From: a virus | Virus record (IMG/VR): IMGVR_UViG_3300029957_000012 | Location: 1-45,011 of that record | Reading direction: 5' to 3' (one strand) | Length of the DNA: 45,011 nt | Part shown: one piece after another, positions 1 to 45,011 of the stretch | How positions within the stretch are numbered: the first letter of the stretch is position 1 | Layout: each line of letters begins with the position of its first letter | The notes under the pieces: generated by a model | The model's input: only the letters and a program-made list of their open reading frames with translations | Databases searched by the model: none | What the model was told of the DNA's origin: nothing | Made by a program: the position numbers and the translations under genes

Positions 1-130
1 GCGGTGAGATCACGCTCCTCGGACTGGACGTGGCGGACTACACCGACTTCCTCGTGTTCCTCAAGGAGCGCGAAGAGAACGGCGAGGACGCGCTGTTCCG
101 GCGCGAGGCGACGTTCCGCACGCCCGCCCA
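1..130. repeat. Left copy of terminal direct repeat (circular assembly overlap)
   Basis: Bases 1-130 match 44882-45011 except at one position (C at 127, A at 45008). Both copies sit in the same frame of the same gene, so the repeat marks the closure of a circular or circularly permuted molecule rather than a biological duplication. The first 126 bases are identical, which fits an assembler overlap of about that length. Confidence 0.9.
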
Positions 131-335
131 GATGGCGGCGTTCGAGCGCGACCTCTACCAGGAGTGGCGTGACATGAAGGATGTCGCGTCGCATCCCGAG
201 CGGGCGTACCCGAACCCGACCTCCATGAACTGCCAGTCGTGCGGCGTGCGATCCATCTGCACGACGATGCAAGACGACGGCGACGTGGCCGCGATCATCA
301 GAGCGGGCTTTGTAATTGCGGACCCTAGACGGTGA
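1..335 (+). CDS. PD-(D/E)XK nuclease, C-terminal part (continues from 44113-45011)
   Basis: This is the last 110 residues of the RecB/Cas4-like nuclease that starts at 44113; the window was cut inside the gene, and the reading frame enters at base 3. Seen here: the cysteine cluster C-x2-C-x5-C at residues 334, 337 and 343 of the joined protein (bases 231-260). With Cys30 near the N-terminus it would give the four ligands of a 4Fe-4S cluster, as in AddB/Cas4-type nucleases. The catalytic residues lie in the other part. The stop is TGA at 333-335, followed by a hairpin and promoter. The joined gene is 368 codons (769 + 335 bases), a normal size for phage nucleases of this kind. High confidence for the join, good for the family. 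Confidence 0.85.
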   Translation, partial: GEITLLGLDVADYTDFLVFLKEREENGEDALFRREATFRTPAQMAAFERDLYQEWRDMKDVASHPERAYPNPTSMNCQSCGVRSICTTMQDDGDVAAIIRAGFVIADPRR

Positions 336-342
336 ACTACGT

Positions 343-372
343 TGATCCAAGACGCTGAAGAGCGTGTATGAT
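343..372 (+). promoter_or_regulatory. Promoter with hairpin in spacer (copy A)
   Basis: TGATCC at 343-348 and TATGAT at 367-372 are separated by 18 bases. The spacer holds the inverted repeat ACGCT-GAAG-AGCGT (352-365). The same layout, with 18-base spacing and a matching TGATCCAAGACGC block, occurs at 14175-14204. It lies 8 bases after the nuclease stop and 24 bases before the next start. It could be both the end signal of the upstream transcript and the promoter of the replication operon, or an operator. Confidence 0.5.
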
Positions 373-395
373 TGGCACCCACAGAGAGGAGACCA

Positions 396-560
396 ATGAC
401 AAGAGACGAACTCGTGAAGCTCATCACAGACGCGCTGGACGCGGCTAGGCAAGACAGCCCCGACTTGGTCTATGGCCAGTTCGAGGAAGATGACAAGCAA
501 GTCGTCGGCGTAACCGCGCCCGACGGCAGCGAGTTCTTCATTGAGGTTCAGGACGCGTGA
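396..560 (+). CDS. Small acidic protein, unknown function
   Basis: 54 residues, starting at ATG 396 behind a strong ribosome site (GAGAGGAG at 383-390). An in-frame TTG at 372 would add eight residues but lies on the -10 box and has no ribosome site, so I reject it. The N-terminal half reads as an amphipathic helix (residues 2-19) followed by an acidic stretch and a short beta-like tail. I recognise no family. It is the first gene after the promoter at 343-372, so it leads the operon for Sak4-like ATPase, polymerase and primase. The next gene starts inside its stop codon (GTGA at 557-560). Confidence 0.75.
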   Translation: MTRDELVKLITDALDAARQDSPDLVYGQFEEDDKQVVGVTAPDGSEFFIEVQDA

Positions 561-688
561 CCTCCGAGAATATCGGCAAGGCAATCGGGACAGCGTTGGC
601 GGTCCTTCTGCTTCTAGCAGTCGTGGCGATCGTCGTGATCTTGGTGGCCGGCGCCATTGACTCGCTCAGATCGGCGTTCAGAGTATGA
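557..688 (+). CDS. 43-residue single-pass membrane protein
   Basis: GTG 557 overlaps the previous stop (GTGA), and the stop TGA 686-688 overlaps the next ATG (ATGA at 685-688), so it is coupled on both sides. The sequence is a short polar N-terminus, one strongly hydrophobic helix of about 20 residues (roughly 13-34, Leu/Val/Ala/Ile), then a short tail ending in Arg-rich residues. It has no cysteines. The overlaps and the clean membrane segment argue it is real. Its place between a leader gene and a recombinase is odd for a membrane protein. Function unknown. Confidence 0.65.
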   Translation: MTSENIGKAIGTALAVLLLLAVVAIVVILVAGAIDSLRSAFRV

Positions 689-1443
689 GCCCCGCCGACA
701 CCTCTGGCCTCGCGGTCCGTCGCAAGATCGAGCCGCACAGGCCCGACGAGATGGCGTTCGCGAAGGTCCTCATCCACAGCCCCGCGGGCCACGGGAAGAC
801 GCGGCTGCTCGCGACAGCGAACGACGATCCGCGCACCTTCCCGATGGCGTTCCTCAACTTCGAGGGCGGCACCGACTCGCTCATCGGCTTGGACATCGAC
901 GTGTTCGACATCAAGACCAAGTCCGACTACGATGATGTGTACCGCGAGCTCAAGAACCCGAAGTCGCCGTACAAGTCCGTCGGCGTCGACTCGATCACGG
1001 AGACTCAGATCTCGTTCCTGCTCGAGCTGCTCGAGAAGGACACCATCAACCGCGCCGACCCGGACCTGCTCGCTCAGCAGGACTGGGGACTCGTCCTCGT
1101 GCAGATGCGGCGCATCATCCGGCAGTTCGTGAAGACCCTGCCGATGCACGTGTTCATGACGGCCCTCTCGAAGGATGACGTGGTAGCGCGCGTTGGCTCC
1201 GTGAAGTCGCCGTCGATGCAGGGCCAGTTCGCGCACGAGCTGCCCGGCATCCCCAACGTCGTGGCGTACCTCGCGCTCGAGGACAACCCCGGCACCGGAG
1301 AAGTGGATCGCATCCTGCTCCTCCACGACTACCCCAAGTTCAGCGTGAAGGTGCGCGCGCCGGTCGGGCTCGTAGTCCCGTCCGAGATCTACAACCCGAC
1401 CGTGACATCCCTCTTGGATGCGCTCGGCTACAAGTCGGAGTAA
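685..1443 (+). CDS. Sak4-like RecA-fold ATPase (AAA_24), single-strand annealing recombinase
   Basis: 252 residues. Walker A is SPAGHGKT (32-39); a hydrophobic strand ending in Val-Asp-Ser-Ile near residue 97 serves as Walker B. The length and compact RecA-like core match phage Sak4 proteins, which anneal single strands and work with an SSB-like partner. That partner is probably the next gene, nine bases downstream. The RecB-like nuclease two genes upstream (through the circle junction) would supply resection. The start overlaps the membrane miniprotein stop, so translation is probably coupled; there is no clear ribosome site. A general phage AAA ATPase is the alternative. Confidence 0.8.
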   Translation: MSPADTSGLAVRRKIEPHRPDEMAFAKVLIHSPAGHGKTRLLATANDDPRTFPMAFLNFEGGTDSLIGLDIDVFDIKTKSDYDDVYRELKNPKSPYKSVGVDSITETQISFLLELLEKDTINRADPDLLAQQDWGLVLVQMRRIIRQFVKTLPMHVFMTALSKDDVVARVGSVKSPSMQGQFAHELPGIPNVVAYLALEDNPGTGEVDRILLLHDYPKFSVKVRAPVGLVVPSEIYNPTVTSLLDALGYKSE

Positions 1444-1451
1444 GGAGGCTC

Positions 1452-2075
1452 ATGCAGATCCCTGTCAACTTGGGCGATGTCGCCCTGTTCGAGTCGATCC
1501 CCGTCGGCACGTACCTCGGGCAGATCGACAAGATGGTCTACCAGGAAGCCAAGGAGGCCGGCAAGTTCGCCTCGGTCCGCGTGACCTACGCGGTCATCGA
1601 GGACGGGCCCGAGCTCGGCCGCAAGCAGAGCGAGTTCCTCTCGTTCAGCCCGAAGGCGCTCTGGCGCATGAAGCGCTGGTTCGCCAAGTTCGGCCTCGCC
1701 GACCTCCCGACGTTCGACGTTGACGAGGCCACGCTCGACATCCTCGAGCCGGACCTGATCGGCATCCAGGTCATCTTCAAGCAGTCGATGGACGGCGAGC
1801 GGTCGCGCACGGAGCTCATCTCCGTCGATGACGACACCGTCGACACCGCTCCTGCGCCCGCTCCGAAGCTTGCTCCCAAGCCGGCTGCGAAGCCCGCGCC
1901 CCTCGCTCGCCGCGCTCCCGCTCCGGCTCCGATCGAGGCTGAAGCAGAGGAGGAAGAGCCAGCCGAGGAAGAGGCTGAAGAAGCACCAGCCCCGACTCCT
2001 GCTCCTCGGCGCGTCGCTGCTCCCGCGGCGGCAGTCGCCGCTCGCCCTGTTCCGCAGCGTCGGACGCTTCGCTAG
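1452..2075 (+). CDS. DUF669-like putative ssDNA-binding protein
   Basis: 207 residues, ATG 1452 after a perfect AAGGAGG (1442-1448) that overlaps the previous stop. Residues 1-125 look like a compact beta-rich domain of the kind found beside Sak4/RecA-like genes (DUF669 family, thought to act as SSB). From about residue 130 the chain becomes Ala/Pro/Lys-rich, then very acidic (Glu run near residues 158-175), then basic and Pro-rich. Such disordered tails are usual in SSB proteins, although the acidic patch here is internal, not terminal. Codon bias of the tail creates long false frames on other strands. Family call is moderate; position strongly supports a role in recombination or replication. 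Confidence 0.65.
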   Translation: MQIPVNLGDVALFESIPVGTYLGQIDKMVYQEAKEAGKFASVRVTYAVIEDGPELGRKQSEFLSFSPKALWRMKRWFAKFGLADLPTFDVDEATLDILEPDLIGIQVIFKQSMDGERSRTELISVDDDTVDTAPAPAPKLAPKPAAKPAPLARRAPAPAPIEAEAEEEEPAEEEAEEAPAPTPAPRRVAAPAAAVAARPVPQRRTLR

Positions 2076-2084
2076 CATTCCCCA

Positions 2085-2116
2085 GCGGGTCGCCGGAGGC
2101 ACGACCGGCGACCCGC
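2085..2116 (+). terminator. Stable 12-bp stem-loop before the polymerase gene
   Basis: GCGGGTCGCCGG (2085-2096) and CCGGCGACCCGC (2105-2116) are perfect inverted repeats with an 8-base loop. There is no T tract after it, so it is not a classic intrinsic terminator. It may be an attenuator, an mRNA stabiliser or a processing site that lowers polymerase expression relative to the SSB-like gene. Confidence 0.6.
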
Positions 2117-2143
2117 ACCCCTTGATCCTGGAGGACCTACCTG

Positions 2144-4585
2144 ATGCTCATCGCCCTGGTAACGGACGCCCCTCGCCCGGGCGCTCGAGTCACCCGCGAG
2201 TACACCCAGCGCGTGGTGAACGCCGTCGCCGCGATGACCGGACAGAACGTCATCACGGTCGAGGTACCCGCCGTCACGGAAGCCCAGCCAGGCGGGAAGC
2301 AGCCGCCCCTCGCGAAGCTCCGCGCTGCTCACAAAGACCTCCTCGAGCGCCTCACTGACCTCGCGCCAGACGCCGTCGTGTCTCTCGGGGGAGCGGCGCT
2401 CAACGCGCTGAACCCCGACAAGAAGTCGATCGTCCTGAAGAACGAGCACGGGCGCATGCGCTGGATCGACACGCACACGGACGACCACCACGGCCTGCTA
2501 ATCCCGTGGGTCCCGACGGTCGCGGCGTTCCAGGTCGTGAAGTCGAGCGACCTGCACCGCGACTTCGCCGCTGTCATCTACAAGGCCGTCACTCAGCACG
2601 CGCCTCTGACAGAGACCGAGATCGAGGTCGTCATCCCGACCACTGCAGCCGAGTTCAGCGATGCGCTCCACGCGCTCGAGGCCGCGACCGTCGTCGGCGT
2701 AGACGTGGAGACAACGGGTCTCTCGGCGTGGCGCGACGGCCTCCTCGCGGCGGGCATAGGCGCGGTGAACGAGGACGGCTCGTACGGGTACGCCGTAGTC
2801 CTGACTCAGGAGATGCTCTCGCAGGACGAGGTGCAGGACATCCTGTGGGACGCCGTGTGGCGACGATCGCGCAGGTCCGTCGGCCACAACTTCAAGTTCG
2901 ACATGCAGTTCATGCAGCCGCTGATCGACTGGGCGCCGCGCGAGGCCCTCCTCGGTGACACGATGCTCCTCGGCCACCTGATCGATGAACGGCCGACGCG
3001 TCCTACATCGCGCGCTCGAGGCAGCGGCCTGAAGGATCACGTGGCTCAGCGCTACGACCTGCAGTACGGCTTCTCGTTTGACGAGCAGTTCTACCAGCTC
3101 GAGGGCGAGGAGCGCGCCGCCGCTCTCCAGGACATGTACGTGTACCTCGGGAAGGACGTGGTCTACACCGCGCGGCTGTGGCACGACCTCGTCCGCGAGG
3201 CAGACGCTGAGTCCCCGCGCATCCTGGAGGCGCACGACCGGCTGCTCGCCAAGGCTAGCGTCGCCATCGCCAAGTGCGAGCTCGCTGGGGCACCCGTCGA
3301 CACCGCGTGGATCGCCGCGACGCTCGCCACCATCGAGGATCGCATCGCCCGTCGAACGACCGCGCTCGTGTACTCGATCTCGCGCCTCGCCCTGACCCAC
3401 GACGTGACCAATATCCTCGCGCCGGCGCAGGTCGCGGACGTGATGTACGACGGCTGGGGGATGACCCCGGACATCCGAAAGCACGGGCAGGTAGTCAACG
3501 GTGACCGCTCGACCGACGAGGATCACATCGAGGCGGCGGTCGCCAAGTACATCAGGAGCGCCGACCCCGTGATGCGACAACGCGCGCGCTGGCTGCGGTC
3601 GCTCGTGAAGCTACGGAAGGACACGAAGGTCAAGACGACCTACGAGAAGAGCATCCTCGGCAGGATGGATGACGACGGACGCGTGCGCGCGTCGTTCCTG
3701 CTCCACGGGACCTCTACGGGCCGTCTCTCGTCGCGAGAGCCGAACCTCCAGAACATCCCCGCCGTCGGCAGGATCGGGTCCGACCTGAAGCTCCCGATGC
3801 GTCGCGCGTTCCGCCCCAAGGACGGCCGCCTCTGGGTCGAGGTCGACTACTCGCAGCTCGAGCTCCGTGTCGCGGCCGGGATCTCGCAGGACGAGGCCTT
3901 CACGGAGGTCTTCCGCGGAGGACACGACGTCCACCTCGAGATCGCGTCCAGCATCTTCTCCAAGGAGCCTGAGAACATCGCCAAGGCCGAGCGCTTCCTC
4001 GCCAAGTCCGTGTCGTTCGGCGTCCTCTACGGCAGGACTGCGAAAGCGATCGCGGGCGGCGCCGAGATGGACTACGCCGTGCGCGAGCTCGGGATGACCC
4101 GGTGGACTGAGGAGCAAGCGCAGGCGTTCATCAGGAAGTTCCTGCGATCGTACCCGCAGCTCGACGCGTGGATCGAGCAGACGCACGCGACCGCTCCTGC
4201 CGCCGGCTACGTCGAGAGCCCGTTCGGTCGACGGCGCCGCTTCCCGCTGATGCCGCAGAACCGCTCCGAACTCGGGAGCATCCAGCGACAGGCCGTCAAC
4301 ACGCCGATCCAGTCGGCCGCGTCCGACATCTGCTTGTCCTCCCTCATCGTGATCCAGCAGCGCATCGAGGACGAGGGGCTCGACGCGCAAGTCCTCTTCC
4401 CGGTCCACGACTCGATCTGCATCGAAGTCGACGCGGGACAGGTCGACCGACTTGAGGTACTATGTCGGTCCGTAATGGAGAAGCCGTTCATGGGCGTGCC
4501 GCTGACAGTCGACTTCGAGTTCGGCCCCACCTGGGCTGACGTTCACGACCTCGCGACTTGGGAGAAGATGGCGGCCGCCGAGTGA
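2144..4585 (+). CDS. polA: DNA polymerase I (family A) with UDG-like N-terminal domain
   Basis: 813 residues; ATG 2144 with GGAGG at 2130-2134. Residues 1-165 resemble the uracil-DNA glycosylase fold (a Pro-Asp-x-Val...LGG strand near residue 80), not a 5'-3' exonuclease. The 3'-5' proofreading domain keeps Asp187-x-Glu189, an Asn-x3-Asp motif (NFKFD, bases 2890-2904) and Tyr-x3-Asp (YLGKD). The polymerase domain has the TGRLSSREPNLQNIP block, motif A with Asp568 (DYSQLELR), O-helix Lys621...Phe625...Tyr629-Gly630, and motif C His755-Asp756. Phe625 corresponds to E. coli Phe762. It is the replicative polymerase for this phage and must accept modified dCTP if the hypermodification model holds. 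The primase-helicase gene overlaps its stop. Confidence 0.95.
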   Translation: MLIALVTDAPRPGARVTREYTQRVVNAVAAMTGQNVITVEVPAVTEAQPGGKQPPLAKLRAAHKDLLERLTDLAPDAVVSLGGAALNALNPDKKSIVLKNEHGRMRWIDTHTDDHHGLLIPWVPTVAAFQVVKSSDLHRDFAAVIYKAVTQHAPLTETEIEVVIPTTAAEFSDALHALEAATVVGVDVETTGLSAWRDGLLAAGIGAVNEDGSYGYAVVLTQEMLSQDEVQDILWDAVWRRSRRSVGHNFKFDMQFMQPLIDWAPREALLGDTMLLGHLIDERPTRPTSRARGSGLKDHVAQRYDLQYGFSFDEQFYQLEGEERAAALQDMYVYLGKDVVYTARLWHDLVREADAESPRILEAHDRLLAKASVAIAKCELAGAPVDTAWIAATLATIEDRIARRTTALVYSISRLALTHDVTNILAPAQVADVMYDGWGMTPDIRKHGQVVNGDRSTDEDHIEAAVAKYIRSADPVMRQRARWLRSLVKLRKDTKVKTTYEKSILGRMDDDGRVRASFLLHGTSTGRLSSREPNLQNIPAVGRIGSDLKLPMRRAFRPKDGRLWVEVDYSQLELRVAAGISQDEAFTEVFRGGHDVHLEIASSIFSKEPENIAKAERFLAKSVSFGVLYGRTAKAIAGGAEMDYAVRELGMTRWTEEQAQAFIRKFLRSYPQLDAWIEQTHATAPAAGYVESPFGRRRRFPLMPQNRSELGSIQRQAVNTPIQSAASDICLSSLIVIQQRIEDEGLDAQVLFPVHDSICIEVDAGQVDRLEVLCRSVMEKPFMGVPLTVDFEFGPTWADVHDLATWEKMAAAE

Positions 4586-6369
4586 CGGCACCCATCCACG
4601 ACTTCGACTGGTTCGCCTCGCGCATCGAGGTAGCCAGATGGAACAGCGAGACGAGAGGATCGCGTGACGTTCACGCCGCCTGCCCGGTGTGCGGCGGCTC
4701 AGACCCGCTCCACGTGACCGAGAAGAACGGCAAGGCGCTGGTCCAGTGCTTCAGCTGCGATGCCAAGTACCAGGCGGTCGTGGACGCGCTCGAGGACGCT
4801 CCCGAGAAGTCCGAGGAAGTAGTCGCTCAACCAGTTGTTCGAAAGCGACGAACTGCAGCCCTAGTATCCGCTAGCGAACAACCGGAACAGGCGGTGGCGC
4901 GTGTCGATGACCCGCTCGATTGGTACGCGTCCTACTGCGGCGTCTCGCTAGAGTGGCTCAAGGCGAACATCCCCGTGCGCGCGACGCCCGACGGCTGGGT
5001 GGCCCACACGTACTCGCCGTCGAGGGTCACGAAGGACCGACAGCCGAACTCGAGCGCGCGTCGCTGGACGCCCGCGCACTCCGTCACCCCGCGGCTCTGG
5101 CCGAGCCCCGAGGCGGAGATGCCCGAAGAGATCTGGCTCACCGAGGGCGAGAGCGACTGCATCGTGCTGCGCGCCGCGGGGTTGCCTGCCTACACCGCGG
5201 GGAGCGCCTCGCAGCCGCTCGACGCTGACCTCATGAGAGGCCTCGTGCGTCGAGGCGTGCAGCGCGTCGTGGTCGCGTATGACTCCGACAAGGCGGGCGT
5301 CAAGGCGCGCGAGGAGACGCTAGAGGCGGCGCGAGACGCGGGGGTCGGCGCGTCCGTCGCCTCACTCGGCGACCCCTTGCTCGGGGCGTACAAGGACTGG
5401 CGCGACCGCTGGCTCGAGGGGGAGCGCGAGGCGCCGGAGACGGACGCCCAGGCCGGTATGGAGAACGTCTACCGCCTGGACGAGGTGGAGTCAGTCGAGG
5501 AGGAGCCGCTCCTGCTGGGACGACTGCACGCGACAGACCACACGATCCTCTTCGGGGACGGCGGCACTGGCAAGGGCGTGATCGCCGCGTGGTGGGCCGC
5601 GCAGCTCACGAGGGAGCTCAAGTACCGCGTGCTCGTGGTCGACTACGAGGCGCACGCCATGCACGAGTGGCGACCGCGCGTCGCCCGCTTCGGCGGGGAC
5701 CTCGAGCGCGTCTGGATCTGGCAGCCGATCGAGCCGATCTGGGACATCGCGATGGCCATCCACGCGCTGGTAGCGGAACTCGAGATCGACTACGTGATCG
5801 TGGACTCGGCCACGTACGCCTGCCTCGGCGAGGAGGTCGAGAAGTCGGTCACCGCCGTGAAGTACTCACGCGCGATCGCGCAGATCAAGTCGCCGCTCCT
5901 CACCATCGCGCACGTCACCAAGGCAGACGCGGACAGCGCCAAGCACCCGTTCGGCTCCATCTTCTGGAGCAACGGCGCGCGCCTGACCGTCTTCGTCGCG
6001 GCCGACTCGGACACGACTCGCCTGGTCGAGACTCGCAAGGCCAACCAGGGCCAGAACTACAAGGTTCAGGTCGACTGGAGTTGGGTAGCCAACGGGCTTC
6101 CAGACCACCTCGAGGAGGGCGCCGTGAAGGGCGGGAAGAAGTTCGACCGCGTGCTCGTCGCGCTGAAGGAGCTCGGCCATGCCACGCTGGACGAGGTCTG
6201 GCAGCAGGTCAATGACGGGTACGAGGAGGACGAGCAGATCGGGAAGCAGGTCGTGAGCAACTCGCTCAGGAAGCTCAAGGCGGCAGGCGCCGCCGCGCTG
6301 ACCGAGGAGGGCGAGTGGGTGTTCCAGGAGGAGGCTACGCCGACGTCTGTGCGAAAGATCAGGCGATAG
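4582..6369 (+). CDS. DNA primase-helicase (zinc finger, TOPRIM, RecA-like ATPase)
   Basis: 595 residues from GTG 4582, which overlaps the polymerase stop (GTGA). A TTG at 4558 is in frame but lies inside the polymerase gene without a good ribosome site. Domains in order: zinc finger Cys34-x2-Cys37...Cys56-x2-Cys59 for template reading; TOPRIM-type core with Glu188 in EGESD and Asp234/Asp236 in AYDSDKAG; RepA/DnaB-like ATPase with Walker A GDGGTGKG (325-332) and Walker B ending at Asp408; and a C-terminal winged-helix-like segment (about 515-580). It would make primers and unwind the fork beside the polymerase. This is the last gene of the operon; a promoter follows at 6388. Confidence 0.9.
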   Translation: MTAPIHDFDWFASRIEVARWNSETRGSRDVHAACPVCGGSDPLHVTEKNGKALVQCFSCDAKYQAVVDALEDAPEKSEEVVAQPVVRKRRTAALVSASEQPEQAVARVDDPLDWYASYCGVSLEWLKANIPVRATPDGWVAHTYSPSRVTKDRQPNSSARRWTPAHSVTPRLWPSPEAEMPEEIWLTEGESDCIVLRAAGLPAYTAGSASQPLDADLMRGLVRRGVQRVVVAYDSDKAGVKAREETLEAARDAGVGASVASLGDPLLGAYKDWRDRWLEGEREAPETDAQAGMENVYRLDEVESVEEEPLLLGRLHATDHTILFGDGGTGKGVIAAWWAAQLTRELKYRVLVVDYEAHAMHEWRPRVARFGGDLERVWIWQPIEPIWDIAMAIHALVAELEIDYVIVDSATYACLGEEVEKSVTAVKYSRAIAQIKSPLLTIAHVTKADADSAKHPFGSIFWSNGARLTVFVAADSDTTRLVETRKANQGQNYKVQVDWSWVANGLPDHLEEGAVKGGKKFDRVLVALKELGHATLDEVWQQVNDGYEEDEQIGKQVVSNSLRKLKAAGAAALTEEGEWVFQEEATPTSVRKIRR

Positions 6370-6387
6370 AAACTCCGCGCGGAAATG

Positions 6388-6417
6388 TTGGACATTCGCT
6401 GTGCCATGGTGTAGATT
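6388..6417 (+). promoter_or_regulatory. Promoter of the TTGGACA family, P1
   Basis: TTGGACA at 6388-6394, 17 bases, TAGATT at 6412-6417. The same two boxes and spacing recur at 11400, 12534 and 42926. It sits 18 bases after the primase-helicase stop and drives the zinc-ribbon gene at 6460 through a leader that ends in a conserved GAAAGGGAA ribosome site. Confidence 0.8.
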
Positions 6418-6459
6418 GCCGCTGTCAACCTCGACAACCACGCTGAAAGGGAAACTTCG

Positions 6460-6690
6460 ATGATGCAGAAGCCGGGAAAGTTCAACGAAGTAACGAACCC
6501 CGGTACCGCGATCTGCGTGATCTGCGGACGTCGCCGCCAAGCAGCGAACATGGAACGCCGCCACTCGGGCAACGACATCTGCCGCGACTGCTACGACATG
6601 GCAGGCGACGAGAACGCTGTGATGGATGGCCTGATGACAGAAGACGAGTTCTTCACCCGGTATGGCAAGCACAGCGAAGACTTCTCCTAA
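6460..6690 (+). CDS. Small zinc-ribbon protein
   Basis: 76 residues. ATG 6460 follows GAAAGGGAAACTTCG; a second ATG directly after it is also possible. Two CxxC knuckles (CVIC, residues 19-22, and CRDC near 46-49) flanked by basic residues form a treble-clef or zinc-ribbon fold. The C-terminal third is acidic. Such miniproteins are common in phage early regions and often bind host transcription or replication proteins, but nothing here shows the partner. It has its own promoter (6388-6417) and is followed by a hairpin at 6700-6730, so it may be expressed alone and early. Confidence 0.8.
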   Translation: MMQKPGKFNEVTNPGTAICVICGRRRQAANMERRHSGNDICRDCYDMAGDENAVMDGLMTEDEFFTRYGKHSEDFS

Positions 6691-6699
6691 ACTTCCTCA

Positions 6700-6730
6700 G
6701 GAAAGTCCGACAGAAATGTTGGACTTTTCC
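6700..6730 (+). terminator. Possible weak terminator hairpin
   Basis: GGAAAGTCC (6700-6708) pairs with GGACTTTTCC (6721-6730, one extra T), with a 12-base loop. The T run lies in the right arm rather than after it. It lies 10 bases after the zinc-ribbon stop. The loop and right arm also contain GAAATGTTGGAC, a copy of the -35 region of the promoter at 6388, but I see no -10 box at the right distance. Confidence 0.4.
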
Positions 6731-6868
6731 TCGCGTTCCGCGAGTTCTTCCCCTCGACGAAGTCGGCGCACCAGCGTTCGAGCGCGTTCGGGCAGAGTCA
6801 CGGGAGAGCGGCGGGCGATCGCGCAGACATCGGCAACGTCCGCGTCGATGCGGGCAGCAAGCAACTGA
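6716..6868 (+). CDS. Possible 50-residue basic Ser/Arg-rich protein
   Basis: An open frame from ATG 6716 to TGA 6866-6868 fills the 191-base gap between two zinc-ribbon genes. It is rich in Ser and Arg and has no recognisable motif. The start lies inside the hairpin at 6700-6730 and has no ribosome site. A 60-residue frame on the other strand (6697-6879) looks about as protein-like. I list it only so the gap is described; it may be non-coding leader for the next gene, whose GGGAGG ribosome site is at 6870-6875. Confidence 0.2.
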   Translation: MLDFSSRSASSSPRRSRRTSVRARSGRVTGERRAIAQTSATSASMRAASN

Positions 6869-6881
6869 CGGGAGGTCACTG

Positions 6882-7241
6882 ATGTCCCCAGACGAAGTCA
6901 CGAAGACGCTCGAGGCTCGATACGCCAGCGCCGATGCTGATGCGAAGTTGCCGTTCAAGGATCGTCGCATGGGGGCCGACTTCAGGCGCGGGTACCTGCA
7001 GGCGACGCACGGCGCGATCGCTCTCCTCGAGAAGATGGTCGCGCCTACGCCACCGAGCGGCACGCAGCCAGACGGGCATACGGTCGTCCACGTGGGCTCG
7101 TGCGAGGCGTGCTACGGTCCCGGAGGATACCGGCAGACGGAGTGGCGCTGCATGTTCTGCATCCCGTCTACAGTCCTCGCGAGCAAGTTCGAGTACGAGA
7201 CCCACGTCCGCAAGTTCCACAGCGAGGAGGTCGAGGGTTGA
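6882..7241 (+). CDS. C2H2-like zinc finger protein
   Basis: 119 residues, ATG 6882 with GGGAGG at 6870-6875. Residues 1-55 form a helical region with conserved-looking basic and acidic pairs. A Cys-x2-Cys pair appears near residues 72-75, and a second one (CMFC, about 88-91) is followed by His-x4-His near the C-terminus, as in a C2H2 finger. It probably binds nucleic acid or another protein; the target is unknown. The next gene starts within its stop (TTGA at 7238-7241), so the two are co-translated. Confidence 0.75.
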   Translation: MSPDEVTKTLEARYASADADAKLPFKDRRMGADFRRGYLQATHGAIALLEKMVAPTPPSGTQPDGHTVVHVGSCEACYGPGGYRQTEWRCMFCIPSTVLASKFEYETHVRKFHSEEVEG

Positions 7242-7492
7242 ACTTCAAGCGGCGGAAGAAGCGAGACCGCCTCACGGGAGACATCGACAGCCACGAGTGG
7301 CGTAGGGCCGCGCGCGATCGTCGCGTGGCGAAGCAGCCGCAGGTGCACGAGGTCTACGACCCAACACCTCTCTACGACGCCTTTGAATACGACTACGTCA
7401 TCGCCGAGCCGTGGTATGGCTGGGATGACACAGAAGCGCTCGAGCTCATCGAGCGCGCCTCGTGGTATGACAGTTGGGGGAACGAAGACTGA
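7238..7492 (+). CDS. Small protein with basic N-terminus and acidic aromatic C-terminus
   Basis: 84 residues from TTG 7238, which overlaps the previous stop; GAGGAGG lies at 7223-7229. The first 30 residues are very basic (Lys/Arg runs), and the last 35 are acidic and rich in Trp and Tyr. This split charge suggests a binding adaptor, but I recognise no family. The next ATG (7492) shares the last base of the stop codon. Confidence 0.7.
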   Translation: MNFKRRKKRDRLTGDIDSHEWRRAARDRRVAKQPQVHEVYDPTPLYDAFEYDYVIAEPWYGWDDTEALELIERASWYDSWGNED

Positions 7493-7623
7493 TGATAACC
7501 TTGCAAGAAGCTTGGACAGCCAACCCGTTGCTCGTAGTCATCCCGTTCATCGGAACTGCACTCTGGATCTGGATTGCCCTCGTGATTGACCCTTACGACA
7601 CCCACGGAAGGCGACTTCGATGA
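7492..7623 (+). CDS. 43-residue single-pass membrane protein
   Basis: ATG 7492 overlaps the preceding TGA by one base, and the TGA at 7621-7623 overlaps the glycosyltransferase ATG (7620). The protein has a hydrophobic segment of about 22 residues (12-33, with two Trp) and a basic tail (His-Gly-Arg-Arg-Leu-Arg). The tail would sit in the cytoplasm by the positive-inside rule. The same size and coupling are seen for the membrane miniprotein at 557, although the two do not look homologous. Function unknown. Confidence 0.65.
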   Translation: MITLQEAWTANPLLVVIPFIGTALWIWIALVIDPYDTHGRRLR

Positions 7624-8696
7624 AGATCCTGATGACAGGGATGACCTCGAGGGGTATCGGCAGCCAGAAGCTAAAGCACGACTACGTGGCGCTGAGCGAC
7701 ATCCTCGCCAGGTCCCTAGTCGAGCTCGGGCACACCGTGGACATCGGCAGGGTAGACCCGCGCGAGGACCTGGACGAGTACGACGCTGCCCTCGTGCTAG
7801 TCTACTGGGTGTCCTCGCTGAGCTCCCACTACGTGCACGAGGCGTCCCTCGCCCTCTCGAAGCTGGGCAAGCGAGCCGCCGTCTACGTGGACGACTGGCG
7901 AGCCCAGACCCTCGCTGACGACTACTACAACCACGTCGAGAAGCCCATAGGGTGGTCGCGTCACCGCGATCGCTTCCGCAAGAACCTGTGGGATCAGCTG
8001 ACTCCGGAGGAGGTCGAGCTCGGCAGGGAGGCGCTCCTCTCGATGACGCGCCCGGACCCCGCATTCAGGATGCTCGTGCCGCTCCACCCGTGGGGAGACG
8101 AGGCGCTCTTTCATCAGAGCACGATCCGTCAGCTCACGACGAGGATCACGCCCATCGACCCCACGCCGATGGTCCCGCTGCCCGCGATCTCCCGCAGGCG
8201 TCCCGAGGAGCGCGACCGCAGATGGGTGCTGGCGAGCATCCAAGAGCACGACAAGTGGCTGCGAGACCTAAAGCCAGAGTGGCCCGTCCTGCAGTTGGGC
8301 GGTGCCAAGAAGCTCGGCGGGGGAGTCAACCCAGGCAGAGCGGAGATGGGCAAGGTTGTCCCCGAGGCACAGGTCGTGCAGGCGTACGCCGACTCCTGGG
8401 GGATGCTCGTCCCGCCCTACGCGTCCTCCGGGAGCGGGTGGTGGCGTCCTCGCTACACGTTCGCGGCGCATGCAGAGGCCGTCGTGCTCGCAGCGCCAGC
8501 TGACGCGGCTCGCCTAGGCGACCCGTTCCTCTACTCGCTAGACGAGGTCGAGCGCATGGAGGCGTCTTCCCTAGACGCCGTAGCCGCGTGGCAGAAGGCA
8601 CAGCACGACGCCCTCGCGTGGAGCAAAGAGCGCTTGCTAGAGACGCTCCAAGAGGTAGTCTCGGAGAGGGCCGCCTCCGGCAGGACGACCTCCTAG
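7620..8696 (+). CDS. GT-B fold glycosyltransferase, candidate DNA (hydroxymethylcytosine) glycosyltransferase
   Basis: 358 residues, ATG 7620 coupled to the upstream stop. The N-terminus (MKILMTGMTSRGIGS) is a typical GT-B first strand and Gly-rich loop. The C-terminal half holds a sugar-nucleotide domain pattern: a Pro-Pro-Tyr-x3-Gly-Ser-Gly-Trp-Trp-Arg-Pro-Arg-Tyr stretch near residues 263-278, then an Ala-rich helix. There is no signal peptide or membrane segment, so it acts in the cytoplasm. Its place in the replication half, away from virion genes, together with the dCMP hydroxymethylase at 39714, suggests DNA as acceptor. This is inference; a small-molecule or protein acceptor is possible. 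The glycosyltransferase fold itself is fairly well supported. Confidence 0.65.
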   Translation: MKILMTGMTSRGIGSQKLKHDYVALSDILARSLVELGHTVDIGRVDPREDLDEYDAALVLVYWVSSLSSHYVHEASLALSKLGKRAAVYVDDWRAQTLADDYYNHVEKPIGWSRHRDRFRKNLWDQLTPEEVELGREALLSMTRPDPAFRMLVPLHPWGDEALFHQSTIRQLTTRITPIDPTPMVPLPAISRRRPEERDRRWVLASIQEHDKWLRDLKPEWPVLQLGGAKKLGGGVNPGRAEMGKVVPEAQVVQAYADSWGMLVPPYASSGSGWWRPRYTFAAHAEAVVLAAPADAARLGDPFLYSLDEVERMEASSLDAVAAWQKAQHDALAWSKERLLETLQEVVSERAASGRTTS

Positions 8697-8733
8697 CGTG
8701 CGTGCTCCCTCCCCTCTCCTGCCCCTCCGGCAT

Positions 8734-8872
8734 GGTTATGCAATTGGTTATGCACGCGGTTATGCGAAGTTATGGAGCATGCCTGCATTGCATAACCTAC
8801 CTACCCCTACTTGTAGGGTAGGTTATGCATTGCTGCTCTGGCAGGTGGGAGGTTATGCAGGACGGTTATGCA
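8734..8872 (+). repeat. GGTTATGCA iteron cluster (eight copies)
   Basis: Perfect copies at 8734, 8746, 8821, 8851 and 8864 on the + strand and one inverted at 8789-8797. Near-perfect copies are at 8758 (last base G) and 8768 (7 of 9). The first three are spaced exactly 12 bases apart. Clustered direct and inverted repeats of one 9-mer in a non-coding region are typical of replication origins, partition sites or terminase binding sites. Confidence 0.85.
8789..8829 (+). repeat. Large imperfect dyad between inverted iterons
   Basis: TGCATAACCTAC at 8789-8800 faces GTAGGGTAGGTTATGCA at 8813-8829. The arms pair around a short centre (CTACTTGTAG), with one extra CTAC/C in the left arm. The two outer 9 bases are iteron copies, so a dimeric binding protein could occupy both, or the strand could extrude as a cruciform. 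Confidence 0.7.
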
Positions 8873-8879
8873 CGTACCC

Positions 8880-8913
8880 CTCTAGCACGCCTCCTAGGGG
8901 CGTCCTCCTAGAG
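8880..8913 (+). repeat. Nested inverted repeat downstream of the iterons
   Basis: CTCTAG (8880-8885) and CTAGAG (8908-8913) enclose ACGCC (8887-8891) and GGCGT (8899-8903). The inner arms are the same five bases as the hairpin in the promoter at 14175-14204, which may be chance or a shared binding site. Confidence 0.5.
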
Positions 8914-9251
8914 ACAGCACACGCACACGAGCACACACCACGTACGTACACGAGTCCGCTCTCTCTCGCTGCCTCTCCCTCCGCTCCGCTCGCCCTCCGC
9001 GTGGTAGAGTACTGCATGCACGAGAGCGAGACAGACTGCGAGACGCGGGACGTACCTTCCGTTGGGGCGCCAACGTGGACGACTGCGGACTTTTTGGTCA
9101 TTTGCGCGCCGGCCGGGTTCTGCGCGTCGGCGCCTCCGATCGCCGGGCCGGCCCCGCTAGCTCACGCCGAGAGAGGCCACGGGCGCGCGAGGGCGCGCGC
9201 GAGCGCCGGCGGCGCGGGAACGACGCGACACGGCGCGACGGGAGGCTCACG

Positions 9252-9734
9252 ATGTCTGTAGGCGCGACCTGCACGGTCTGCAACCACGCCAACGCGACGG
9301 CCATCAACGCCGCGCTCGCCAGCGGGCAGATGTCCCAGCGTCGGATCGCCGACCAGTTCGGGTTGAAGCACGACGCTGTCAGGCGGCACGTCATCAACCG
9401 CCACCCCGGGGTGATCGTCGCGTCCGACACGCCGGCGCTGCCGCCTCTCGAGGAGGGGGCGTCGCCGCGCGAGAAGCTCGAGCGACTCATCGCTCAGCTC
9501 GAGGCGCAGATGACCGGGGGCAACGCCCGGGTGGACGTGTCGCGCGAGCTCAGGCTGGCGTACGGCGACCTCGAGAAGATGAGCGGAGGCGCGTCGCCGA
9601 TACCGACCAGCTACCGAGACCTCGAGGGCTGGGCCGAGTACGAGGCCGCGGTGTTCGCGGCGCTCGAGCCCTTCCCCGAGGCGCAGGCGGCGCTCGCCGC
9701 CGCGCTGAAGGCGCTGGACCCGGGAGAGGCGTGA
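9252..9734 (+). CDS. Terminase small subunit-like DNA-binding protein
   Basis: 160 residues, ATG 9252 with GGGAGG at 9240-9245. The N-terminus has CTVC followed by a His and then a helix-turn-helix (about residues 14-45: a Ser-Gln-Arg-Arg-Ile-Ala helix, then a recognition helix ending Arg-His-x3-Asn-Arg-His). The rest is helical with an acidic Ala/Leu-rich C-terminus, fit for oligomerisation. Small terminase subunits recognise the packaging site and hand DNA to the large subunit. Here the gene lies directly upstream of the endonuclease and large subunit and directly downstream of the repeat region. The assignment rests on fold and position; small subunits share little sequence. Confidence 0.65.
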   Translation: MSVGATCTVCNHANATAINAALASGQMSQRRIADQFGLKHDAVRRHVINRHPGVIVASDTPALPPLEEGASPREKLERLIAQLEAQMTGGNARVDVSRELRLAYGDLEKMSGGASPIPTSYRDLEGWAEYEAAVFAALEPFPEAQAALAAALKALDPGEA

Positions 9735-10054
9735 CGCCCCGCCAGCGCGGGCGATCGCGCGGCACGCCTGGGCTCAGGCAGGGCGGCCACGGGCTGACCG
9801 CTGCCGAGATCGAGGCGATGCTCGAGCGGCAGGGCAGGGTCTGCCTCATCTGCGGCCTCGACCGCAGCACGGGGTGGGTCATCGATCACGACCACGAGCT
9901 CGCTCGGCTCCACCCGCACGCTGTCAACGTCGGCTGTCGCGCCTGCGTGCGCGGCGTCCTCTGCCGGAACTGCAACACCAACCTCGGCTGGTTCGAGCAG
10001 CGGGCCGCGCGGATCCTGGCATACATCGAGCTCGGGAAGCGGCGACCCTCGTGA
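9731..10054 (+). CDS. Recombination endonuclease VII-like HNH nuclease
   Basis: 107 residues from GTG 9731 (GTGA overlap). It shows the full endonuclease VII signature: CLIC near residues 38-41, Asp-His-Asp-His near 53-56, CRAC, then VRGVLC-x2-CN and a Leu-Gly. The four Cys bind zinc and the DHDH block carries the catalytic His. In T4 the enzyme resolves branched DNA before packaging. An HNH nuclease beside the terminase is often needed for packaging in phages with this gene order. Its basic N-terminus would contact DNA. Translation is coupled to the small terminase gene on one side and to the ATPase gene on the other. Confidence 0.9.
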   Translation: MTPRQRGRSRGTPGLRQGGHGLTAAEIEAMLERQGRVCLICGLDRSTGWVIDHDHELARLHPHAVNVGCRACVRGVLCRNCNTNLGWFEQRAARILAYIELGKRRPS

Positions 10055-10845
10055 GCCAGGCGTCGCGACTCCTCAACCCGCGCCTGCGCGACATAGACTC
10101 GGTCGACCTGTTCGAGCGAGCCAACGGCTTCGCCCCGACCGAGTGGCAGGTGCCGTACCTCCGCGAGACGCGGAACACGATCCTCCTGAAGGGTCGGCAG
10201 ATCGGCGCGTCCACGTGCGCCGGCACCATCGCCTGCCGCGTGGCGATCCACAGGCCGGGCTCGCTGTCCGCCATCATCTCGCCGAGCCAGAACCAGTCGA
10301 AGGAAGTGAAGCTCAGGGCGAAGACCAACCTCGAGCGGCTCGGCTACCGCCTGGTCCTCGACTCCGCGTCCGTAGTCAGCCTCGAGAACGGGTCGCGCAT
10401 CATCAGCCTCCCGGGCAGCTCGAAGTCCGCGCGCGGGTGGTCGGCAGACATCCTGGTCATAGACGAGGCGGCGTTCATCGACCCCGACACCTTCACAGCC
10501 GTCCGCGCTACGGTCGCGGCCACGCACGGACGGGTCATCATCCAGTCGACTCCGGCCGGGCCGTACGGGATCTTCCACGACCTGTTCGAGTCGACCGAGG
10601 ACGGCTGGGCGAGGTACGGTCCGATCTCGAGCGAGGACGTCCCGTCCGTAGACCAGGAGTTCCTCGCCCACGAGAAGGCGAACATGACCACGGACGAGTA
10701 CAAGCAGGAGTACCTCGGGAAGTTCGCGCGCCCCGGCGCCGGCCTCGTGGACCCCGCCCGCCTCGCTCAGCTCACGGACGAGCGGTCGGCCGATGCTGAC
10801 TCCGTCTGGTCGAAGGTGCGGAAGAACCTGGAGGAGCAGAGATGA
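10051..10845 (+). CDS. terL: Terminase large subunit, ATPase half
   Basis: 264 residues from GTG 10051, overlapping the endonuclease stop. It holds a Q-motif-like Trp-Gln-Val-Pro-Tyr segment near residue 31, Walker A variant KGRQIGAST (about 48-56), Walker B with Asp-Glu (ILVIDEAAF, about 138-146), and the coupling motif QSTPAG near 169-174. It stops where a usual large terminase would go on into its RNase H-like nuclease. That part follows as a separate overlapping gene (ATGA at 10842). It powers DNA translocation into the prohead. A full-length fused enzyme is usually 450-550 residues; the two genes together give 458. I see no sign of a frameshift joining them. Confidence 0.9.
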   Translation: MSQASRLLNPRLRDIDSVDLFERANGFAPTEWQVPYLRETRNTILLKGRQIGASTCAGTIACRVAIHRPGSLSAIISPSQNQSKEVKLRAKTNLERLGYRLVLDSASVVSLENGSRIISLPGSSKSARGWSADILVIDEAAFIDPDTFTAVRATVAATHGRVIIQSTPAGPYGIFHDLFESTEDGWARYGPISSEDVPSVDQEFLAHEKANMTTDEYKQEYLGKFARPGAGLVDPARLAQLTDERSADADSVWSKVRKNLEEQR

Positions 10846-11426
10846 GGATACGCTTCGGAGCCGCGATGCCCTCGAAGGGCGGCAGGACCGCCGTCGTCGG
10901 CGTCGAGGTCAGAGACGCCCGCGACCCGAGCGGCAGGCTCGTCCACCAGTTCACGGTGGGAGCCATCGAGCGAGTCACGCCGTTCACGGTAGAGGCGGCG
11001 CGCGATCGCGTCGTCTCGATGATGACGTCGGTCGCTGACACGAGGCCGTGCGCGATCGTGGACGTGGGCACGCCGCAGGGCATGGCTCTCCGCCAGGCGC
11101 TCGTCGGCGCGTACTCGCGCGACCTCCACAAGCCGCACGCCTACCTCGGCGGGACGGCGCGGAACTTCCTCTTCAGCGCGTTCCTCCAGGCGTACGCCGA
11201 CGGCCGGGTCAGGTTCGAGCCGGGGCTCCAGTACCGCGCCGACCTCGACCGCGCCCTCGTCTTCTACCTCGGCGGCGGAGTTCGCAAGGACGGGTTCGAC
11301 CTCGAGTCCGAGGACGAGGCGCTCGTGGTCGCCCTCGGCCTGGCGATGTTCTGGCCTCGTCACGGCGCTCAGGCGCGACAGTTCGTCCCCGCGAAGACAT
11401 TGGACACCGTCGCAGCGAAGGCGTAG
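10842..11426 (+). CDS. Terminase large subunit, RNase H-like nuclease half
   Basis: 194 residues, ATG 10842 overlapping the ATPase stop. The pattern matches terminase nuclease domains: a first strand followed by a second strand (TAVVGVEV), an Asp in the strand before a Gly turn (AIVDVGTPQG, about 67-76), and an acidic cluster at the end (ESEDEALVVALGLAMFW, about 150-166). The first catalytic Asp expected in motif I appears to be Ala (FGAAMP), so the active site may be altered or use a nearby residue. Together with 10051-10845 it makes a two-gene terminase. Downstream lies the promoter at 11400, which starts inside this gene's last codons. Confidence 0.75.
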   Translation: MRIRFGAAMPSKGGRTAVVGVEVRDARDPSGRLVHQFTVGAIERVTPFTVEAARDRVVSMMTSVADTRPCAIVDVGTPQGMALRQALVGAYSRDLHKPHAYLGGTARNFLFSAFLQAYADGRVRFEPGLQYRADLDRALVFYLGGGVRKDGFDLESEDEALVVALGLAMFWPRHGAQARQFVPAKTLDTVAAKA

Positions 11427-11429
11427 ATT
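11400..11429 (+). promoter_or_regulatory. Promoter of the TTGGACA family, P2
   Basis: TTGGACA at 11400-11406, 17 bases, TAGATT at 11424-11429. The -35 box lies inside the last codons of the terminase nuclease gene. It is followed by a leader with the conserved GAAAGGGAAACTCCG ribosome site before ATG 11472. Confidence 0.8.
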
Positions 11430-11471
11430 GTCTGCGGTCGAACTCGACCGGGACTCGAAAGGGAAACTCCG

Positions 11472-11771
11472 ATGCTGAAGGCCGTCTGGATCGCGTTCGC
11501 GGCAGGTAACCTGGCCGACGCGCTGACGTTCGCGCGGATGTCCGCCGCCACCGTCGCCGACCAGGAGATGAACGCCCTCGCTCGCGCGCTGGGCTCTGGC
11601 TTCCTGCCAGGGCTCGTCTGCAAGGGAGGTCTCGTTCTCCTCATGCTCGCGCTGTCGGCGTACCTCGCTCGCCTCGACGCTCCGCGATGGGTCTTCCCCG
11701 CCGTCCTCCTCGTATTCGCTGCGGGCGGCTTCTACGGGGCGTATACCAACGTCGCGTACGGCTGGTCATGA
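11472..11771 (+). CDS. Multi-pass membrane protein, unknown
   Basis: 99 residues, ATG 11472 behind the conserved ribosome site and promoter P2. There are two clear hydrophobic segments (about 47-68 and 74-93) and a weaker one at the N-terminus (3-15). The protein has few charges and a Tyr-rich C-terminus. It may be an early host-membrane protein, or a superinfection-exclusion or holin-like factor; the distance from the lysis genes (34924-36697) and the early-type promoter make a holin less likely. The next gene begins within its stop (ATGA at 11768). Confidence 0.75.
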   Translation: MLKAVWIAFAAGNLADALTFARMSAATVADQEMNALARALGSGFLPGLVCKGGLVLLMLALSAYLARLDAPRWVFPAVLLVFAAGGFYGAYTNVAYGWS

Positions 11772-12001
11772 GCATCAGGATGGCTCACGGCACCGCGGAC
11801 GAGATGGCGGACAACATCGTGAAGGCTCTCAACGGGAAGTCAGACCTGGTGCTCAACGAGCCGCTCACGGCGATCGGGTCGGCGTGTATCATCCTCGTCG
11901 GCCCTCACGCGGACGACGGGTTCTGCTGGTGCCAGCCGAAGATGCTATTCTGCCGCGACTGTGGCCACAAGCATCCAGTCCATCGAGATGTCTCTCACTA
12001 A
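11768..12001 (+). CDS. Small Cys/His-rich protein
   Basis: 77 residues from ATG 11768 (overlap with previous TGA). The N-terminal 45 residues are helical and uncharacterised. The C-terminus has Cys-x-Cys, then Cys-x2-Cys-Gly-His-Lys-His, a likely zinc-binding ribbon. It resembles the other zinc-ribbon miniproteins of this genome in style, not in sequence. Function unknown. The stop TAA at 11999-12001 overlaps the ribosome site of the next gene. Confidence 0.7.
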   Translation: MSIRMAHGTADEMADNIVKALNGKSDLVLNEPLTAIGSACIILVGPHADDGFCWCQPKMLFCRDCGHKHPVHRDVSH

Positions 12002-12017
12002 GAAAGGGAGCCGACAC

Positions 12018-12326
12018 GTGCAGACGCCTAACAAGTACGCCCCCAAGAACGAAGATCCCTCGAACGAGGAACTGAACCACGTCGCGCCTGTGCGCGAGCC
12101 GGGGCGCGGCTGGTCCGGCCCCGCGCTCGACGCGCGCTCCCCGCTCGTCCGGTTCGTGTCGAAGCGCCCGCGCCTCGACCGCCGCGCGTTCGTGGCGATC
12201 ATGCGCGGCGCTGCTACTCCGAGGCGGAGTCGACTCGAGCGCAGGTTCGCGCGTCGCGTGTTCCCGGACGGCACCCCGCTCTTGAACGCGCGCTTCTTCG
12301 CAGAGGCGCGGAAGCTGGTCTCGTGA
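12018..12326 (+). CDS. Basic protein, unknown function
   Basis: 102 residues from GTG 12018, chosen because AAAGGGAG (12003-12010) lies 7 bases upstream; an in-frame ATG at 11961 lies inside the previous gene without a ribosome site. The protein is strongly basic with an Arg-rich middle and C-terminus (about 50-90) and a polar, Pro-rich N-terminus. It could bind nucleic acid. The next gene starts in its stop (GTGA at 12323). Confidence 0.65.
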   Translation: MQTPNKYAPKNEDPSNEELNHVAPVREPGRGWSGPALDARSPLVRFVSKRPRLDRRAFVAIMRGAATPRRSRLERRFARRVFPDGTPLLNARFFAEARKLVS

Positions 12327-12529
12327 CGATCCACGCCGCCCACTGCTTCGTGCTCGGCCGGCTCACCTGCGGGTGGCCGGCCGAGCACGAAGACCCGACT
12401 ACTCCTCCCGAGCACGAGCACGTGTTCGCCACGCGCCTCGTATGCGACGTCTGTGGGAAGCCTCTCTCGGAACTCGTATTCCCGGGCGTCGTCCGGGTCT
12501 CGAGAGAAGTCTTGGAAAGTCAACGCTAA
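12323..12529 (+). CDS. Small zinc-binding protein with one CxxC
   Basis: 68 residues from GTG 12323. It has two isolated Cys and several His in the first half (HEHVF), then CDVC-Gly-Lys-Pro near residues 41-47, a typical zinc-ribbon turn. Basic and acidic residues alternate toward the end. Family unknown. It ends just before promoter P3. Confidence 0.65.
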   Translation: MTIHAAHCFVLGRLTCGWPAEHEDPTTPPEHEHVFATRLVCDVCGKPLSELVFPGVVRVSREVLESQR

Positions 12530-12533
12530 AACA

Positions 12534-12563
12534 TTGGACATCGGCATCGCGGTGTGTTAGGTT
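12534..12563 (+). promoter_or_regulatory. Promoter of the TTGGACA family, P3
   Basis: TTGGACA at 12534-12540, 17 bases, TAGGTT at 12558-12563, followed by TACAC. The 11 bases from the -10 box on match the promoter at 42926. The gene at 12605 follows with the conserved GACGAAAGGGAAATTCCG ribosome site. Confidence 0.85.
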
Positions 12564-12604
12564 TACACAGTCAACAACGACACCGCGACGAAAGGGAAAT
12601 TCCG

Positions 12605-13294
12605 ATGACGACCAAGCTGGACACGACCTCGATCATCACCATCGAGCGTGATCCCGAGCAGGAAGCTCGCTGGACCGAACGCCGCGCGCTGGCCACTCAG
12701 GTCTCCGACCTCGAAGCCCAGCTCAAGGAGGCCTCCAAAGGCCTGAAGTGGTCGAAGGAGCACGTCGCCAGCGAGAAGGTCATCGCGAAGCGATCCGCTC
12801 GCGTCGCGTCGCTCGAGTTCGTCCTCGCGGACGCTCGCGGCAAGGTCGCCGCCCTCGACGCCATCGAGGAGATGGTCAAGGAAGCACGTGACAACCGCCG
12901 TCGCGACTTCCTCGCGCACATCGAGGACGCCGTTCGCGCGACGTTCGAGACCCCGCTCCTCGGCATCAGGATGAGCTCGCGCAGCCTGGAGATCCAGGTC
13001 CTCACGGGCGAGACGAAGACGATCGAGCGAGACGGGAAGACGATCACGTACAGCGTCGAGAAGTTTGCCTTCGATGCAGACATCTACTTCCCCGAACTCA
13101 AGTCGGTCGACTGGAAGCCGGACGCTTACACGGCGCGCTGGTCCGGCGCGACGGTCTCCTGGGGCTCGTTCGGCTCGATGGACCTCGTGACTGCTCGCGA
13201 GATCCAGAAGCTCCACGACCTCGCAATCGAGATTGCCGAGGCGGTCGAGGACTTCTTCGCCGAGAACATCAAGGAAGCGCAGATCCTCTTCTGA
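12605..13294 (+). CDS. Coiled-coil protein of unknown function
   Basis: 229 residues, ATG 12605 with the conserved ribosome site; the frame is open upstream to 12554 but that part is the promoter leader. Residues 15-105 are highly charged and heptad-like, so a coiled coil is likely. Residues 110-205 look like a mixed beta domain with several Trp; the end is helical and acidic. There is no catalytic motif I can see. With its own strong promoter and optimal ribosome site it is probably one of the most expressed early proteins. A role against host functions or as a DNA-associated protein is speculation. Confidence 0.75.
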   Translation: MTTKLDTTSIITIERDPEQEARWTERRALATQVSDLEAQLKEASKGLKWSKEHVASEKVIAKRSARVASLEFVLADARGKVAALDAIEEMVKEARDNRRRDFLAHIEDAVRATFETPLLGIRMSSRSLEIQVLTGETKTIERDGKTITYSVEKFAFDADIYFPELKSVDWKPDAYTARWSGATVSWGSFGSMDLVTAREIQKLHDLAIEIAEAVEDFFAENIKEAQILF

Positions 13295-13302
13295 TCCTCA
13301 CG

Positions 13303-13323
13303 GCGTCCGGCTACACCGGGCGC
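13303..13323 (+). terminator. Stem-loop between two early genes
   Basis: GCGTCCGG (13303-13310) pairs with CCGGGCGC (13316-13323) with one G-T pair and a five-base loop. There is no T run after it. It lies 9 bases after the stop of the coiled-coil gene and could lower expression of the genes from 13366 on. Confidence 0.5.
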
Positions 13324-13365
13324 AGCGAGCACCAGAAGGCGCTCACAGACGAAAGGGAAGATCCG

Positions 13366-13545
13366 ATGGGCCACCCGCTAGCGATCGCTCCGAACCAGGT
13401 GCTCGAGCGCTGGCAGCGCGATCCGCGCCTGAGCGAGGTCGCGAAGCGCGCCGCGAAGAAGGAGCTCGACCGACGATCGCGCCTCGATGACGCCTGCTCG
13501 CGCGGCGCTGGATGCGCCGTCTTCGACTGCGAGAGGACGCACTGA
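13366..13545 (+). CDS. 59-residue basic Cys-containing protein
   Basis: ATG 13366 follows GACGAAAGGGAAGATCCG, one of the conserved ribosome sites. The N-terminal part is an Arg/Lys-rich helix (about 12-38); the C-terminus has three Cys and a final His (spacing C-x5-C-x5-C-x4-H), possibly a small metal site. No family recognised. The strong ribosome site and clean stop just before the next ATG (13547) support it. Confidence 0.7.
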   Translation: MGHPLAIAPNQVLERWQRDPRLSEVAKRAAKKELDRRSRLDDACSRGAGCAVFDCERTH

Positions 13546-13546
13546 C

Positions 13547-13768
13547 ATGCCGTTCGAGATGACCAAGATCGACTGGGTGGCTGCTCGGCGCAGGCGCGAG
13601 GTCGAGCACTTCTACTGCGGGCGTCGCTGGCGCGAACTGTCGAGCTTGCAGATGCTCAGGGTGGCGGCGCAGGCAGATCTCCGCTTCCAGCTCTCGGCTG
13701 TCGCCGTGATGCGGCGGTTCCTCGCCGCGCAGTCCGTCGTCGGAACTATCATCGACAAGGAGGCTTGA
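13547..13768 (+). CDS. Small basic helical protein
   Basis: 73 residues from ATG 13547, one base after the previous stop. It is mostly helical, with an Arg-rich stretch near residues 14-18 and an amphipathic C-terminal half. No motif recognised. It is probably co-translated with 13366-13545. Confidence 0.65.
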   Translation: MPFEMTKIDWVAARRRREVEHFYCGRRWRELSSLQMLRVAAQADLRFQLSAVAVMRRFLAAQSVVGTIIDKEA

Positions 13769-13770
13769 CA

Positions 13771-14172
13771 ATGGCCCGCGGAACCTGTCTCGACTGCGTT
13801 CGCAAGCACATCGCTCAGGCGGCGATCCTGATGGATGAGGCCGCGCTCGGATACCCTCATCACAGGTGGTTCGCGGCGGGCCACCTCGCCGAGGCGGAGA
13901 GCGAGAGTCGCGGGGAGTACCCCGGCCTCGCGCAGTTCATCCGCGTCGCGCGCATCGGCATCATGACGTCGGCACGGGAGCCGAACTTCGATGACCTCAT
14001 CCTCCACGTCTGCCGGGTAGACGACCCGAACGGGCGAGACCTTCGCCAGGACCCGCAGAACTCGAAGACGTTCGCCGCCGTCCACTCGCATCGAGAGATG
14101 TCGGATCAGGACGAGGCGGCGGAGCAGGCGGAGATCGAGGCGTACGCTGTTGCCGGAGGGTTCAGCCACTAG
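13771..14172 (+). CDS. Phage protein with N-terminal CxxC-x3-H motif
   Basis: 133 residues. I chose ATG 13771 over TTG 13765 because AAGGAGG (13757-13763) is correctly spaced only for the ATG. The first 45 residues (CLDC-x3-KH-x-AQA, then Gly-Tyr-Pro-His-His and GHLAEAESE) form a compact Cys/His-rich helical motif that recurs in many phage proteins of unknown role; it may bind a metal. The middle is helical, and the C-terminus is acidic. A promoter with an internal hairpin follows the stop at once. Confidence 0.75.
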   Translation: MARGTCLDCVRKHIAQAAILMDEAALGYPHHRWFAAGHLAEAESESRGEYPGLAQFIRVARIGIMTSAREPNFDDLILHVCRVDDPNGRDLRQDPQNSKTFAAVHSHREMSDQDEAAEQAEIEAYAVAGGFSH

Positions 14173-14174
14173 GC

Positions 14175-14204
14175 TGATCCAAGACGCCTCCGGCGTGGTA
14201 CTAT
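14175..14204 (+). promoter_or_regulatory. Promoter with hairpin in spacer (copy B)
   Basis: TGATCC (14175-14180) and TACTAT (14199-14204) are 18 bases apart, as in copy A at 343. The spacer holds ACGCC-TCC-GGCGT (14184-14196). Compared with copy A the fifth stem pair is C-G instead of T-A, a compensatory change. It drives the glycosyltransferase-methyltransferase operon through a leader of about 100 bases. Confidence 0.55.
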
Positions 14205-14219
14205 CCATCCATCGGCCGG

Positions 14220-14239
14220 CGCCCGCAGGACCGCGGGCG
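14220..14239 (+). promoter_or_regulatory. Leader hairpin upstream of the GT32 gene
   Basis: CGCCCGC (14220-14226) pairs with GCGGGCG (14233-14239) around a six-base loop. It lies within the 104-base leader (14205-14308) and may act on translation or mRNA stability. I see no known riboswitch in the leader. Confidence 0.45.
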
Positions 14240-14308
14240 GTGATGCAAGATCGGCTGGCGAGACGCCCGTAACTCGTCTAAACGCACTCGCTGAAAGGAT
14301 CGCTCTCA

Positions 14309-15133
14309 TTGCCGTACTTCGAGCACGACGAAGACCTCCCCGTCCTGGTCCAGGAGCTCCCCGAGGGCGAGCGCTGGGTGTACCGTCAGGTCTTCAATCA
14401 GATCTACCGGCGGTGGCGCGCCTACGGCCGGCACGACGAGGAGGCCTCCTACCTCGAGGCTGCTCGGCAGGCGGCGGAGGCCACCAAGATCCTCGAACGG
14501 CATCCCGTCGCAGGACGCGTCACGATCTCGAGGACGATCCACCGAGTGGTTCCTGAGCGAACCAGCCCTCAGGCCGAGATCTGGTGGGCGCAGTTCATGG
14601 AGCTGCACCCGGGGTGGAAGTTCCAGACCTGGCGAGACCCGCTCGACCCGCGCGTCTTCCCGATCACGTCGCCGTACTGGGAGCGCTGCGAGAACGGCGC
14701 TCAGCTGGCTGACCTGGTCAGGATGGAGGTCCTCCTCAAGTACGGAGGCTTCTACGTCGACTCGGACGTGCAGCCGCTGCGATCGTTCGAGCCGCTCGTC
14801 CGCCTCGGCGGAGTCGCCGCGTGGGAAGACGCGAAAGCGGTCCCGAACGCGGTCATGGGTTTCTCGGCCGGGCACCCCGCCCTCGCCGCAGTCCTTGACC
14901 TCTCCCTCGCGCGCGTACCCGGCCCGACCTGGTGGTCTGGAGTCGGCGCTTACACGGCGATCCTCCCGGCGCGCGCAGACGTCGAGCTGCTCAGCCCGAT
15001 GACGTTCTATCCTGTGCACTACAAGGACCCGGACAGGGAGCGGAAGCTCGCGGAGGCAGACGCGGAACGATACCCGCTGAGCTTCTCCGTCCACCACTAC
15101 GCGGGCAGCTGGCTCCGCAGGAAGGCATCGTGA
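14309..15133 (+). CDS. GT32-family glycosyltransferase
   Basis: 274 residues from TTG 14309 with AAAGGA at 14294-14299; no other start lies near. Residues 1-70 are helical and unlike the usual family start. From about residue 75 the sequence follows OCH1/capsule-type GT32 enzymes: Ile-His-Arg-Val-Val-Pro, a Trp-Arg-Asp-Pro motif, then the metal- and sugar-nucleotide-binding Asp151-Ser-Asp153 after GGFYV. The family transfers a sugar from a nucleotide donor. The acceptor is not known: host surface, virion protein or DNA are all possible. The catalytic part is closely related to the C-terminal half of 23834-25132. It shares its operon with the DNA methyltransferase, whose ATG overlaps its stop. 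Confidence 0.85.
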   Translation: MPYFEHDEDLPVLVQELPEGERWVYRQVFNQIYRRWRAYGRHDEEASYLEAARQAAEATKILERHPVAGRVTISRTIHRVVPERTSPQAEIWWAQFMELHPGWKFQTWRDPLDPRVFPITSPYWERCENGAQLADLVRMEVLLKYGGFYVDSDVQPLRSFEPLVRLGGVAAWEDAKAVPNAVMGFSAGHPALAAVLDLSLARVPGPTWWSGVGAYTAILPARADVELLSPMTFYPVHYKDPDRERKLAEADAERYPLSFSVHHYAGSWLRRKAS

Positions 15134-16800
15134 TGAAGGCAGTAGATGTCATGGGCTTCGCGGGGAGCATGGCCTGCGGAGTAGACCAGGCCGGCTTCGA
15201 TGTCGTGGCGAAGCGCGAGCCGTCCGCGTTCGGCGGGTTCGGCGTCGAGTCGCTCACGTACAACATGCCCTGGGTCGAGCCGCAGGTCGCCGACCAGGCC
15301 GATTGGGACCTCCCCGCTGACAAGGACATCGACTTCGTGTACGGCTGCCCGCCGTGCTCCGGCTTCAGCGCCCTGAGCATCATCAACGCGAAGGTCCACA
15401 GCAACTCGAAGGCGACGCTCTACGGCGCAGACGCCGACATCAACGAGTGCATGGGCTGGTTCGTGGACTACGCGGCGCGCGTCAAGCCTCCCGTCGCCGT
15501 CTTCGAGTCCGTCGGCCCCGCCTTCACGGTCGGGCGCGAGTGGATGGAGACGCTCTTCTATCGCCTCCGCGAGAAGTCGGGCCTCGACTACCAGCTGACC
15601 CACGTCAACATGGACGCGGGCCTGGTCGGCGGAGACGTGACACGCAAGCGATACTTCTTCGTCGCCCACCTCCAGCCGTTCGGCGTCGGCCTCGACTTCG
15701 TCTCGCCGCGATCGTTCATGGAGACGGTCGGCGACCTCGGAGACACGGAGCAGGGCGACTACGACTGGGGCCACTTCACGGACCCGGGCGCGGGCGTCGC
15801 GCGCACGAAGCGCACCATCGAGTGGCTCGAGGCGCAGGGTCGCGAGTGGAGGCCCGGGACGAGGCTTCCAGACAACCTCGAGCAGGACGAGAGCGGGCGC
15901 GTGATCGAACCCGCGCCTGACTTCTGGTACAAGAGCCGCCCGACCAAGTCGAAGCGGTACGGCGACGAGAACGGGATGTCTGACATCTTCAGCCACTGGT
16001 TCTCGACCGACGCCTTCAGCCCGCTGCGGTGGCGGCCCGACAAGCCGTTCGGTGTCGTGGTCGCGGCGACCCTCTTTCGCGCCGTCCACCCGGTGCAGGC
16101 GCGCAACCTGACCTACCGCGAGGCCGCGCGGTTCATGTCACTGCCGGACACCTGGTCGATGCGCGTCCTCACGGAGAAGAACAAACCCGCGGAGATCGGG
16201 AAGGCCATCCCAGCGGCGAGCGCCAAGTGGATCGCGCACTGGGCTAAGATGTCCCTCGAGGGGACGCCCGGAGAGTACGCTGGCAGGGACACCGCCGACC
16301 CGCTCATCCGCGTGATCACGGTCAATAGCAAGGGCTCGGTCGCCGAGATCATGAAGGGGAACGACGCCGACGCGTTCTACGCGGACGGCGAGTACTCTGA
16401 TCCCGACCCGAAGGTTTGGCTGATCGACCGCAAGTCCCGGCCCGCCCAGTGGTGGCAGCGGGATGACGAACTCGGGATCTTCTCGCGACCGGAAGCCTCG
16501 GCAGGCCGAAGCGTCTCCAAAACGCTTCGGGCAGGGTCGACACCTGCTCCGGTCGCCACTCAAGCGAGCGCCAAGGCTATTCCGGCGCGCTCCGCTAGCA
16601 AAGGCGCAGAACCAATCGCCCGCGTCCAGCCCGAGCAGGTAGTGGCTCTCTTGGAAGAACTCAACCTCTCCAAGGCGGACGCTGCCGCACGGCTCGGGGT
16701 ATCCCCGTCGCGTATCAACGAGCTGGTCACCAATACCCGCCCGAACAGCTGGCTCAACGCGAGTCGCTGGGAAGAAGTCCAGGCGGCGCTGCGTGGCTGA
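15133..16800 (+). CDS. C5-cytosine DNA methyltransferase with C-terminal helix-turn-helix
   Basis: 555 residues, ATG 15133 overlapping the previous stop. It shows motif I (GFAGSMACGVDQAGF), motif IV with the catalytic Cys75 (GCPPCSGFS), a motif VI with Glu125-Ser-Val in place of Glu-Asn-Val, a motif VIII core (TRKRYFFVA, about 169-177), and motifs IX/X (YREAARFMSLPDTW, then Gly-Lys-Ala-Ile-Pro). Residues 400-490 form a linker, and about 500-545 hold a helix-turn-helix (KADAAARLGVSPSRINELV). It would transfer a methyl group from AdoMet to C5 of cytosine, protecting phage DNA or changing gene expression. Motif VI and the extra domain are unusual. If cytosine is already hydroxymethylated, its target atom is blocked, so timing or chemistry may differ. 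Confidence 0.85.
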   Translation: MKAVDVMGFAGSMACGVDQAGFDVVAKREPSAFGGFGVESLTYNMPWVEPQVADQADWDLPADKDIDFVYGCPPCSGFSALSIINAKVHSNSKATLYGADADINECMGWFVDYAARVKPPVAVFESVGPAFTVGREWMETLFYRLREKSGLDYQLTHVNMDAGLVGGDVTRKRYFFVAHLQPFGVGLDFVSPRSFMETVGDLGDTEQGDYDWGHFTDPGAGVARTKRTIEWLEAQGREWRPGTRLPDNLEQDESGRVIEPAPDFWYKSRPTKSKRYGDENGMSDIFSHWFSTDAFSPLRWRPDKPFGVVVAATLFRAVHPVQARNLTYREAARFMSLPDTWSMRVLTEKNKPAEIGKAIPAASAKWIAHWAKMSLEGTPGEYAGRDTADPLIRVITVNSKGSVAEIMKGNDADAFYADGEYSDPDPKVWLIDRKSRPAQWWQRDDELGIFSRPEASAGRSVSKTLRAGSTPAPVATQASAKAIPARSASKGAEPIARVQPEQVVALLEELNLSKADAAARLGVSPSRINELVTNTRPNSWLNASRWEEVQAALRG

Positions 16801-17176
16801 GCTCCTAGTCCCTGGCAAGATCAGGGTCCTCGGTCAGACGTTCACCGTTCGCGTGATCGGGCGCGACGAGACGTTCTACAGGGGAGCGGACAAGGACGTG
16901 CTCGGCTACACCGACACGGCGCTCCAGAAGATCGAGCTCTTGGGACCCGACGAGATGTCCGCTGCGCAGGCAGCCGACACGCTGCTCCACGAGACGCTCC
17001 ACGCGATGACGTCCCTCTTCCAGATCCTCCCAGACGCGAGCGAGACGGAGGAGGAGGCGATCATCAAGGCGCTCACTCCCGCGCTGATGCACACGCTGCG
17101 CGACAACCCGAAGCTGGTCGCCGCGATCCTCACAGACTTCGACTCGGACGAGCCCGCGCACGAGCACGTCGACTGA
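16793..17176 (+). CDS. ImmA/IrrE-like or other HExxH metallopeptidase
   Basis: 127 residues from GTG 16793, overlapping the methyltransferase end by eight bases in another frame. A zinc-peptidase motif His66-Glu-Thr-Leu-His70 sits in a helix after an Ala-rich stretch; a third ligand could be one of the Glu in the Glu-Thr-Glu-Glu-Glu stretch around 83-88. The N-terminus has beta strands (KIRVLGQTFTVRVIG), as in phage metallopeptidases that cut repressors or host proteins. No repressor gene is visible here, so the target is unknown. The C-terminus is acidic and ends in His-rich residues. Confidence 0.75.
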   Translation: MAELLVPGKIRVLGQTFTVRVIGRDETFYRGADKDVLGYTDTALQKIELLGPDEMSAAQAADTLLHETLHAMTSLFQILPDASETEEEAIIKALTPALMHTLRDNPKLVAAILTDFDSDEPAHEHVD

Positions 17177-17367
17177 TGGCGACGGACCGCACCGACTACG
17201 CGGACGCGTCGACCGAGTGGGCCTGTACCAGGAAGAAGGCGTACCCCGACGAGAAGATGGCGCGGAAGGTAGCCGGGAGGATGCGCGCCGAGAAGGGCGC
17301 GGACGTGGTCGTGTACGCCTGCACCCGGTGCGGCCGGTACCACATCGGGCGAGCGTCGCGTGGCTGA
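17176..17367 (+). CDS. Small zinc-ribbon protein
   Basis: 63 residues, ATG 17176 sharing a base with the previous stop. The pattern Cys-x-Arg-Lys-Lys-x-Tyr, a basic helix, then Tyr-x-Cys-x2-Cys-Gly-x-Tyr-His-Ile-Gly is one I know from many actinophage miniproteins, probably a one-zinc ribbon. Role unknown. The next gene starts eight bases before its end. Confidence 0.75.
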   Translation: MATDRTDYADASTEWACTRKKAYPDEKMARKVAGRMRAEKGADVVVYACTRCGRYHIGRASRG

Positions 17368-17584
17368 CCGCCAGGCGTCCTCGCGCTTCTTCGTCCAGGA
17401 CCGGCCGAAGGAGGCCTGGCACGTCGAGTCGGAGGACAACTGCGAGGTCATGCTCTGCTCGAAACAGATCAGCGTGGACAGTTACACGGCGCGGATCAGG
17501 ACGTCCTGGCCGTCTCGGAAGTGCCCTGACTGCTGGATCGTGCTCGAGCAGGAGCGACTGGTCTCGAGGATGGGCCGACGATGA
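17360..17584 (+). CDS. Small Cys-containing protein, unknown
   Basis: 74 residues from GTG 17360, overlapping 17176-17367 by eight bases in another frame. It has Cys near residues 28 and 33 and a CPDC motif near 55-58, so a zinc site is likely. The remainder is mixed beta. No family recognised. The stop overlaps the next ATG (ATGA at 17581). Confidence 0.65.
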   Translation: MADRQASSRFFVQDRPKEAWHVESEDNCEVMLCSKQISVDSYTARIRTSWPSRKCPDCWIVLEQERLVSRMGRR

Positions 17585-17799
17585 CGCCGATGCATCCCCT
17601 GCGATCACCCGTGCCGGTGCGCACCGTGGTCCAGGTCGACTACGACGAGGACTTCAGCTGGGCAGTCGAGGAGTTCGACGGCCGAGCAGACGACGCCTAC
17701 TGGGAGCACTTCGCTCGCCAGCAGTTCACCTGGGATCGTTTTTACGAGTGGTGGGTCGCCCGCCGCTGGCTCGTCCCGCGCGATGTCCGCAAGAGGTAG
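17581..17799 (+). CDS. Small Trp-rich protein, unknown
   Basis: 72 residues from ATG 17581. The middle is acidic (DYDEDFSWAVEEFDG) and the C-terminal third is rich in Trp and Arg. No motif recognised. Its TAG stop (17797-17799) is also the first half of the -10 box for the next gene. Confidence 0.65.
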   Translation: MTPMHPLRSPVPVRTVVQVDYDEDFSWAVEEFDGRADDAYWEHFARQQFTWDRFYEWWVARRWLVPRDVRKR

Positions 17800-17802
17800 G
17801 AT
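17797..17802 (+). promoter_or_regulatory. Candidate leaderless -10 box before the phosphoesterase gene
   Basis: TAGGAT ends 6 bases before ATG 17809, where transcription would start at or next to the start codon. The first 15 bases through ATG match those at 33368-33382 in 14 positions. I see no -35 box. The AGGA within it could also serve as a weak ribosome site. Confidence 0.4.
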
Positions 17803-17808
17803 ACCTGC

Positions 17809-19065
17809 ATGAAGTACTTCCCCGAATACGACGCATACATCGCTGAAGGCGTGCGCGCCGGAACCAGCTGGACCCAGATAGCCGCCGGTATGTCCGAGAA
17901 GTTCGGCGTGAGAGTCGACGGCGACTCAGTAAGGAAGCGCGCCACGCGCCCGACCTTCGGCCTCGAGCAGGAGGTCACCGAGGAGGAGACTCCCGAGGAT
18001 CGGTTCCGGGCGAAGGTCGACACTGAGAAGCAGCGCTCTGCTGACCGATCGCTCGCGCGCGAGATGGCCGCCGCTGTCAAGGCGAAGGCGCGCTGGGACG
18101 AGTTCCTCGACATCGTGTCGGGAGAACTCGCGTCTACTCCGCGACCCGACCTCGAGCAGCTCGTCATCCCCGTAGGGTCTGGCACTCCAGAGACCTTCAC
18201 GCTGATGCTAGGGGACATCCACGTCGGGAAGCTCGTAGATCCGGGAGTCGTGGGTCAGGGCTTCGGCTACGGGGTACCCATCTTCCAGGAGCGCATCGCG
18301 CGCCTGAAGAACCGCATCCTCCGCCTCTTCACTCTCCACTCTCAGACGGCGAGGTTCGACCGGATCCGCATCTACTTCATGGGCGACGGGGTGGACGGAG
18401 TCGACATGCGCCGCGGGCACGCGCATCGCGTCGACACGCAGACAGCGACCCACCAGGTGCTCATCCTCGTGTACGCGATCGAGGCCATGATCCGCGAGCT
18501 CAGCGCCGCTCTCGGCATCCCCGTCGAGGTCGACTGGCGCTTCGGCAACCACGGTCGCGTCGGCGACTTCGGCGTGAACCTCCCCGCCGACAACTGGGAC
18601 TTCATCGCCGGGCAGATGCTCGCGATCGCGCTTCGGGACATGACCGCGGACGGGCGAGCGAAGCTCAACGTCGACTCGCTCAAGTACTCGATCACGCAGC
18701 TCGGCCCGTACCGCGTCTACTCGTCCCACGGCGACGGTATCAAGGGCGGCGACGGGTTCGCGGGACTCCCGATCAACGGCCTCGCGCGGGCGCTCTCGAA
18801 GGACACCGGCCTCCACCTCCAGCTGTTCGATCTCTACCTCACCGCGCACTTTCACACGCCGCAGGACATCACCACTCAGACGGGTCGTATCATCATGAAC
18901 GGCTGCTGGGACGGCGGCGACGACTACTCGGTCAACGGCATCAAGGCAGCGAGCGAGCCGGCGCAGATCGCCTTCGGCATCCACCCCGAGCGCGGGATGA
19001 CCTGGCAGTCGCGCATCGCCCTCGCTCCGGCGCGTCGCGGCCCGACAGCGGTGTCCGACCTGTGA
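17809..19065 (+). CDS. Calcineurin-like metallophosphoesterase with N-terminal helix-turn-helix
   Basis: 418 residues from ATG 17809. Residues 8-45 look like a helix-turn-helix (TSWTQIAAGMSEKFG...DSVRKRA). The phosphoesterase domain has all five blocks: Asp136-x-His138 (GDIHVGK), Gly-Asp193-x2-Asp196, Gly-Asn247-His248, a Ser-His-Gly-Asp near residue 306, and His347-x-His349. These bind two metals. Similar phage genes sit just before the portal. The substrate may be DNA ends, a nucleotide or a phosphoprotein; the helix-turn-helix favours DNA. It is the first gene of the structural region and may be read from its own start site. Confidence 0.85.
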   Translation: MKYFPEYDAYIAEGVRAGTSWTQIAAGMSEKFGVRVDGDSVRKRATRPTFGLEQEVTEEETPEDRFRAKVDTEKQRSADRSLAREMAAAVKAKARWDEFLDIVSGELASTPRPDLEQLVIPVGSGTPETFTLMLGDIHVGKLVDPGVVGQGFGYGVPIFQERIARLKNRILRLFTLHSQTARFDRIRIYFMGDGVDGVDMRRGHAHRVDTQTATHQVLILVYAIEAMIRELSAALGIPVEVDWRFGNHGRVGDFGVNLPADNWDFIAGQMLAIALRDMTADGRAKLNVDSLKYSITQLGPYRVYSSHGDGIKGGDGFAGLPINGLARALSKDTGLHLQLFDLYLTAHFHTPQDITTQTGRIIMNGCWDGGDDYSVNGIKAASEPAQIAFGIHPERGMTWQSRIALAPARRGPTAVSDL

Positions 19066-19322
19066 CGGTCTGCAAGACCTGCGGGGTCGAGGTCGCCGAG
19101 GCGAGGAGCGGGAAGCTCGTCCACCTCGGCGCGATCCCGCGCGAGGTCGCGGAGCACGACATCGAGGTCGTTGAGGCGCTCGAGGACTTCGACGCGCGCG
19201 AGGCGCTGCGGTTTGAGCTCAAGGCAGCGATCGAGGAGATGATCGCCCACCACGGGACGCTCCACCCTCTCGCCGACTGCCGCTGGGCTGAGAAGCTCGC
19301 GACTCTCCTCGAGCTGTCGTAG
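19062..19322 (+). CDS. Small protein with N-terminal CxxC
   Basis: 86 residues from GTG 19062 (GTGA overlap). It has CKTC near the N-terminus, a short beta hairpin, then an acidic amphipathic helix and a His-rich C-terminal helix. Possibly one zinc is held by the two Cys and later Cys/His. No family recognised. The TAG stop (19320-19322) overlaps the -10-like box before the portal. Confidence 0.65.
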   Translation: MTVCKTCGVEVAEARSGKLVHLGAIPREVAEHDIEVVEALEDFDAREALRFELKAAIEEMIAHHGTLHPLADCRWAEKLATLLELS

Positions 19323-19325
19323 TAT
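19320..19325 (+). promoter_or_regulatory. Candidate leaderless -10 box before the portal gene
   Basis: TAGTAT ends 6 bases before ATG 19332. The portal start has no ribosome site, which supports leaderless reading. No -35 box is visible, and its first three bases are the upstream stop codon. Confidence 0.4.
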
Positions 19326-19331
19326 CTGACC

Positions 19332-21122
19332 ATGCCACTACCGATCGAGGACGTCACCTGGCCACCGGTCTCAATGATGGCCGTCTACTCGAAGATGGCC
19401 GAGTGGGCCGCCTGGTACTCCGGCGAGCCGTCCCGGATCATGGCCGTGTACGCGATGAACAACGCGACGGCGCAGATCAACCCCTGGTGGAGGTTCTGGA
19501 CTCGCGCACGAGGAGGCGTGGACGGGGCGCAGCGCGCGCAGCTCCACGTCCCGGTCGCGGGCGACCTCGCATCCACTTCGGCGGCGCTGCTGTTCGGCGA
19601 GCCGTCGACTGTCCGCATCCGCGACGCGCGCCAGAGCTCCGAAGATCCGGAGCCGATCATGGACCCGGAGACGGGCGTCATGATGGACCCGATGACGGGC
19701 CAGCCAGCAGCCCCGGGGATGACCCCGTTCGGCGCGGCGATGGCGAAGGCGAAGGCGAAGCACCTGTCCGCCAAGACGATGACGCCGGAGCAGCAGGCCG
19801 AGGCGCGCCTCCTCCAGATCATCGAGGAGGGTGACGTCGACTCCCGCCTGGTCGAGGCTGCCGAGGGAGCGGCCGCGATCGGCGGCATCTACCTCTACCC
19901 CGTCTGGGACAAGGACCTCCGCCCGTTCCCGCTCCTCGGGATCGCGCAGTCCGATATGGCCGTCCCCGAGTTCCGCCACGGCATACTCGTCGCGGTCACC
20001 TTCCACAGGACCGTGTCGACCGAGGGTAATCGCGTGCTGCGGCACCTCGAACGCCACGAGATGGAGGGCACCGGCGCGCAGCGCCGCTGCGTCATCTACA
20101 ACGGCATCTTCCAGGGCACCGAGGATCGTCTCGGGATCGAGATGGGGCTCGGCGTCGGGGACAACCTCACGGGCGTATCCCTCGAACCTAAGATCGTCAC
20201 CCCGTTCGACACCCTCGACGTGGAGTACGTCCCGAACATCAGGCCCAACCGCCTGTGGCGGGCGTCGGGGTTCGGCGTCGCGGACATCCAGGGGAGCGAG
20301 ACGCTGCTGGACGCGCTGGATGAGACCTACGCCTCGTGGATGCGCGATGTCAGGCTCGCAAAGGCGCGCATCCTCGTGCCGCGCGAGTACCTCCGCAACG
20401 ACACCAACGACGATCAGGCTCCCGCGTTCGACCTCGATCAGGAGGTCTACGTCGGGATGGACATGGAGCCAGGCCTGTCGCAGGACGCGCGCGCGATGTT
20501 CGCGCACCAGTTCCAGATCAGGTACAAGGAGCACCAGGAGACGGCGCACGACCTCATCGACAGGATCGTCTCCAACGCGGGTTACACCCCGTCCACGATC
20601 GGCTCCTTCGGCGACAAGGTCACCGGCACCGGCACCGCGCTGAGGATCAGCGAGCACAAGACGCTCCTCACCCTCCGTCGCAAGTCCGGCTGGTGGAGGA
20701 CCGCGTACGCCAACACGCTGTACAGGATGGCGATCATCGACAAGGAGGTCTTCGGTCAGACGACCCCCGTGATCCGCCCGACCGTCGTGCTCTCCAACTC
20801 GATCATCGACAACCCGCTCGAGCTCGCGCAGACGGCGCTCGCGCTCAAGACCGCCGAGGCGGCCAGCATCGAGACGCGCGTCCGCATCGTCAACCCGGAC
20901 TGGAGCGAGACCGAGATAGACGCCGAAGTGGATCGCATCAAGGACGAGGGCGCCGCTTCGGCCCCGTCGGTGATCGGGAAGCCGACCACGCCGGGCCAGC
21001 TCGGGGCGGACCATACCGACATGGCCTCGATGCACAACCTGCCGACCACGAAGCAGACGAAGACGCCGCCCGCGAACGACGCGCCCGCGTCGCCCCCGCT
21101 CGCTCCCCAGGCAGACTCCTAG
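19332..21122 (+). CDS. Portal protein
   Basis: 596 residues, ATG 19332. The early Asn-Pro-Trp-Trp-Arg-Phe-Trp segment, the Leu-His-Val-Pro-Val-Ala-Gly-Asp-Leu-Ala block (about 72-81), the Leu-Phe-Gly-Glu-Pro stretch, and the long C-terminal helix with a Ser/Gly/Thr-rich turn (TGTALRISEHK, about 435-445) are typical of siphovirus (SPP1/gp6-like) portals. An extra Pro/Met-rich, disordered loop sits near residues 110-140. Twelve copies would form the ring at the capsid vertex through which DNA passes. The C-terminal 60 residues are Pro/Ala-rich and low in complexity. Position before scaffold and capsid genes agrees. Confidence 0.9.
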   Translation: MPLPIEDVTWPPVSMMAVYSKMAEWAAWYSGEPSRIMAVYAMNNATAQINPWWRFWTRARGGVDGAQRAQLHVPVAGDLASTSAALLFGEPSTVRIRDARQSSEDPEPIMDPETGVMMDPMTGQPAAPGMTPFGAAMAKAKAKHLSAKTMTPEQQAEARLLQIIEEGDVDSRLVEAAEGAAAIGGIYLYPVWDKDLRPFPLLGIAQSDMAVPEFRHGILVAVTFHRTVSTEGNRVLRHLERHEMEGTGAQRRCVIYNGIFQGTEDRLGIEMGLGVGDNLTGVSLEPKIVTPFDTLDVEYVPNIRPNRLWRASGFGVADIQGSETLLDALDETYASWMRDVRLAKARILVPREYLRNDTNDDQAPAFDLDQEVYVGMDMEPGLSQDARAMFAHQFQIRYKEHQETAHDLIDRIVSNAGYTPSTIGSFGDKVTGTGTALRISEHKTLLTLRRKSGWWRTAYANTLYRMAIIDKEVFGQTTPVIRPTVVLSNSIIDNPLELAQTALALKTAEAASIETRVRIVNPDWSETEIDAEVDRIKDEGAASAPSVIGKPTTPGQLGADHTDMASMHNLPTTKQTKTPPANDAPASPPLAPQADS

Positions 21123-21131
21123 GAGGAACAG

Positions 21132-21455
21132 ATGAGCAACAACCCGAACGGCTACAACCAGTACAAGGGCGGCGGCGGCGCCGGGAGCGGGAAAGACTCA
21201 CAGCACGCGGCTATCACTAGCAGCGACGGGCGCATCGGCTTCGGAGTTCAGGGAGGAAGGACTCCTGCTAATGTGAAGTCTGGCCCCCGCGCCGACCCGC
21301 ACGTCAACAACCCGAGCGGGAAGGCGGGCCAGTCGAAGGCCAGTCCAGCGCTTGTTCGCGCTAGGGCGGTCGTTGCTCTGAACAACAGGCCCATGGGGCC
21401 CAAGACGGGTCGTGGTATCTCAGGGACCCGTCCGTATAGTACTGGCAGGCCGTAG
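21132..21455 (+). CDS. Gly/Asn/Lys-rich basic protein, probably virion-associated
   Basis: 107 residues, ATG 21132 with GGAGGAA in front. It is disordered in composition: Gly, Asn, Ser, Lys and Arg dominate, with no hydrophobic core and almost no acidic residues. It lies between portal and scaffold and ends just before a strong terminator. It could be a minor head protein or DNA-condensing protein; no family recognised. Confidence 0.65.
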   Translation: MSNNPNGYNQYKGGGGAGSGKDSQHAAITSSDGRIGFGVQGGRTPANVKSGPRADPHVNNPSGKAGQSKASPALVRARAVVALNNRPMGPKTGRGISGTRPYSTGRP

Positions 21456-21479
21456 CGACCTAATTCTCGCGCGCAAACG

Positions 21480-21512
21480 GGCCCCGGAGCGATCCGGGGC
21501 CTCTTTCTATTT
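21480..21512 (+). terminator. Intrinsic terminator after the portal operon
   Basis: GGCCCCGG (21480-21487) and CCGGGGCC (21494-21501) form an 8-bp stem with a six-base loop, followed by a T-rich tail (CTCTTTCTATTT). It separates portal and scaffold-capsid transcription units. Confidence 0.85.
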
Positions 21513-21540
21513 CGACATCATGTCGTGAACGTGATACGGT
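21512..21540 (+). promoter_or_regulatory. Promoter of the scaffold-capsid operon
   Basis: TCGACA (21512-21517), 17 bases, TACGGT (21535-21540) with an extended TGA just before the -10 box. It starts at the last base of the terminator tail and lies 43 bases before the scaffold ATG, which has an AAGGAGAAGAG ribosome site. Confidence 0.6.
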
Positions 21541-21583
21541 CCGCATTACACCACGGCAGTGGTCAACCCCGTAAGGAGAAGAG

Positions 21584-22246
21584 ATGCCGGAAGCAACCAC
21601 CCCGCCTGCGAACGGCTCGACAGGCACCCCCGCGGACGCGGGAACAGCGACAGGAGTCGCGGCCGGGAAGCCCGAGCGGACGTTCACCCAGACCGAACTC
21701 GACGCGATCCTCGAGGCGCGACTCAAGCGAGCCGTCCCCGCGGACTACGAGGAGCTCAAGGCTCTGAAGACGGCGGCCGACACGGCGAAGGAGACGGAGA
21801 AGACTGAGATCCAGCGGATCAAGGACGAGCTGGAAAAGGAGCGCAACGGTCGCAAGACAGACGCTGCTTCGGTCAACGACGCCTACAAGAAACTGGCCAT
21901 CGTGACGGCAGCGACCGCCGCGAAGGCAGTCGACCCGGACGTCATCGTCGCGCTCCTCGCGAGCGACGACACCATCCTGGTGGACAAGAACCACGGGGTC
22001 TCCGGGGCGAAGGAGGCGGTCGCCGCTCTCCTGGCCGCGAAGCCGTACCTGGCAGGAAGCCAAGCGCTCCCTGGCAAGGCCGGCGGGGAGTTCGGGGGCG
22101 CCGACCAGAAGACGATCGCGGAGCAGATCAGGCAACTCGAGACGGACGCCGCTTCGGCGACCGATGTCCGGGTCCGCCAGACGAAGCTCTCCGAGGCTCG
22201 CGACCTCAAGATGCGCCAGCAGATTACTGGCACGGCACGAACCTGA
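21584..22246 (+). CDS. Capsid scaffolding protein
   Basis: 220 residues, ATG 21584 with AAGGAG upstream. The N-terminal 25 residues are Ala/Thr/Gly/Pro-rich and disordered. Residues 30-105 form a long charged coiled coil (Glu/Lys-rich). The C-terminal part is helical with basic residues, suitable for capsid contact. Size, charge pattern and position directly before the capsid gene are those of phage scaffolds. It would guide prohead assembly and then leave. No protease domain is visible. Confidence 0.85.
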   Translation: MPEATTPPANGSTGTPADAGTATGVAAGKPERTFTQTELDAILEARLKRAVPADYEELKALKTAADTAKETEKTEIQRIKDELEKERNGRKTDAASVNDAYKKLAIVTAATAAKAVDPDVIVALLASDDTILVDKNHGVSGAKEAVAALLAAKPYLAGSQALPGKAGGEFGGADQKTIAEQIRQLETDAASATDVRVRQTKLSEARDLKMRQQITGTART

Positions 22247-22284
22247 GCCTCTAGGGGCCGGGTTCACCAGCAGTAAGGAGTCTA

Positions 22285-23295
22285 ATGCCCGGCATCACCG
22301 GAATGGGCACGTCGTTCGACCTGCCCAACTACGTCGGGGACCTGTTCAACATCTCCCCGGAAGACACCCCGCTCCTGTCCGCCATCGGCGGGCTCACCGG
22401 CGGGCGTCCCGCCTACGACAAGCGCTTCGAGTGGGAGTTCTACGACCTCCGTGACGCTGACGCTGAGCGCCAGCACGTGGAGGGCGACGACGCCCCAGTC
22501 GCTGCGCAGCGCGTCCGCTTCAACGCTCACAACGTGGTCGAGATCCACCAGGAAGCCGTCGAGGTCTCGTACACCCGGCAGGCTCAGGGCAACCAGGGCA
22601 ACTACGGCACCACGCTCCGCGGGCAGTCCCCGGTCGTGGACGAGATGCGCTGGCAGCTCGATCAGCAGCTCAAGCAGATCGCCCGCGACGTGGAGCTCGG
22701 GTTCCTGACTGGCACCTTCGCGGAGCCTGTCAACAACCTCTCTCCTCGGAAGACCCGCGGCCTGTTCGAGGCCATCACGACCAACGTCCGCGACATGAAG
22801 GGCAAGACCCCGAACCGCGACGACTTCGACGCGCTCTTCCAGGTCGCCTACGAGAACGGCGGCATCCAGGAAGGAGAGACCCGCATCCTGCTGGTCGGTC
22901 CTGCGATGAAGCGACTCACCTCCAAGGCGTACATCCGCGACATCGGCCAGGGCTTCTACCAGCAGTCGACCACGGTCGGCGGCGTGAACCTGGCGACCTT
23001 CGAGACGGACTTCGGCAAGGCCGCCCTGATGGTCGACCGGTACATGCCACTCGGAACGGCGCTCGTCCTCTCGCTGGAAGAGCTCGCTCCTCGCATCCTG
23101 GAAGTCCCGAACAAGGGCTTCCTGTTCTGGGAGCCGCTCGCCAAGACTGGCGCGCGCGACACCTCCCAGATCTACGGCGAGATCGGCCTCGAGTACGGCA
23201 ATCAGCGCAAGCACGCCAAGATGGTCGATGCTCGGACTCCGTTCGACAACATCGTCAAGGGTTCCGGTTCGGGCGCCGATCCGGTCGGCTCCTGA
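22285..23295 (+). CDS. Major capsid protein (HK97 fold, SU10/DUF5309-like)
   Basis: 336 residues, ATG 22285 with TAAGGAG in front. The start (Gly-Thr-Ser-Phe-Asp-Leu-Pro-Asn-Tyr-Val-Gly-Asp-Leu-Phe) and the Asp-Thr-Pro-Leu-Leu-Ser-Ala-Ile-Gly block (about 28-36) match the SU10-type major capsid group. A long Gln-rich helix (about 115-140) and the Leu-Val-Gly-Pro strand (about 202-206) fit the HK97 spine and A-domain. There is no N-terminal delta domain, in agreement with a separate scaffold gene. It should be the most abundant virion protein. Confidence 0.9.
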   Translation: MPGITGMGTSFDLPNYVGDLFNISPEDTPLLSAIGGLTGGRPAYDKRFEWEFYDLRDADAERQHVEGDDAPVAAQRVRFNAHNVVEIHQEAVEVSYTRQAQGNQGNYGTTLRGQSPVVDEMRWQLDQQLKQIARDVELGFLTGTFAEPVNNLSPRKTRGLFEAITTNVRDMKGKTPNRDDFDALFQVAYENGGIQEGETRILLVGPAMKRLTSKAYIRDIGQGFYQQSTTVGGVNLATFETDFGKAALMVDRYMPLGTALVLSLEELAPRILEVPNKGFLFWEPLAKTGARDTSQIYGEIGLEYGNQRKHAKMVDARTPFDNIVKGSGSGADPVGS

Positions 23296-23306
23296 GGCGG
23301 TGACCA

Positions 23307-23744
23307 ATGGCCGTCACAAAGTTCCTAGCGCGGGACCTCGCTATCGTCATCGACACCGGCGGTAGCGGGGGCTCGTTCACCCCGATCAAGGGCTTGGACA
23401 CTCTGACTCACTCCCCGTCGAGCACGGATGCGGTCACGACCGACTTCGACTCGAACGGGCGCGGCGAGCACATGGTGGCCGAGCGCGGCGACACCTGGAC
23501 CCTCGCGGGCTTCTTCCTCGAGGACGTCCTGAGCGGTGACCGGGATCCGGGACAGGCGGCCGTCGAGGCTCTCGGTCACGCGACCGGCCTCGACTCGCTC
23601 GGCTCGTTCACGATCACCTCTCCAGGCGGAAACACGATCAGCTTCAAGGCCTCCGCGGACGTCACCGGCCCTGGCGGGTCGAACAACGACGCTGCCAAGT
23701 GGCAGGCAGTCCTGAAGATCAGCGGAGCGATCACGTACGGCTGA
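23307..23744 (+). CDS. Major tail tube protein
   Basis: 145 residues, ATG 23307. The beta-rich sequence with a Ser-Pro-Ser-Ser-Thr-Asp-Ala-Val-Thr-Thr loop, an Asp-Ser-Asn-Gly-Arg-Gly turn, an Asp-Pro-Gly-Gln-Ala helix start and a final Leu-Lys-Ile-Ser-Gly strand agrees with siphovirus tail tube proteins. Its position directly after the capsid and before the head-tail connectors is less common. A head decoration protein is the alternative. A terminator follows at 23769, so capsid and tube would share one abundant transcript. Confidence 0.7.
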   Translation: MAVTKFLARDLAIVIDTGGSGGSFTPIKGLDTLTHSPSSTDAVTTDFDSNGRGEHMVAERGDTWTLAGFFLEDVLSGDRDPGQAAVEALGHATGLDSLGSFTITSPGGNTISFKASADVTGPGGSNNDAAKWQAVLKISGAITYG

Positions 23745-23768
23745 TCCTCAGCCGTCTCCTAGTACCTC

Positions 23769-23800
23769 AAGGCCCGACCGAAAGTCGGGCCTTTTGGTTT
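23769..23800 (+). terminator. Intrinsic terminator after capsid and tail tube genes
   Basis: AAGGCCCGAC (23769-23778) pairs perfectly with GTCGGGCCTT (23784-23793) around CGAAA, then TTTTGGTTT. The last T starts a -10-like box TAGGAT (23800-23805), so the end of one unit is fused to the start of the next. Confidence 0.9.
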
Positions 23801-23805
23801 AGGAT
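23800..23805 (+). promoter_or_regulatory. -10 box fused to the terminator, before the glycosylation cassette
   Basis: TAGGAT is preceded by GGTT and followed after 4-5 bases by GCTACGC, as at 36752-36757, where a clear -35 box exists. No -35 box is evident here. It lies 28 bases before ATG 23834. Confidence 0.45.
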
Positions 23806-23833
23806 GGGGCTACGCACGGAAAGGAACGAGCAG

Positions 23834-25132
23834 ATGCGAACAGTCATCCTGGTCCCTCGCAGGGAGGGGAAGCCGGAGCGAGACGCCACGTGGCGCTGGG
23901 TGAAGGCGTGGTGGCAGCGCGAGCTCGGCTGGGAGATCTTCGAGGGGCACGACGGCGGGAGCCTGATGTTCAACCGCTCGGCCGCCATCAACGACGCCGC
24001 CGCGAACGCGGGCGACTGGGACGCGGCCGTGATCATCGACGCCGACATGATCTGTGATCCCGTGCGGGTCCGCCAGGCCGCGGACCTCGCGCGCGCGAGC
24101 GGGAAGCTCGTCCTCCCCTACAACCACCGCCACGATCTGAGTCGCGCGATGTCGCAGCGCGTCCAGGCGGGCTACGCGGGCTCGTGGAAGCCGGGCATCG
24201 AGCGCACCCACTATGACATGTGCTCTGGGATCATCTCGCTGTCGCGCAGGCTGTGGGACCGAGTCGGCGGGTTCGACACGAAGTTCCAGGGCTGGGGCTT
24301 TGAGGACAACGCCTTCGCCGCCGCCTGCGAGACGTTCTCGGGCGCGGGAACGCATCGCATCCAGGGGGAGGCGTGGCACCTCTGGCACCCGACCTCCACC
24401 GAGCGCGGAGCCGCCATGCATCGCAACCAGGCGATCGCGGACTACTACATCGCGGCTCGCGGCAACGTCGAGGCGACGCGCGCCGTGCAGAACGGCATCC
24501 CGCAGGTCCTCGGCCAGCAGCGCATCCCTCGCATCCTCCACCGCGTCGTGCCGCAGCGAGTCGATCCGGTCGCCGAACGCTACTGGGCGAAGTTCAAGGA
24601 GCTTCATCCTCGCTGGGTGCTGAAGACGTGGCGCGATCCCATCGACCCGCGCGAGTTCCCGCTCACCTCCCCGAAGTGGGGGCAGGCGGAGAGCGGCGCG
24701 CAGCTCGCCGACCTCGTGCGCCTCGAGGCCGTCCTCAACTACGGCGGGGTCTACGTGGACGAGGACGTGCAGCCGTTCCGCGCCCTCGATCCTCTCCTCC
24801 AGGTGACGGCCTTCGCGGCCTGGGAAGACGCGCGCGTCGTTCCCAACGCCGTGTTCGGCGCAACGCCGTGGCACCCCGCCATGCAGGAGTGGATGAACGC
24901 CATGCTGGCGAAGGTTCCGGGGCCGACCTGGGACGCGAGCGTGGGCACGATGACCGCGATCCTCCCGGGGAGGAGCGACGTCCTCCTGCTCCCTCCCGAG
25001 GCGTTCTACCCCGTCCACTACAAGGATCCGGAACGTGCCTCCAAGATGTCGACGTTCGACTCGGCGAAGCACCCGGCGACGTTCGTCATGCATCGCTATG
25101 CCGGCTCCTGGCTGAAGAAGACCGCGAAGTGA
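23834..25132 (+). CDS. Two-domain glycosyltransferase (GT2/GT7C-like plus GT32)
   Basis: 432 residues; ATG 23834 is preceded by GGAAAGGAACGAG. The N-terminal domain (1-225) has Asp69-Ala-Asp71 and the Gly-Gly-Phe-Asp...Gly-Trp-Gly-Phe-Glu-Asp motif (about 145-161) of galactosyltransferase-like GT-A enzymes. The C-terminal domain (230-432) is GT32 with Asp309-Glu-Asp311. The GT32 half is clearly a relative of 14309-15133, sharing long blocks such as the ones around AQLADLVR and PVHYKDP. Two active sites in one chain suggest stepwise synthesis of at least a disaccharide. It sits inside the structural region, so a virion protein or the host surface is a likely acceptor. The next gene begins in its stop (GTGA at 25129). 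Confidence 0.85.
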   Translation: MRTVILVPRREGKPERDATWRWVKAWWQRELGWEIFEGHDGGSLMFNRSAAINDAAANAGDWDAAVIIDADMICDPVRVRQAADLARASGKLVLPYNHRHDLSRAMSQRVQAGYAGSWKPGIERTHYDMCSGIISLSRRLWDRVGGFDTKFQGWGFEDNAFAAACETFSGAGTHRIQGEAWHLWHPTSTERGAAMHRNQAIADYYIAARGNVEATRAVQNGIPQVLGQQRIPRILHRVVPQRVDPVAERYWAKFKELHPRWVLKTWRDPIDPREFPLTSPKWGQAESGAQLADLVRLEAVLNYGGVYVDEDVQPFRALDPLLQVTAFAAWEDARVVPNAVFGATPWHPAMQEWMNAMLAKVPGPTWDASVGTMTAILPGRSDVLLLPPEAFYPVHYKDPERASKMSTFDSAKHPATFVMHRYAGSWLKKTAK

Positions 25133-26133
25133 AGATAGACGCCCTCGCGATGGAGCGGCACCACGCCGAGCACATCGTTCCGGTCCTCTCCGCGCTGCCT
25201 AGCGCATCGAGAGGCGCGCTCTACCTCCCGTCGAGCGTCGCGTCTGCACTCGACGCGCGCGGGATAGAGGTCGTCTCAGGCGACCCGCTCCCGGGACCCG
25301 AGCCGCTGCTCGTGTCTGCGAGCGGCTCGATGCAGCGCGCCGCGAAGCTCGGCAGAACCAACGTGGCGATCATGGAGCACGGCGCGGGCCAGTCGTTCGG
25401 CGGCGACCGTGGCTACAACGGGGTCATCGCGTCCGAGAACCCGTCCTATGCTGGCGGCGCGGGTCGCACGGCAGGACTGTTCATCCACCCTGGAGAGCAT
25501 CCCGCGGCGCGCGATCGCGCGCGCTATCCCCTCGCGCGCGTCGAGGTGGTCGGCTGCCCGAAGCTCGACTCGCTCCCGCGTCGCGTCCAGGACGGAGTAC
25601 CCACCGTAGCGTTCTCCTTCCACTGGGACTCCGGGGTCGCTCCGGAGGCGGGGTCGTCGTTCATCTTCTACCGCGAGCAGCTCGCTCGCTTCGTCGTCGC
25701 TAACCCCGACATCAGGGTCCTCGGGCACGGCCACCCGAGGATCATCGAGCGACTCGCGGTGTGGTACGAGCGGAAGGGCATCGAGGTCGTCCAAGACTTC
25801 AACGAGGTCTGTCGTCGCGCGGACGTGTACGCCTGCGACGGTATGTCTACGCTGTATGAGTTCGCCTCGACCGACCGCCCGGTCGTGGTCCTCAACCACC
25901 CGTCGTTCCGACGGCATGTCGAGCACGGGCTCCGCTTCTGGAGCGCCGCGAATGTCGGCGAGAACGTCTGGGAGCCGTACGACATCACGGCCGCGGTGCA
26001 GCGCGCGCTCTCCGACCCAGACGCGACGCGCGACGCGCGCGAGGACGCGCTCGACCAGGTCTACGCCTACAGGACGGGTGCCGCCCAGCGGGCCGCGGAC
26101 GCCCTGGTCTCCTGGGCGGACGGGTTACTATAG
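25129..26133 (+). CDS. CDP-glycerol glycerophosphotransferase-like (TagB/TagF) protein
   Basis: 334 residues from GTG 25129. The GT-B-like C-terminal half has Gly-His-Gly-His-Pro (about 200-204), then Asp-Val-Tyr-Ala-Cys-Asp-Gly-Met-Ser-Thr-Leu-Tyr-Glu-Phe (about 226-239), the kind of donor-binding block found in teichoic-acid polymerases. The N-terminal half has an Ile-Met-Glu-His-Gly-Ala-Gly-Gln segment (about 81-88). In bacteria such enzymes add glycerol phosphate to wall polymers. In a phage it may modify a glycan laid down by the neighbour 23834-25132, or alter the host wall. Other GT-B sugar transferases are possible. Its TAG stop overlaps a -10-like box. Confidence 0.65.
   Translation: MKIDALAMERHHAEHIVPVLSALPSASRGALYLPSSVASALDARGIEVVSGDPLPGPEPLLVSASGSMQRAAKLGRTNVAIMEHGAGQSFGGDRGYNGVIASENPSYAGGAGRTAGLFIHPGEHPAARDRARYPLARVEVVGCPKLDSLPRRVQDGVPTVAFSFHWDSGVAPEAGSSFIFYREQLARFVVANPDIRVLGHGHPRIIERLAVWYERKGIEVVQDFNEVCRRADVYACDGMSTLYEFASTDRPVVVLNHPSFRRHVEHGLRFWSAANVGENVWEPYDITAAVQRALSDPDATRDAREDALDQVYAYRTGAAQRAADALVSWADGLL
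26126..26131 (+). promoter_or_regulatory. Candidate leaderless -10 box before the connector genes
   Basis: TACTAT ends 7 bases before ATG 26139. No ribosome site precedes this ATG, which fits leaderless translation. No -35 box is seen, and its last base is the first base of the upstream TAG stop. Confidence 0.4.
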
Positions 26134-26138
26134 CGGCC

Positions 26139-26591
26139 ATGGACACCTACGCGACCGAAGACGACCTTCGCGCCCGACTGAGCGCGGTCTACGAGTTCCC
26201 GGAGAACGCCGCCCAGCTCCTGCGGAAGGCCAGCGAGGTCATCGACCTCGCGACTCAGGGCAGGGCGCAGCGCGCGTGGGAAGCCCGCTGGATCTTGCAG
26301 CCGCAGAGCCCGTCTGCCGGGTACCCGGTGATGGGCGCTCAGCCTTCGCGCTACGTACTGCGGCCGCCCGCCGACCTCGTCGCTCGGTGGGTAGAGGGGA
26401 TCACTGACGCCACCTGCGACCAGGTCGAGTACTGGCTCGAGGTCGGCGAGGAGCACGACGTGGTCGGGCTGACTGGCTCGATGAACGCTGGCCGAGTCCA
26501 GGTCTCCCAGCTTCCCCCGATCCTCGGCGCGCGCGCGCGTCGCTCGCTCCTCCGGGCAGGAATGCTCTGGGCCGGAGCGGCGATCGTATGA
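26139..26591 (+). CDS. Head-tail connector (adaptor) protein
   Basis: 150 residues, ATG 26139. The start, a helix with an Ala-Thr-Glu-Asp-Asp-Leu-Arg-Ala-Arg-Leu pattern and then a Leu-Leu-Arg-Lys-Ala-Ser-Glu-Val-Ile-Asp helix, is the usual beginning of gp6/gp15-type adaptors that bind the portal ring. The rest is helical with a C-terminal basic end. It is followed by the stopper, tail completion and tail terminator genes in the standard order. Assigned by pattern and position. Confidence 0.75.
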   Translation: MDTYATEDDLRARLSAVYEFPENAAQLLRKASEVIDLATQGRAQRAWEARWILQPQSPSAGYPVMGAQPSRYVLRPPADLVARWVEGITDATCDQVEYWLEVGEEHDVVGLTGSMNAGRVQVSQLPPILGARARRSLLRAGMLWAGAAIV

Positions 26592-26941
26592 GGGTCCCGC
26601 ACGAGATACTCCGCGACCGCATCACGCTCGAAGAGTTCGCTGGTCACGGCGCGCACAACGCCATATACAGCGAGCCGCGAGTCATCCGCGCGTCCTTCCA
26701 GACCACGCAGAAGCTCGTTGTCGACTCGCGCGGCGAGTCCGTCTCGGTCGATGCTCTCGTGATCATCCGACCCGAGGACGGGCCTGTCACAGTCGAGTCC
26801 AGAGTGACAGACCACGGGACTGTCTACCGTGTCGTGCGCTGCTACCCCTACCCCAACCGACGCCGCCCCTCTCAGTACGAGCTCGAGCTCGCGCGCTGGG
26901 CCAGCCTGTCGCGCGCTGCGGGGAGCGGCAACGGATCGTGA
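26588..26941 (+). CDS. Head closure (stopper) protein
   Basis: 117 residues from ATG 26588 (ATGA overlap). It is beta-rich with an Arg-Asp-Arg-Ile start, a Val-Ser-Val-Asp-Ala-Leu-Val-Ile-Ile-Arg strand (about 56-65) and a Tyr-Arg-Val-Val-Arg strand, as in gp16/HK97 gp7-like stoppers. The C-terminus is Ser/Gly-rich. It would seal the portal channel after packaging. The call rests mainly on gene order. Confidence 0.7.
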   Translation: MRVPHEILRDRITLEEFAGHGAHNAIYSEPRVIRASFQTTQKLVVDSRGESVSVDALVIIRPEDGPVTVESRVTDHGTVYRVVRCYPYPNRRRPSQYELELARWASLSRAAGSGNGS

Positions 26942-27348
26942 CCAAGCGAACCCGCGTGAAGTGGGACATCACTCCCGCGCTGGACGCGGCGAAGGAGGGC
27001 GGGGCGGAGGGTCTCTCGCTCGGAGCGAAGATGGTCCTCGCGCTCGCCAACGAGCACGCGCCGCTCGGCTCCCCTCCGGACGACCCGCACCCAGGGCAGC
27101 TGATCGGCTCGGCGCGGACCGACTACGACGACGGCGTGGAGACGGCGTCCGTCTTCTATGATACCGTGTACGCAGCGCGAGTCCACCAGAACCCCAAGTG
27201 GAACTTCGGGAACGGTCGCGCGGGGAAGTGGCTCTACACCGCTTCCCTCAAGAGCAGGCCGCTCCTCCTCTCCGTGTTCGGGGACGCGCTGAAGGTCCAC
27301 TTCAGCAAGAAGCGGAAGCTACCTGGCACCGTGATCTTCGATGACTGA
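26938..27348 (+). CDS. Tail completion / HK97 gp10-like protein
   Basis: 136 residues from GTG 26938 (GTGA overlap). It has a basic N-terminus, an amphipathic helix, then the Gly-Ser-Ala-Arg-Thr-Asp-Tyr-Asp and Tyr-Ala-Ala-Arg-Val-His-Gln-Asn blocks (about 59-85), typical of HK97 gp10-like proteins that join tail to neck. The C-terminal Lys-rich region follows. Gene order supports the call. Confidence 0.75.
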   Translation: MTKRTRVKWDITPALDAAKEGGAEGLSLGAKMVLALANEHAPLGSPPDDPHPGQLIGSARTDYDDGVETASVFYDTVYAARVHQNPKWNFGNGRAGKWLYTASLKSRPLLLSVFGDALKVHFSKKRKLPGTVIFDD

Positions 27349-27356
27349 GGAGCGAG

Positions 27357-27785
27357 ATGCTGACTGATGAGATCGCCGAGTACATCGGCTCCGCAGTGGA
27401 CGGGCTCGCATATAGCGACGCGACCCCAGACGGGAACGTCTTCGTGGATCGCCTCCCGCCCGACCCCGACAAGGCGGTCGGGGTGTACTCGACTGCAGGA
27501 CCCGGCGCAGACTCCAAGCTCCCGTACGACCCCGCGTCTTTCCAGATTGTCATGCGAACGCGCGACGACGATGTCACGTGGGCCAGGTCGATGTGGTACA
27601 AGATCTACAGCGTCCTCCACGGCAAGCGGAACCTGACGCTCCCGGGCGGCACCTACGTCGTGTTCATCCTCGCGAACCAGTCCAGCCCGTTCAGCATCGG
27701 GAACGACGCCAACGGGAGGCCGCAGTTCAGCTGCGACTTCCGCACCGAGATCATCAACGTGACAGACGAAAGGGAACAGCTATGA
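27357..27785 (+). CDS. Tail terminator protein
   Basis: 142 residues, ATG 27357 with AGGAGCGAG upstream. It shows a helix start (Leu-Thr-Asp-Glu-Ile-Ala-Glu-Tyr-Ile), a Val-Phe-Val-Asp-Arg-Leu-Pro-Pro strand, a Phe-Gln-Ile-Val-Met-Arg-Thr-Arg strand (about 61-68), and a final Cys-Asp-Phe-Arg-Thr-Glu-Ile strand. This alpha/beta layout matches gpU/gp17-like tail terminators that stop tail growth and bind the neck. The next ATG overlaps its stop (27782). Confidence 0.8.
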   Translation: MLTDEIAEYIGSAVDGLAYSDATPDGNVFVDRLPPDPDKAVGVYSTAGPGADSKLPYDPASFQIVMRTRDDDVTWARSMWYKIYSVLHGKRNLTLPGGTYVVFILANQSSPFSIGNDANGRPQFSCDFRTEIINVTDEREQL

Positions 27786-28144
27786 GCAGGACGATCGACT
27801 TCGACGCCTTCAGGGCGGAGCGCACGGCCGCAGACCCGGTTACCGTCAGGATCGGCGGGGCGTCATACGACCTCCCGGCGTCTCTCCCCGCCTCGCTCGC
27901 GCTCGACGCCATCCGCATCAGCGACGCGCAGCTGGCCGGCGAGGACGTGAAGGAGAAGGACCTCGTCAACATCGGGACCGCGATCTTCGGCAGCATCGCG
28001 AAGTTCCGGGAAGTCCTCGAGAAGGGGCACGTCGGGATAGACGAACTCGGCGACCTCATGAAGATGATCCTCGACGCCTACACGGACGAGGTCGCACCCC
28101 CAAACCCGACGACCCAGGCGCAGACTCCTCCGACTTCTCGGTAG
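27782..28144 (+). CDS. Tail assembly chaperone, short form (gpG-like)
   Basis: 120 residues from ATG 27782, behind GACGAAAGGGAACAGCT. It is a small, mostly helical, acidic protein that ends in a Pro/Thr-rich tail. It precedes the tape measure gene, as gpG of lambda does. A slippery heptamer lies near its end and gives the longer form 27782-28398. The chaperone coats the tape measure protein while the tail tube polymerises around it. Confidence 0.85.
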   Translation: MSRTIDFDAFRAERTAADPVTVRIGGASYDLPASLPASLALDAIRISDAQLAGEDVKEKDLVNIGTAIFGSIAKFREVLEKGHVGIDELGDLMKMILDAYTDEVAPPNPTTQAQTPPTSR

Positions 28145-28398
28145 TCCGCGACTGGGTCTTCATCGAGTCCGACTTCCTCCGCGAGTATGGGTTAGACCTC
28201 GTCACCCAGCTCGACTCGCTGACTTGGCGCAAGTTCCTGGTCCTCCTCCGGGGCCTGTCTCCGCAGTCGGCGACTGTCACGGCGATGACGTCGCGCATCC
28301 AGTTCGGCGAGCGCGAGCACGTGAACCTCGTCTCTGACTCGACCGCGGCCCAGAAGACGTTTGAGTCGCTGTTCAGGCCGCCGGCTCCTCCCGCGTAG
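27782..28398 (+). CDS. Tail assembly chaperone, -1 frameshift product (gpGT-like)
   Basis: At 28099-28105 the sequence C-CCA-AAC fits the X-XXY-YYZ rule in the reading frame of 27782-28144. A -1 shift re-reads base 28105 and opens a 97-codon extension that ends at TAG 28396-28398, for a total of about 205 residues. The extension is otherwise a gap of 254 bases without a start of its own. It is rich in Asp, Ser, Phe and Leu, with a helix-rich middle. Only a small share of ribosomes would shift. This is the conserved lambda G/GT arrangement. Confidence 0.9.
28099..28105 (+). promoter_or_regulatory. Programmed -1 frameshift site CCCAAAC
   Basis: The heptamer is in phase (codons CCA-AAC). Both tRNAs can re-pair in the -1 frame. 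It lies 39 bases before the 0-frame stop (28142-28144). Confidence 0.85.
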
Positions 28399-28401
28399 AA
28401 T
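28396..28401 (+). promoter_or_regulatory. Candidate leaderless -10 box before the tape measure gene
   Basis: TAGAAT ends 6 bases before ATG 28408. No ribosome site is present. It coincides with the TAG stop of the frameshift product, so chance overlap is possible. Confidence 0.35.
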
Positions 28402-28407
28402 GAGCTC

Positions 28408-30654
28408 ATGGCCCTACAAGTAGGCGAGCTCTTCGCCGCACTGACGATCGACAAGACCGCGTTCAGCAGCGGCCTGAAGGAGTCGCAGGGGGAGGCTTCC
28501 GGCTGGGGATCCAAGGTAGGCGGCGCCATCAAGGACGTTGCCAAGGTCGCCGCCGTCGCGTTCGCCGCGATCAGCACGGCCCTCATCGCCACGACTACGC
28601 ACGCCGTCGACTTCGCCGAGACGTACTACGTCGCCTCCAAGCGAGTCGCCGACATCACGGGGATGGACATCGAGGCCGCGAGCCAGCTCGTGGCGATCTT
28701 CCAGCGATACGGCCTCGATGGCGACGTGGCCATCAAGACGATCGGGATGCTCGAGAAGAACGTCGGCAACCTGACGAAGACGACGAAGGCCGAGACGGCC
28801 TTCGAGAAGCAGTACGGCGTCTCTCTCCGAGACACGAGCGGCGCCGTGAAGAACGCGTCCGACCTCATCGGCGTCGGCGCTGACATCTTCACCAACAAGA
28901 GCATCCCCGCCGTCCAGAAGGCCGCCGCGGAGTCGAAGCTCTTCGGGAAGAGCTGGCAGTCGATTGTTCCCATCCTCTCGCTCGGGGCGCAGGGGATCTC
29001 GGACGCCGAGGACGAGGCCGCGAAGCTCGGAATGACGCTCACCGCGTCCAACGCGAGCGACCTCAAGAACTACAAGGCCTCGACCATCGCGATGGACGAG
29101 GCGATGGGAGGCCTGACCCTCCAGCTCGGTCTCGTCGCTGTCCCACTCTTCACACTCATCTCGACAACCCTCACCCAGAAGGTTGCGCCCGCGATCCACA
29201 CCATCGTGACCGTGATCGGGAACTGGGTCAAGAACAGCGGCGCCCTGGCGGCCATCACGAAGGTCGTCACTGCGGCGATGGACACGATCTCGTCGGTGAT
29301 CACCGACCTGGTTGGGAAGTTCATGGACTTCATGTCGCAGGGCGACAACATGAAGAACCTCCTGGAAGCGCTCGGCCTGATCGTCCTCGTGGCAGTCGTC
29401 CCGCCCTTCGTCGCCTGGGCCGCAGCCACGATCCTCGCTACCCTCCCGATCGTCCTCCTCGTCGCCGCGGTCTTCCTCGTCGTCAAGGCGCTGAACGACC
29501 TCGGCATCCTCCAGCCGCTGGTCACGAAGGCGACTCAGTTCTTCGGGAAGGCGCTCGAGTACATCCAGAAGACCGTCCTACCCGCCCTGATCGCGGCTTT
29601 CAACTGGTTCATCGCTAACGTGCTCCCGGCCCTTGGGAAGGCGCTCGACTGGGTCGTCAAGAACGTCATCCCGCCGTTGCGCGACTCGCTCGACTGGTTC
29701 ACGACCAACGTGCTCCCGCTGCTGGCCAACGCCTTCCAGTTCATCGTTGACACGGTGCTCCCAGCGCTGGCGCAGGCCTTCGACTGGTTCGTGAAGAACG
29801 TCATCCCTCCCGTCGCGGCTATCATCGGCGACCTCGCGGACATCTTCCGGAACGCGTTCTCAATCATTCAGCAGGTCGTGCAGCTAGCGATCGCGATCAT
29901 CACCAACCTGTGGCACGAGTTCGGGGACGACATCCTGAACGGTGTCAAGACAGCGTTCACGTTCGTCCAGGAGACGATCCAGAATGCTCTAACGATCGTG
30001 CAGGGCGTCTTCGACACGTTCTCCGCCCTGTTCAAGGGCGACTGGAGCGGCGTGTGGGACGGCATCAAGAAGATCTTCAGCGGTATCTGGGACGAGATCG
30101 GGTCCATCGTGAAGGGGGCATTCGGCCTCCTAAAGACTGAGCTCGACGCGTTCGGGAAAATCTTCGGCAACGCGTGGGATGCCATCTTCAGCGGCATCAA
30201 GGGCGGGATCAGCATCGTGTGGGATGCGATCGTCGCTCTCATCAAGGCGCCGATCAACCTCATAATCGGGATGGTCGACACCCTCATCGACGCGCTCGAC
30301 TCCATCCAGATCCACACGCCCCACATGAGCATCCCGAACCCGCTCGGCGGGAACATCGACATGCCGTCGTTCGACTGGAACGGCTTCGACATCAGGAAGA
30401 TCAAGATGCTCGAGGCGGGCGGCGGCGCGAGCGGCTGGACGCTCATGGGAGAGCGCGGTCCCGAGCTGGCCAAGATGCCGGGCGGGTCGCAGGTATACAA
30501 CGCCGCGCAGACCGCGGCGCTTCTCGGTCGCGGGGGAGGCGGCGGGGGCGTTACGATCGGCGCGATCTACGGGGTTCAGCCCGACGAGGTCGAGCGTCAG
30601 ACGACGCGCGGCATTCGTCGCGCGCACCTCGCCCTCTCGCTAGCAGGTCGCTGA
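28408..30654 (+). CDS. Tail tape measure protein
   Basis: 748 residues from ATG 28408. The N-terminus has the usual Ala/Gly-rich start and helical stretches; residues about 220-370 include hydrophobic segments. Residues 385-474 hold six tandem 15-residue units of the type Trp-Phe-x3-Val-Leu-Pro-x-Leu (bases 29560-29829). Then follow long helical repeats with Trp-Asp-x-Ile-Lys elements, and a Gly-rich C-terminus (about 700-720). The length would give a tail of roughly 110 nm if the usual 0.15 nm per residue holds. It is normal for a siphovirus. I see no peptidase or lysozyme motif within it. Confidence 0.95.
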   Translation: MALQVGELFAALTIDKTAFSSGLKESQGEASGWGSKVGGAIKDVAKVAAVAFAAISTALIATTTHAVDFAETYYVASKRVADITGMDIEAASQLVAIFQRYGLDGDVAIKTIGMLEKNVGNLTKTTKAETAFEKQYGVSLRDTSGAVKNASDLIGVGADIFTNKSIPAVQKAAAESKLFGKSWQSIVPILSLGAQGISDAEDEAAKLGMTLTASNASDLKNYKASTIAMDEAMGGLTLQLGLVAVPLFTLISTTLTQKVAPAIHTIVTVIGNWVKNSGALAAITKVVTAAMDTISSVITDLVGKFMDFMSQGDNMKNLLEALGLIVLVAVVPPFVAWAAATILATLPIVLLVAAVFLVVKALNDLGILQPLVTKATQFFGKALEYIQKTVLPALIAAFNWFIANVLPALGKALDWVVKNVIPPLRDSLDWFTTNVLPLLANAFQFIVDTVLPALAQAFDWFVKNVIPPVAAIIGDLADIFRNAFSIIQQVVQLAIAIITNLWHEFGDDILNGVKTAFTFVQETIQNALTIVQGVFDTFSALFKGDWSGVWDGIKKIFSGIWDEIGSIVKGAFGLLKTELDAFGKIFGNAWDAIFSGIKGGISIVWDAIVALIKAPINLIIGMVDTLIDALDSIQIHTPHMSIPNPLGGNIDMPSFDWNGFDIRKIKMLEAGGGASGWTLMGERGPELAKMPGGSQVYNAAQTAALLGRGGGGGGVTIGAIYGVQPDEVERQTTRGIRRAHLALSLAGR

Positions 30655-31544
30655 TGAGCAGGCTCGACTACTACTCGCCCGCGGGACAAGAACTCAGCTT
30701 CCTCACCGGGAGCGGGGTTCCGATCCGCCTGCTCGAGATCTCCGGGATGGAGGGCGTGAAGGCGTCCCCGCTCGCGCTGAAGTCACCGGGCCAGCCGGGT
30801 GAGAGCGCGCTCGACCTCCTCATCCCGTCGCGCACGCTGGTCGCCACGGGGATACTGCAGGCGCGCACGAACGACGCGCTGTGGCAGCTTCGCCGGACAG
30901 TCCAGTCGATCCTCGTCGAGCAGCCGGTTCGCCCGGGCGCGACTCTCCAGCTCGGCCGCCTCCAGCTCACGCGGGACAACCAGTCGGCCGTCGAGCTCCT
31001 GTGCATCCCCACGAGCATCTCCATGCCGCGTCCCGCGGGGACAGCGGCGTTCTGCGGCATCGACGTGGAGTTCTATGCGCCGTACCCCTACTGGCAGGAC
31101 GCGTATGACTCGATCCTCAACTTCAACGCTGCCGGAGGATGGCACTGGGGCGGCGGTTCCGACGTGCAGTTCCCCCTCGCGATGGCGACTAACAACATCA
31201 CCCAGGACGTCCAGAACACGGGCGATGTCGACGCGCCCCTGCAGATCACGATCACGGGCGACTGCACCAACCCGGCCTTCACGAACGTGACGACCGGGGA
31301 GACTATCGCCTTGACTGGCCATCTCATCGCGGGCGACTACATCGTGATCGACACCACGTACGGCAACAAGAGCGTCACGCTCTACCACCTCGGAGTCGCG
31401 AGTAACGCGATGTCCTGGGTGAACCTGGCTACGACCACCTTCTGGTCTCTACGACCGGGTATTCAGACCGTGTCCTTCTCTGCGACGCCGAACCCGTCGG
31501 GTTACTCGAGCGCGACGTTCCGACGCCGCTACTCGGGAGTCTAG
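30654..31544 (+). CDS. Distal tail protein (Dit-like)
   Basis: 296 residues, ATG 30654 sharing a base with the tape measure stop. It is beta-rich. It has an early Ile-Arg-Leu-Leu-Glu-Ile strand, a Lys-Ser-Pro-Gly-Gln-Pro-Gly-Glu turn (about 42-49), and a Val-Glu-Phe-Tyr-Ala-Pro-Tyr-Pro-Tyr-Trp segment (about 139-148), which ends the N-terminal ring domain in siphovirus Dit proteins. The C-terminal domain from about 190 looks like a galectin- or carbohydrate-type beta sandwich. It would form the ring that joins tube and baseplate. Confidence 0.85.
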   Translation: MSRLDYYSPAGQELSFLTGSGVPIRLLEISGMEGVKASPLALKSPGQPGESALDLLIPSRTLVATGILQARTNDALWQLRRTVQSILVEQPVRPGATLQLGRLQLTRDNQSAVELLCIPTSISMPRPAGTAAFCGIDVEFYAPYPYWQDAYDSILNFNAAGGWHWGGGSDVQFPLAMATNNITQDVQNTGDVDAPLQITITGDCTNPAFTNVTTGETIALTGHLIAGDYIVIDTTYGNKSVTLYHLGVASNAMSWVNLATTTFWSLRPGIQTVSFSATPNPSGYSSATFRRRYSGV

Positions 31545-31545
31545 G

Positions 31546-33357
31546 ATGAGGGCATTCCTCCTCGATCGTGACACGCTCACGCTGCTCGCCGAGATAGACG
31601 ACGCGGCCTCGACCATCGTGACTACGCGGAGCTACTACGGCACAGCGACCGTCGAGCTCACGATCGGGCGACGCAAGCCGGCGGCCCCGCTGATCGTGGA
31701 GGGCAGCACGCTCCTTTACGTCCCCGGCGGGGTCCACAACCTGATCTACCTCATCGAGCGCCGGCAGGAGGACGAGGACGGGTCGAGCACGGACTTGCTC
31801 ACGTTCGGCGGGCGAGGGATCGACGGAGTGGCCATATCAGACCGCCTCGTGTATCCCGCTGCAGGCCTCGCATATGACGCGCTCAGCGCGACTCACGCCG
31901 AGACCGCTATGAAGCACTACGTCGCCGCGAACGCGGGCGCGAGCGCTGCGGCAGCGCGCCAGGTTCCCAACCTCACGATCGCCGCGGACAGCGCACGCGG
32001 CACGGCACTGGACACCTCGGGTCGCTACCAGTACGTCCTCGACATGCTGATGCAGATCGGTCAGACGGTCGGGATGGGCTGGGAGATCACGTACAGCCCG
32101 ACTACTAGCAAGTTCGTCTTCGACGTGATCGTGGGCGTGGATCGCACGTCGACTGTCTACCTCGACTTCGCCCTCGACTCGCTCGCCCAGTGGCATCAGC
32201 TCGACACGCTGGTAGGCAGCAAGACGGACGTCATCGTCGGCGGTCAGGGAGACGGGGTCAACCGCGACATCGCCGAGCGACCCGCCGTGCCCCCGTCTGG
32301 ATGGAGCAGGCGCGAGGCATTCCTCGACGCCACGGACATCCCGATCGGGAGCACATCGCTGCTCCAGAGTCGCGGAGACGCGTTCATCGCGGCCAACGGC
32401 CAGCAGCAAGCGCTCAGCGCCGTGGTCCGTCAGTTCGGCAGCTACCAGTACGAGCGCGACTACGACCTCGGGGACATCGTCACCGTGAGGAACATCGAGC
32501 GCGACGTGAGCTATGCGGCGCGCATCATCTCAGTGAAGACGACCTACTCCGGCACTGCTGCTCCCGTGGTCGAGGCCGTTGTCGGTCGCCCGTTCCCCGG
32601 GGACCCGGGTCAGCTCGACTTCTCGGGCGGGGCGGCCGACAACGTCTCCGTCTCCTCGATCGCCAACGGCTCGGTCGCCCTCGCGAAGCTCGCCAATCCC
32701 GCGGCGCACACCGTCCTCGGGAACAACACGTCGAGCGCGGGACCCGTCGTCACGATCGCCGGCCCAGCAGCGGGAGCGGGCGCCGACATCACCGTAGACG
32801 CGACTGGAGCAGTGGGTACTGCGGACACGTTCGCGCCTGCCGCGCATGGTCACAAGCTCGCCACGTCGGCAGCTACTCCTCTTGCCAATGCTGTCGCTGG
32901 AGCCGCGGGCACGTCGGGCCACTCGCCCTCACGAGACGACCACGTGCACCCGCTGAAGGGGGCGCTGACATCTGCGCCTTCGCGTGTCTATTCAACTTCA
33001 ACCCTCACGGGCCCGACAGTCCTCACGGACGTCCCTGGGCTCACTGTGACGTTCACGCCCGCAGTGGATGAGTACGTTCGCATCGATGTCGCTATGTACA
33101 TCCAGACATCAGCGGCCGCTGCCGGCATCTACTACATTCTCGTAGTCGACGGGGTGGCCCAACCAGGTCAAGCTTACTTCTATCCCAACGCCGCCAACGA
33201 GCACGATAGCACGGTCAGTCGGACTTGGTGGGTCGCTCTCGCGCACGGGTCCTCGCACACTCTCAAGATACAGGCTAACAAGTACACCGTCGCCGGCGGG
33301 AAGGTCATCGCAGGTTCGGATGCGACAACTATGGACATCGCGCGCTTCGCTCAGTGA
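31546..33357 (+). CDS. Siphovirus Gp37-like tail protein with extra C-terminal domains
   Basis: 603 residues, ATG 31546. Residues 1-360 follow the ReqiPepy6 Gp37-like family: Arg-Asp-x-Leu-Thr-Leu-Leu-Ala-Glu-Ile, an Arg-Ser-Tyr-Tyr-Gly strand, Leu-Ile-Tyr-Leu-Ile-Glu-Arg-Arg, and a Tyr-Asp-Leu-Gly-Asp-Ile-Val-Thr-Val motif (about 306-314). This is the tail-tip hub that replaces Tal in many actinophages. Residues 365-480 are Ala/Gly/Thr-rich with a His-Gly-His turn near 442 and a Asp-Asp-His-Val-His turn near 464; about 485-603 form a C1q/TNF-like or jelly-roll beta domain that may bind receptors. Confidence 0.8.
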   Translation: MRAFLLDRDTLTLLAEIDDAASTIVTTRSYYGTATVELTIGRRKPAAPLIVEGSTLLYVPGGVHNLIYLIERRQEDEDGSSTDLLTFGGRGIDGVAISDRLVYPAAGLAYDALSATHAETAMKHYVAANAGASAAAARQVPNLTIAADSARGTALDTSGRYQYVLDMLMQIGQTVGMGWEITYSPTTSKFVFDVIVGVDRTSTVYLDFALDSLAQWHQLDTLVGSKTDVIVGGQGDGVNRDIAERPAVPPSGWSRREAFLDATDIPIGSTSLLQSRGDAFIAANGQQQALSAVVRQFGSYQYERDYDLGDIVTVRNIERDVSYAARIISVKTTYSGTAAPVVEAVVGRPFPGDPGQLDFSGGAADNVSVSSIANGSVALAKLANPAAHTVLGNNTSSAGPVVTIAGPAAGAGADITVDATGAVGTADTFAPAAHGHKLATSAATPLANAVAGAAGTSGHSPSRDDHVHPLKGALTSAPSRVYSTSTLTGPTVLTDVPGLTVTFTPAVDEYVRIDVAMYIQTSAAAAGIYYILVVDGVAQPGQAYFYPNAANEHDSTVSRTWWVALAHGSSHTLKIQANKYTVAGGKVIAGSDATTMDIARFAQ

Positions 33358-33367
33358 GCAGAGGATA

Positions 33368-33373
33368 TAGGAT
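33368..33373 (+). promoter_or_regulatory. Candidate leaderless -10 box before the fibre gene
   Basis: TAGGAT ends 6 bases before ATG 33380; TAGGATACCCGCATG differs at one base from the sequence at 17797-17811. GAGGA nearby could serve as ribosome site instead. Confidence 0.4.
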
Positions 33374-33379
33374 ACCCGC

Positions 33380-34315
33380 ATGACACAACGCAGCCGCTTC
33401 TTCGACTCGTCTGCGGGCGACCGCATCTATACCTCCGATGCCTGGGCCCAGGTGGTCACGGCCATCAACACGGACGGCGTGGTCTCGGGGTCAGGCGCGG
33501 GCGCCCAGATGGGTGTCATCCAGAGCACTCCCGCGGCGATGACCGTGAAAGTCGGTCTCGGGCAGGTCCTCATCCAGGGCTACTACCTCGAGGTCTACTC
33601 GGCCGCCGAGTCCCTCTCGATCACTGCGGCGAACTCGTCCAACCCGCGCATCGATCGCATCGTCGCGCGTCGCGACCTGTCCGGGCGCACGTGCCTCCTG
33701 GCCGTCCTCACGGGCACCCCCGCGGCGACCCCCGCCGCTCCCGCGCTGACTCAGAACGCGGCCGGGATCTGGGAGATATGCCTCGCTACGGTGTACGTGG
33801 CAGCCGGCGCTACCTCGATTGTCACAGCCAGCATCACGGACACGCGCGCGTTCGCGCAGGGTCCCGATGTCGTCGCCACTCTGTCGCCCTCGGGCGGGCA
33901 CAGGCACGACGGAGCGGACTCGCGTACCGTGCGCTACACCGACCTCGGCAACGTCCCGGCGGAGTTCGCGCCGACCGACCACGGGCACACGTCGAGCGGA
34001 GACGGCGGTACCCTCGCGTGGAGCACGATCACGGGGAAACCTTCCTACTACGCGCCCACTGACCACGGCCACACCGCGTCCGGCGACGGCGGAACGGTCG
34101 CCTGGTCAAGCGTCACCGGGCGGCCCTCGACCTACGCGCCGAGCGCGCACGCGACGACGCACGAGACGGGCGGGTCGGACGCGTTCACAGCCGCGAGTAT
34201 CGGCGGCCACAACCGTCAGTCAGCGGGCGGCGGGTCTGCGGGGCCGAATGTCTGGGTAGGAACGTCTGACCCCGGGGGGTCCGCCTCCGAGGGCGACATC
34301 TGGATCGCGGGTTAG
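33380..34315 (+). CDS. Tail fibre / minor tail protein with repeated His-Gly-His units
   Basis: 311 residues, ATG 33380. The N-terminal 155 residues match the common phage minor tail start: Arg-Ile-Tyr-Thr-Ser-Asp-Ala-Trp-Ala, Ile-Gln-Gly-Tyr-Tyr-Leu-Glu-Val-Tyr, then Asn-Pro-Arg-Ile-Asp-Arg-Ile-Val-Ala-Arg-Arg-Asp. From about residue 195 two near-identical 28-residue units (APTDHGHT...GDGGT...ITGKPSYY type) and a third partial unit form a repeated collagen-free fibre. The end is Gly/Ser-rich. Such units build thin trimeric fibres and vary in number between relatives. It probably takes part in host binding. Confidence 0.8.
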   Translation: MTQRSRFFDSSAGDRIYTSDAWAQVVTAINTDGVVSGSGAGAQMGVIQSTPAAMTVKVGLGQVLIQGYYLEVYSAAESLSITAANSSNPRIDRIVARRDLSGRTCLLAVLTGTPAATPAAPALTQNAAGIWEICLATVYVAAGATSIVTASITDTRAFAQGPDVVATLSPSGGHRHDGADSRTVRYTDLGNVPAEFAPTDHGHTSSGDGGTLAWSTITGKPSYYAPTDHGHTASGDGGTVAWSSVTGRPSTYAPSAHATTHETGGSDAFTAASIGGHNRQSAGGGSAGPNVWVGTSDPGGSASEGDIWIAG

Positions 34316-34321
34316 ACCTTC

Positions 34322-34927
34322 GTGACTGTCTTCGGCCGCTACGGCAAGCTCACCGCTGAAATTTACTACCCGTCCTACGCTGAGAACCAGAACTGCGAGT
34401 TATTCGCAGTTCCCGTTACTGGCAAGATGACCCGCCTTGGTGCGTGGTTGGCCATCAGTACTTTCGCCGGATGGGACGGGACCCACATGCCGGCCACGCG
34501 TCTGTGCGTCTGGAATAGTTCTGGCGTCCTCCTCGCCTACTCAGATCAGTTCTGGCCGTCGTCCGCGTCCCTCGTTCGATACGAGATGGACTTGCTCTCC
34601 CAGCTTTCCGTAGCCGCCGGGCAATACGTGTACATCGGCTTCTGGACTTACAAGGCATACGATATCGGGGTCTCGTTCGGGTCTGCAACGGGCAGTACGC
34701 ACTACTGGAGCGGGAATACGGGAACTGGCCCGACGAATATCTCGTCGGGAGTAGGCCACGACAACTACCAGGTGAACGCCTACGCCTACGTGACCCCTGG
34801 AGCCAGCGGGAAGGTTCGTCGTTCGGGCGCGTGGAGCGCGGTGAGCGCGAAAGTTCGCCGGTCCGGAGGGTGGGCGACTCCGTCTGGAGTTCACGTCCGG
34901 CGCGGCGGATCCTGGGTGACGCTGTGA
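34322..34927 (+). CDS. Minor tail / receptor-binding beta protein with C-terminal repeats
   Basis: 201 residues from GTG 34322, six bases after the fibre stop. Residues 1-155 form a beta-sandwich-like domain rich in Tyr and Trp. The last 45 residues hold three repeats around Val-Arg-Arg-Ser/Gly-Gly-x-Trp (KVRRSGAW, KVRRSGGW, HVRRGGSW). These repeated tips are known at the ends of phage tail proteins and may bind the host surface. Base composition is a little less GC-rich than that of its neighbours, which fits exchange of host-range modules. The next gene starts within its stop (GTGA at 34924). Confidence 0.7.
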   Translation: MTVFGRYGKLTAEIYYPSYAENQNCELFAVPVTGKMTRLGAWLAISTFAGWDGTHMPATRLCVWNSSGVLLAYSDQFWPSSASLVRYEMDLLSQLSVAAGQYVYIGFWTYKAYDIGVSFGSATGSTHYWSGNTGTGPTNISSGVGHDNYQVNAYAYVTPGASGKVRRSGAWSAVSAKVRRSGGWATPSGVHVRRGGSWVTL

Positions 34928-35298
34928 CGCCGCGCAAGACCATAGTTACGACGACGACTGACGATAATTCCGGACTGAGCGGGAGCGACGTCTTCAAGCT
35001 AATGGAGCACATCGACCTGAAGGTTGACGGCGTCAAGAGAGAGATCATGGGCGTCATAGTCGAGGGTCGCGTCGCGCACACGCACGAGCACGAGACCCAG
35101 CAGGTCGCCCAGGCTCAGATCCTCGACCCAATTCAGAAGTGGTTCGAGAAGGTCCACCGCGAGGACGAGCGCCGAGATGCCCGGATGCGTCCGCTCGTCC
35201 AGGCGGCTACCTGGGTCACTAACCACTGGATCGTCTCCGCGTCTGCCGTCGGGCTGGCGCTCGCTGGTCTCACCCATATAGGAGTAATTCGACCGTGA
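34924..35298 (+). CDS. Membrane-anchored protein, possible XhlA-like holin partner
   Basis: 124 residues from GTG 34924. A polar Thr-rich start is followed by a long charged helix (about 20-90, with His/Glu/Gln-rich middle, probably coiled coil) and one membrane helix (about 101-118, Trp-Ile-Val-Ser-Ala...Leu-Ala-Gly-Leu). One C-terminal transmembrane segment after a coiled coil is the layout of XhlA-like hemolysin/holin proteins. It directly precedes the endolysin gene, which starts in its stop (GTGA at 35295). Confidence 0.6.
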   Translation: MTPRKTIVTTTTDDNSGLSGSDVFKLMEHIDLKVDGVKREIMGVIVEGRVAHTHEHETQQVAQAQILDPIQKWFEKVHREDERRDARMRPLVQAATWVTNHWIVSASAVGLALAGLTHIGVIRP

Positions 35299-36275
35299 CT
35301 GACACCTTCCACCCCCAGCTAGGACTGATCGCTCGAGATCCGGAACAGGAGGCGATGTCGCTCCCAGCGCTCGCCGATCTCGGAGCGCTCCCGACTCCTC
35401 CGGTCGAGATGCACAACATCGAACTCGTTCCTGACAAGGACATGCTCGGGAACGACGTCTGGGGAGACTGTGTCTTCGCGGCCATCGAGAATAACAGGCG
35501 CATCGCCGCCGCCGCCCTCGGAGTCCCGATCGCGCGGATGACCGCCGCGCAAGTCGTGGACGCCTACAAGAAGTTCACGGGCGCGACGACTCCTCCGGGA
35601 CCGGGCGCCGTCATCCTGAAGGCGCTCGCCTGGGCTCACAAGTACGGCTGGGGCGGCAACGCGCTCCTGGCCTACGCGGACGTCCCTCGTACCGAACTCG
35701 CTTACCGCGAGGCCGTCAACGAGTTCAAGTCGATCGTCGCGGGAGTCGAGCTCAAGACCCCGCAGAAGTACCCCGCGAAGGTCTGGGCAGACCTCGGCGG
35801 AGCGAACTACGGCGGCCACGGAGTGGCCGGCGGGACCGAGATCCCGGGCTACGACTGTTTCAAGACCTGGGGCTACCTGGTCAAGGCGACCCCCAACTTC
35901 ATGAACAAGCAAGGCCAGGAAGTCCTGGTCCTCGTCTGGGACTTTCAGTGGAAGACCCTGACGTACGAGCGCCAGGTTCAGCTCGCCACGGACTACCAGA
36001 CGCTCACAGGGAAAGCCTGGCCTGGGCCCGCGCCCGTCGCGCCGCCGACTCCTCCCGTCCCGCCCGTTCCGCCGACTCCCACGCCGCCAGCCGCTCGCAA
36101 GACGTTCACGGTCACCACGCAGAAGACCATCCACGACGTGGCACTCGCGGTCCACGGCAATCCGCGCCTGCTCCTTCGCTGGAACCAGGGCCGCTACGGC
36201 CTCAGCGACGGCGCCGGGTCGAGCCTCTACCAGGCGGTCAAGCCCGGATGGGTGCTGTTCGTCACGGCGTCGTAG
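35295..36275 (+). CDS. Putative endolysin: cysteine peptidase-like domain plus LysM-like domain
   Basis: 326 residues from GTG 35295. Residues 45-230 include Leu-Gly-Asn-Asp-Val-Trp-Gly-Asp-Cys59-Val-Phe-Ala-Ala, an active-site Cys pattern like that of papain or C39 peptidases, and Gly-Gly-His175-Gly as the likely partner. A Pro-rich linker (about 245-268) leads to a C-terminal LysM-like segment (FTVTTQKTIHDVALAVHGN, about 273-291, ending in a Trp-Val-Leu-Phe-Val strand) that would bind peptidoglycan. There is no signal peptide, so release needs a holin. No amidase, lysozyme or other lysin is visible in the genome, so this is the best candidate for host lysis. Confidence 0.65.
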   Translation: MTDTFHPQLGLIARDPEQEAMSLPALADLGALPTPPVEMHNIELVPDKDMLGNDVWGDCVFAAIENNRRIAAAALGVPIARMTAAQVVDAYKKFTGATTPPGPGAVILKALAWAHKYGWGGNALLAYADVPRTELAYREAVNEFKSIVAGVELKTPQKYPAKVWADLGGANYGGHGVAGGTEIPGYDCFKTWGYLVKATPNFMNKQGQEVLVLVWDFQWKTLTYERQVQLATDYQTLTGKAWPGPAPVAPPTPPVPPVPPTPTPPAARKTFTVTTQKTIHDVALAVHGNPRLLLRWNQGRYGLSDGAGSSLYQAVKPGWVLFVTAS

Positions 36276-36285
36276 GAAGTCGCGT

Positions 36286-36314
36286 TGGACAGGACGGCCG
36301 ATCGAGGTTAGGAT
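36286..36314 (+). promoter_or_regulatory. Promoter of the TTGGACA family, P5
   Basis: TTGGACA at 36286-36292 and TAGGAT at 36309-36314, with a 16-base gap from the end of the first box. It lies 10 bases after the endolysin stop and 39 bases before ATG 36353 (ribosome site AAGGAGAAG). Confidence 0.7.
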
Positions 36315-36318
36315 CGCC

Positions 36319-36333
36319 TGGTCTCTGAGACCA
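36319..36333 (+). promoter_or_regulatory. Palindrome at the start site of P5, possible operator
   Basis: TGGTCTC-T-GAGACCA is a perfect 7-base inverted repeat. It begins 5 bases after the -10 box, so it covers the expected transcription start. A dimeric repressor could block this promoter. No other exact copy was noticed. Confidence 0.55.
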
Positions 36334-36352
36334 ACTCGCACCAAGGAGAAGC

Positions 36353-36697
36353 ATGCTCAACTCTGCTGTCGTCTGGCTGCGCAACCAGTGGGTCAAGATC
36401 CCCGACTGGTTCCGCGCGGCTATCGTCTACGCGGTGACAGTAACCGTCGCCCTCGGCCAGAAGTTCACCTGGACATTCCCGGCGAGCTTCCAGGAGGCCG
36501 CCAGCGAAGTCGGCGCGTTCCTCGTGATCCTGCTCCCGGCGCTCGTCGCCGTCTTCAGGACGCGGGTGCTGCCATTCGTCGTGAACTGGTACATGGATAC
36601 GTTCGGGGTCTCTGACGCTCGCGAGATCGGGTCGGCCTCGACCTACACGTCGGGTCGCGTCCAGCAGCGTACGTTCTGGTTCATCGCGCGCGACTAG
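36353..36697 (+). CDS. Membrane protein, likely holin
   Basis: 114 residues, ATG 36353. Two hydrophobic segments (about 23-38 and 51-66) lie between a Trp- and Arg-containing N-terminus and a polar C-terminal tail of about 45 residues. Size, two membrane helices and position next to the endolysin gene suit a class II holin. It has its own promoter with a possible operator, which would time lysis. A hairpin terminator follows. Confidence 0.65.
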   Translation: MLNSAVVWLRNQWVKIPDWFRAAIVYAVTVTVALGQKFTWTFPASFQEAASEVGAFLVILLPALVAVFRTRVLPFVVNWYMDTFGVSDAREIGSASTYTSGRVQQRTFWFIARD

Positions 36698-36718
36698 ACG
36701 CTCGTAGGAAGTCGCTGC

Positions 36719-36752
36719 AAACCGAGGGTGGACATTCGTCCGCCCTCGGTTT
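36719..36752 (+). terminator. 15-bp terminator-like hairpin spanning promoter P6
   Basis: Bases 36719-36733 pair with 36738-36752 (15 pairs, one G-T) around ATTC; the arms start AAACCGAGGG and end CCCTCGGTTT. The hairpin can stop transcription from the holin gene in either direction. Its left arm holds the -35 box and its last base starts the -10 box of promoter P6. Confidence 0.8.
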
Positions 36753-36757
36753 AGGAT
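36729..36757 (+). promoter_or_regulatory. Promoter of the TTGGACA family, P6, embedded in a hairpin
   Basis: TGGACA (36729-36734), 17 bases, TAGGAT (36752-36757). It drives the gene at 36815 and probably the nucleotide metabolism operon. The overlap with the hairpin is described in the terminator entry. Confidence 0.75.
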
Positions 36758-36814
36758 CTGCGCTACGCCGACCGGCGAACACAGTAAACGAACCACTCGA
36801 GAGGAACTCACCCG

Positions 36815-37333
36815 ATGAACGACTGGCTTACCGACCTCAAGGCCCACGAACCCTGCACTGGGGGCTACCAGTGGGCACGAGACAACAACATCGCCTCTCT
36901 CGCCGAGGCGTTCGCCAAGCTCGAACGTGGCGACTGGTGGCTGTGGCTCGCCAGTGCGTATAAGGTCGAACTCGACAAGCCCCGACTCGTGACGTTCGCG
37001 GCCGACTGCGCCGAGCGCGCCCTGCCGAAGTTCGAGGACCGCTATCCCGATGACGCCCGACCCCGCAAGGCCATTGAGGCGGCCCGCGCATGTGTGACGT
37101 GTCCGTCGCCTGAGACTCGCGCCGCCGCCTACGCCGCCTCCGCCGTCGGCGCCGCCGCCTACGCCGCCGACGCCGCCGCCCGCGCCACCGACGCCGCCGA
37201 CGCCGCCGCCTACGCCGCCCACGCCGCCGACGCCGCCGCCTACGCCGCCCACGCCGCCGCCTACGCCGCCGAGCGTCAGTGGCAGGCGGACCGGCTCCGT
37301 GAGCTGTTCCCCGAGCACTCACGTCGTGCCTAG
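36815..37333 (+). CDS. Ala-repeat protein of the putative immunity protein (Imm-5-like) type
   Basis: 172 residues, ATG 36815 with GAGAGGAAC upstream. The N-terminal 95 residues (an early Pro-Cys-x3-Tyr-x-Trp, then Gly-Asp-Trp-Trp-Leu-Trp-Leu-Ala and Cys-Ala-Glu...Arg-Pro-Arg-Lys-Ala-Ile-Glu-Ala-Ala) are those of a family named putative immunity protein and found in phages and actinobacteria. Residues 103-160 are almost pure Ala with Tyr, Asp and His at regular places, encoded by GCC runs; this is a long helix of low complexity. The true role is unknown; I see no toxin beside it. It is first after promoter P6. Confidence 0.7.
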   Translation: MNDWLTDLKAHEPCTGGYQWARDNNIASLAEAFAKLERGDWWLWLASAYKVELDKPRLVTFAADCAERALPKFEDRYPDDARPRKAIEAARACVTCPSPETRAAAYAASAVGAAAYAADAAARATDAADAAAYAAHAADAAAYAAHAAAYAAERQWQADRLRELFPEHSRRA

Positions 37334-37400
37334 CGCATCCACGGGCGCGGCGCGCGCAGAGTCGCGCGTCGCGTCGACATTCCTAGAAGGAGACCCCTCA

Positions 37401-37847
37401 ATGGCCCAAGCACGTGAGCTATCCTCGAAGCAGGAGGCTGCGATCCGCGCGACGGCGCTCGAGGTCCAGCTCCCAGACGGGGTGACAGACGTCGCCTGCG
37501 TCTCGGAAGGAACTGTTGGCGAGCGGTTCACCAGCGGCGACTTCAAGGGAGTCGGCGGGTCAACCAAGTTCGGCGTCGCGTGGGTCGTCCGCGGGCGCGA
37601 GAAGTCAGAGCCGATCGCGCTGTACGACACCCCGCAGGAGGCGAGCGTACTCTTCGATCTCCTCACGGGACCGGAAGGAGAGCTATGGCACAGGAAGGAG
37701 CGTCGGAAGGCGCTGATCCAGGAACTCGAAGCGAAGGAGTCCGCGGAGGAGGCGGAGGCGAAGGCAACGCTGAAGGCGGCGAACGCCGGTGGCGCTGGCT
37801 CGAGTCGACCGAAGCGCTCCAGCGGGAGGCGTTCCGCTCGCCGGTAG
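37401..37847 (+). CDS. Protein of unknown function with basic low-complexity tail
   Basis: 148 residues, ATG 37401 with AGAAGGAGA upstream. Residues 1-95 look like a compact alpha/beta domain (Ala-Ile-Arg-Ala-Thr-Ala-Leu-Glu-Val, then Gly-Val-Ala-Trp-Val-Val-Arg strand). From about 95 the chain is Lys/Glu/Ala-rich and ends in Ser/Arg. The last 163 bases also encode the start of the next gene in another frame (37685). No family recognised. Confidence 0.7.
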   Translation: MAQARELSSKQEAAIRATALEVQLPDGVTDVACVSEGTVGERFTSGDFKGVGGSTKFGVAWVVRGREKSEPIALYDTPQEASVLFDLLTGPEGELWHRKERRKALIQELEAKESAEEAEAKATLKAANAGGAGSSRPKRSSGRRSARR

Positions 37848-38152
37848 ACGCGATCCGCGCGGATGACGCGCTGGTCGCGCAGTCACTCAAGGAGAACGTC
37901 CTCGCCGCGGTCATCGAGCTCGGAGAAGTCACGCGCGAGTTCTCGTGGAAGCCGTGGGCCCACGACGGGCCGTTCGTGAACCGTGAGCGAGTCATCGAGG
38001 AGCTCGTAGACGTCGCTCACTTCATCGGCAACATGCTCGTCAACCTCGACGCGGGCGACGACGAGTGGGAGCGCGAGTACCAGCAGAAGCAGCGAACCAA
38101 CCGACGGCGCCAGATCGTCGGCTACTCAGCCAGGAAAGGAGACCGGGGTTGA
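37685..38152 (+). CDS. Dimeric dUTPase/dCTPase-fold (MazG-like) nucleotide pyrophosphatase
   Basis: 155 residues from ATG 37685, which has a strong GGAAGGAGAG ribosome site; there is no other good start before the conserved core. Residues 1-35 are Gly/Glu-rich and overlap the upstream gene. The core has Glu78-x2-Glu81 (IELGEVTREF), a Trp-Lys-Pro-Trp motif, then Glu106-x2-Asp109 (EELVDVAHFIGNML), the metal-binding pattern of all-alpha NTP pyrophosphatases. The Trp-x-Pro-Trp and His-Phe-Ile-x-Asn signatures favour the dUTPase/dCTPase branch, to which T4 dCTPase belongs. It would cut dCTP or dUTP to the monophosphate. With the dCMP hydroxymethylase at 39714, dCTP is the attractive substrate. Substrate choice is inference. 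Confidence 0.7.
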   Translation: MAQEGASEGADPGTRSEGVRGGGGGEGNAEGGERRWRWLESTEALQREAFRSPVDAIRADDALVAQSLKENVLAAVIELGEVTREFSWKPWAHDGPFVNRERVIEELVDVAHFIGNMLVNLDAGDDEWEREYQQKQRTNRRRQIVGYSARKGDRG

Positions 38153-38628
38153 AGATCACGTACGAGTTCGACGGTCGTAAGACGACCGCCAGAGTAGAGG
38201 CGTCCGCGTGCGCCGGGGAGATCCTGACGCCGGGAACAATCGGCGTCGTCGGGAACGGCACGGCGACCGCCGAGCCGGGAGACGTCTTCGACTACACGGT
38301 CGGGCGGAAGATCGCTTCCGGTCGGGCCATCCAGGACTTCGGCGAGAAGCTCGAGCGACAGGGCCTCCTCGAGTCTCGCGCCGTCCCGAAGCAGAAGACT
38401 CCGCGCCCGGACTGGCAGCAGACCGCGACGTGGACTACCGCCGAGGGCGATGTCGTCCGCATCGGTCAGCTCGAAGACGAGCACCTCGTCAACATCATCA
38501 AGATGATCAGGCGCCGACCAGGAGCGGACCGCGTCCTCGCCACGCCCCTCGGGACAGCGCTCGGACTCGAAGTGACGCGCCGGTTCTTCGAGCAGCTCGA
38601 CCGCGTGATCGCGGACATCTGCCGATGA
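38149..38628 (+). CDS. Phage protein of unknown function
   Basis: 159 residues from TTG 38149, overlapping the previous stop (TTGA), with AAAGGAGA at 38134-38141. Residues 1-60 look like a beta-rich part. Near residues 100-120 is a motif of the type Gly-Gln-Leu-Glu-Asp-Glu-His-Leu-Val-Asn-Ile-Ile that I know from several phage proteins without known role. The C-terminus is helical. It lies between the pyrophosphatase and DUF4406 genes, so a role in nucleotide metabolism is possible but not shown. Confidence 0.65.
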   Translation: MKITYEFDGRKTTARVEASACAGEILTPGTIGVVGNGTATAEPGDVFDYTVGRKIASGRAIQDFGEKLERQGLLESRAVPKQKTPRPDWQQTATWTTAEGDVVRIGQLEDEHLVNIIKMIRRRPGADRVLATPLGTALGLEVTRRFFEQLDRVIADICR

Positions 38629-39074
38629 AGATCTACGTCGCGGGTCCGATGACGGGCATTCCCTCCTTCAACTTCCCGGCATTCGACGCGGCCGCCGCTC
38701 AGCTCCGCGACGACGGCCACGAGGTCGTCACTCCCTCGGAGATGGACGATCCCGAAGACCGCGCGAACGCGATGGCGTCACTCGACGGCCACTACATCGG
38801 GGGCGTCTCGCGCAACAAGACGTGGGGCGACTTCCTCGCGCGCGACGTGAAGCTCCTCGCGGACGAGGGCATCGACGCCGTGCGAGTCCTCCCCGGGTGG
38901 GAGCGATCGAGCGGCGCTCGCTTCGAGACGTTCGCGGCGATCGGCCTGAAGACCCCCGTCGAGCGACTCGACGGCACGCGCGTCAGCCTGGTCCAGCTCC
39001 TGATGGCGTGGACCGGCCTCTCGCGGTCTGGACTCATCGGCCTCGTGACTGGCACGAAGCAGGCGCGTCGATGA
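38625..39074 (+). CDS. DUF4406, nucleoside 2-deoxyribosyltransferase-like protein
   Basis: 149 residues from ATG 38625 (ATGA overlap). The start MKIYVAGPMTGIPSFNFPAF is the hallmark of DUF4406, related to nucleoside 2-deoxyribosyltransferases and to the nucleotide N-hydrolase DNPH1/Rcl. The Asn-Phe-Pro-Ala-Phe block and an Asp-Val-Lys-Leu-Leu segment (about 71-75) follow; the last 30 residues are a basic helix-turn-helix-like tail. The fold cleaves or transfers N-glycosidic bonds of deoxynucleotides. Here it may remove unwanted nucleotides or help to make modified ones. Confidence 0.8.
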   Translation: MKIYVAGPMTGIPSFNFPAFDAAAAQLRDDGHEVVTPSEMDDPEDRANAMASLDGHYIGGVSRNKTWGDFLARDVKLLADEGIDAVRVLPGWERSSGARFETFAAIGLKTPVERLDGTRVSLVQLLMAWTGLSRSGLIGLVTGTKQARR

Positions 39075-39646
39075 CGTGGCGTCGAAGGGGTCTCACGGGC
39101 GGGTCGACCGCCGACCTCCAGGCCGTCTCAGACGCCGTCGAGCGCGCCGATCTCCGTCGCGTGCGATCCTGCGAATGCCCGCCCGTGTGGCAGGGCATCC
39201 TGCCTCCCCCGTGTCGCGTGCATAACCCCTCGTCAGAGAGGACGATGACCACGACTACAACCTCGTTCGAGACATACGAGAGCAACCCCCTCCGGCAGCG
39301 ACAGGTCACGGGCGCCGTGAAAGACAACCTCGGAAAGTCTCGAGTCGACCTCCTCCCATTCGTCGTGCTCGTCGCTGTCGGGCGCGTCCTCGGCTTCGGG
39401 GCCGCGAAGTACAAGCCGAACAACTGGCGACTCGGGCTCTCGTGGAGCGACACGATCGCGTCCGCGCTGCGCCACATCTTCGCCTTCGCAGAGGGCGAGG
39501 ACATCGACTCTGAGTCGGGCCAGATGCACGTGGACAACGCGATCGCTCAGCTCATGTTCCTGAGCCACTACTGGCACACCCGTACGGGAAAGGATGACCG
39601 CTGGTCATCCCTCCCCGCCGAGGAGAAGGAGCAGTCGAAGGCATGA
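39071..39646 (+). CDS. DUF5664 (dATP/dGTP diphosphohydrolase N-terminal type) protein with zinc-like N-terminus
   Basis: 191 residues from ATG 39071 (ATGA overlap). The core from about residue 75 (Lys-Asp-Asn-Leu-Gly-Lys-Ser-Arg-Val-Asp-Leu-Leu-Pro, Gly-Ala-Ala-Lys-Tyr, Asn-Asn-Trp-Arg, Ala-Leu-Arg-His-Ile) is the common phage DUF5664 domain, linked by name to dATP/dGTP diphosphohydrolases. The first 58 residues hold Cys-x-Cys-Pro-Pro...Pro-Pro-Pro-Cys-x2-His, a zinc-ribbon-like motif. A later ATG at 39245 would give the core alone, with only GAGAGGAC very close to it. I prefer the coupled start. It probably acts on deoxynucleotides. Confidence 0.75.
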   Translation: MTWRRRGLTGGSTADLQAVSDAVERADLRRVRSCECPPVWQGILPPPCRVHNPSSERTMTTTTTSFETYESNPLRQRQVTGAVKDNLGKSRVDLLPFVVLVAVGRVLGFGAAKYKPNNWRLGLSWSDTIASALRHIFAFAEGEDIDSESGQMHVDNAIAQLMFLSHYWHTRTGKDDRWSSLPAEEKEQSKA

Positions 39647-39717
39647 CAGACCTCATATGGGTAGCCATTCTCTTCATCGTCATGTTCTGGGCGCTCGCCC
39701 CGAAGACGCGCCGATGA
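39643..39717 (+). CDS. 24-residue membrane miniprotein
   Basis: ATG 39643 overlaps the upstream TGA, and the TGA at 39715-39717 overlaps the next ATG (39714). The peptide is one hydrophobic helix (Leu-Ile-Trp-Val-Ala-Ile-Leu-Phe-Ile-Val-Met-Phe-Trp) with Pro-Lys-Thr-Arg-Arg at the end. Without it, the 67-base gap in this fully overlapping operon would be unexplained. It may matter only as a translation bridge, or be a true membrane peptide. Confidence 0.55.
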   Translation: MTDLIWVAILFIVMFWALAPKTRR

Positions 39718-40553
39718 AGACGTACTCGACGCTCAGCGAGGCGTGGGTCCTCGAGCTCGCGCACACTCGGGCGTTCGGCGAGGAGTTCGCTCCTCGAGGC
39801 CAGGCGACCATCGAGACGCGGTGGTCTCAGTTCGCGATCGACCGCCCGCTCACCTTCCCGGTCCGCGCCGAGGGCCGGGAGTTCAGGAACGTCATCGGCA
39901 TCCTCGAGGCGCTGTCGCTGGTCGGCCAGTTCAGCGTCCCCGAACTGTTCACTGACCGCGTTCGCAAGTTCCTTGACTTCGAGGACGCAGGCGTCTTCCA
40001 CGGGTCGTACGGCGCTCGCATCGCGGGTCGGCTCGGCGACCTCGTGGACTTGCTGAAACGCGATCCCGACTCGCGCCAGGCGGTGCTCACGATCTTCGAC
40101 TCGAGGTCAGACCTCGGCGCTGCCAAGCGCGACATCCCGTGCACCATCGCGATCCACTTCTTGGTCCGCGACGGGGAGCTCGAGATGCGTGTCACGATGC
40201 GCTCCAACGACCTCTGGCTGGGCACGCCGTATGACCTGCTCCAGTTCGCGGTCCTGCAGGCCAGCGTCGCGCAGGCGCTCGGTCTCGTGCCCGGGAAGTA
40301 CGTCCACGCGGCCGGCTCCCTCCACCTCTACGAGCGGGACTTCGGCCCCGCCTCGAAGATAGGCGAGCCGCTCAACTACGCGGAGTTTCCGTTCCCGCTG
40401 TGGTCTCCCGACATGACGGACATCGGGATGATCAGTCAGCGCGCTCGAGACCTCGCGTTCAACCGCGTCCACCCCGATACCGCCTTCGAGCACTGGGTCC
40501 ACGAGCTGGTCTGGCCCGAGGGTACCTGGTTCCCGGGGATGTCGCCGGCGTGA
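39714..40553 (+). CDS. dCMP hydroxymethylase (thymidylate synthase fold)
   Basis: 279 residues from ATG 39714. The thymidylate synthase core is clear: Arg in DPDSRQ, catalytic Cys143 (IPCTIAIHF), Arg163-Ser-Asn-Asp166, Gly-Thr-Pro-Tyr173-Asp174 and His204-Leu-Tyr206. Asp174 stands where dUMP-specific enzymes have Asn (E. coli Asn177). T4 dCMP hydroxymethylase has Asp here, so the substrate is probably dCMP. The one-carbon donor would be methylene-tetrahydrofolate. The N-terminal 80 residues differ from thymidylate synthases. The product would be 5-hydroxymethyl-dCMP; a dCMP methylase giving 5-methyl-dCMP is the main alternative. It lies in one operon with the dCTPase-like gene. Confidence 0.8.
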   Translation: MKTYSTLSEAWVLELAHTRAFGEEFAPRGQATIETRWSQFAIDRPLTFPVRAEGREFRNVIGILEALSLVGQFSVPELFTDRVRKFLDFEDAGVFHGSYGARIAGRLGDLVDLLKRDPDSRQAVLTIFDSRSDLGAAKRDIPCTIAIHFLVRDGELEMRVTMRSNDLWLGTPYDLLQFAVLQASVAQALGLVPGKYVHAAGSLHLYERDFGPASKIGEPLNYAEFPFPLWSPDMTDIGMISQRARDLAFNRVHPDTAFEHWVHELVWPEGTWFPGMSPA

Positions 40554-40975
40554 GACGCCTCATCATCGTGGGCGAGGCCCCAGGGAAGATCGGCATCTCG
40601 CCGACCCTCCCGGGCCTCGCCCTCACGGGCAACACGGGTCGCCACCTCGCCGACATCGCGGGGTGGCCGTTCGGCCTCTACCTGGCGCAGGTGGACAGGC
40701 GCAACCTGTTCTACGACGTTCAGCCGAAGTGGGATGTCGAGAAGGCGCGCGCCGCGGCGCGCAGGCTGGAGGCCTCCTTCTCGGGCGACAAGGTCATCCT
40801 GATGGGGACCCGAGTAGCCGAGGCGTTCGGCGCGATCGACCGCCCGCTCTACGAGTGGTGGGGAGATCACTACTGCAACTTCGCGCGTATCCCGCACACG
40901 TCCGGGCGCAACCGCGTGTGGAACGATCCCGCCGAACGAGCGCGCGCTCGTGCGTTCCTGAAGCCGCTGATATGA
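40550..40975 (+). CDS. Uracil-DNA glycosylase superfamily-like protein
   Basis: 141 residues from GTG 40550 (GTGA overlap). It starts with Ile-Ile-Val-Gly-Glu-Ala-Pro-Gly-Lys (about 4-12), the usual first motif of family 4/5-type glycosylases and relatives. It has a strand Val-Ile-Leu-Met-Gly-Thr-Arg-Val-Ala near 82-90 and ends with Ile-Pro-His-Thr-Ser-Gly-Arg-Asn-Arg-x-Trp-Asn (about 113-124), the leucine-loop-like motif of this fold. No Fe-S cysteine set is seen. It may cut an unwanted base or sense modified nucleotides. A related domain appears at the N-terminus of the polymerase. Confidence 0.7.
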   Translation: MRRLIIVGEAPGKIGISPTLPGLALTGNTGRHLADIAGWPFGLYLAQVDRRNLFYDVQPKWDVEKARAAARRLEASFSGDKVILMGTRVAEAFGAIDRPLYEWWGDHYCNFARIPHTSGRNRVWNDPAERARARAFLKPLI

Positions 40976-42498
40976 CGCGCGTCGAAGGCGAGGACTTCGT
41001 CATCGAGTCGTCGCGCGGCAAGGAGCTCAAGCAGGCCGGCGCTCGGTGGGACCCGCGCCTCAAGGCGTGGAAGCTCGCCGCGACGAGGATGAACTGGATC
41101 ATCCTCGCAGAGCTCGAGCTCGCCAACGTCTGGGACGACCCAGCGGCGCGCCCGTCTCCTCCCGAGATAACGGACGAGCGGCTGCTCCCGCACCAGCGAC
41201 GAGCCGTAGAGCGCCTCGTGCAGGCGCGCCACGGCGAGCTCAAGGCGGTCTTCCCGGGAGGCGGGAAGACGTTCATCGCCGTCGCTGCAGCCGATCTCTC
41301 GGTGCCCGACGATCGCGTGGTAGTCGTCGCGCCTGCCTCCCTCCTGAAGACCTGGGAGGCCGAGATCCGGAAGTGGCAGCGAGTCCCGGGCGACGTGTAC
41401 GTGGTCCAGGGGAAGCTCGACTACGATCGCGCTCGAGACGCGCGCTGGATCGTGATGTCGTGGGACAAGATGACGCGCGAGGCCGACTCCTTCGGGATCG
41501 GCTGGCCCGTCCTCGTCCTGGACGAGAGCGTGCTCGCAAAGTCGCGCGGGTCGAAGCGTTTCAAGACGCTGCAGAAGATCCGTCGCGGGTTCGCGCGCGT
41601 GTGGCTGCTCAGCGGCTCGCCGACCACGCGCTATCCAGACGACCTCTGGACTCAGCTCCACGTCATCTGGCCGCGCGCGTTCCCGTCCTACTGGCGGTTC
41701 GCCGAGCGGTACTGCACCGTCGAGGAGACGCCGTGGGCACGGATCGTGACGGGCGCTCGCGCCGGTCGCAACGCCGCCGAGGAGAACTCCGACCTCATCG
41801 ACGTGGTCACCGAGGATGACGCCGGCCTCGACCTACCCGAGTACCTGTTCGAGCCGCCCGTACTGACCGACATGCGGCCGAAGCAGGCGCGCGCCTACAG
41901 GTCGATGGCCAAGGACTTCATCGCCGAGCTCGGTGACGGCACGCAGGTCGTCTCGGCCAACGAGGCCGCGAAGCTCACCCGCCTGCAGCAGATCGCATCC
42001 TGGTGGGACGGCGAGTCCGGGAAGCACGACGCGGTCGCCGACCTGATCCGATCGTTCGAGCCGCCGTACCTGATCTGGACGCACTGGAGGGACGGCGCGC
42101 AGGCTCTCCGGGACCGCCTTGAGGACATCGGAGTCGACGCGCGACTCGTGAACGGCGGTACGCGCGACCGCGACGAGGAGGAGTGGCTCGCCGCGTTCAA
42201 GGCGGGCACGCTCGAGGCGCTCGTCCTGTCGCTCGGCGTCGGGAAGTTCGGGCACACGTTCACGAAGACCCGGACGATCATCGGCGTGGATCGCACCTTC
42301 ATGGCGGACGACCTCTACCAGTCGTCCTTCCGCGTTCGCCGCATCGGGCTCGAGCACCGCCCCGTCTGGGTGCCCGTGGTCGCGGCAGGGACCGTAGACG
42401 AGCTGACCGTCGGCGACAACATCGAGGCGAAGCTGACCAGCATCTCCAAGATCACGCGAGCAGACCTCGCGTCACTGCTGAAAGGGATGGGACGTTGA
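40972..42498 (+). CDS. SNF2/SSL2-type superfamily 2 helicase
   Basis: 508 residues from ATG 40972 (ATGA overlap). A small N-terminal domain (1-60, Lys-Gln-Ala-Gly-Ala-Arg-Trp-Asp-Pro-Arg-Leu-Lys-Ala-Trp) precedes the helicase core: His-Gln-Arg-Arg-Ala-Val (Q-like motif), Walker A Gly-Gly-Gly-Lys99-Thr100, motif II Asp184-Glu-Ser (not DEAH), motif III Leu-Ser-Gly-Ser-Pro-Thr, and motifs V/VI (Ser-Leu-Gly-Val-Gly-Lys...Ser-Ser-Phe-Arg-Val-Arg-Arg-Ile-Gly). Phages use such helicases in recombination-dependent replication and repair. It sits next to the resolvase gene, which fits branch processing. Confidence 0.9.
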   Translation: MTRVEGEDFVIESSRGKELKQAGARWDPRLKAWKLAATRMNWIILAELELANVWDDPAARPSPPEITDERLLPHQRRAVERLVQARHGELKAVFPGGGKTFIAVAAADLSVPDDRVVVVAPASLLKTWEAEIRKWQRVPGDVYVVQGKLDYDRARDARWIVMSWDKMTREADSFGIGWPVLVLDESVLAKSRGSKRFKTLQKIRRGFARVWLLSGSPTTRYPDDLWTQLHVIWPRAFPSYWRFAERYCTVEETPWARIVTGARAGRNAAEENSDLIDVVTEDDAGLDLPEYLFEPPVLTDMRPKQARAYRSMAKDFIAELGDGTQVVSANEAAKLTRLQQIASWWDGESGKHDAVADLIRSFEPPYLIWTHWRDGAQALRDRLEDIGVDARLVNGGTRDRDEEEWLAAFKAGTLEALVLSLGVGKFGHTFTKTRTIIGVDRTFMADDLYQSSFRVRRIGLEHRPVWVPVVAAGTVDELTVGDNIEAKLTSISKITRADLASLLKGMGR

Positions 42499-42923
42499 AA
42501 AAACACTTCTGGCTGGCGATCGACCCGGGCATCACTACGGGGTGGGCCCTCCTAGACGACGCTGGAGAGATCCAGGCCACGTCCGTCTGGGGAACGGCTG
42601 AGCTCAAGCAGTCGCTCGACATCCTGATCCGCGAGGCGCACTTCGCGGGGTACTCGCTCACGATGGTGATCGAGACGATGCCATCTGCCGGGCGCATGGG
42701 AGCGCTGGGTCAGAAACTCGAAGCCGTGAGGCGCGACATCATGTCGATCGTCGCGGAGACGTACGAGATCCCGTATGTCTCAGTCATGCCGGGCGAGTGG
42801 AAGCCGTCGAGGATCGCGAAGACGACGCGCGTGCCGTCTCGGTTCCGCGACACCCCGCTGATGGTCCATCAGAAGGACGCCGTGAAGATGGGCAGATATG
42901 TCATCGAGAAAGTCCGAAGATAA
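42495..42923 (+). CDS. RuvC-like Holliday junction resolvase
   Basis: 142 residues from TTG 42495 (TTGA overlap). The RNase H-like fold is shown by Ile-Asp10-Pro-Gly-Ile-Thr-Thr-Gly-Trp-Ala, then Val-Ile-Glu60, and His-Gln-Lys-Asp128-Ala near the end. These acidic residues would bind the metals. The enzyme cuts four-way junctions made by recombination. It overlaps the helicase gene. It is the last gene of this operon; the stop TAA is followed at once by promoter P4. Confidence 0.8.
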   Translation: MKKHFWLAIDPGITTGWALLDDAGEIQATSVWGTAELKQSLDILIREAHFAGYSLTMVIETMPSAGRMGALGQKLEAVRRDIMSIVAETYEIPYVSVMPGEWKPSRIAKTTRVPSRFRDTPLMVHQKDAVKMGRYVIEKVRR

Positions 42924-42925
42924 CA

Positions 42926-42955
42926 TTGGACAACGCCGCTCGAAGACGTTAGGTT
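42926..42955 (+). promoter_or_regulatory. Promoter of the TTGGACA family, P4, leaderless
   Basis: TTGGACA (42926-42932), 17 bases, TAGGTT (42950-42955), then only 6 bases (TACACC) before ATG 42962. Both boxes are good, and no ribosome site exists, so the transcript should begin at or next to the start codon. Confidence 0.85.
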
Positions 42956-42961
42956 TACACC

Positions 42962-43207
42962 ATGAACGCGCACTCGACCTCAACGATTATCCCGGGATCC
43001 GATGTTCACCTGTTCGACATCGCGACCCCGGGATACCAGACGGTTCGGGTATTCGTCGGGTACGCCGACGAGGAGTCGTACATCGTGGACGAGACCGGCG
43101 AGACGGACGAGTTCAAGACGACCGACTCCCTGATCAACGAACTCCGCGCGTGCTACCACTTGACCGACGAGCAACTCGCTTCGGTCAACCTTCTCGTACA
43201 GGACTGA
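42962..43207 (+). CDS. Small acidic protein read from a leaderless promoter
   Basis: 81 residues from ATG 42962. The N-terminus (about 1-35) has beta-strand character (Val-Arg-Val-Phe-Val-Gly-Tyr), the middle is acidic (Glu-Thr-Gly-Glu-Thr-Asp-Glu), and the C-terminus is helical. No family recognised. It is the first gene after promoter P4 and so a likely early protein. The stop overlaps the AAAGGAG of the next gene. Confidence 0.75.
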   Translation: MNAHSTSTIIPGSDVHLFDIATPGYQTVRVFVGYADEESYIVDETGETDEFKTTDSLINELRACYHLTDEQLASVNLLVQD

Positions 43208-43220
43208 AAGGAGTTCTTCG

Positions 43221-43502
43221 GTGTTCCACGTAGACCTCGACTGGACCGACTCTGATAGCTTCGAGTCGGATGAGAGCGATCGCGTAGTCGGCGCTATGGA
43301 TATGGCAGGTTTCGCGGCAGATACGTTCGGACTAACGCACGAGCTCATCGACCCGCGGGGACCGGGCGGAGGCTGGCCGATCATCAGGTTCACGGGCGAG
43401 CGCGACGCGATCGTCAAGCTCCTCCGCTACTACTTCGCCGGGTCCTCGTCCGATGCACGTCATGATGACGAGTACGAGCAGCTCATCGAGGTCGAGTCAT
43501 GA
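43221..43502 (+). CDS. Acidic protein, unknown function
   Basis: 93 residues from GTG 43221 with AAAGGAG at 43207-43213. It is very acidic (Asp/Glu/Ser runs at residues 5-22 and at the C-terminus), like some DNA-mimic proteins, but the middle is a normal mixed domain with a Gly/Pro-rich loop. I see no known motif. The next ATG (43499) overlaps its stop. Confidence 0.7.
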   Translation: MFHVDLDWTDSDSFESDESDRVVGAMDMAGFAADTFGLTHELIDPRGPGGGWPIIRFTGERDAIVKLLRYYFAGSSSDARHDDEYEQLIEVES

Positions 43503-43819
43503 GCTGGGCCACGATCGACTTCCAGAACGACCCCAACCTCGCGCGATCGACCGACTGCTACAAGCCGCCGCTCCTCGCCTACGTCGCGGACCGCGCGGAG
43601 CCGTCGTTCCGCGGCGGCGGATGGAAGATCCTCCACGCCAACGAGGCCGCGCAGGCCGTCGACATCAAGCGCGTCTCAGTCGTGAACGAGCTCGCTCAGA
43701 TGGCGAAGCGCGGCACCGTCGAAATCGACAACCTCGGCGACGGAGACTATCGCGTTCGCCTCACGCCCGCGGGCCAGGCAATCATCGACGCGGGCGCCGT
43801 CAGTGCCCATCGGAACTAG
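43499..43819 (+). CDS. Winged-helix-like small protein
   Basis: 106 residues from ATG 43499. Residues 45-95 fit a winged helix: Ala-Asn-Glu-Ala-Ala-Gln-Ala-Val-Asp-Ile as second helix, a recognition helix (Ser-Val-Val-Asn-Glu-Leu-Ala-Gln-Met-Ala), then a beta hairpin (Gly-Thr-Val-Glu-Ile...Tyr-Arg-Val-Arg-Leu). It could be a phage regulator acting on one of the repeated promoters or palindromes; there is no proof. The N-terminal part is uncharacterised. Confidence 0.65.
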   Translation: MSWATIDFQNDPNLARSTDCYKPPLLAYVADRAEPSFRGGGWKILHANEAAQAVDIKRVSVVNELAQMAKRGTVEIDNLGDGDYRVRLTPAGQAIIDAGAVSAHRN

Positions 43820-43828
43820 GAGGAGCGA

Positions 43829-44113
43829 TTGACGCACAAGGTACTCGCAACAAGACGGTTCATGATCTCACTCACAGGATCGACTGACGACCGTCTTGAA
43901 GCAGTCTTCAACCTCGTAATGAAGAACGATAGGAAGCACACACTGGCGATCCGGTCTGCAGAGATCGCTCTTCGAGGTAATCGAAGTACGCTCGAGATTA
44001 CAGGCGAATACACTGCCAAGGGCGCGTGGGAGTCAGATCTCACCCGGCGCTTCGTTCGCGCTTGTGCGAAGATTGGATGCGGGGCGCGTGTGCGCCTTGA
44101 GTACTTTCGCTGA
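43829..44113 (+). CDS. Small protein, less GC-rich than its neighbours
   Basis: 94 residues from TTG 43829, with AGGAGG just upstream (43817-43823). A basic, beta-alpha-beta-like protein (Lys-Val-Leu-Ala-Thr-Arg-Arg-Phe-Met-Ile-Ser-Leu start; Arg-Ser-Ala-Glu-Ile-Ala-Leu helix; Val-Arg-Leu-Glu-Tyr end). Its codons end in A or T far more often than those of the genes around it, which suggests a recent arrival. No family recognised. The stop overlaps the nuclease ATG by one base. Confidence 0.7.
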   Translation: MTHKVLATRRFMISLTGSTDDRLEAVFNLVMKNDRKHTLAIRSAEIALRGNRSTLEITGEYTAKGAWESDLTRRFVRACAKIGCGARVRLEYFR

Positions 44114-45011
44114 TGCCAACTGAGTCCACGGGCCAGGAGCACCTGACCCCCGTCAAGATCAAGTCGACCTCGGCGACCGAGCGCGGCGGGTTCAGGAAGT
44201 GCCGTCGCTCCTGGTTTTTGACGGTCGTCCACAGACTCGACGCTCAGGACGGGAACGTCAACTTCTTCCTCGGGACGATCTACCACCGGGCGCTCGAGGC
44301 GTACTACCGCGCGCAGATGGCGGGCCTCCCCGACGACGATCGCGACCTCGCCGCGCTCGACGCCTACCAGGACGCCTACGACGAGTACATGGCTCGGCTC
44401 GCGAGTCAGCTCGGGGCGCTGTGGACGTACGGCGAGCAGGGCTTCCGCGAGGCCGGCGAGCTGGGCATGGAGATGCTCCAGAACTACCTCGAGCGCGAGC
44501 GACGAGACCCGCTCCTAGACCACGTAAACGCGGTGGAGTTCCGAGTCAACGTACCTGTCCCGCATCCGGTTACGGGTCGCAAGGCGGGCGTCCTGAGCGT
44601 CCAGGCGGACGCCGTCGGGACGAAGGACGGCCTCCTCTCGGTCGCGGACCACAAGACCGCGTCGAGCAACGTGTCGTCCGCGCACCTCGACCTGGACGAT
44701 CAGCTAACCGCTGAGGTCTACGCCTGGTGGAAGGACTCCGGGGAGTTCCCGGAACAAGCGATCTACAACGTCTCGCTGAAGAAGGCGCCGCATGCGCCGA
44801 AGGAGCTCCAGCCCGACAAGAAGACCGGGAAGCGGAAGCTCTCGAAGGCCAAGAACCAGGTCACGACCTACGCGCTGTACCGCGGTGAGATCACGCTCCT
44901 CGGACTGGACGTGGCGGACTACACCGACTTCCTCGTGTTCCTCAAGGAGCGCGAAGAGAACGGCGAGGACGCGCTGTTCCGGCGCGAGGCGACGTTCCGC
45001 ACGCCCGACCA
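44113..45011 (+). CDS. PD-(D/E)XK nuclease (RecB/Cas4-like), N-terminal part
   Basis: ATG 44113; the frame is open to the window end and continues at base 3 to stop at 335 (367 residues in all). Seen: Cys30 in FRKCRRSW, His in Tyr-His-Arg-Ala-Leu-Glu-Ala (about 57-63), Asp166 in Gln-Ala-Asp-Ala-Val, the Asp179-His-Lys181 of the PD-(D/E)XK core, and Asp-Asp-Gln-Leu-Thr-Ala-Glu-Val-Tyr (motif QxxxY type, about 196-204). With the three C-terminal Cys this is the AddB/Cas4 layout with a 4Fe-4S cluster. It would resect ends to make single strands for the Sak4-like protein. Its transcript leads to the operon at 343. Confidence 0.9.
   Translation, partial: MPTESTGQEHLTPVKIKSTSATERGGFRKCRRSWFLTVVHRLDAQDGNVNFFLGTIYHRALEAYYRAQMAGLPDDDRDLAALDAYQDAYDEYMARLASQLGALWTYGEQGFREAGELGMEMLQNYLERERRDPLLDHVNAVEFRVNVPVPHPVTGRKAGVLSVQADAVGTKDGLLSVADHKTASSNVSSAHLDLDDQLTAEVYAWWKDSGEFPEQAIYNVSLKKAPHAPKELQPDKKTGKRKLSKAKNQVTTYALYRGEITLLGLDVADYTDFLVFLKEREENGEDALFRREATFRTPD
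44882..45011. repeat. Right copy of terminal direct repeat
   Basis: This copy matches 1-130 except A at 45008 instead of C at 127. That change would turn an Ala codon into an Asp codon; it may be a sequencing error at the contig end or real variation. Confidence 0.9.

Follow-up and report, generated by a model that had tools for sequence, protein, structure and literature searches.

The best-known carriers of glycosylated 5-hydroxymethylcytosine (hmC) are the T4-like phages that infect enteric bacteria. In MilA, Asp186 decides for cytosine, and Ser and Arg replacing Ala176 and Lys133 decide for deoxyribose (PMC5175136). T4 dCMP hydroxymethylase (dCH) carries a unique polar residue, Asp145, three positions before its nucleophile (PMC6400193), and Asp in the thymidylate synthase (TS) fold was established by MetaGPA as a marker of cytosine-modified contigs (PMC8670742). 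In C5-cytosine-methyltransferases (C5-MTases), positions Q82 and N304 of the HhaI enzyme belong to motifs common to all members and gate bulky groups (PMC10666283).

The DNA analysed here (the window) is the whole 45,011-nt viral record IMGVR_UViG_3300029957_000012. The phage probably replaces the cytosine of its DNA by glycosylated hmC, with a C5-MTase homologue at 15133 acting in the same pathway. We base this reading on the genes present, their coupling, active-site residues, the fold of a glycosyltransferase (GT) and co-inheritance across phages. A run of nine coupled genes and a 24-aa ORF, with 4-nt overlaps between them, extends over positions 37685-42923:

37685..38152, + strand: predicted dCTPase-type all-alpha NTP pyrophosphohydrolase, dUTPase_2/MazG superfamily (PF08761, 8.9e-11)
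38149..38628, + strand: operon protein with a weakly Rv2632c-like N-terminal part (PF08962, 5.8e-5, below cut-off; 4-nt coupled)
38625..39074, + strand: DUF4406, nucleoside 2-deoxyribosyltransferase-like (PF14359, 1.4e-17; phrog_355, 4e-25)
39071..39646, + strand: DUF5664 MazG-like dNTP pyrophosphohydrolase (PF18909, 1.1e-27; phrog_801, 1.6e-34)
39643..39717, + strand: 24-aa membrane-peptide ORF MTDLIWVAILFIVMFWALAPKTRR between DUF5664 and TS (from sequence; ATGA overlap on either side)
39714..40553, + strand: predicted TS-fold dCMP 5-hydroxymethylase (PF00303, 9.5e-20; best PDB relative MilA)
40550..40975, + strand: UDG-superfamily-like protein (PF03167, 0.0041, below cut-off; phrog_12275, 2e-20)
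40972..42498, + strand: SNF2 helicase of the replication cluster (PF00176, 3e-13; phrog_62, 2.3e-81)
42495..42923, + strand: RuvC-like resolvase, end of the coupled run (phrog_1770, 6.1e-7)

All four ORFs singled out by the sequence-only reading (37685, 38625, 39071 and 39714) lie where it had placed them and have Pfam matches, and the coupled starts it described correspond to 4-nt stop/start overlaps, seen at 38149, 38625, 39071, 39643, 39714, 40550, 40972 and 42495. Its notion of one operon stands for the coupling of the dCTPase, DUF4406, DUF5664 and TS genes, but the pathway is not confined to it: the wider module includes the C5-MTase homologue (15133), coupled to a GT-A enzyme (14309), which that reading does not mention. 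An independent IMG/VR phage (L234) has dCTPase, DUF4406, DUF5664 and TS in the same order, its TS and DUF5664 being 64% and 62% identical, respectively, to those of the window. Both DUF4406 and DUF5664 are missing from most of the wider family, and any direct part of theirs in the modification pathway is hypothetical; the DUF4406 protein is a possible nucleotide N-glycosidase. The current name of PF18909, formerly DUF5664, is dATP/dGTP diphosphohydrolase N-term, and the gene starts either at 39071 (coupled) or at an ATG with a Shine-Dalgarno sequence at 39245, just upstream of the conserved domain. A possible function of the UDG-like protein is repair of deaminated bases; its homologue adjoins the GT-B gene in ctIqW946. 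Sequence search of the PDB returned no relatives of the DUF4406, DUF5664 or UDG-like proteins.

The ATG at 37685 is preceded by a good ribosome-binding site. The ORF shares 163 nt with the one upstream (37401-37847); a low-complexity N-terminal stretch precedes its conserved domain, which starts inside the ORF. The protein shows the fold and motif of the all-alpha NTP pyrophosphohydrolase superfamily. Its PDB matches are weak and comprise dimeric dUTPases, the nearest solved relatives, and human dCTP pyrophosphatase, and the MazG/dUTPase genes that neighbour the C5-MTase gene in DSL-LC01, Sixama, GMA2 and GodonK are 37-45% identical to it. We predict that this enzyme removes dCTP, the dCTP specificity being suggested by context: a dCTPase-like gene lies near the C5-MTase homologue in 113 of 127 loci, in 107 of them at less than 3 kb.

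Residues of the TS-fold enzyme 39714 agree with all published determinants of a dCMP hydroxymethylase, which is its predicted function. Of the solved structures, the CMP hydroxymethylase MilA gives the best profile match (2.8e-45), ahead of the best true TS at 5.5e-27. Among 124 aligned sequences E65, R121, D140, C143, T144, S164, D174, H204 and Y206 are conserved. The catalytic pair C143 and E65 (T4 Cys148 and Glu60) is invariant (124/124), and so are the deoxyribose residues S164 and R121 (Ala176 and Lys133 in MilA; 124/124). D140, three residues before the Cys (T4 Asp145, Leu in TS), occurs in 123/124. The dCMP-type Asp already recognized from the sequence is D174 (T4 Asp179, E. coli TS Asn177), present in all 124; Asp also occupies the base position in 33/33 TS sequences from the long GT-B and C5-MTase records and phage Kurnik.

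Three further genes of interest lie outside the coupled run:

7620..8696, + strand: GT-B glycosyltransferase with a T4 beta-glucosyltransferase (BGT)-like fold (AF2 pLDDT 90.2; 1qkj, E 1.5e-6)
14309..15133, + strand: GT-A glycosyltransferase (DXD, Gly_transf_sug) coupled to 15133 (PF04488, 9e-10; TGATG junction)
15133..16800, + strand: Lys-type C5-MTase homologue (PPCS, ESV, GK) with a C-terminal HTH (PF00145, 9.1e-13)

The earlier GT-B call at 7620 has no Pfam support (no match up to E 1), yet the structure model agrees with it. T4 BGT takes Foldseek PDB ranks 1-3, headed by 1qkj, in a match at the level of fold only (14% identity, TM 0.53), the fold being common to many GT-B enzymes. Sequence search of the PDB with 7620 retrieved no BGT and thus gives no membership in GT63. 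From the model we predict that 7620 is an hmC-DNA glycosyltransferase. Relatives of the GT-A enzyme 14309 are found only in Mycobacterium phage GT clusters, and its role in DNA modification is uncertain.

The ends of the contig share a common 130-bp repeat (99%), and a Cas4-like ORF spans the end-to-end junction. The contig is therefore circular and the genome complete, so that a kinase for hydroxymethyl-dCMP (hm-dCMP) is truly absent; the earlier remark that no such kinase is visible holds for the entire closed genome. Profiles made from relatives detected in the window no kinase, dCMP deaminase, WhiB, pyrimidine-dimer glycosylase or UDP-galactopyranose mutase.

From these observations we infer the catalytic steps, the sugar and the part of the C5 homologue as follows. 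The dCTPase-type enzyme 37685 would break dCTP down to dCMP, which 39714 would convert, with methylene-tetrahydrofolate, to hm-dCMP. A host kinase would then supply hm-dCTP, the phage genome having no such kinase, and the phage PolA (2144) would build it into DNA. The BGT-fold enzyme 7620 would put a sugar on the hydroxymethyl group in DNA, and 15133, in the same pathway, might contribute one more, optional reaction on cytosine or hmC.

Distribution of these genes was compared across phages, where many records represent related phages, so that the following counts overstate independent events: TS is present in 19/19 long records with the GT-B family of 7620, Asp-type TS in 13/17 long records with the C5-MTase homologue (the four TS-less contigs end in the replication cluster, ahead of the usual TS position), and of 50,697 phage-database records 17 carry GT-B and 16 the C5 homologue, with 14 carrying both. 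The toolkit and the C5-MTase homologue travel together in numerous phages whose hosts are high-GC bacteria of soil and water. Cultured relatives include Gordonia phages GMA2, Sixama and GodonK and Micrococcus phage Kurnik. The expectation that such a pathway would be notable in a phage of this type was not upheld, the pathway being widespread in actinophages, cultured Gordonia phages included. In the literature searched we found no report of modified DNA for these Gordonia or Micrococcus phages; since the cultured relatives exist, the chemistry is directly testable.

Two other explanations concern 39714. The enzyme could methylate dCMP instead, as its counterpart in phage Xp12 does, so that C is replaced by 5-methylcytosine, with the GT serving virion or cell-surface glycans or similar. 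In an engineered TS one Asp substitution suffices for 5-methyl-dCMP (PMC8670742), and surface-glycan GTs are numerous in actinophages. We nevertheless consider a methylase very unlikely: D140 is the counterpart of the hydroxymethylase-specific Asp145 of T4 dCH, the nearest solved relative is a hydroxymethylase, and the aligned homologues of 39714 lack a conserved TS-type C-terminal tail. Moreover, TS accompanies GT-B in every long record, the GT fold is closest to a DNA glucosyltransferase, and a methyl group has no hydroxyl to glycosylate. It is barely credible that hmC arises after replication by a C5-MTase and a TET/JBP oxygenase, 39714 being an ordinary thymidylate synthase. Phage systems of C5-MTase, TET and GT are known, reportedly from Burke et al. 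2021, but 39714 has Asp174, not Asn, and this route was rejected, since PF12851 (Tet_JBP) gave no match above cut-off in any of 43 records, the window included. Synthesis of hm-dCMP by dCTPase and dCMP hydroxymethylase with subsequent DNA glycosylation, as first proposed in the sequence-only reading, is the best reading at the level of sequence and fold.

Two further explanations concern 15133. The catalytic PPC Cys, motif VI Glu and motif VIII Arg (two Arg in all) are kept in 127/127 C5-MTase homologues, HaeIII methylase and DNMT1 head the PDB relatives, and stand-alone protective methylases are frequent in phages; 15133 could thus possibly be an ordinary sequence-specific methylase, unrelated to the hydroxymethyl pathway, that guards residual unmodified cytosines. 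Against this, PCQ is replaced by PC[S/A] in 127/127, ENV by E[C/S/T]V with loss of Asn in every aligned homologue, and the motif-X Asn (GN) by Lys or Arg (G[K/R]) in all 124 aligned at the site (K357 in the window); among these are the Q82 and N304 sites that gate bulky groups (PMC10666283). At most loci the family also has the dCTPase gene as a close neighbour; it tracks Asp-type TS and has no relatives in 84,980 GTDB bacterial and archaeal species genomes (scan with a narrow pattern; 31 matches, all unrelated). A CmoX-like carboxymethyltransferase making 5-carboxymethylcytosine from carboxy-SAM is unlikely. The basic residue at the HhaI N304 site recalls CmoX Arg350 and engineered M.MpeI N374K (PMC12783734), and the fold matches of 15133 include CmoX (8yf3), but the defining SPPC and Arg are replaced mostly by [C/N]PPC and Lys in the family (CPPC and K357 in the window), the cofactor-making CmoA (TIGR00740) was missing from all 43 records searched, including the window, and the partners are TS and GTs, with no amide ligase. 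With CmoA absent and neither Arg nor SPPC in 15133, the carboxy-SAM route was rejected.

The C5-MTase homologues apparently form a phage-specific family with an intact catalytic site and a rebuilt pocket for the transferable group, and the altered pocket of 15133 suggests extra DNA chemistry of a new kind. Complete replacement of C by hmC would leave a normal C5-MTase without substrate, so that either some C must stay unreplaced or 15133 has another activity. Tentatively, the Lys-type homologue might represent a new DNA-modifying class that acts on hmC or adds a non-methyl group to cytosine. This would amount to a two-handle cytosine chemistry, in which the hydroxymethyl group of the TS route is joined by a second C5 reaction using the conserved Cys and a repositioned Lys. 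The Klimasauskas group has reportedly found that C5-MTases derivatise hmC with thiols in vitro, a reaction of which the phage enzyme would be the counterpart in nature.

Glycosylated hmC is thus predicted for a large group of actinophages, cultured Gordonia phages among them, via a distinct family of BGT-fold enzymes. Such DNA modification bears on restriction, CRISPR and phage engineering, and the C5-MTase homologues are a concrete starting point in the search for a new DNA base as well as a new labelling enzyme.

The window shares with T4 (gp56, gp42, gp1, beta-GT) the common logic of dCTPase, dCMP hydroxymethylase and post-replicative BGT-fold GT, as well as active-site residues of the hydroxymethylase. 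Unlike T4, it has no phage hm-dCMP kinase, its TS is closest by sequence to MilA among solved structures, its GT has no detectable sequence similarity to BGT, and it adds the C5-MTase homologue, DUF4406 and DUF5664 in a 45-kb actinophage-like genome. MilA, from mildiomycin biosynthesis, has the Asp and catalytic Cys in common with 39714, but with Ala176 and Lys133 it prefers ribo-CMP, whereas 39714 has the Ser and Arg of the deoxy type. The CmoX/CmoA/CmoY system (Yang et al. 2025, PMC12783734) resembles the window in a C5-MTase homologue with a basic residue for HhaI N304; 15133 differs by Lys instead of Arg, by lack of SPPC and CmoA, and by its TS, dCTPase and GT partners. The uncultured 5hmC phages of MetaGPA (TS N177D; Yang et al. 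2021, PMC8670742) also combine Asp-type TS with a pyrophosphohydrolase; in place of their carbamoyltransferase, not found in the window, the latter has the BGT-fold GT and the Lys-type C5-MTase. Among the closest relatives, the Gordonia phages and the Actinomycetia phage DSL-LC01 have a kinase-like gene adjoining TS (annotated in the Gordonia phages), these phages and Kurnik all have a dCMP deaminase, and DSL-LC01 also has a UDP-galactopyranose mutase, none of which occurs in the window. GT-B is present in the Gordonia phages and DSL-LC01, Kurnik having other GTs instead. Asp-type TS, dCTPase/MazG and the Lys-type C5-MTase are shared by GMA2, Sixama, GodonK, DSL-LC01, Kurnik and the window alike.

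The four ORFs which the sequence-only reading had grouped into a cytosine hypermodification operon are all present and match the expected families (PF08761 dUTPase_2, DUF4406, PF18909, formerly DUF5664, and PF00303), with PHROGs concurring. Their coupled starts were borne out by 4-nt overlaps, but the extent of coupling had been understated: nine genes and a 24-aa membrane-peptide ORF, all joined by stop-start overlaps of this length, run through 37685-42923 in the order dCTPase-type, unknown, DUF4406, DUF5664, TM peptide, TS-fold, UDG-like, SNF2 helicase and RuvC-like.

36815-37333, putative Imm-5-like immunity protein, Ala-rich (PF21805, 2.9e-12), immediately upstream of the operon
38625-39074, DUF4406 protein, nucleoside 2-deoxyribosyltransferase-like
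39643-39717, 24-aa single-TM peptide ORF, ATGA-coupled to the DUF5664 gene and to the TS gene
39714-40553, TS-fold enzyme, MilA-like
40550-40975, UDG-superfamily-like protein, coupled to the TS gene

The two contig ends share a 130-bp repeat (99% identical) and a Cas4-like ORF spans their junction (44101-45009 and 3-332); therefore, the 45-kb record represents a closed, essentially complete genome. On the circular map, Sak4, PolA, primase and the glycosyltransferase gene 7620 lie downstream of the operon. Its nearest relative, IMGVR_UViG_3300050029_000153, combines dCTPase-DUF4406-DUF5664-TS with two GT-B genes. The sole other homologue of the UDG-like protein among the loci compared is located beside the GT-B gene of phage ctIqW946 (L002, 10572-10970).

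The best solved relative of the TS-fold enzyme 39714 is the CMP 5-hydroxymethylase MilA (profile E 2.8e-45 vs 5.5e-27 for the best thymidylate synthase), which also came top in a single-sequence search. Published dCMP hydroxymethylase determinants were scored on 124 aligned homologues. The nucleophile C143 and E65 are invariant, and the dCMP-type Asp proposed earlier is indeed there as the cytosine-specifying D174, Asp in 124/124 and in all 33 TS sequences from GT-B or C5-homologue records and phage Kurnik. S164 and R121 are deoxyribose-type residues; in MilA, Ala176 and Lys133 stand where deoxyribose-type enzymes have Ser and Arg (PMC5175136). D140, kept in 123/124, is equivalent to the hydroxymethylase-specific Asp145 of T4 dCMP hydroxymethylase (PMC6400193). 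The two positions best associated with cytosine-modified contigs in MetaGPA, the Asp and the residue after the nucleophile (PMC8670742), are Asp and Thr in 124/124. We thus predict 39714 to be a dCMP hydroxymethylase, as strongly as sequence allows. Its DUF4406 neighbour recalls mildiomycin biosynthesis, where MilA is paired with the nucleotide N-glycosidase MilB.

In the proposed pathway, 37685 would convert dCTP to dCMP and 39714 would convert dCMP to hm-dCMP, to be phosphorylated by host kinases. As the earlier reading had remarked for hydroxymethyl-dCMP, no phage kinase is found in the closed genome, whereas in cultured Gordonia relatives and Actinomycetia phage DSL-LC01 a kinase-like gene adjoins TS. 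PolA would then incorporate the phosphorylated nucleotide and 7620 would glycosylate it in DNA, with an optional step by the C5 enzyme 15133. At a guess, the UDG-like protein could remove deamination products and the DUF4406 protein could hydrolyse unwanted nucleotides.

The 7620 protein has no Pfam match and no sequence relative in PDB, and its relatives are encoded in only 17 of 50,697 phage records (Gordonia phages, DSL-LC01, two Manatee Spring records and one distant phage). Its AlphaFold2 model, built from 35 window and IMG/VR sequences (pLDDT 90.2), retrieved T4 beta-glucosyltransferase at ranks 1-3 in PDB (best E 1.5e-6). This upholds the original GT-B call and points to a predicted DNA glycosyltransferase on fold evidence that does not rest on gene context. 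Since some relatives encode UDP-galactopyranose mutase (PF03275) between two GT-B genes (L003, 34324-35421; L027, 6215-7306), galactofuranose is a candidate sugar, and galactofuranosyl-5-hydroxymethylcytosine is possible in these relatives; the window carries no such mutase gene.

While these parts proved real, one gene had been overlooked: 15133, a C5-METHYLTRANSFERASE homologue (PF00145, 9.1e-13) coupled to the GT-A gene 14309. Sixteen phage records encode a relative of it, and in 14 of these the phage also has the GT-B. IMG/VR scans gave 383 GT-B, at least 239 C5-homologue and at least 588 TS loci. When whole records no shorter than 40 kb are counted, which come from related phages and are not independent events, TS accompanies GT-B in 19/19 and the C5 homologue in 13/17; the other four (L094, L103, L108, L144) are contigs that stop inside the replication cluster, short of the TS site in complete relatives. 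The C5 homologue is present in 8/19 GT-B records, and GT-B in 7/17 C5-homologue records. Records without GT-B often carry in its stead genes for another glycosyltransferase, a nucleotidyltransferase or an epimerase. In Micrococcus phage Kurnik the set recurs, with other glycosyltransferases. Of the 127 C5-homologue loci, 113 have a dCTPase-type gene, which lies no more than 3 kb away in 107 of them. A search of the operon's nearest relative, a 42.6-kb record, revealed no C5 homologue.

Around these genes, GT-B (42%) directly adjoins the C5 homologue (54%) on the 8-kb contig IMGVR_UViG_3300037119_001218. Pyrimidine-dimer DNA glycosylase (PF03013), absent in the window, regularly follows the C5 homologue (L003, 39706-40212, and about 70 other loci). 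Phage relatives of the GT-A enzyme (14309-15133) come from Mycobacterium phages Phrappuccino and prophiGD91-2, where they belong to clusters of several glycosyltransferase genes.

By structure comparison, the C5 homologue has a normal C5-MTase fold, and its family (n=127) shows no variation at the catalytic PPC cysteine, the motif VI glutamate or the two motif VIII arginines. PC[S/A] replaces PCQ, E[C/S/T]V replaces ENV, and the motif-X Asn position, in a register checked against HaeIII, holds Lys in 121 and Arg in 3 of 124 sequences aligned there; at the motif II acid position, 81 sequences have Thr and 40, the window protein among them, have Glu. In M.HhaI, shortening the Gln and the motif-X Asn allows bulky groups to be accepted (PMC10666283). 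If 5-hydroxymethylcytosine mostly replaces cytosine, little substrate would be left for a normal methylase. We tentatively consider that the enzyme may act on 5-hydroxymethylcytosine or transfer a non-methyl group, which would be new chemistry; about equally likely, it is an ordinary methylase working on residual cytosine. CmoX uses an Arg at the motif-X Asn position to bind carboxy-SAM, and engineered M.MpeI N374K does likewise with its Lys (PMC12783734), but by its definition the family is not CmoX: it has Lys instead of Arg, the window protein lacks SPPC, and CmoA is absent from 43/43 records searched.

A pathway of this kind is already known from T4 and MetaGPA phages. The novelty lies in the prediction that it is widespread among actinophages, where it comes with a separate family of T4 beta-glucosyltransferase fold, and in its association with a Lys-type C5-MTase family, potentially a new part of the predicted pathway.

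Follow-up and report, generated by a model that had tools for sequence, protein, structure and literature searches.

A predicted dCMP 5-hydroxymethylase of the thymidylate synthase fold and a possible glycosyltransferase partner in a closed 44.9-kb phage genome

Introduction

Which nucleotide does a phage enzyme of the thymidylate synthase fold act on when an aspartate stands where the Asn177 of E. coli ThyA is expected, and what may become of its product? The question is of interest, because hydroxymethylation of cytosine before its incorporation into phage DNA is a known protection against bacterial defences. The gene concerned lies in the virus record IMGVR_UViG_3300029957_000012, whose 45,011 bases (G+C 66%) were analysed as a whole and are here called the window. 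Bases 1-126 are identical to 44882-45007, an end overlap of 126 bases; the record itself carries no circular label. The phage map is circularly closed at about 44.88 kb, which makes the absence of a gene from it meaningful. At the nucleotide level, a megablast search with positions 30000-45011 found no relative among 50,697 phage records. The features discussed are collected in Table 1.

Table 1. Positions in the window of the genes and sites discussed
Feature	Position	Strand	Remarks
GT-B glycosyltransferase-like protein, candidate partner	7620..8696	+	358 aa; phrog_14998 (unknown function)
All-alpha NTP pyrophosphatase (dUTPase_2/MazG-like), candidate dCTP/dUTP remover	37580..38152	+	domain about 37880-38100
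DUF4406, nucleoside 2-deoxyribosyltransferase-like	38625..39074	+	two genes upstream of the enzyme
PF18909 domain (dATP/dGTP diphosphohydrolase, N-terminal)	39320..39601	+	inside ORF 38822-39646
Thymidylate-synthase-fold gene, predicted dCMP 5-hydroxymethylase	39714..40553	+	279 aa; PF00303
Arg121	40074..40076	+	equivalent of MilA Lys133
D140-I-P-C143-T144	40131..40145	+	nucleophile Cys; Asp at Cys-3 (hydroxymethylase mark); Thr at Cys+1
R163-S-N-D-L-W-L-G-T-P-Y-D174	40200..40235	+	phosphate/sugar site and Asp replacing Asn177
His204/Tyr206 codons	40323-40331
UDG-superfamily-like protein	40550..40975	+	phrog_12275; Pfam match below cut-off

Fold and register of the enzyme

The protein is a member of the thymidylate synthase superfamily. 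It matches PF00303 with 71.3 bits (cut-off 24.3), is also matched by the PHROG thymidylate synthase families, and has equivalents of the active-site Cys and of Glu58, Tyr94, Arg166, His207 and Tyr209. An earlier note on this DNA had proposed that Asp174 takes the place of Asn177 of E. coli ThyA, and had listed Cys143, His204 and Tyr206 as kept. The translation of the gene bears out this numbering, and the replacement is confirmed in three ways: The distances from Cys143 to Asp174 (31 residues) and from there to His204 (30) are identical to those of Cys146, Asn177 and His207 in E. coli ThyA; in T4 gp42, Cys148 and Asp179 are likewise 31 residues apart; and a pairwise search aligns Asp186 of MilA under Asp174. 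At the level of sequence this register is not in doubt. The further claim of the note, that the enzyme should be active, is plausible, since the catalytic residues Glu65, Tyr99, Cys143, Asp166, His204 and Tyr206 are all retained.

An AlphaFold model (pLDDT 84.9) places Asp174 within a helix (171-188) that follows a strand (155-166); residues 134-141, which include Asp140, are a poor region with pLDDT below 50. The best solved relatives by sequence are the structures of MilA (phmmer 2.8e-21), and MilA also comes first when the model is searched with Foldseek (2.2e-17). With VIA-align 2, the model superimposes on MilA with Z 26.3 (rmsd 2.4, 257 aligned residues), followed by the dCMP hydroxylases 9iqc (23.4) and 9iqu (22.7), while the best thymidylate synthase reaches about 20.8.

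An aspartate common to the clade

Searching IMG/VR with the window enzyme yielded 59 relatives of 42-53% identity. A profile scan, the patterns of which exclude position 174, found 486; only the best 80 of these were retained. When 129 family proteins were clustered at 80%, 34 representatives remained, and Asp140, Thr144 and Asp174 are present in all of them. A wider alignment, from which rows shorter than 225 aa and identical rows had been removed beforehand, has Asp at 174 in 92 of 96 rows. The four with Asn are E. coli ThyA, two rows of SPO1 gp29, of which one is truncated, and a relative of SPO1 gp29 from Goe10. Judged from these alignments, Asp174 is a character of the clade. The Asn-to-Asp switch of the earlier note thus stands as a difference from ThyA but not as an event in the phage itself; a recent change was rejected, because the 34 representatives show Asp174 to be fixed in a large clade of phages.

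The family tree that the note had suggested was also built. In this maximum-likelihood tree of 55 rows, the window enzyme groups with its relatives from contigs L072 (the nearest, 65% identity), L085 and L002, the sets of two, three and five rows being starred, and apart from the thymidylate synthases. The latter, T4 gp42 and the uracil hydroxymethylases form separate starred groups; the tree gives no support for the deep order or for the placement of MilA and of RB69 ORF048c.

Substrate and product

Three positions are particularly telling: the third residue before the nucleophilic Cys (Cys-3), the one following it (Cys+1), and 174. They read D/T/D in the window enzyme. By alignment, the same triplet is found in MilA and in the gp42 proteins of T4, Aeromonas 25 and FBB1. 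E. coli ThyA and three phage td proteins (RB69, Aeromonas 25, FBB1) have L/H/N, SPO1 gp29 and IME392 have D/N/N, and RB69 ORF048c has E/T/D. The meaning of these residues is known from published work. Asp at 177 reads cytosine (PMC8670742; PMC5175136; PMC6400193). Asp, or alternatively Glu, at Cys-3 is a hydroxymethylase mark; the Asp activates water in T4 gp42, where D145N abolishes activity (PMC6400193). In MetaGPA, positions 177 and 147, the latter being Cys+1, were reported as the two most differential ones between cytosine-modified and unmodified phage contigs (PMC8670742). Finally, Arg and Ser at MilA positions 133 and 176 represent the dCMP-preferring state (PMC5175136). The window enzyme has Arg121 and Ser164 there. 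Asp140, Thr144, Arg121 and Ser164 had not been used in the earlier note; they lend its dCMP-type reading additional support.

All dCMP-hydroxymethylase markers that could be placed (Asp140, Thr144, Arg121, Ser164, Asp174) agree, with one exception. T4-type enzymes show a Ser-x-Tyr signature, i.e., Ser or Thr two residues before the active-site Tyr; the sequence alignment has Gly97-Ser98-Tyr99 here, where Ser98 directly adjoins Tyr99 and is Ala in most relatives. Because the Ser/Thr is missing, we do not file the protein as a strict T4-type dCMP hydroxymethylase. This Ser is also lacking in SPO1 gp29, which carries the annotation dUMP hydroxymethylase and has Ala instead. A further point against the reading is Gln122 in place of ThyA Arg127, as in most of the family. 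T4 gp42 itself shares the triplet and the Arg, Ser, Asp, His and Tyr of the site; it differs in the Ser mentioned, in its separate starred clade and in its identity of only about 31% over a partial match.

From these residues, the protein is probably a folate-dependent dCMP 5-hydroxymethylase. Other readings have to be weighed. A dCMP 5-methylase would make 5-methyl-dCMP and be nature's equivalent of the Asn177Asp mutants of ThyA, and indeed this exchange alone suffices to convert thymidylate synthase to a dCMP methylase, as cited in PMC8670742. Yet the hydrophobic Leu143 of thymidylate synthase corresponds to Asp140, the water-activating residue in T4 gp42 (PMC6400193). Because of Asp140, hydroxymethyl-dCMP is the more likely product, and a methylase is improbable. 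Continued use of dUMP to form dTMP or hydroxymethyl-dUMP would agree with the annotation “thymidylate synthase” that most relatives in named phages carry. However, all known or canonical uracil enzymes compared (E. coli ThyA, the three td rows, SPO1 gp29), and also IME392, have Asn at 174, and the Leu at Cys-3 and His at Cys+1 that go with it in dUMP-type thymidylate synthases are absent as well, which leaves this option very unlikely.

MilA (5jnh, 5b6d) is the closest solved protein by fold and sequence, shares the Asp at Cys-3, the Thr at Cys+1 and Asp186, and prefers the ribonucleotide CMP, which invites the idea that the phage enzyme does so, too. MilA, however, has Lys133 and Ala176, neither of which is kept here, and serves an antibiotic pathway rather than phage DNA; its A176S/K133R double mutant, which has the residues of the phage enzyme, lost the CMP activity (PMC5175136). 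CMP as the preferred substrate is therefore hardly to be expected. Another candidate class are the flavin-dependent dCMP 5-hydroxylases (5-hodCMP synthases) known from RB69-like phages. Examples are RB69 ORF048c, which matches 9iqc over nearly its full length, and AfhB. They have been published as members of the thymidylate synthase superfamily, rank second among the structural neighbours, and RB69 ORF048c has Asp174 and Thr144 in common with the window enzyme. Their product would be 5-hydroxycytosine, and a sugar would be attached without a methylene bridge. But in RB69 ORF048c, Glu occupies Cys-3, the pterin-site Asp166 is replaced by Asn, Gly170 by Val and Tyr206 by Phe. The folate-type residues stand in the window enzyme and in each of the 34 family representatives, and the model scores higher with MilA than with 9iqc. 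The loss of the pterin Asp and the sugar-site Tyr, a distinction taken from one member of the hydroxylases, is not seen here. A hydroxylase is unlikely, too. The folate-dependent dCMP hydroxymethylase stays the preferred reading.

Gene neighbourhood

The pyrophosphatase gene upstream matches the dimeric dUTPase family. Such a dUTPase_2/MazG-like gene is the recurring neighbour: 39 of 59 loci of the window-protein scan and 44 of 73 of the profile scan have one close to the enzyme. By analogy with T4 gp56, so annotated, its product may remove dCTP. The order MazG/dUTPase-like, DUF4406, PF18909, enzyme, RuvC-like, RecB-like, Sak4, PolA is common to the window and the L072 and L085 contigs. The L002 contig shows the same order for the most part; in the place of DUF4406 it has an ORF that, read from its sequence, is dCMP deaminase-like. 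The pairing of DUF4406 with the enzyme recalls mildiomycin synthesis, where MilA is paired with the N-glycosidase MilB; a search for a solved relative that would make the DUF4406 protein a MilB-like N-glycosidase found none. The GTG start of the UDG-superfamily-like gene overlaps the stop of the enzyme by four bases, and a relative is found at the same place in L002. A further gene, 36815-37333, combines an Imm5-like domain with a long alanine-rich repeat tail.

In the closed genome, dCMP deaminase (PF00383), thymidylate kinase (PF02223) and DNMK (PF21448) were not found. Phosphorylation of hydroxymethyl-dCMP would therefore rest on the host or on unrecognised enzymes.

A GT-B glycosyltransferase as possible partner

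The fate of the modified cytosine may involve another gene, 7620-8696. Pfam has no match for its product. The model (pLDDT 82.6), however, has the GT-B fold: Structural Z is 18.3 with PimA, 17.3 with SenB, 16.6 with T4 beta-glucosyltransferase and 15.4 with T4 alpha-glucosyltransferase, the identity to the latter two being only about 12% and 9%, respectively, and Foldseek lists T4 beta-glucosyltransferase fourth (5.3e-6). The GT-B fold is a general one and no proof of DNA as acceptor, because PimA and SenB score as high as or above the T4 enzymes.

More can be learned from the distribution. The gene itself matches 12 of 50,697 phage records. With its relative L136 as query, 54 records were matched, 16 of them with at least 80% coverage, and these 16 are exactly H1-H16, the top of 1926 records matched by the hydroxymethylase. 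They represent perhaps five lineages (DSL-LC01, the Manatee Spring phage in two copies, and three Gordonia groups), so that the independent support amounts to fewer than 16 records. All six enzymes read among them (DSL-LC01, GodonK, MW202657, GMA2, Forza, Sixama) have the D/T/D triplet. The glycosyltransferase is present in 21 of 48 IMG/VR contigs selected through the enzyme (23 of 50 before the removal of two contigs to which the glycosyltransferase itself had led) and in 26 of 73 profile-scan loci, at least two members occurring in 24 of those 26. In the loci of the window-protein scan it was found in none of 59, nor in any of 24 IMG/VR contigs drawn from the same set, and it is absent from three of six named phage records: AXL3, PW916 and SPO1, the last having a uracil enzyme. 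Contig L073, found by the glycosyltransferase, is a fragment of 20 kb and lacks the enzyme.

Among the closest relatives, L072 has two tandem copies directly after the primase, where the window has one. In L002, none was found in the 7.4 kb after the primase. L085 has none either, but its contig ends fall exactly in the primase-to-glycosyltransferase interval, so that this absence carries no weight. Another 38 phage records show partial matches only, of which five were checked: Erwinia FBB1 and Aeromonas 25 have a T4-type gp42, Vibrio F86 and 6E35.1a a canonical thymidylate synthase only, and C48C1 neither. Since F86, 6E35.1a and C48C1 lack gp42, distant GT-B similarity alone is uninformative.

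In DSL-LC01 and in Erwinia phage FBB1, an annotated UDP-galactopyranose mutase adjoins the glycosyltransferase gene, which hints at a furanose sugar donor. The GT-B relatives with this neighbour lie at 3992-7137 of L078 (an actinophage) and at 3946-6071 of L188 (a T4-like Erwinia phage). The co-occurrence of the two genes suggests that the glycosyltransferase may be a partner of the hydroxymethylase. Tentatively, and with somewhat less than even confidence, we propose an unrecognised GT-B family, often in tandem pairs, that glycosylates hydroxymethylcytosine in the DNA of hydroxymethylase-carrying actinobacterial and freshwater phages, possibly with a furanose, as the mutase in DSL-LC01 and FBB1 hints.

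Three further glycosyltransferase genes were weighed as DNA modifiers: 14309-15133, 23699-25132 and 25135-26133. The first belongs to a stretch (14309-16800) in which a DXD-type glycosyltransferase (PF04488) directly precedes a C5-cytosine methyltransferase-like protein. The latter ends in a C-terminal helix-turn-helix, and L085 carries a copy of this methyltransferase with 59% identity. The other two, glycosyltransferase-like as well, lie between the genes of the major tail protein and the head-tail adaptor. Their relatives are found elsewhere in L072 and L085, as if the module 23699-26133 had moved. In the window as in L072, the surroundings are head and tail genes, and with this placement, glycosylation of the virion also fits.

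Proposed mechanism and significance

The chemistry may be pictured by analogy with published work on T4 and MilA. Cys143 would attack C6 of dCMP, the ring being bound and protonated by Asp174, as uracil is handled by Asn177 in ThyA. Methylene-tetrahydrofolate would donate the carbon, and water activated by Asp140 would turn the exocyclic methylene into hydroxymethyl, without reduction to methyl. The hydroxymethyl-dCMP would most likely be phosphorylated by host kinases and then incorporated into phage DNA, with dCTP possibly drained by the MazG/dUTPase-like enzyme. Thereafter, the GT-B glycosyltransferase might transfer a sugar to the phage DNA.

The kind of enzyme is not new. Asp177 as a mark of cytosine-modifying phages has been published (MetaGPA, eLife 2021, PMC8670742), with the same residue change and the same inferred substrate. 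That work is an association over 433 proteins; in the sections consulted, no GT-B family is named as a partner. What is new here is the possible partner. A partial literature search yielded no publication that deals with modified cytosine in Gordonia or freshwater actinophages, and we make no claim that nothing has been published on the partner family.

The present case adds a closed phage genome of 44.9 kb to the range of a known class of cytosine-modifying enzymes. Throughout a large clade of phages Asp174 is fixed, and many members of this clade bear the plain annotation of thymidylate synthase. The code of three positions (Cys-3, Cys+1, 177) separates all references compared, be they thymidylate synthases, uracil hydroxymethylases, cytosine hydroxymethylases or cytosine hydroxylases, which allows a sequence-based correction of annotations. 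The linked GT-B family, finally, makes the fate of hydroxymethylcytosine directly testable in cultured Gordonia phages.
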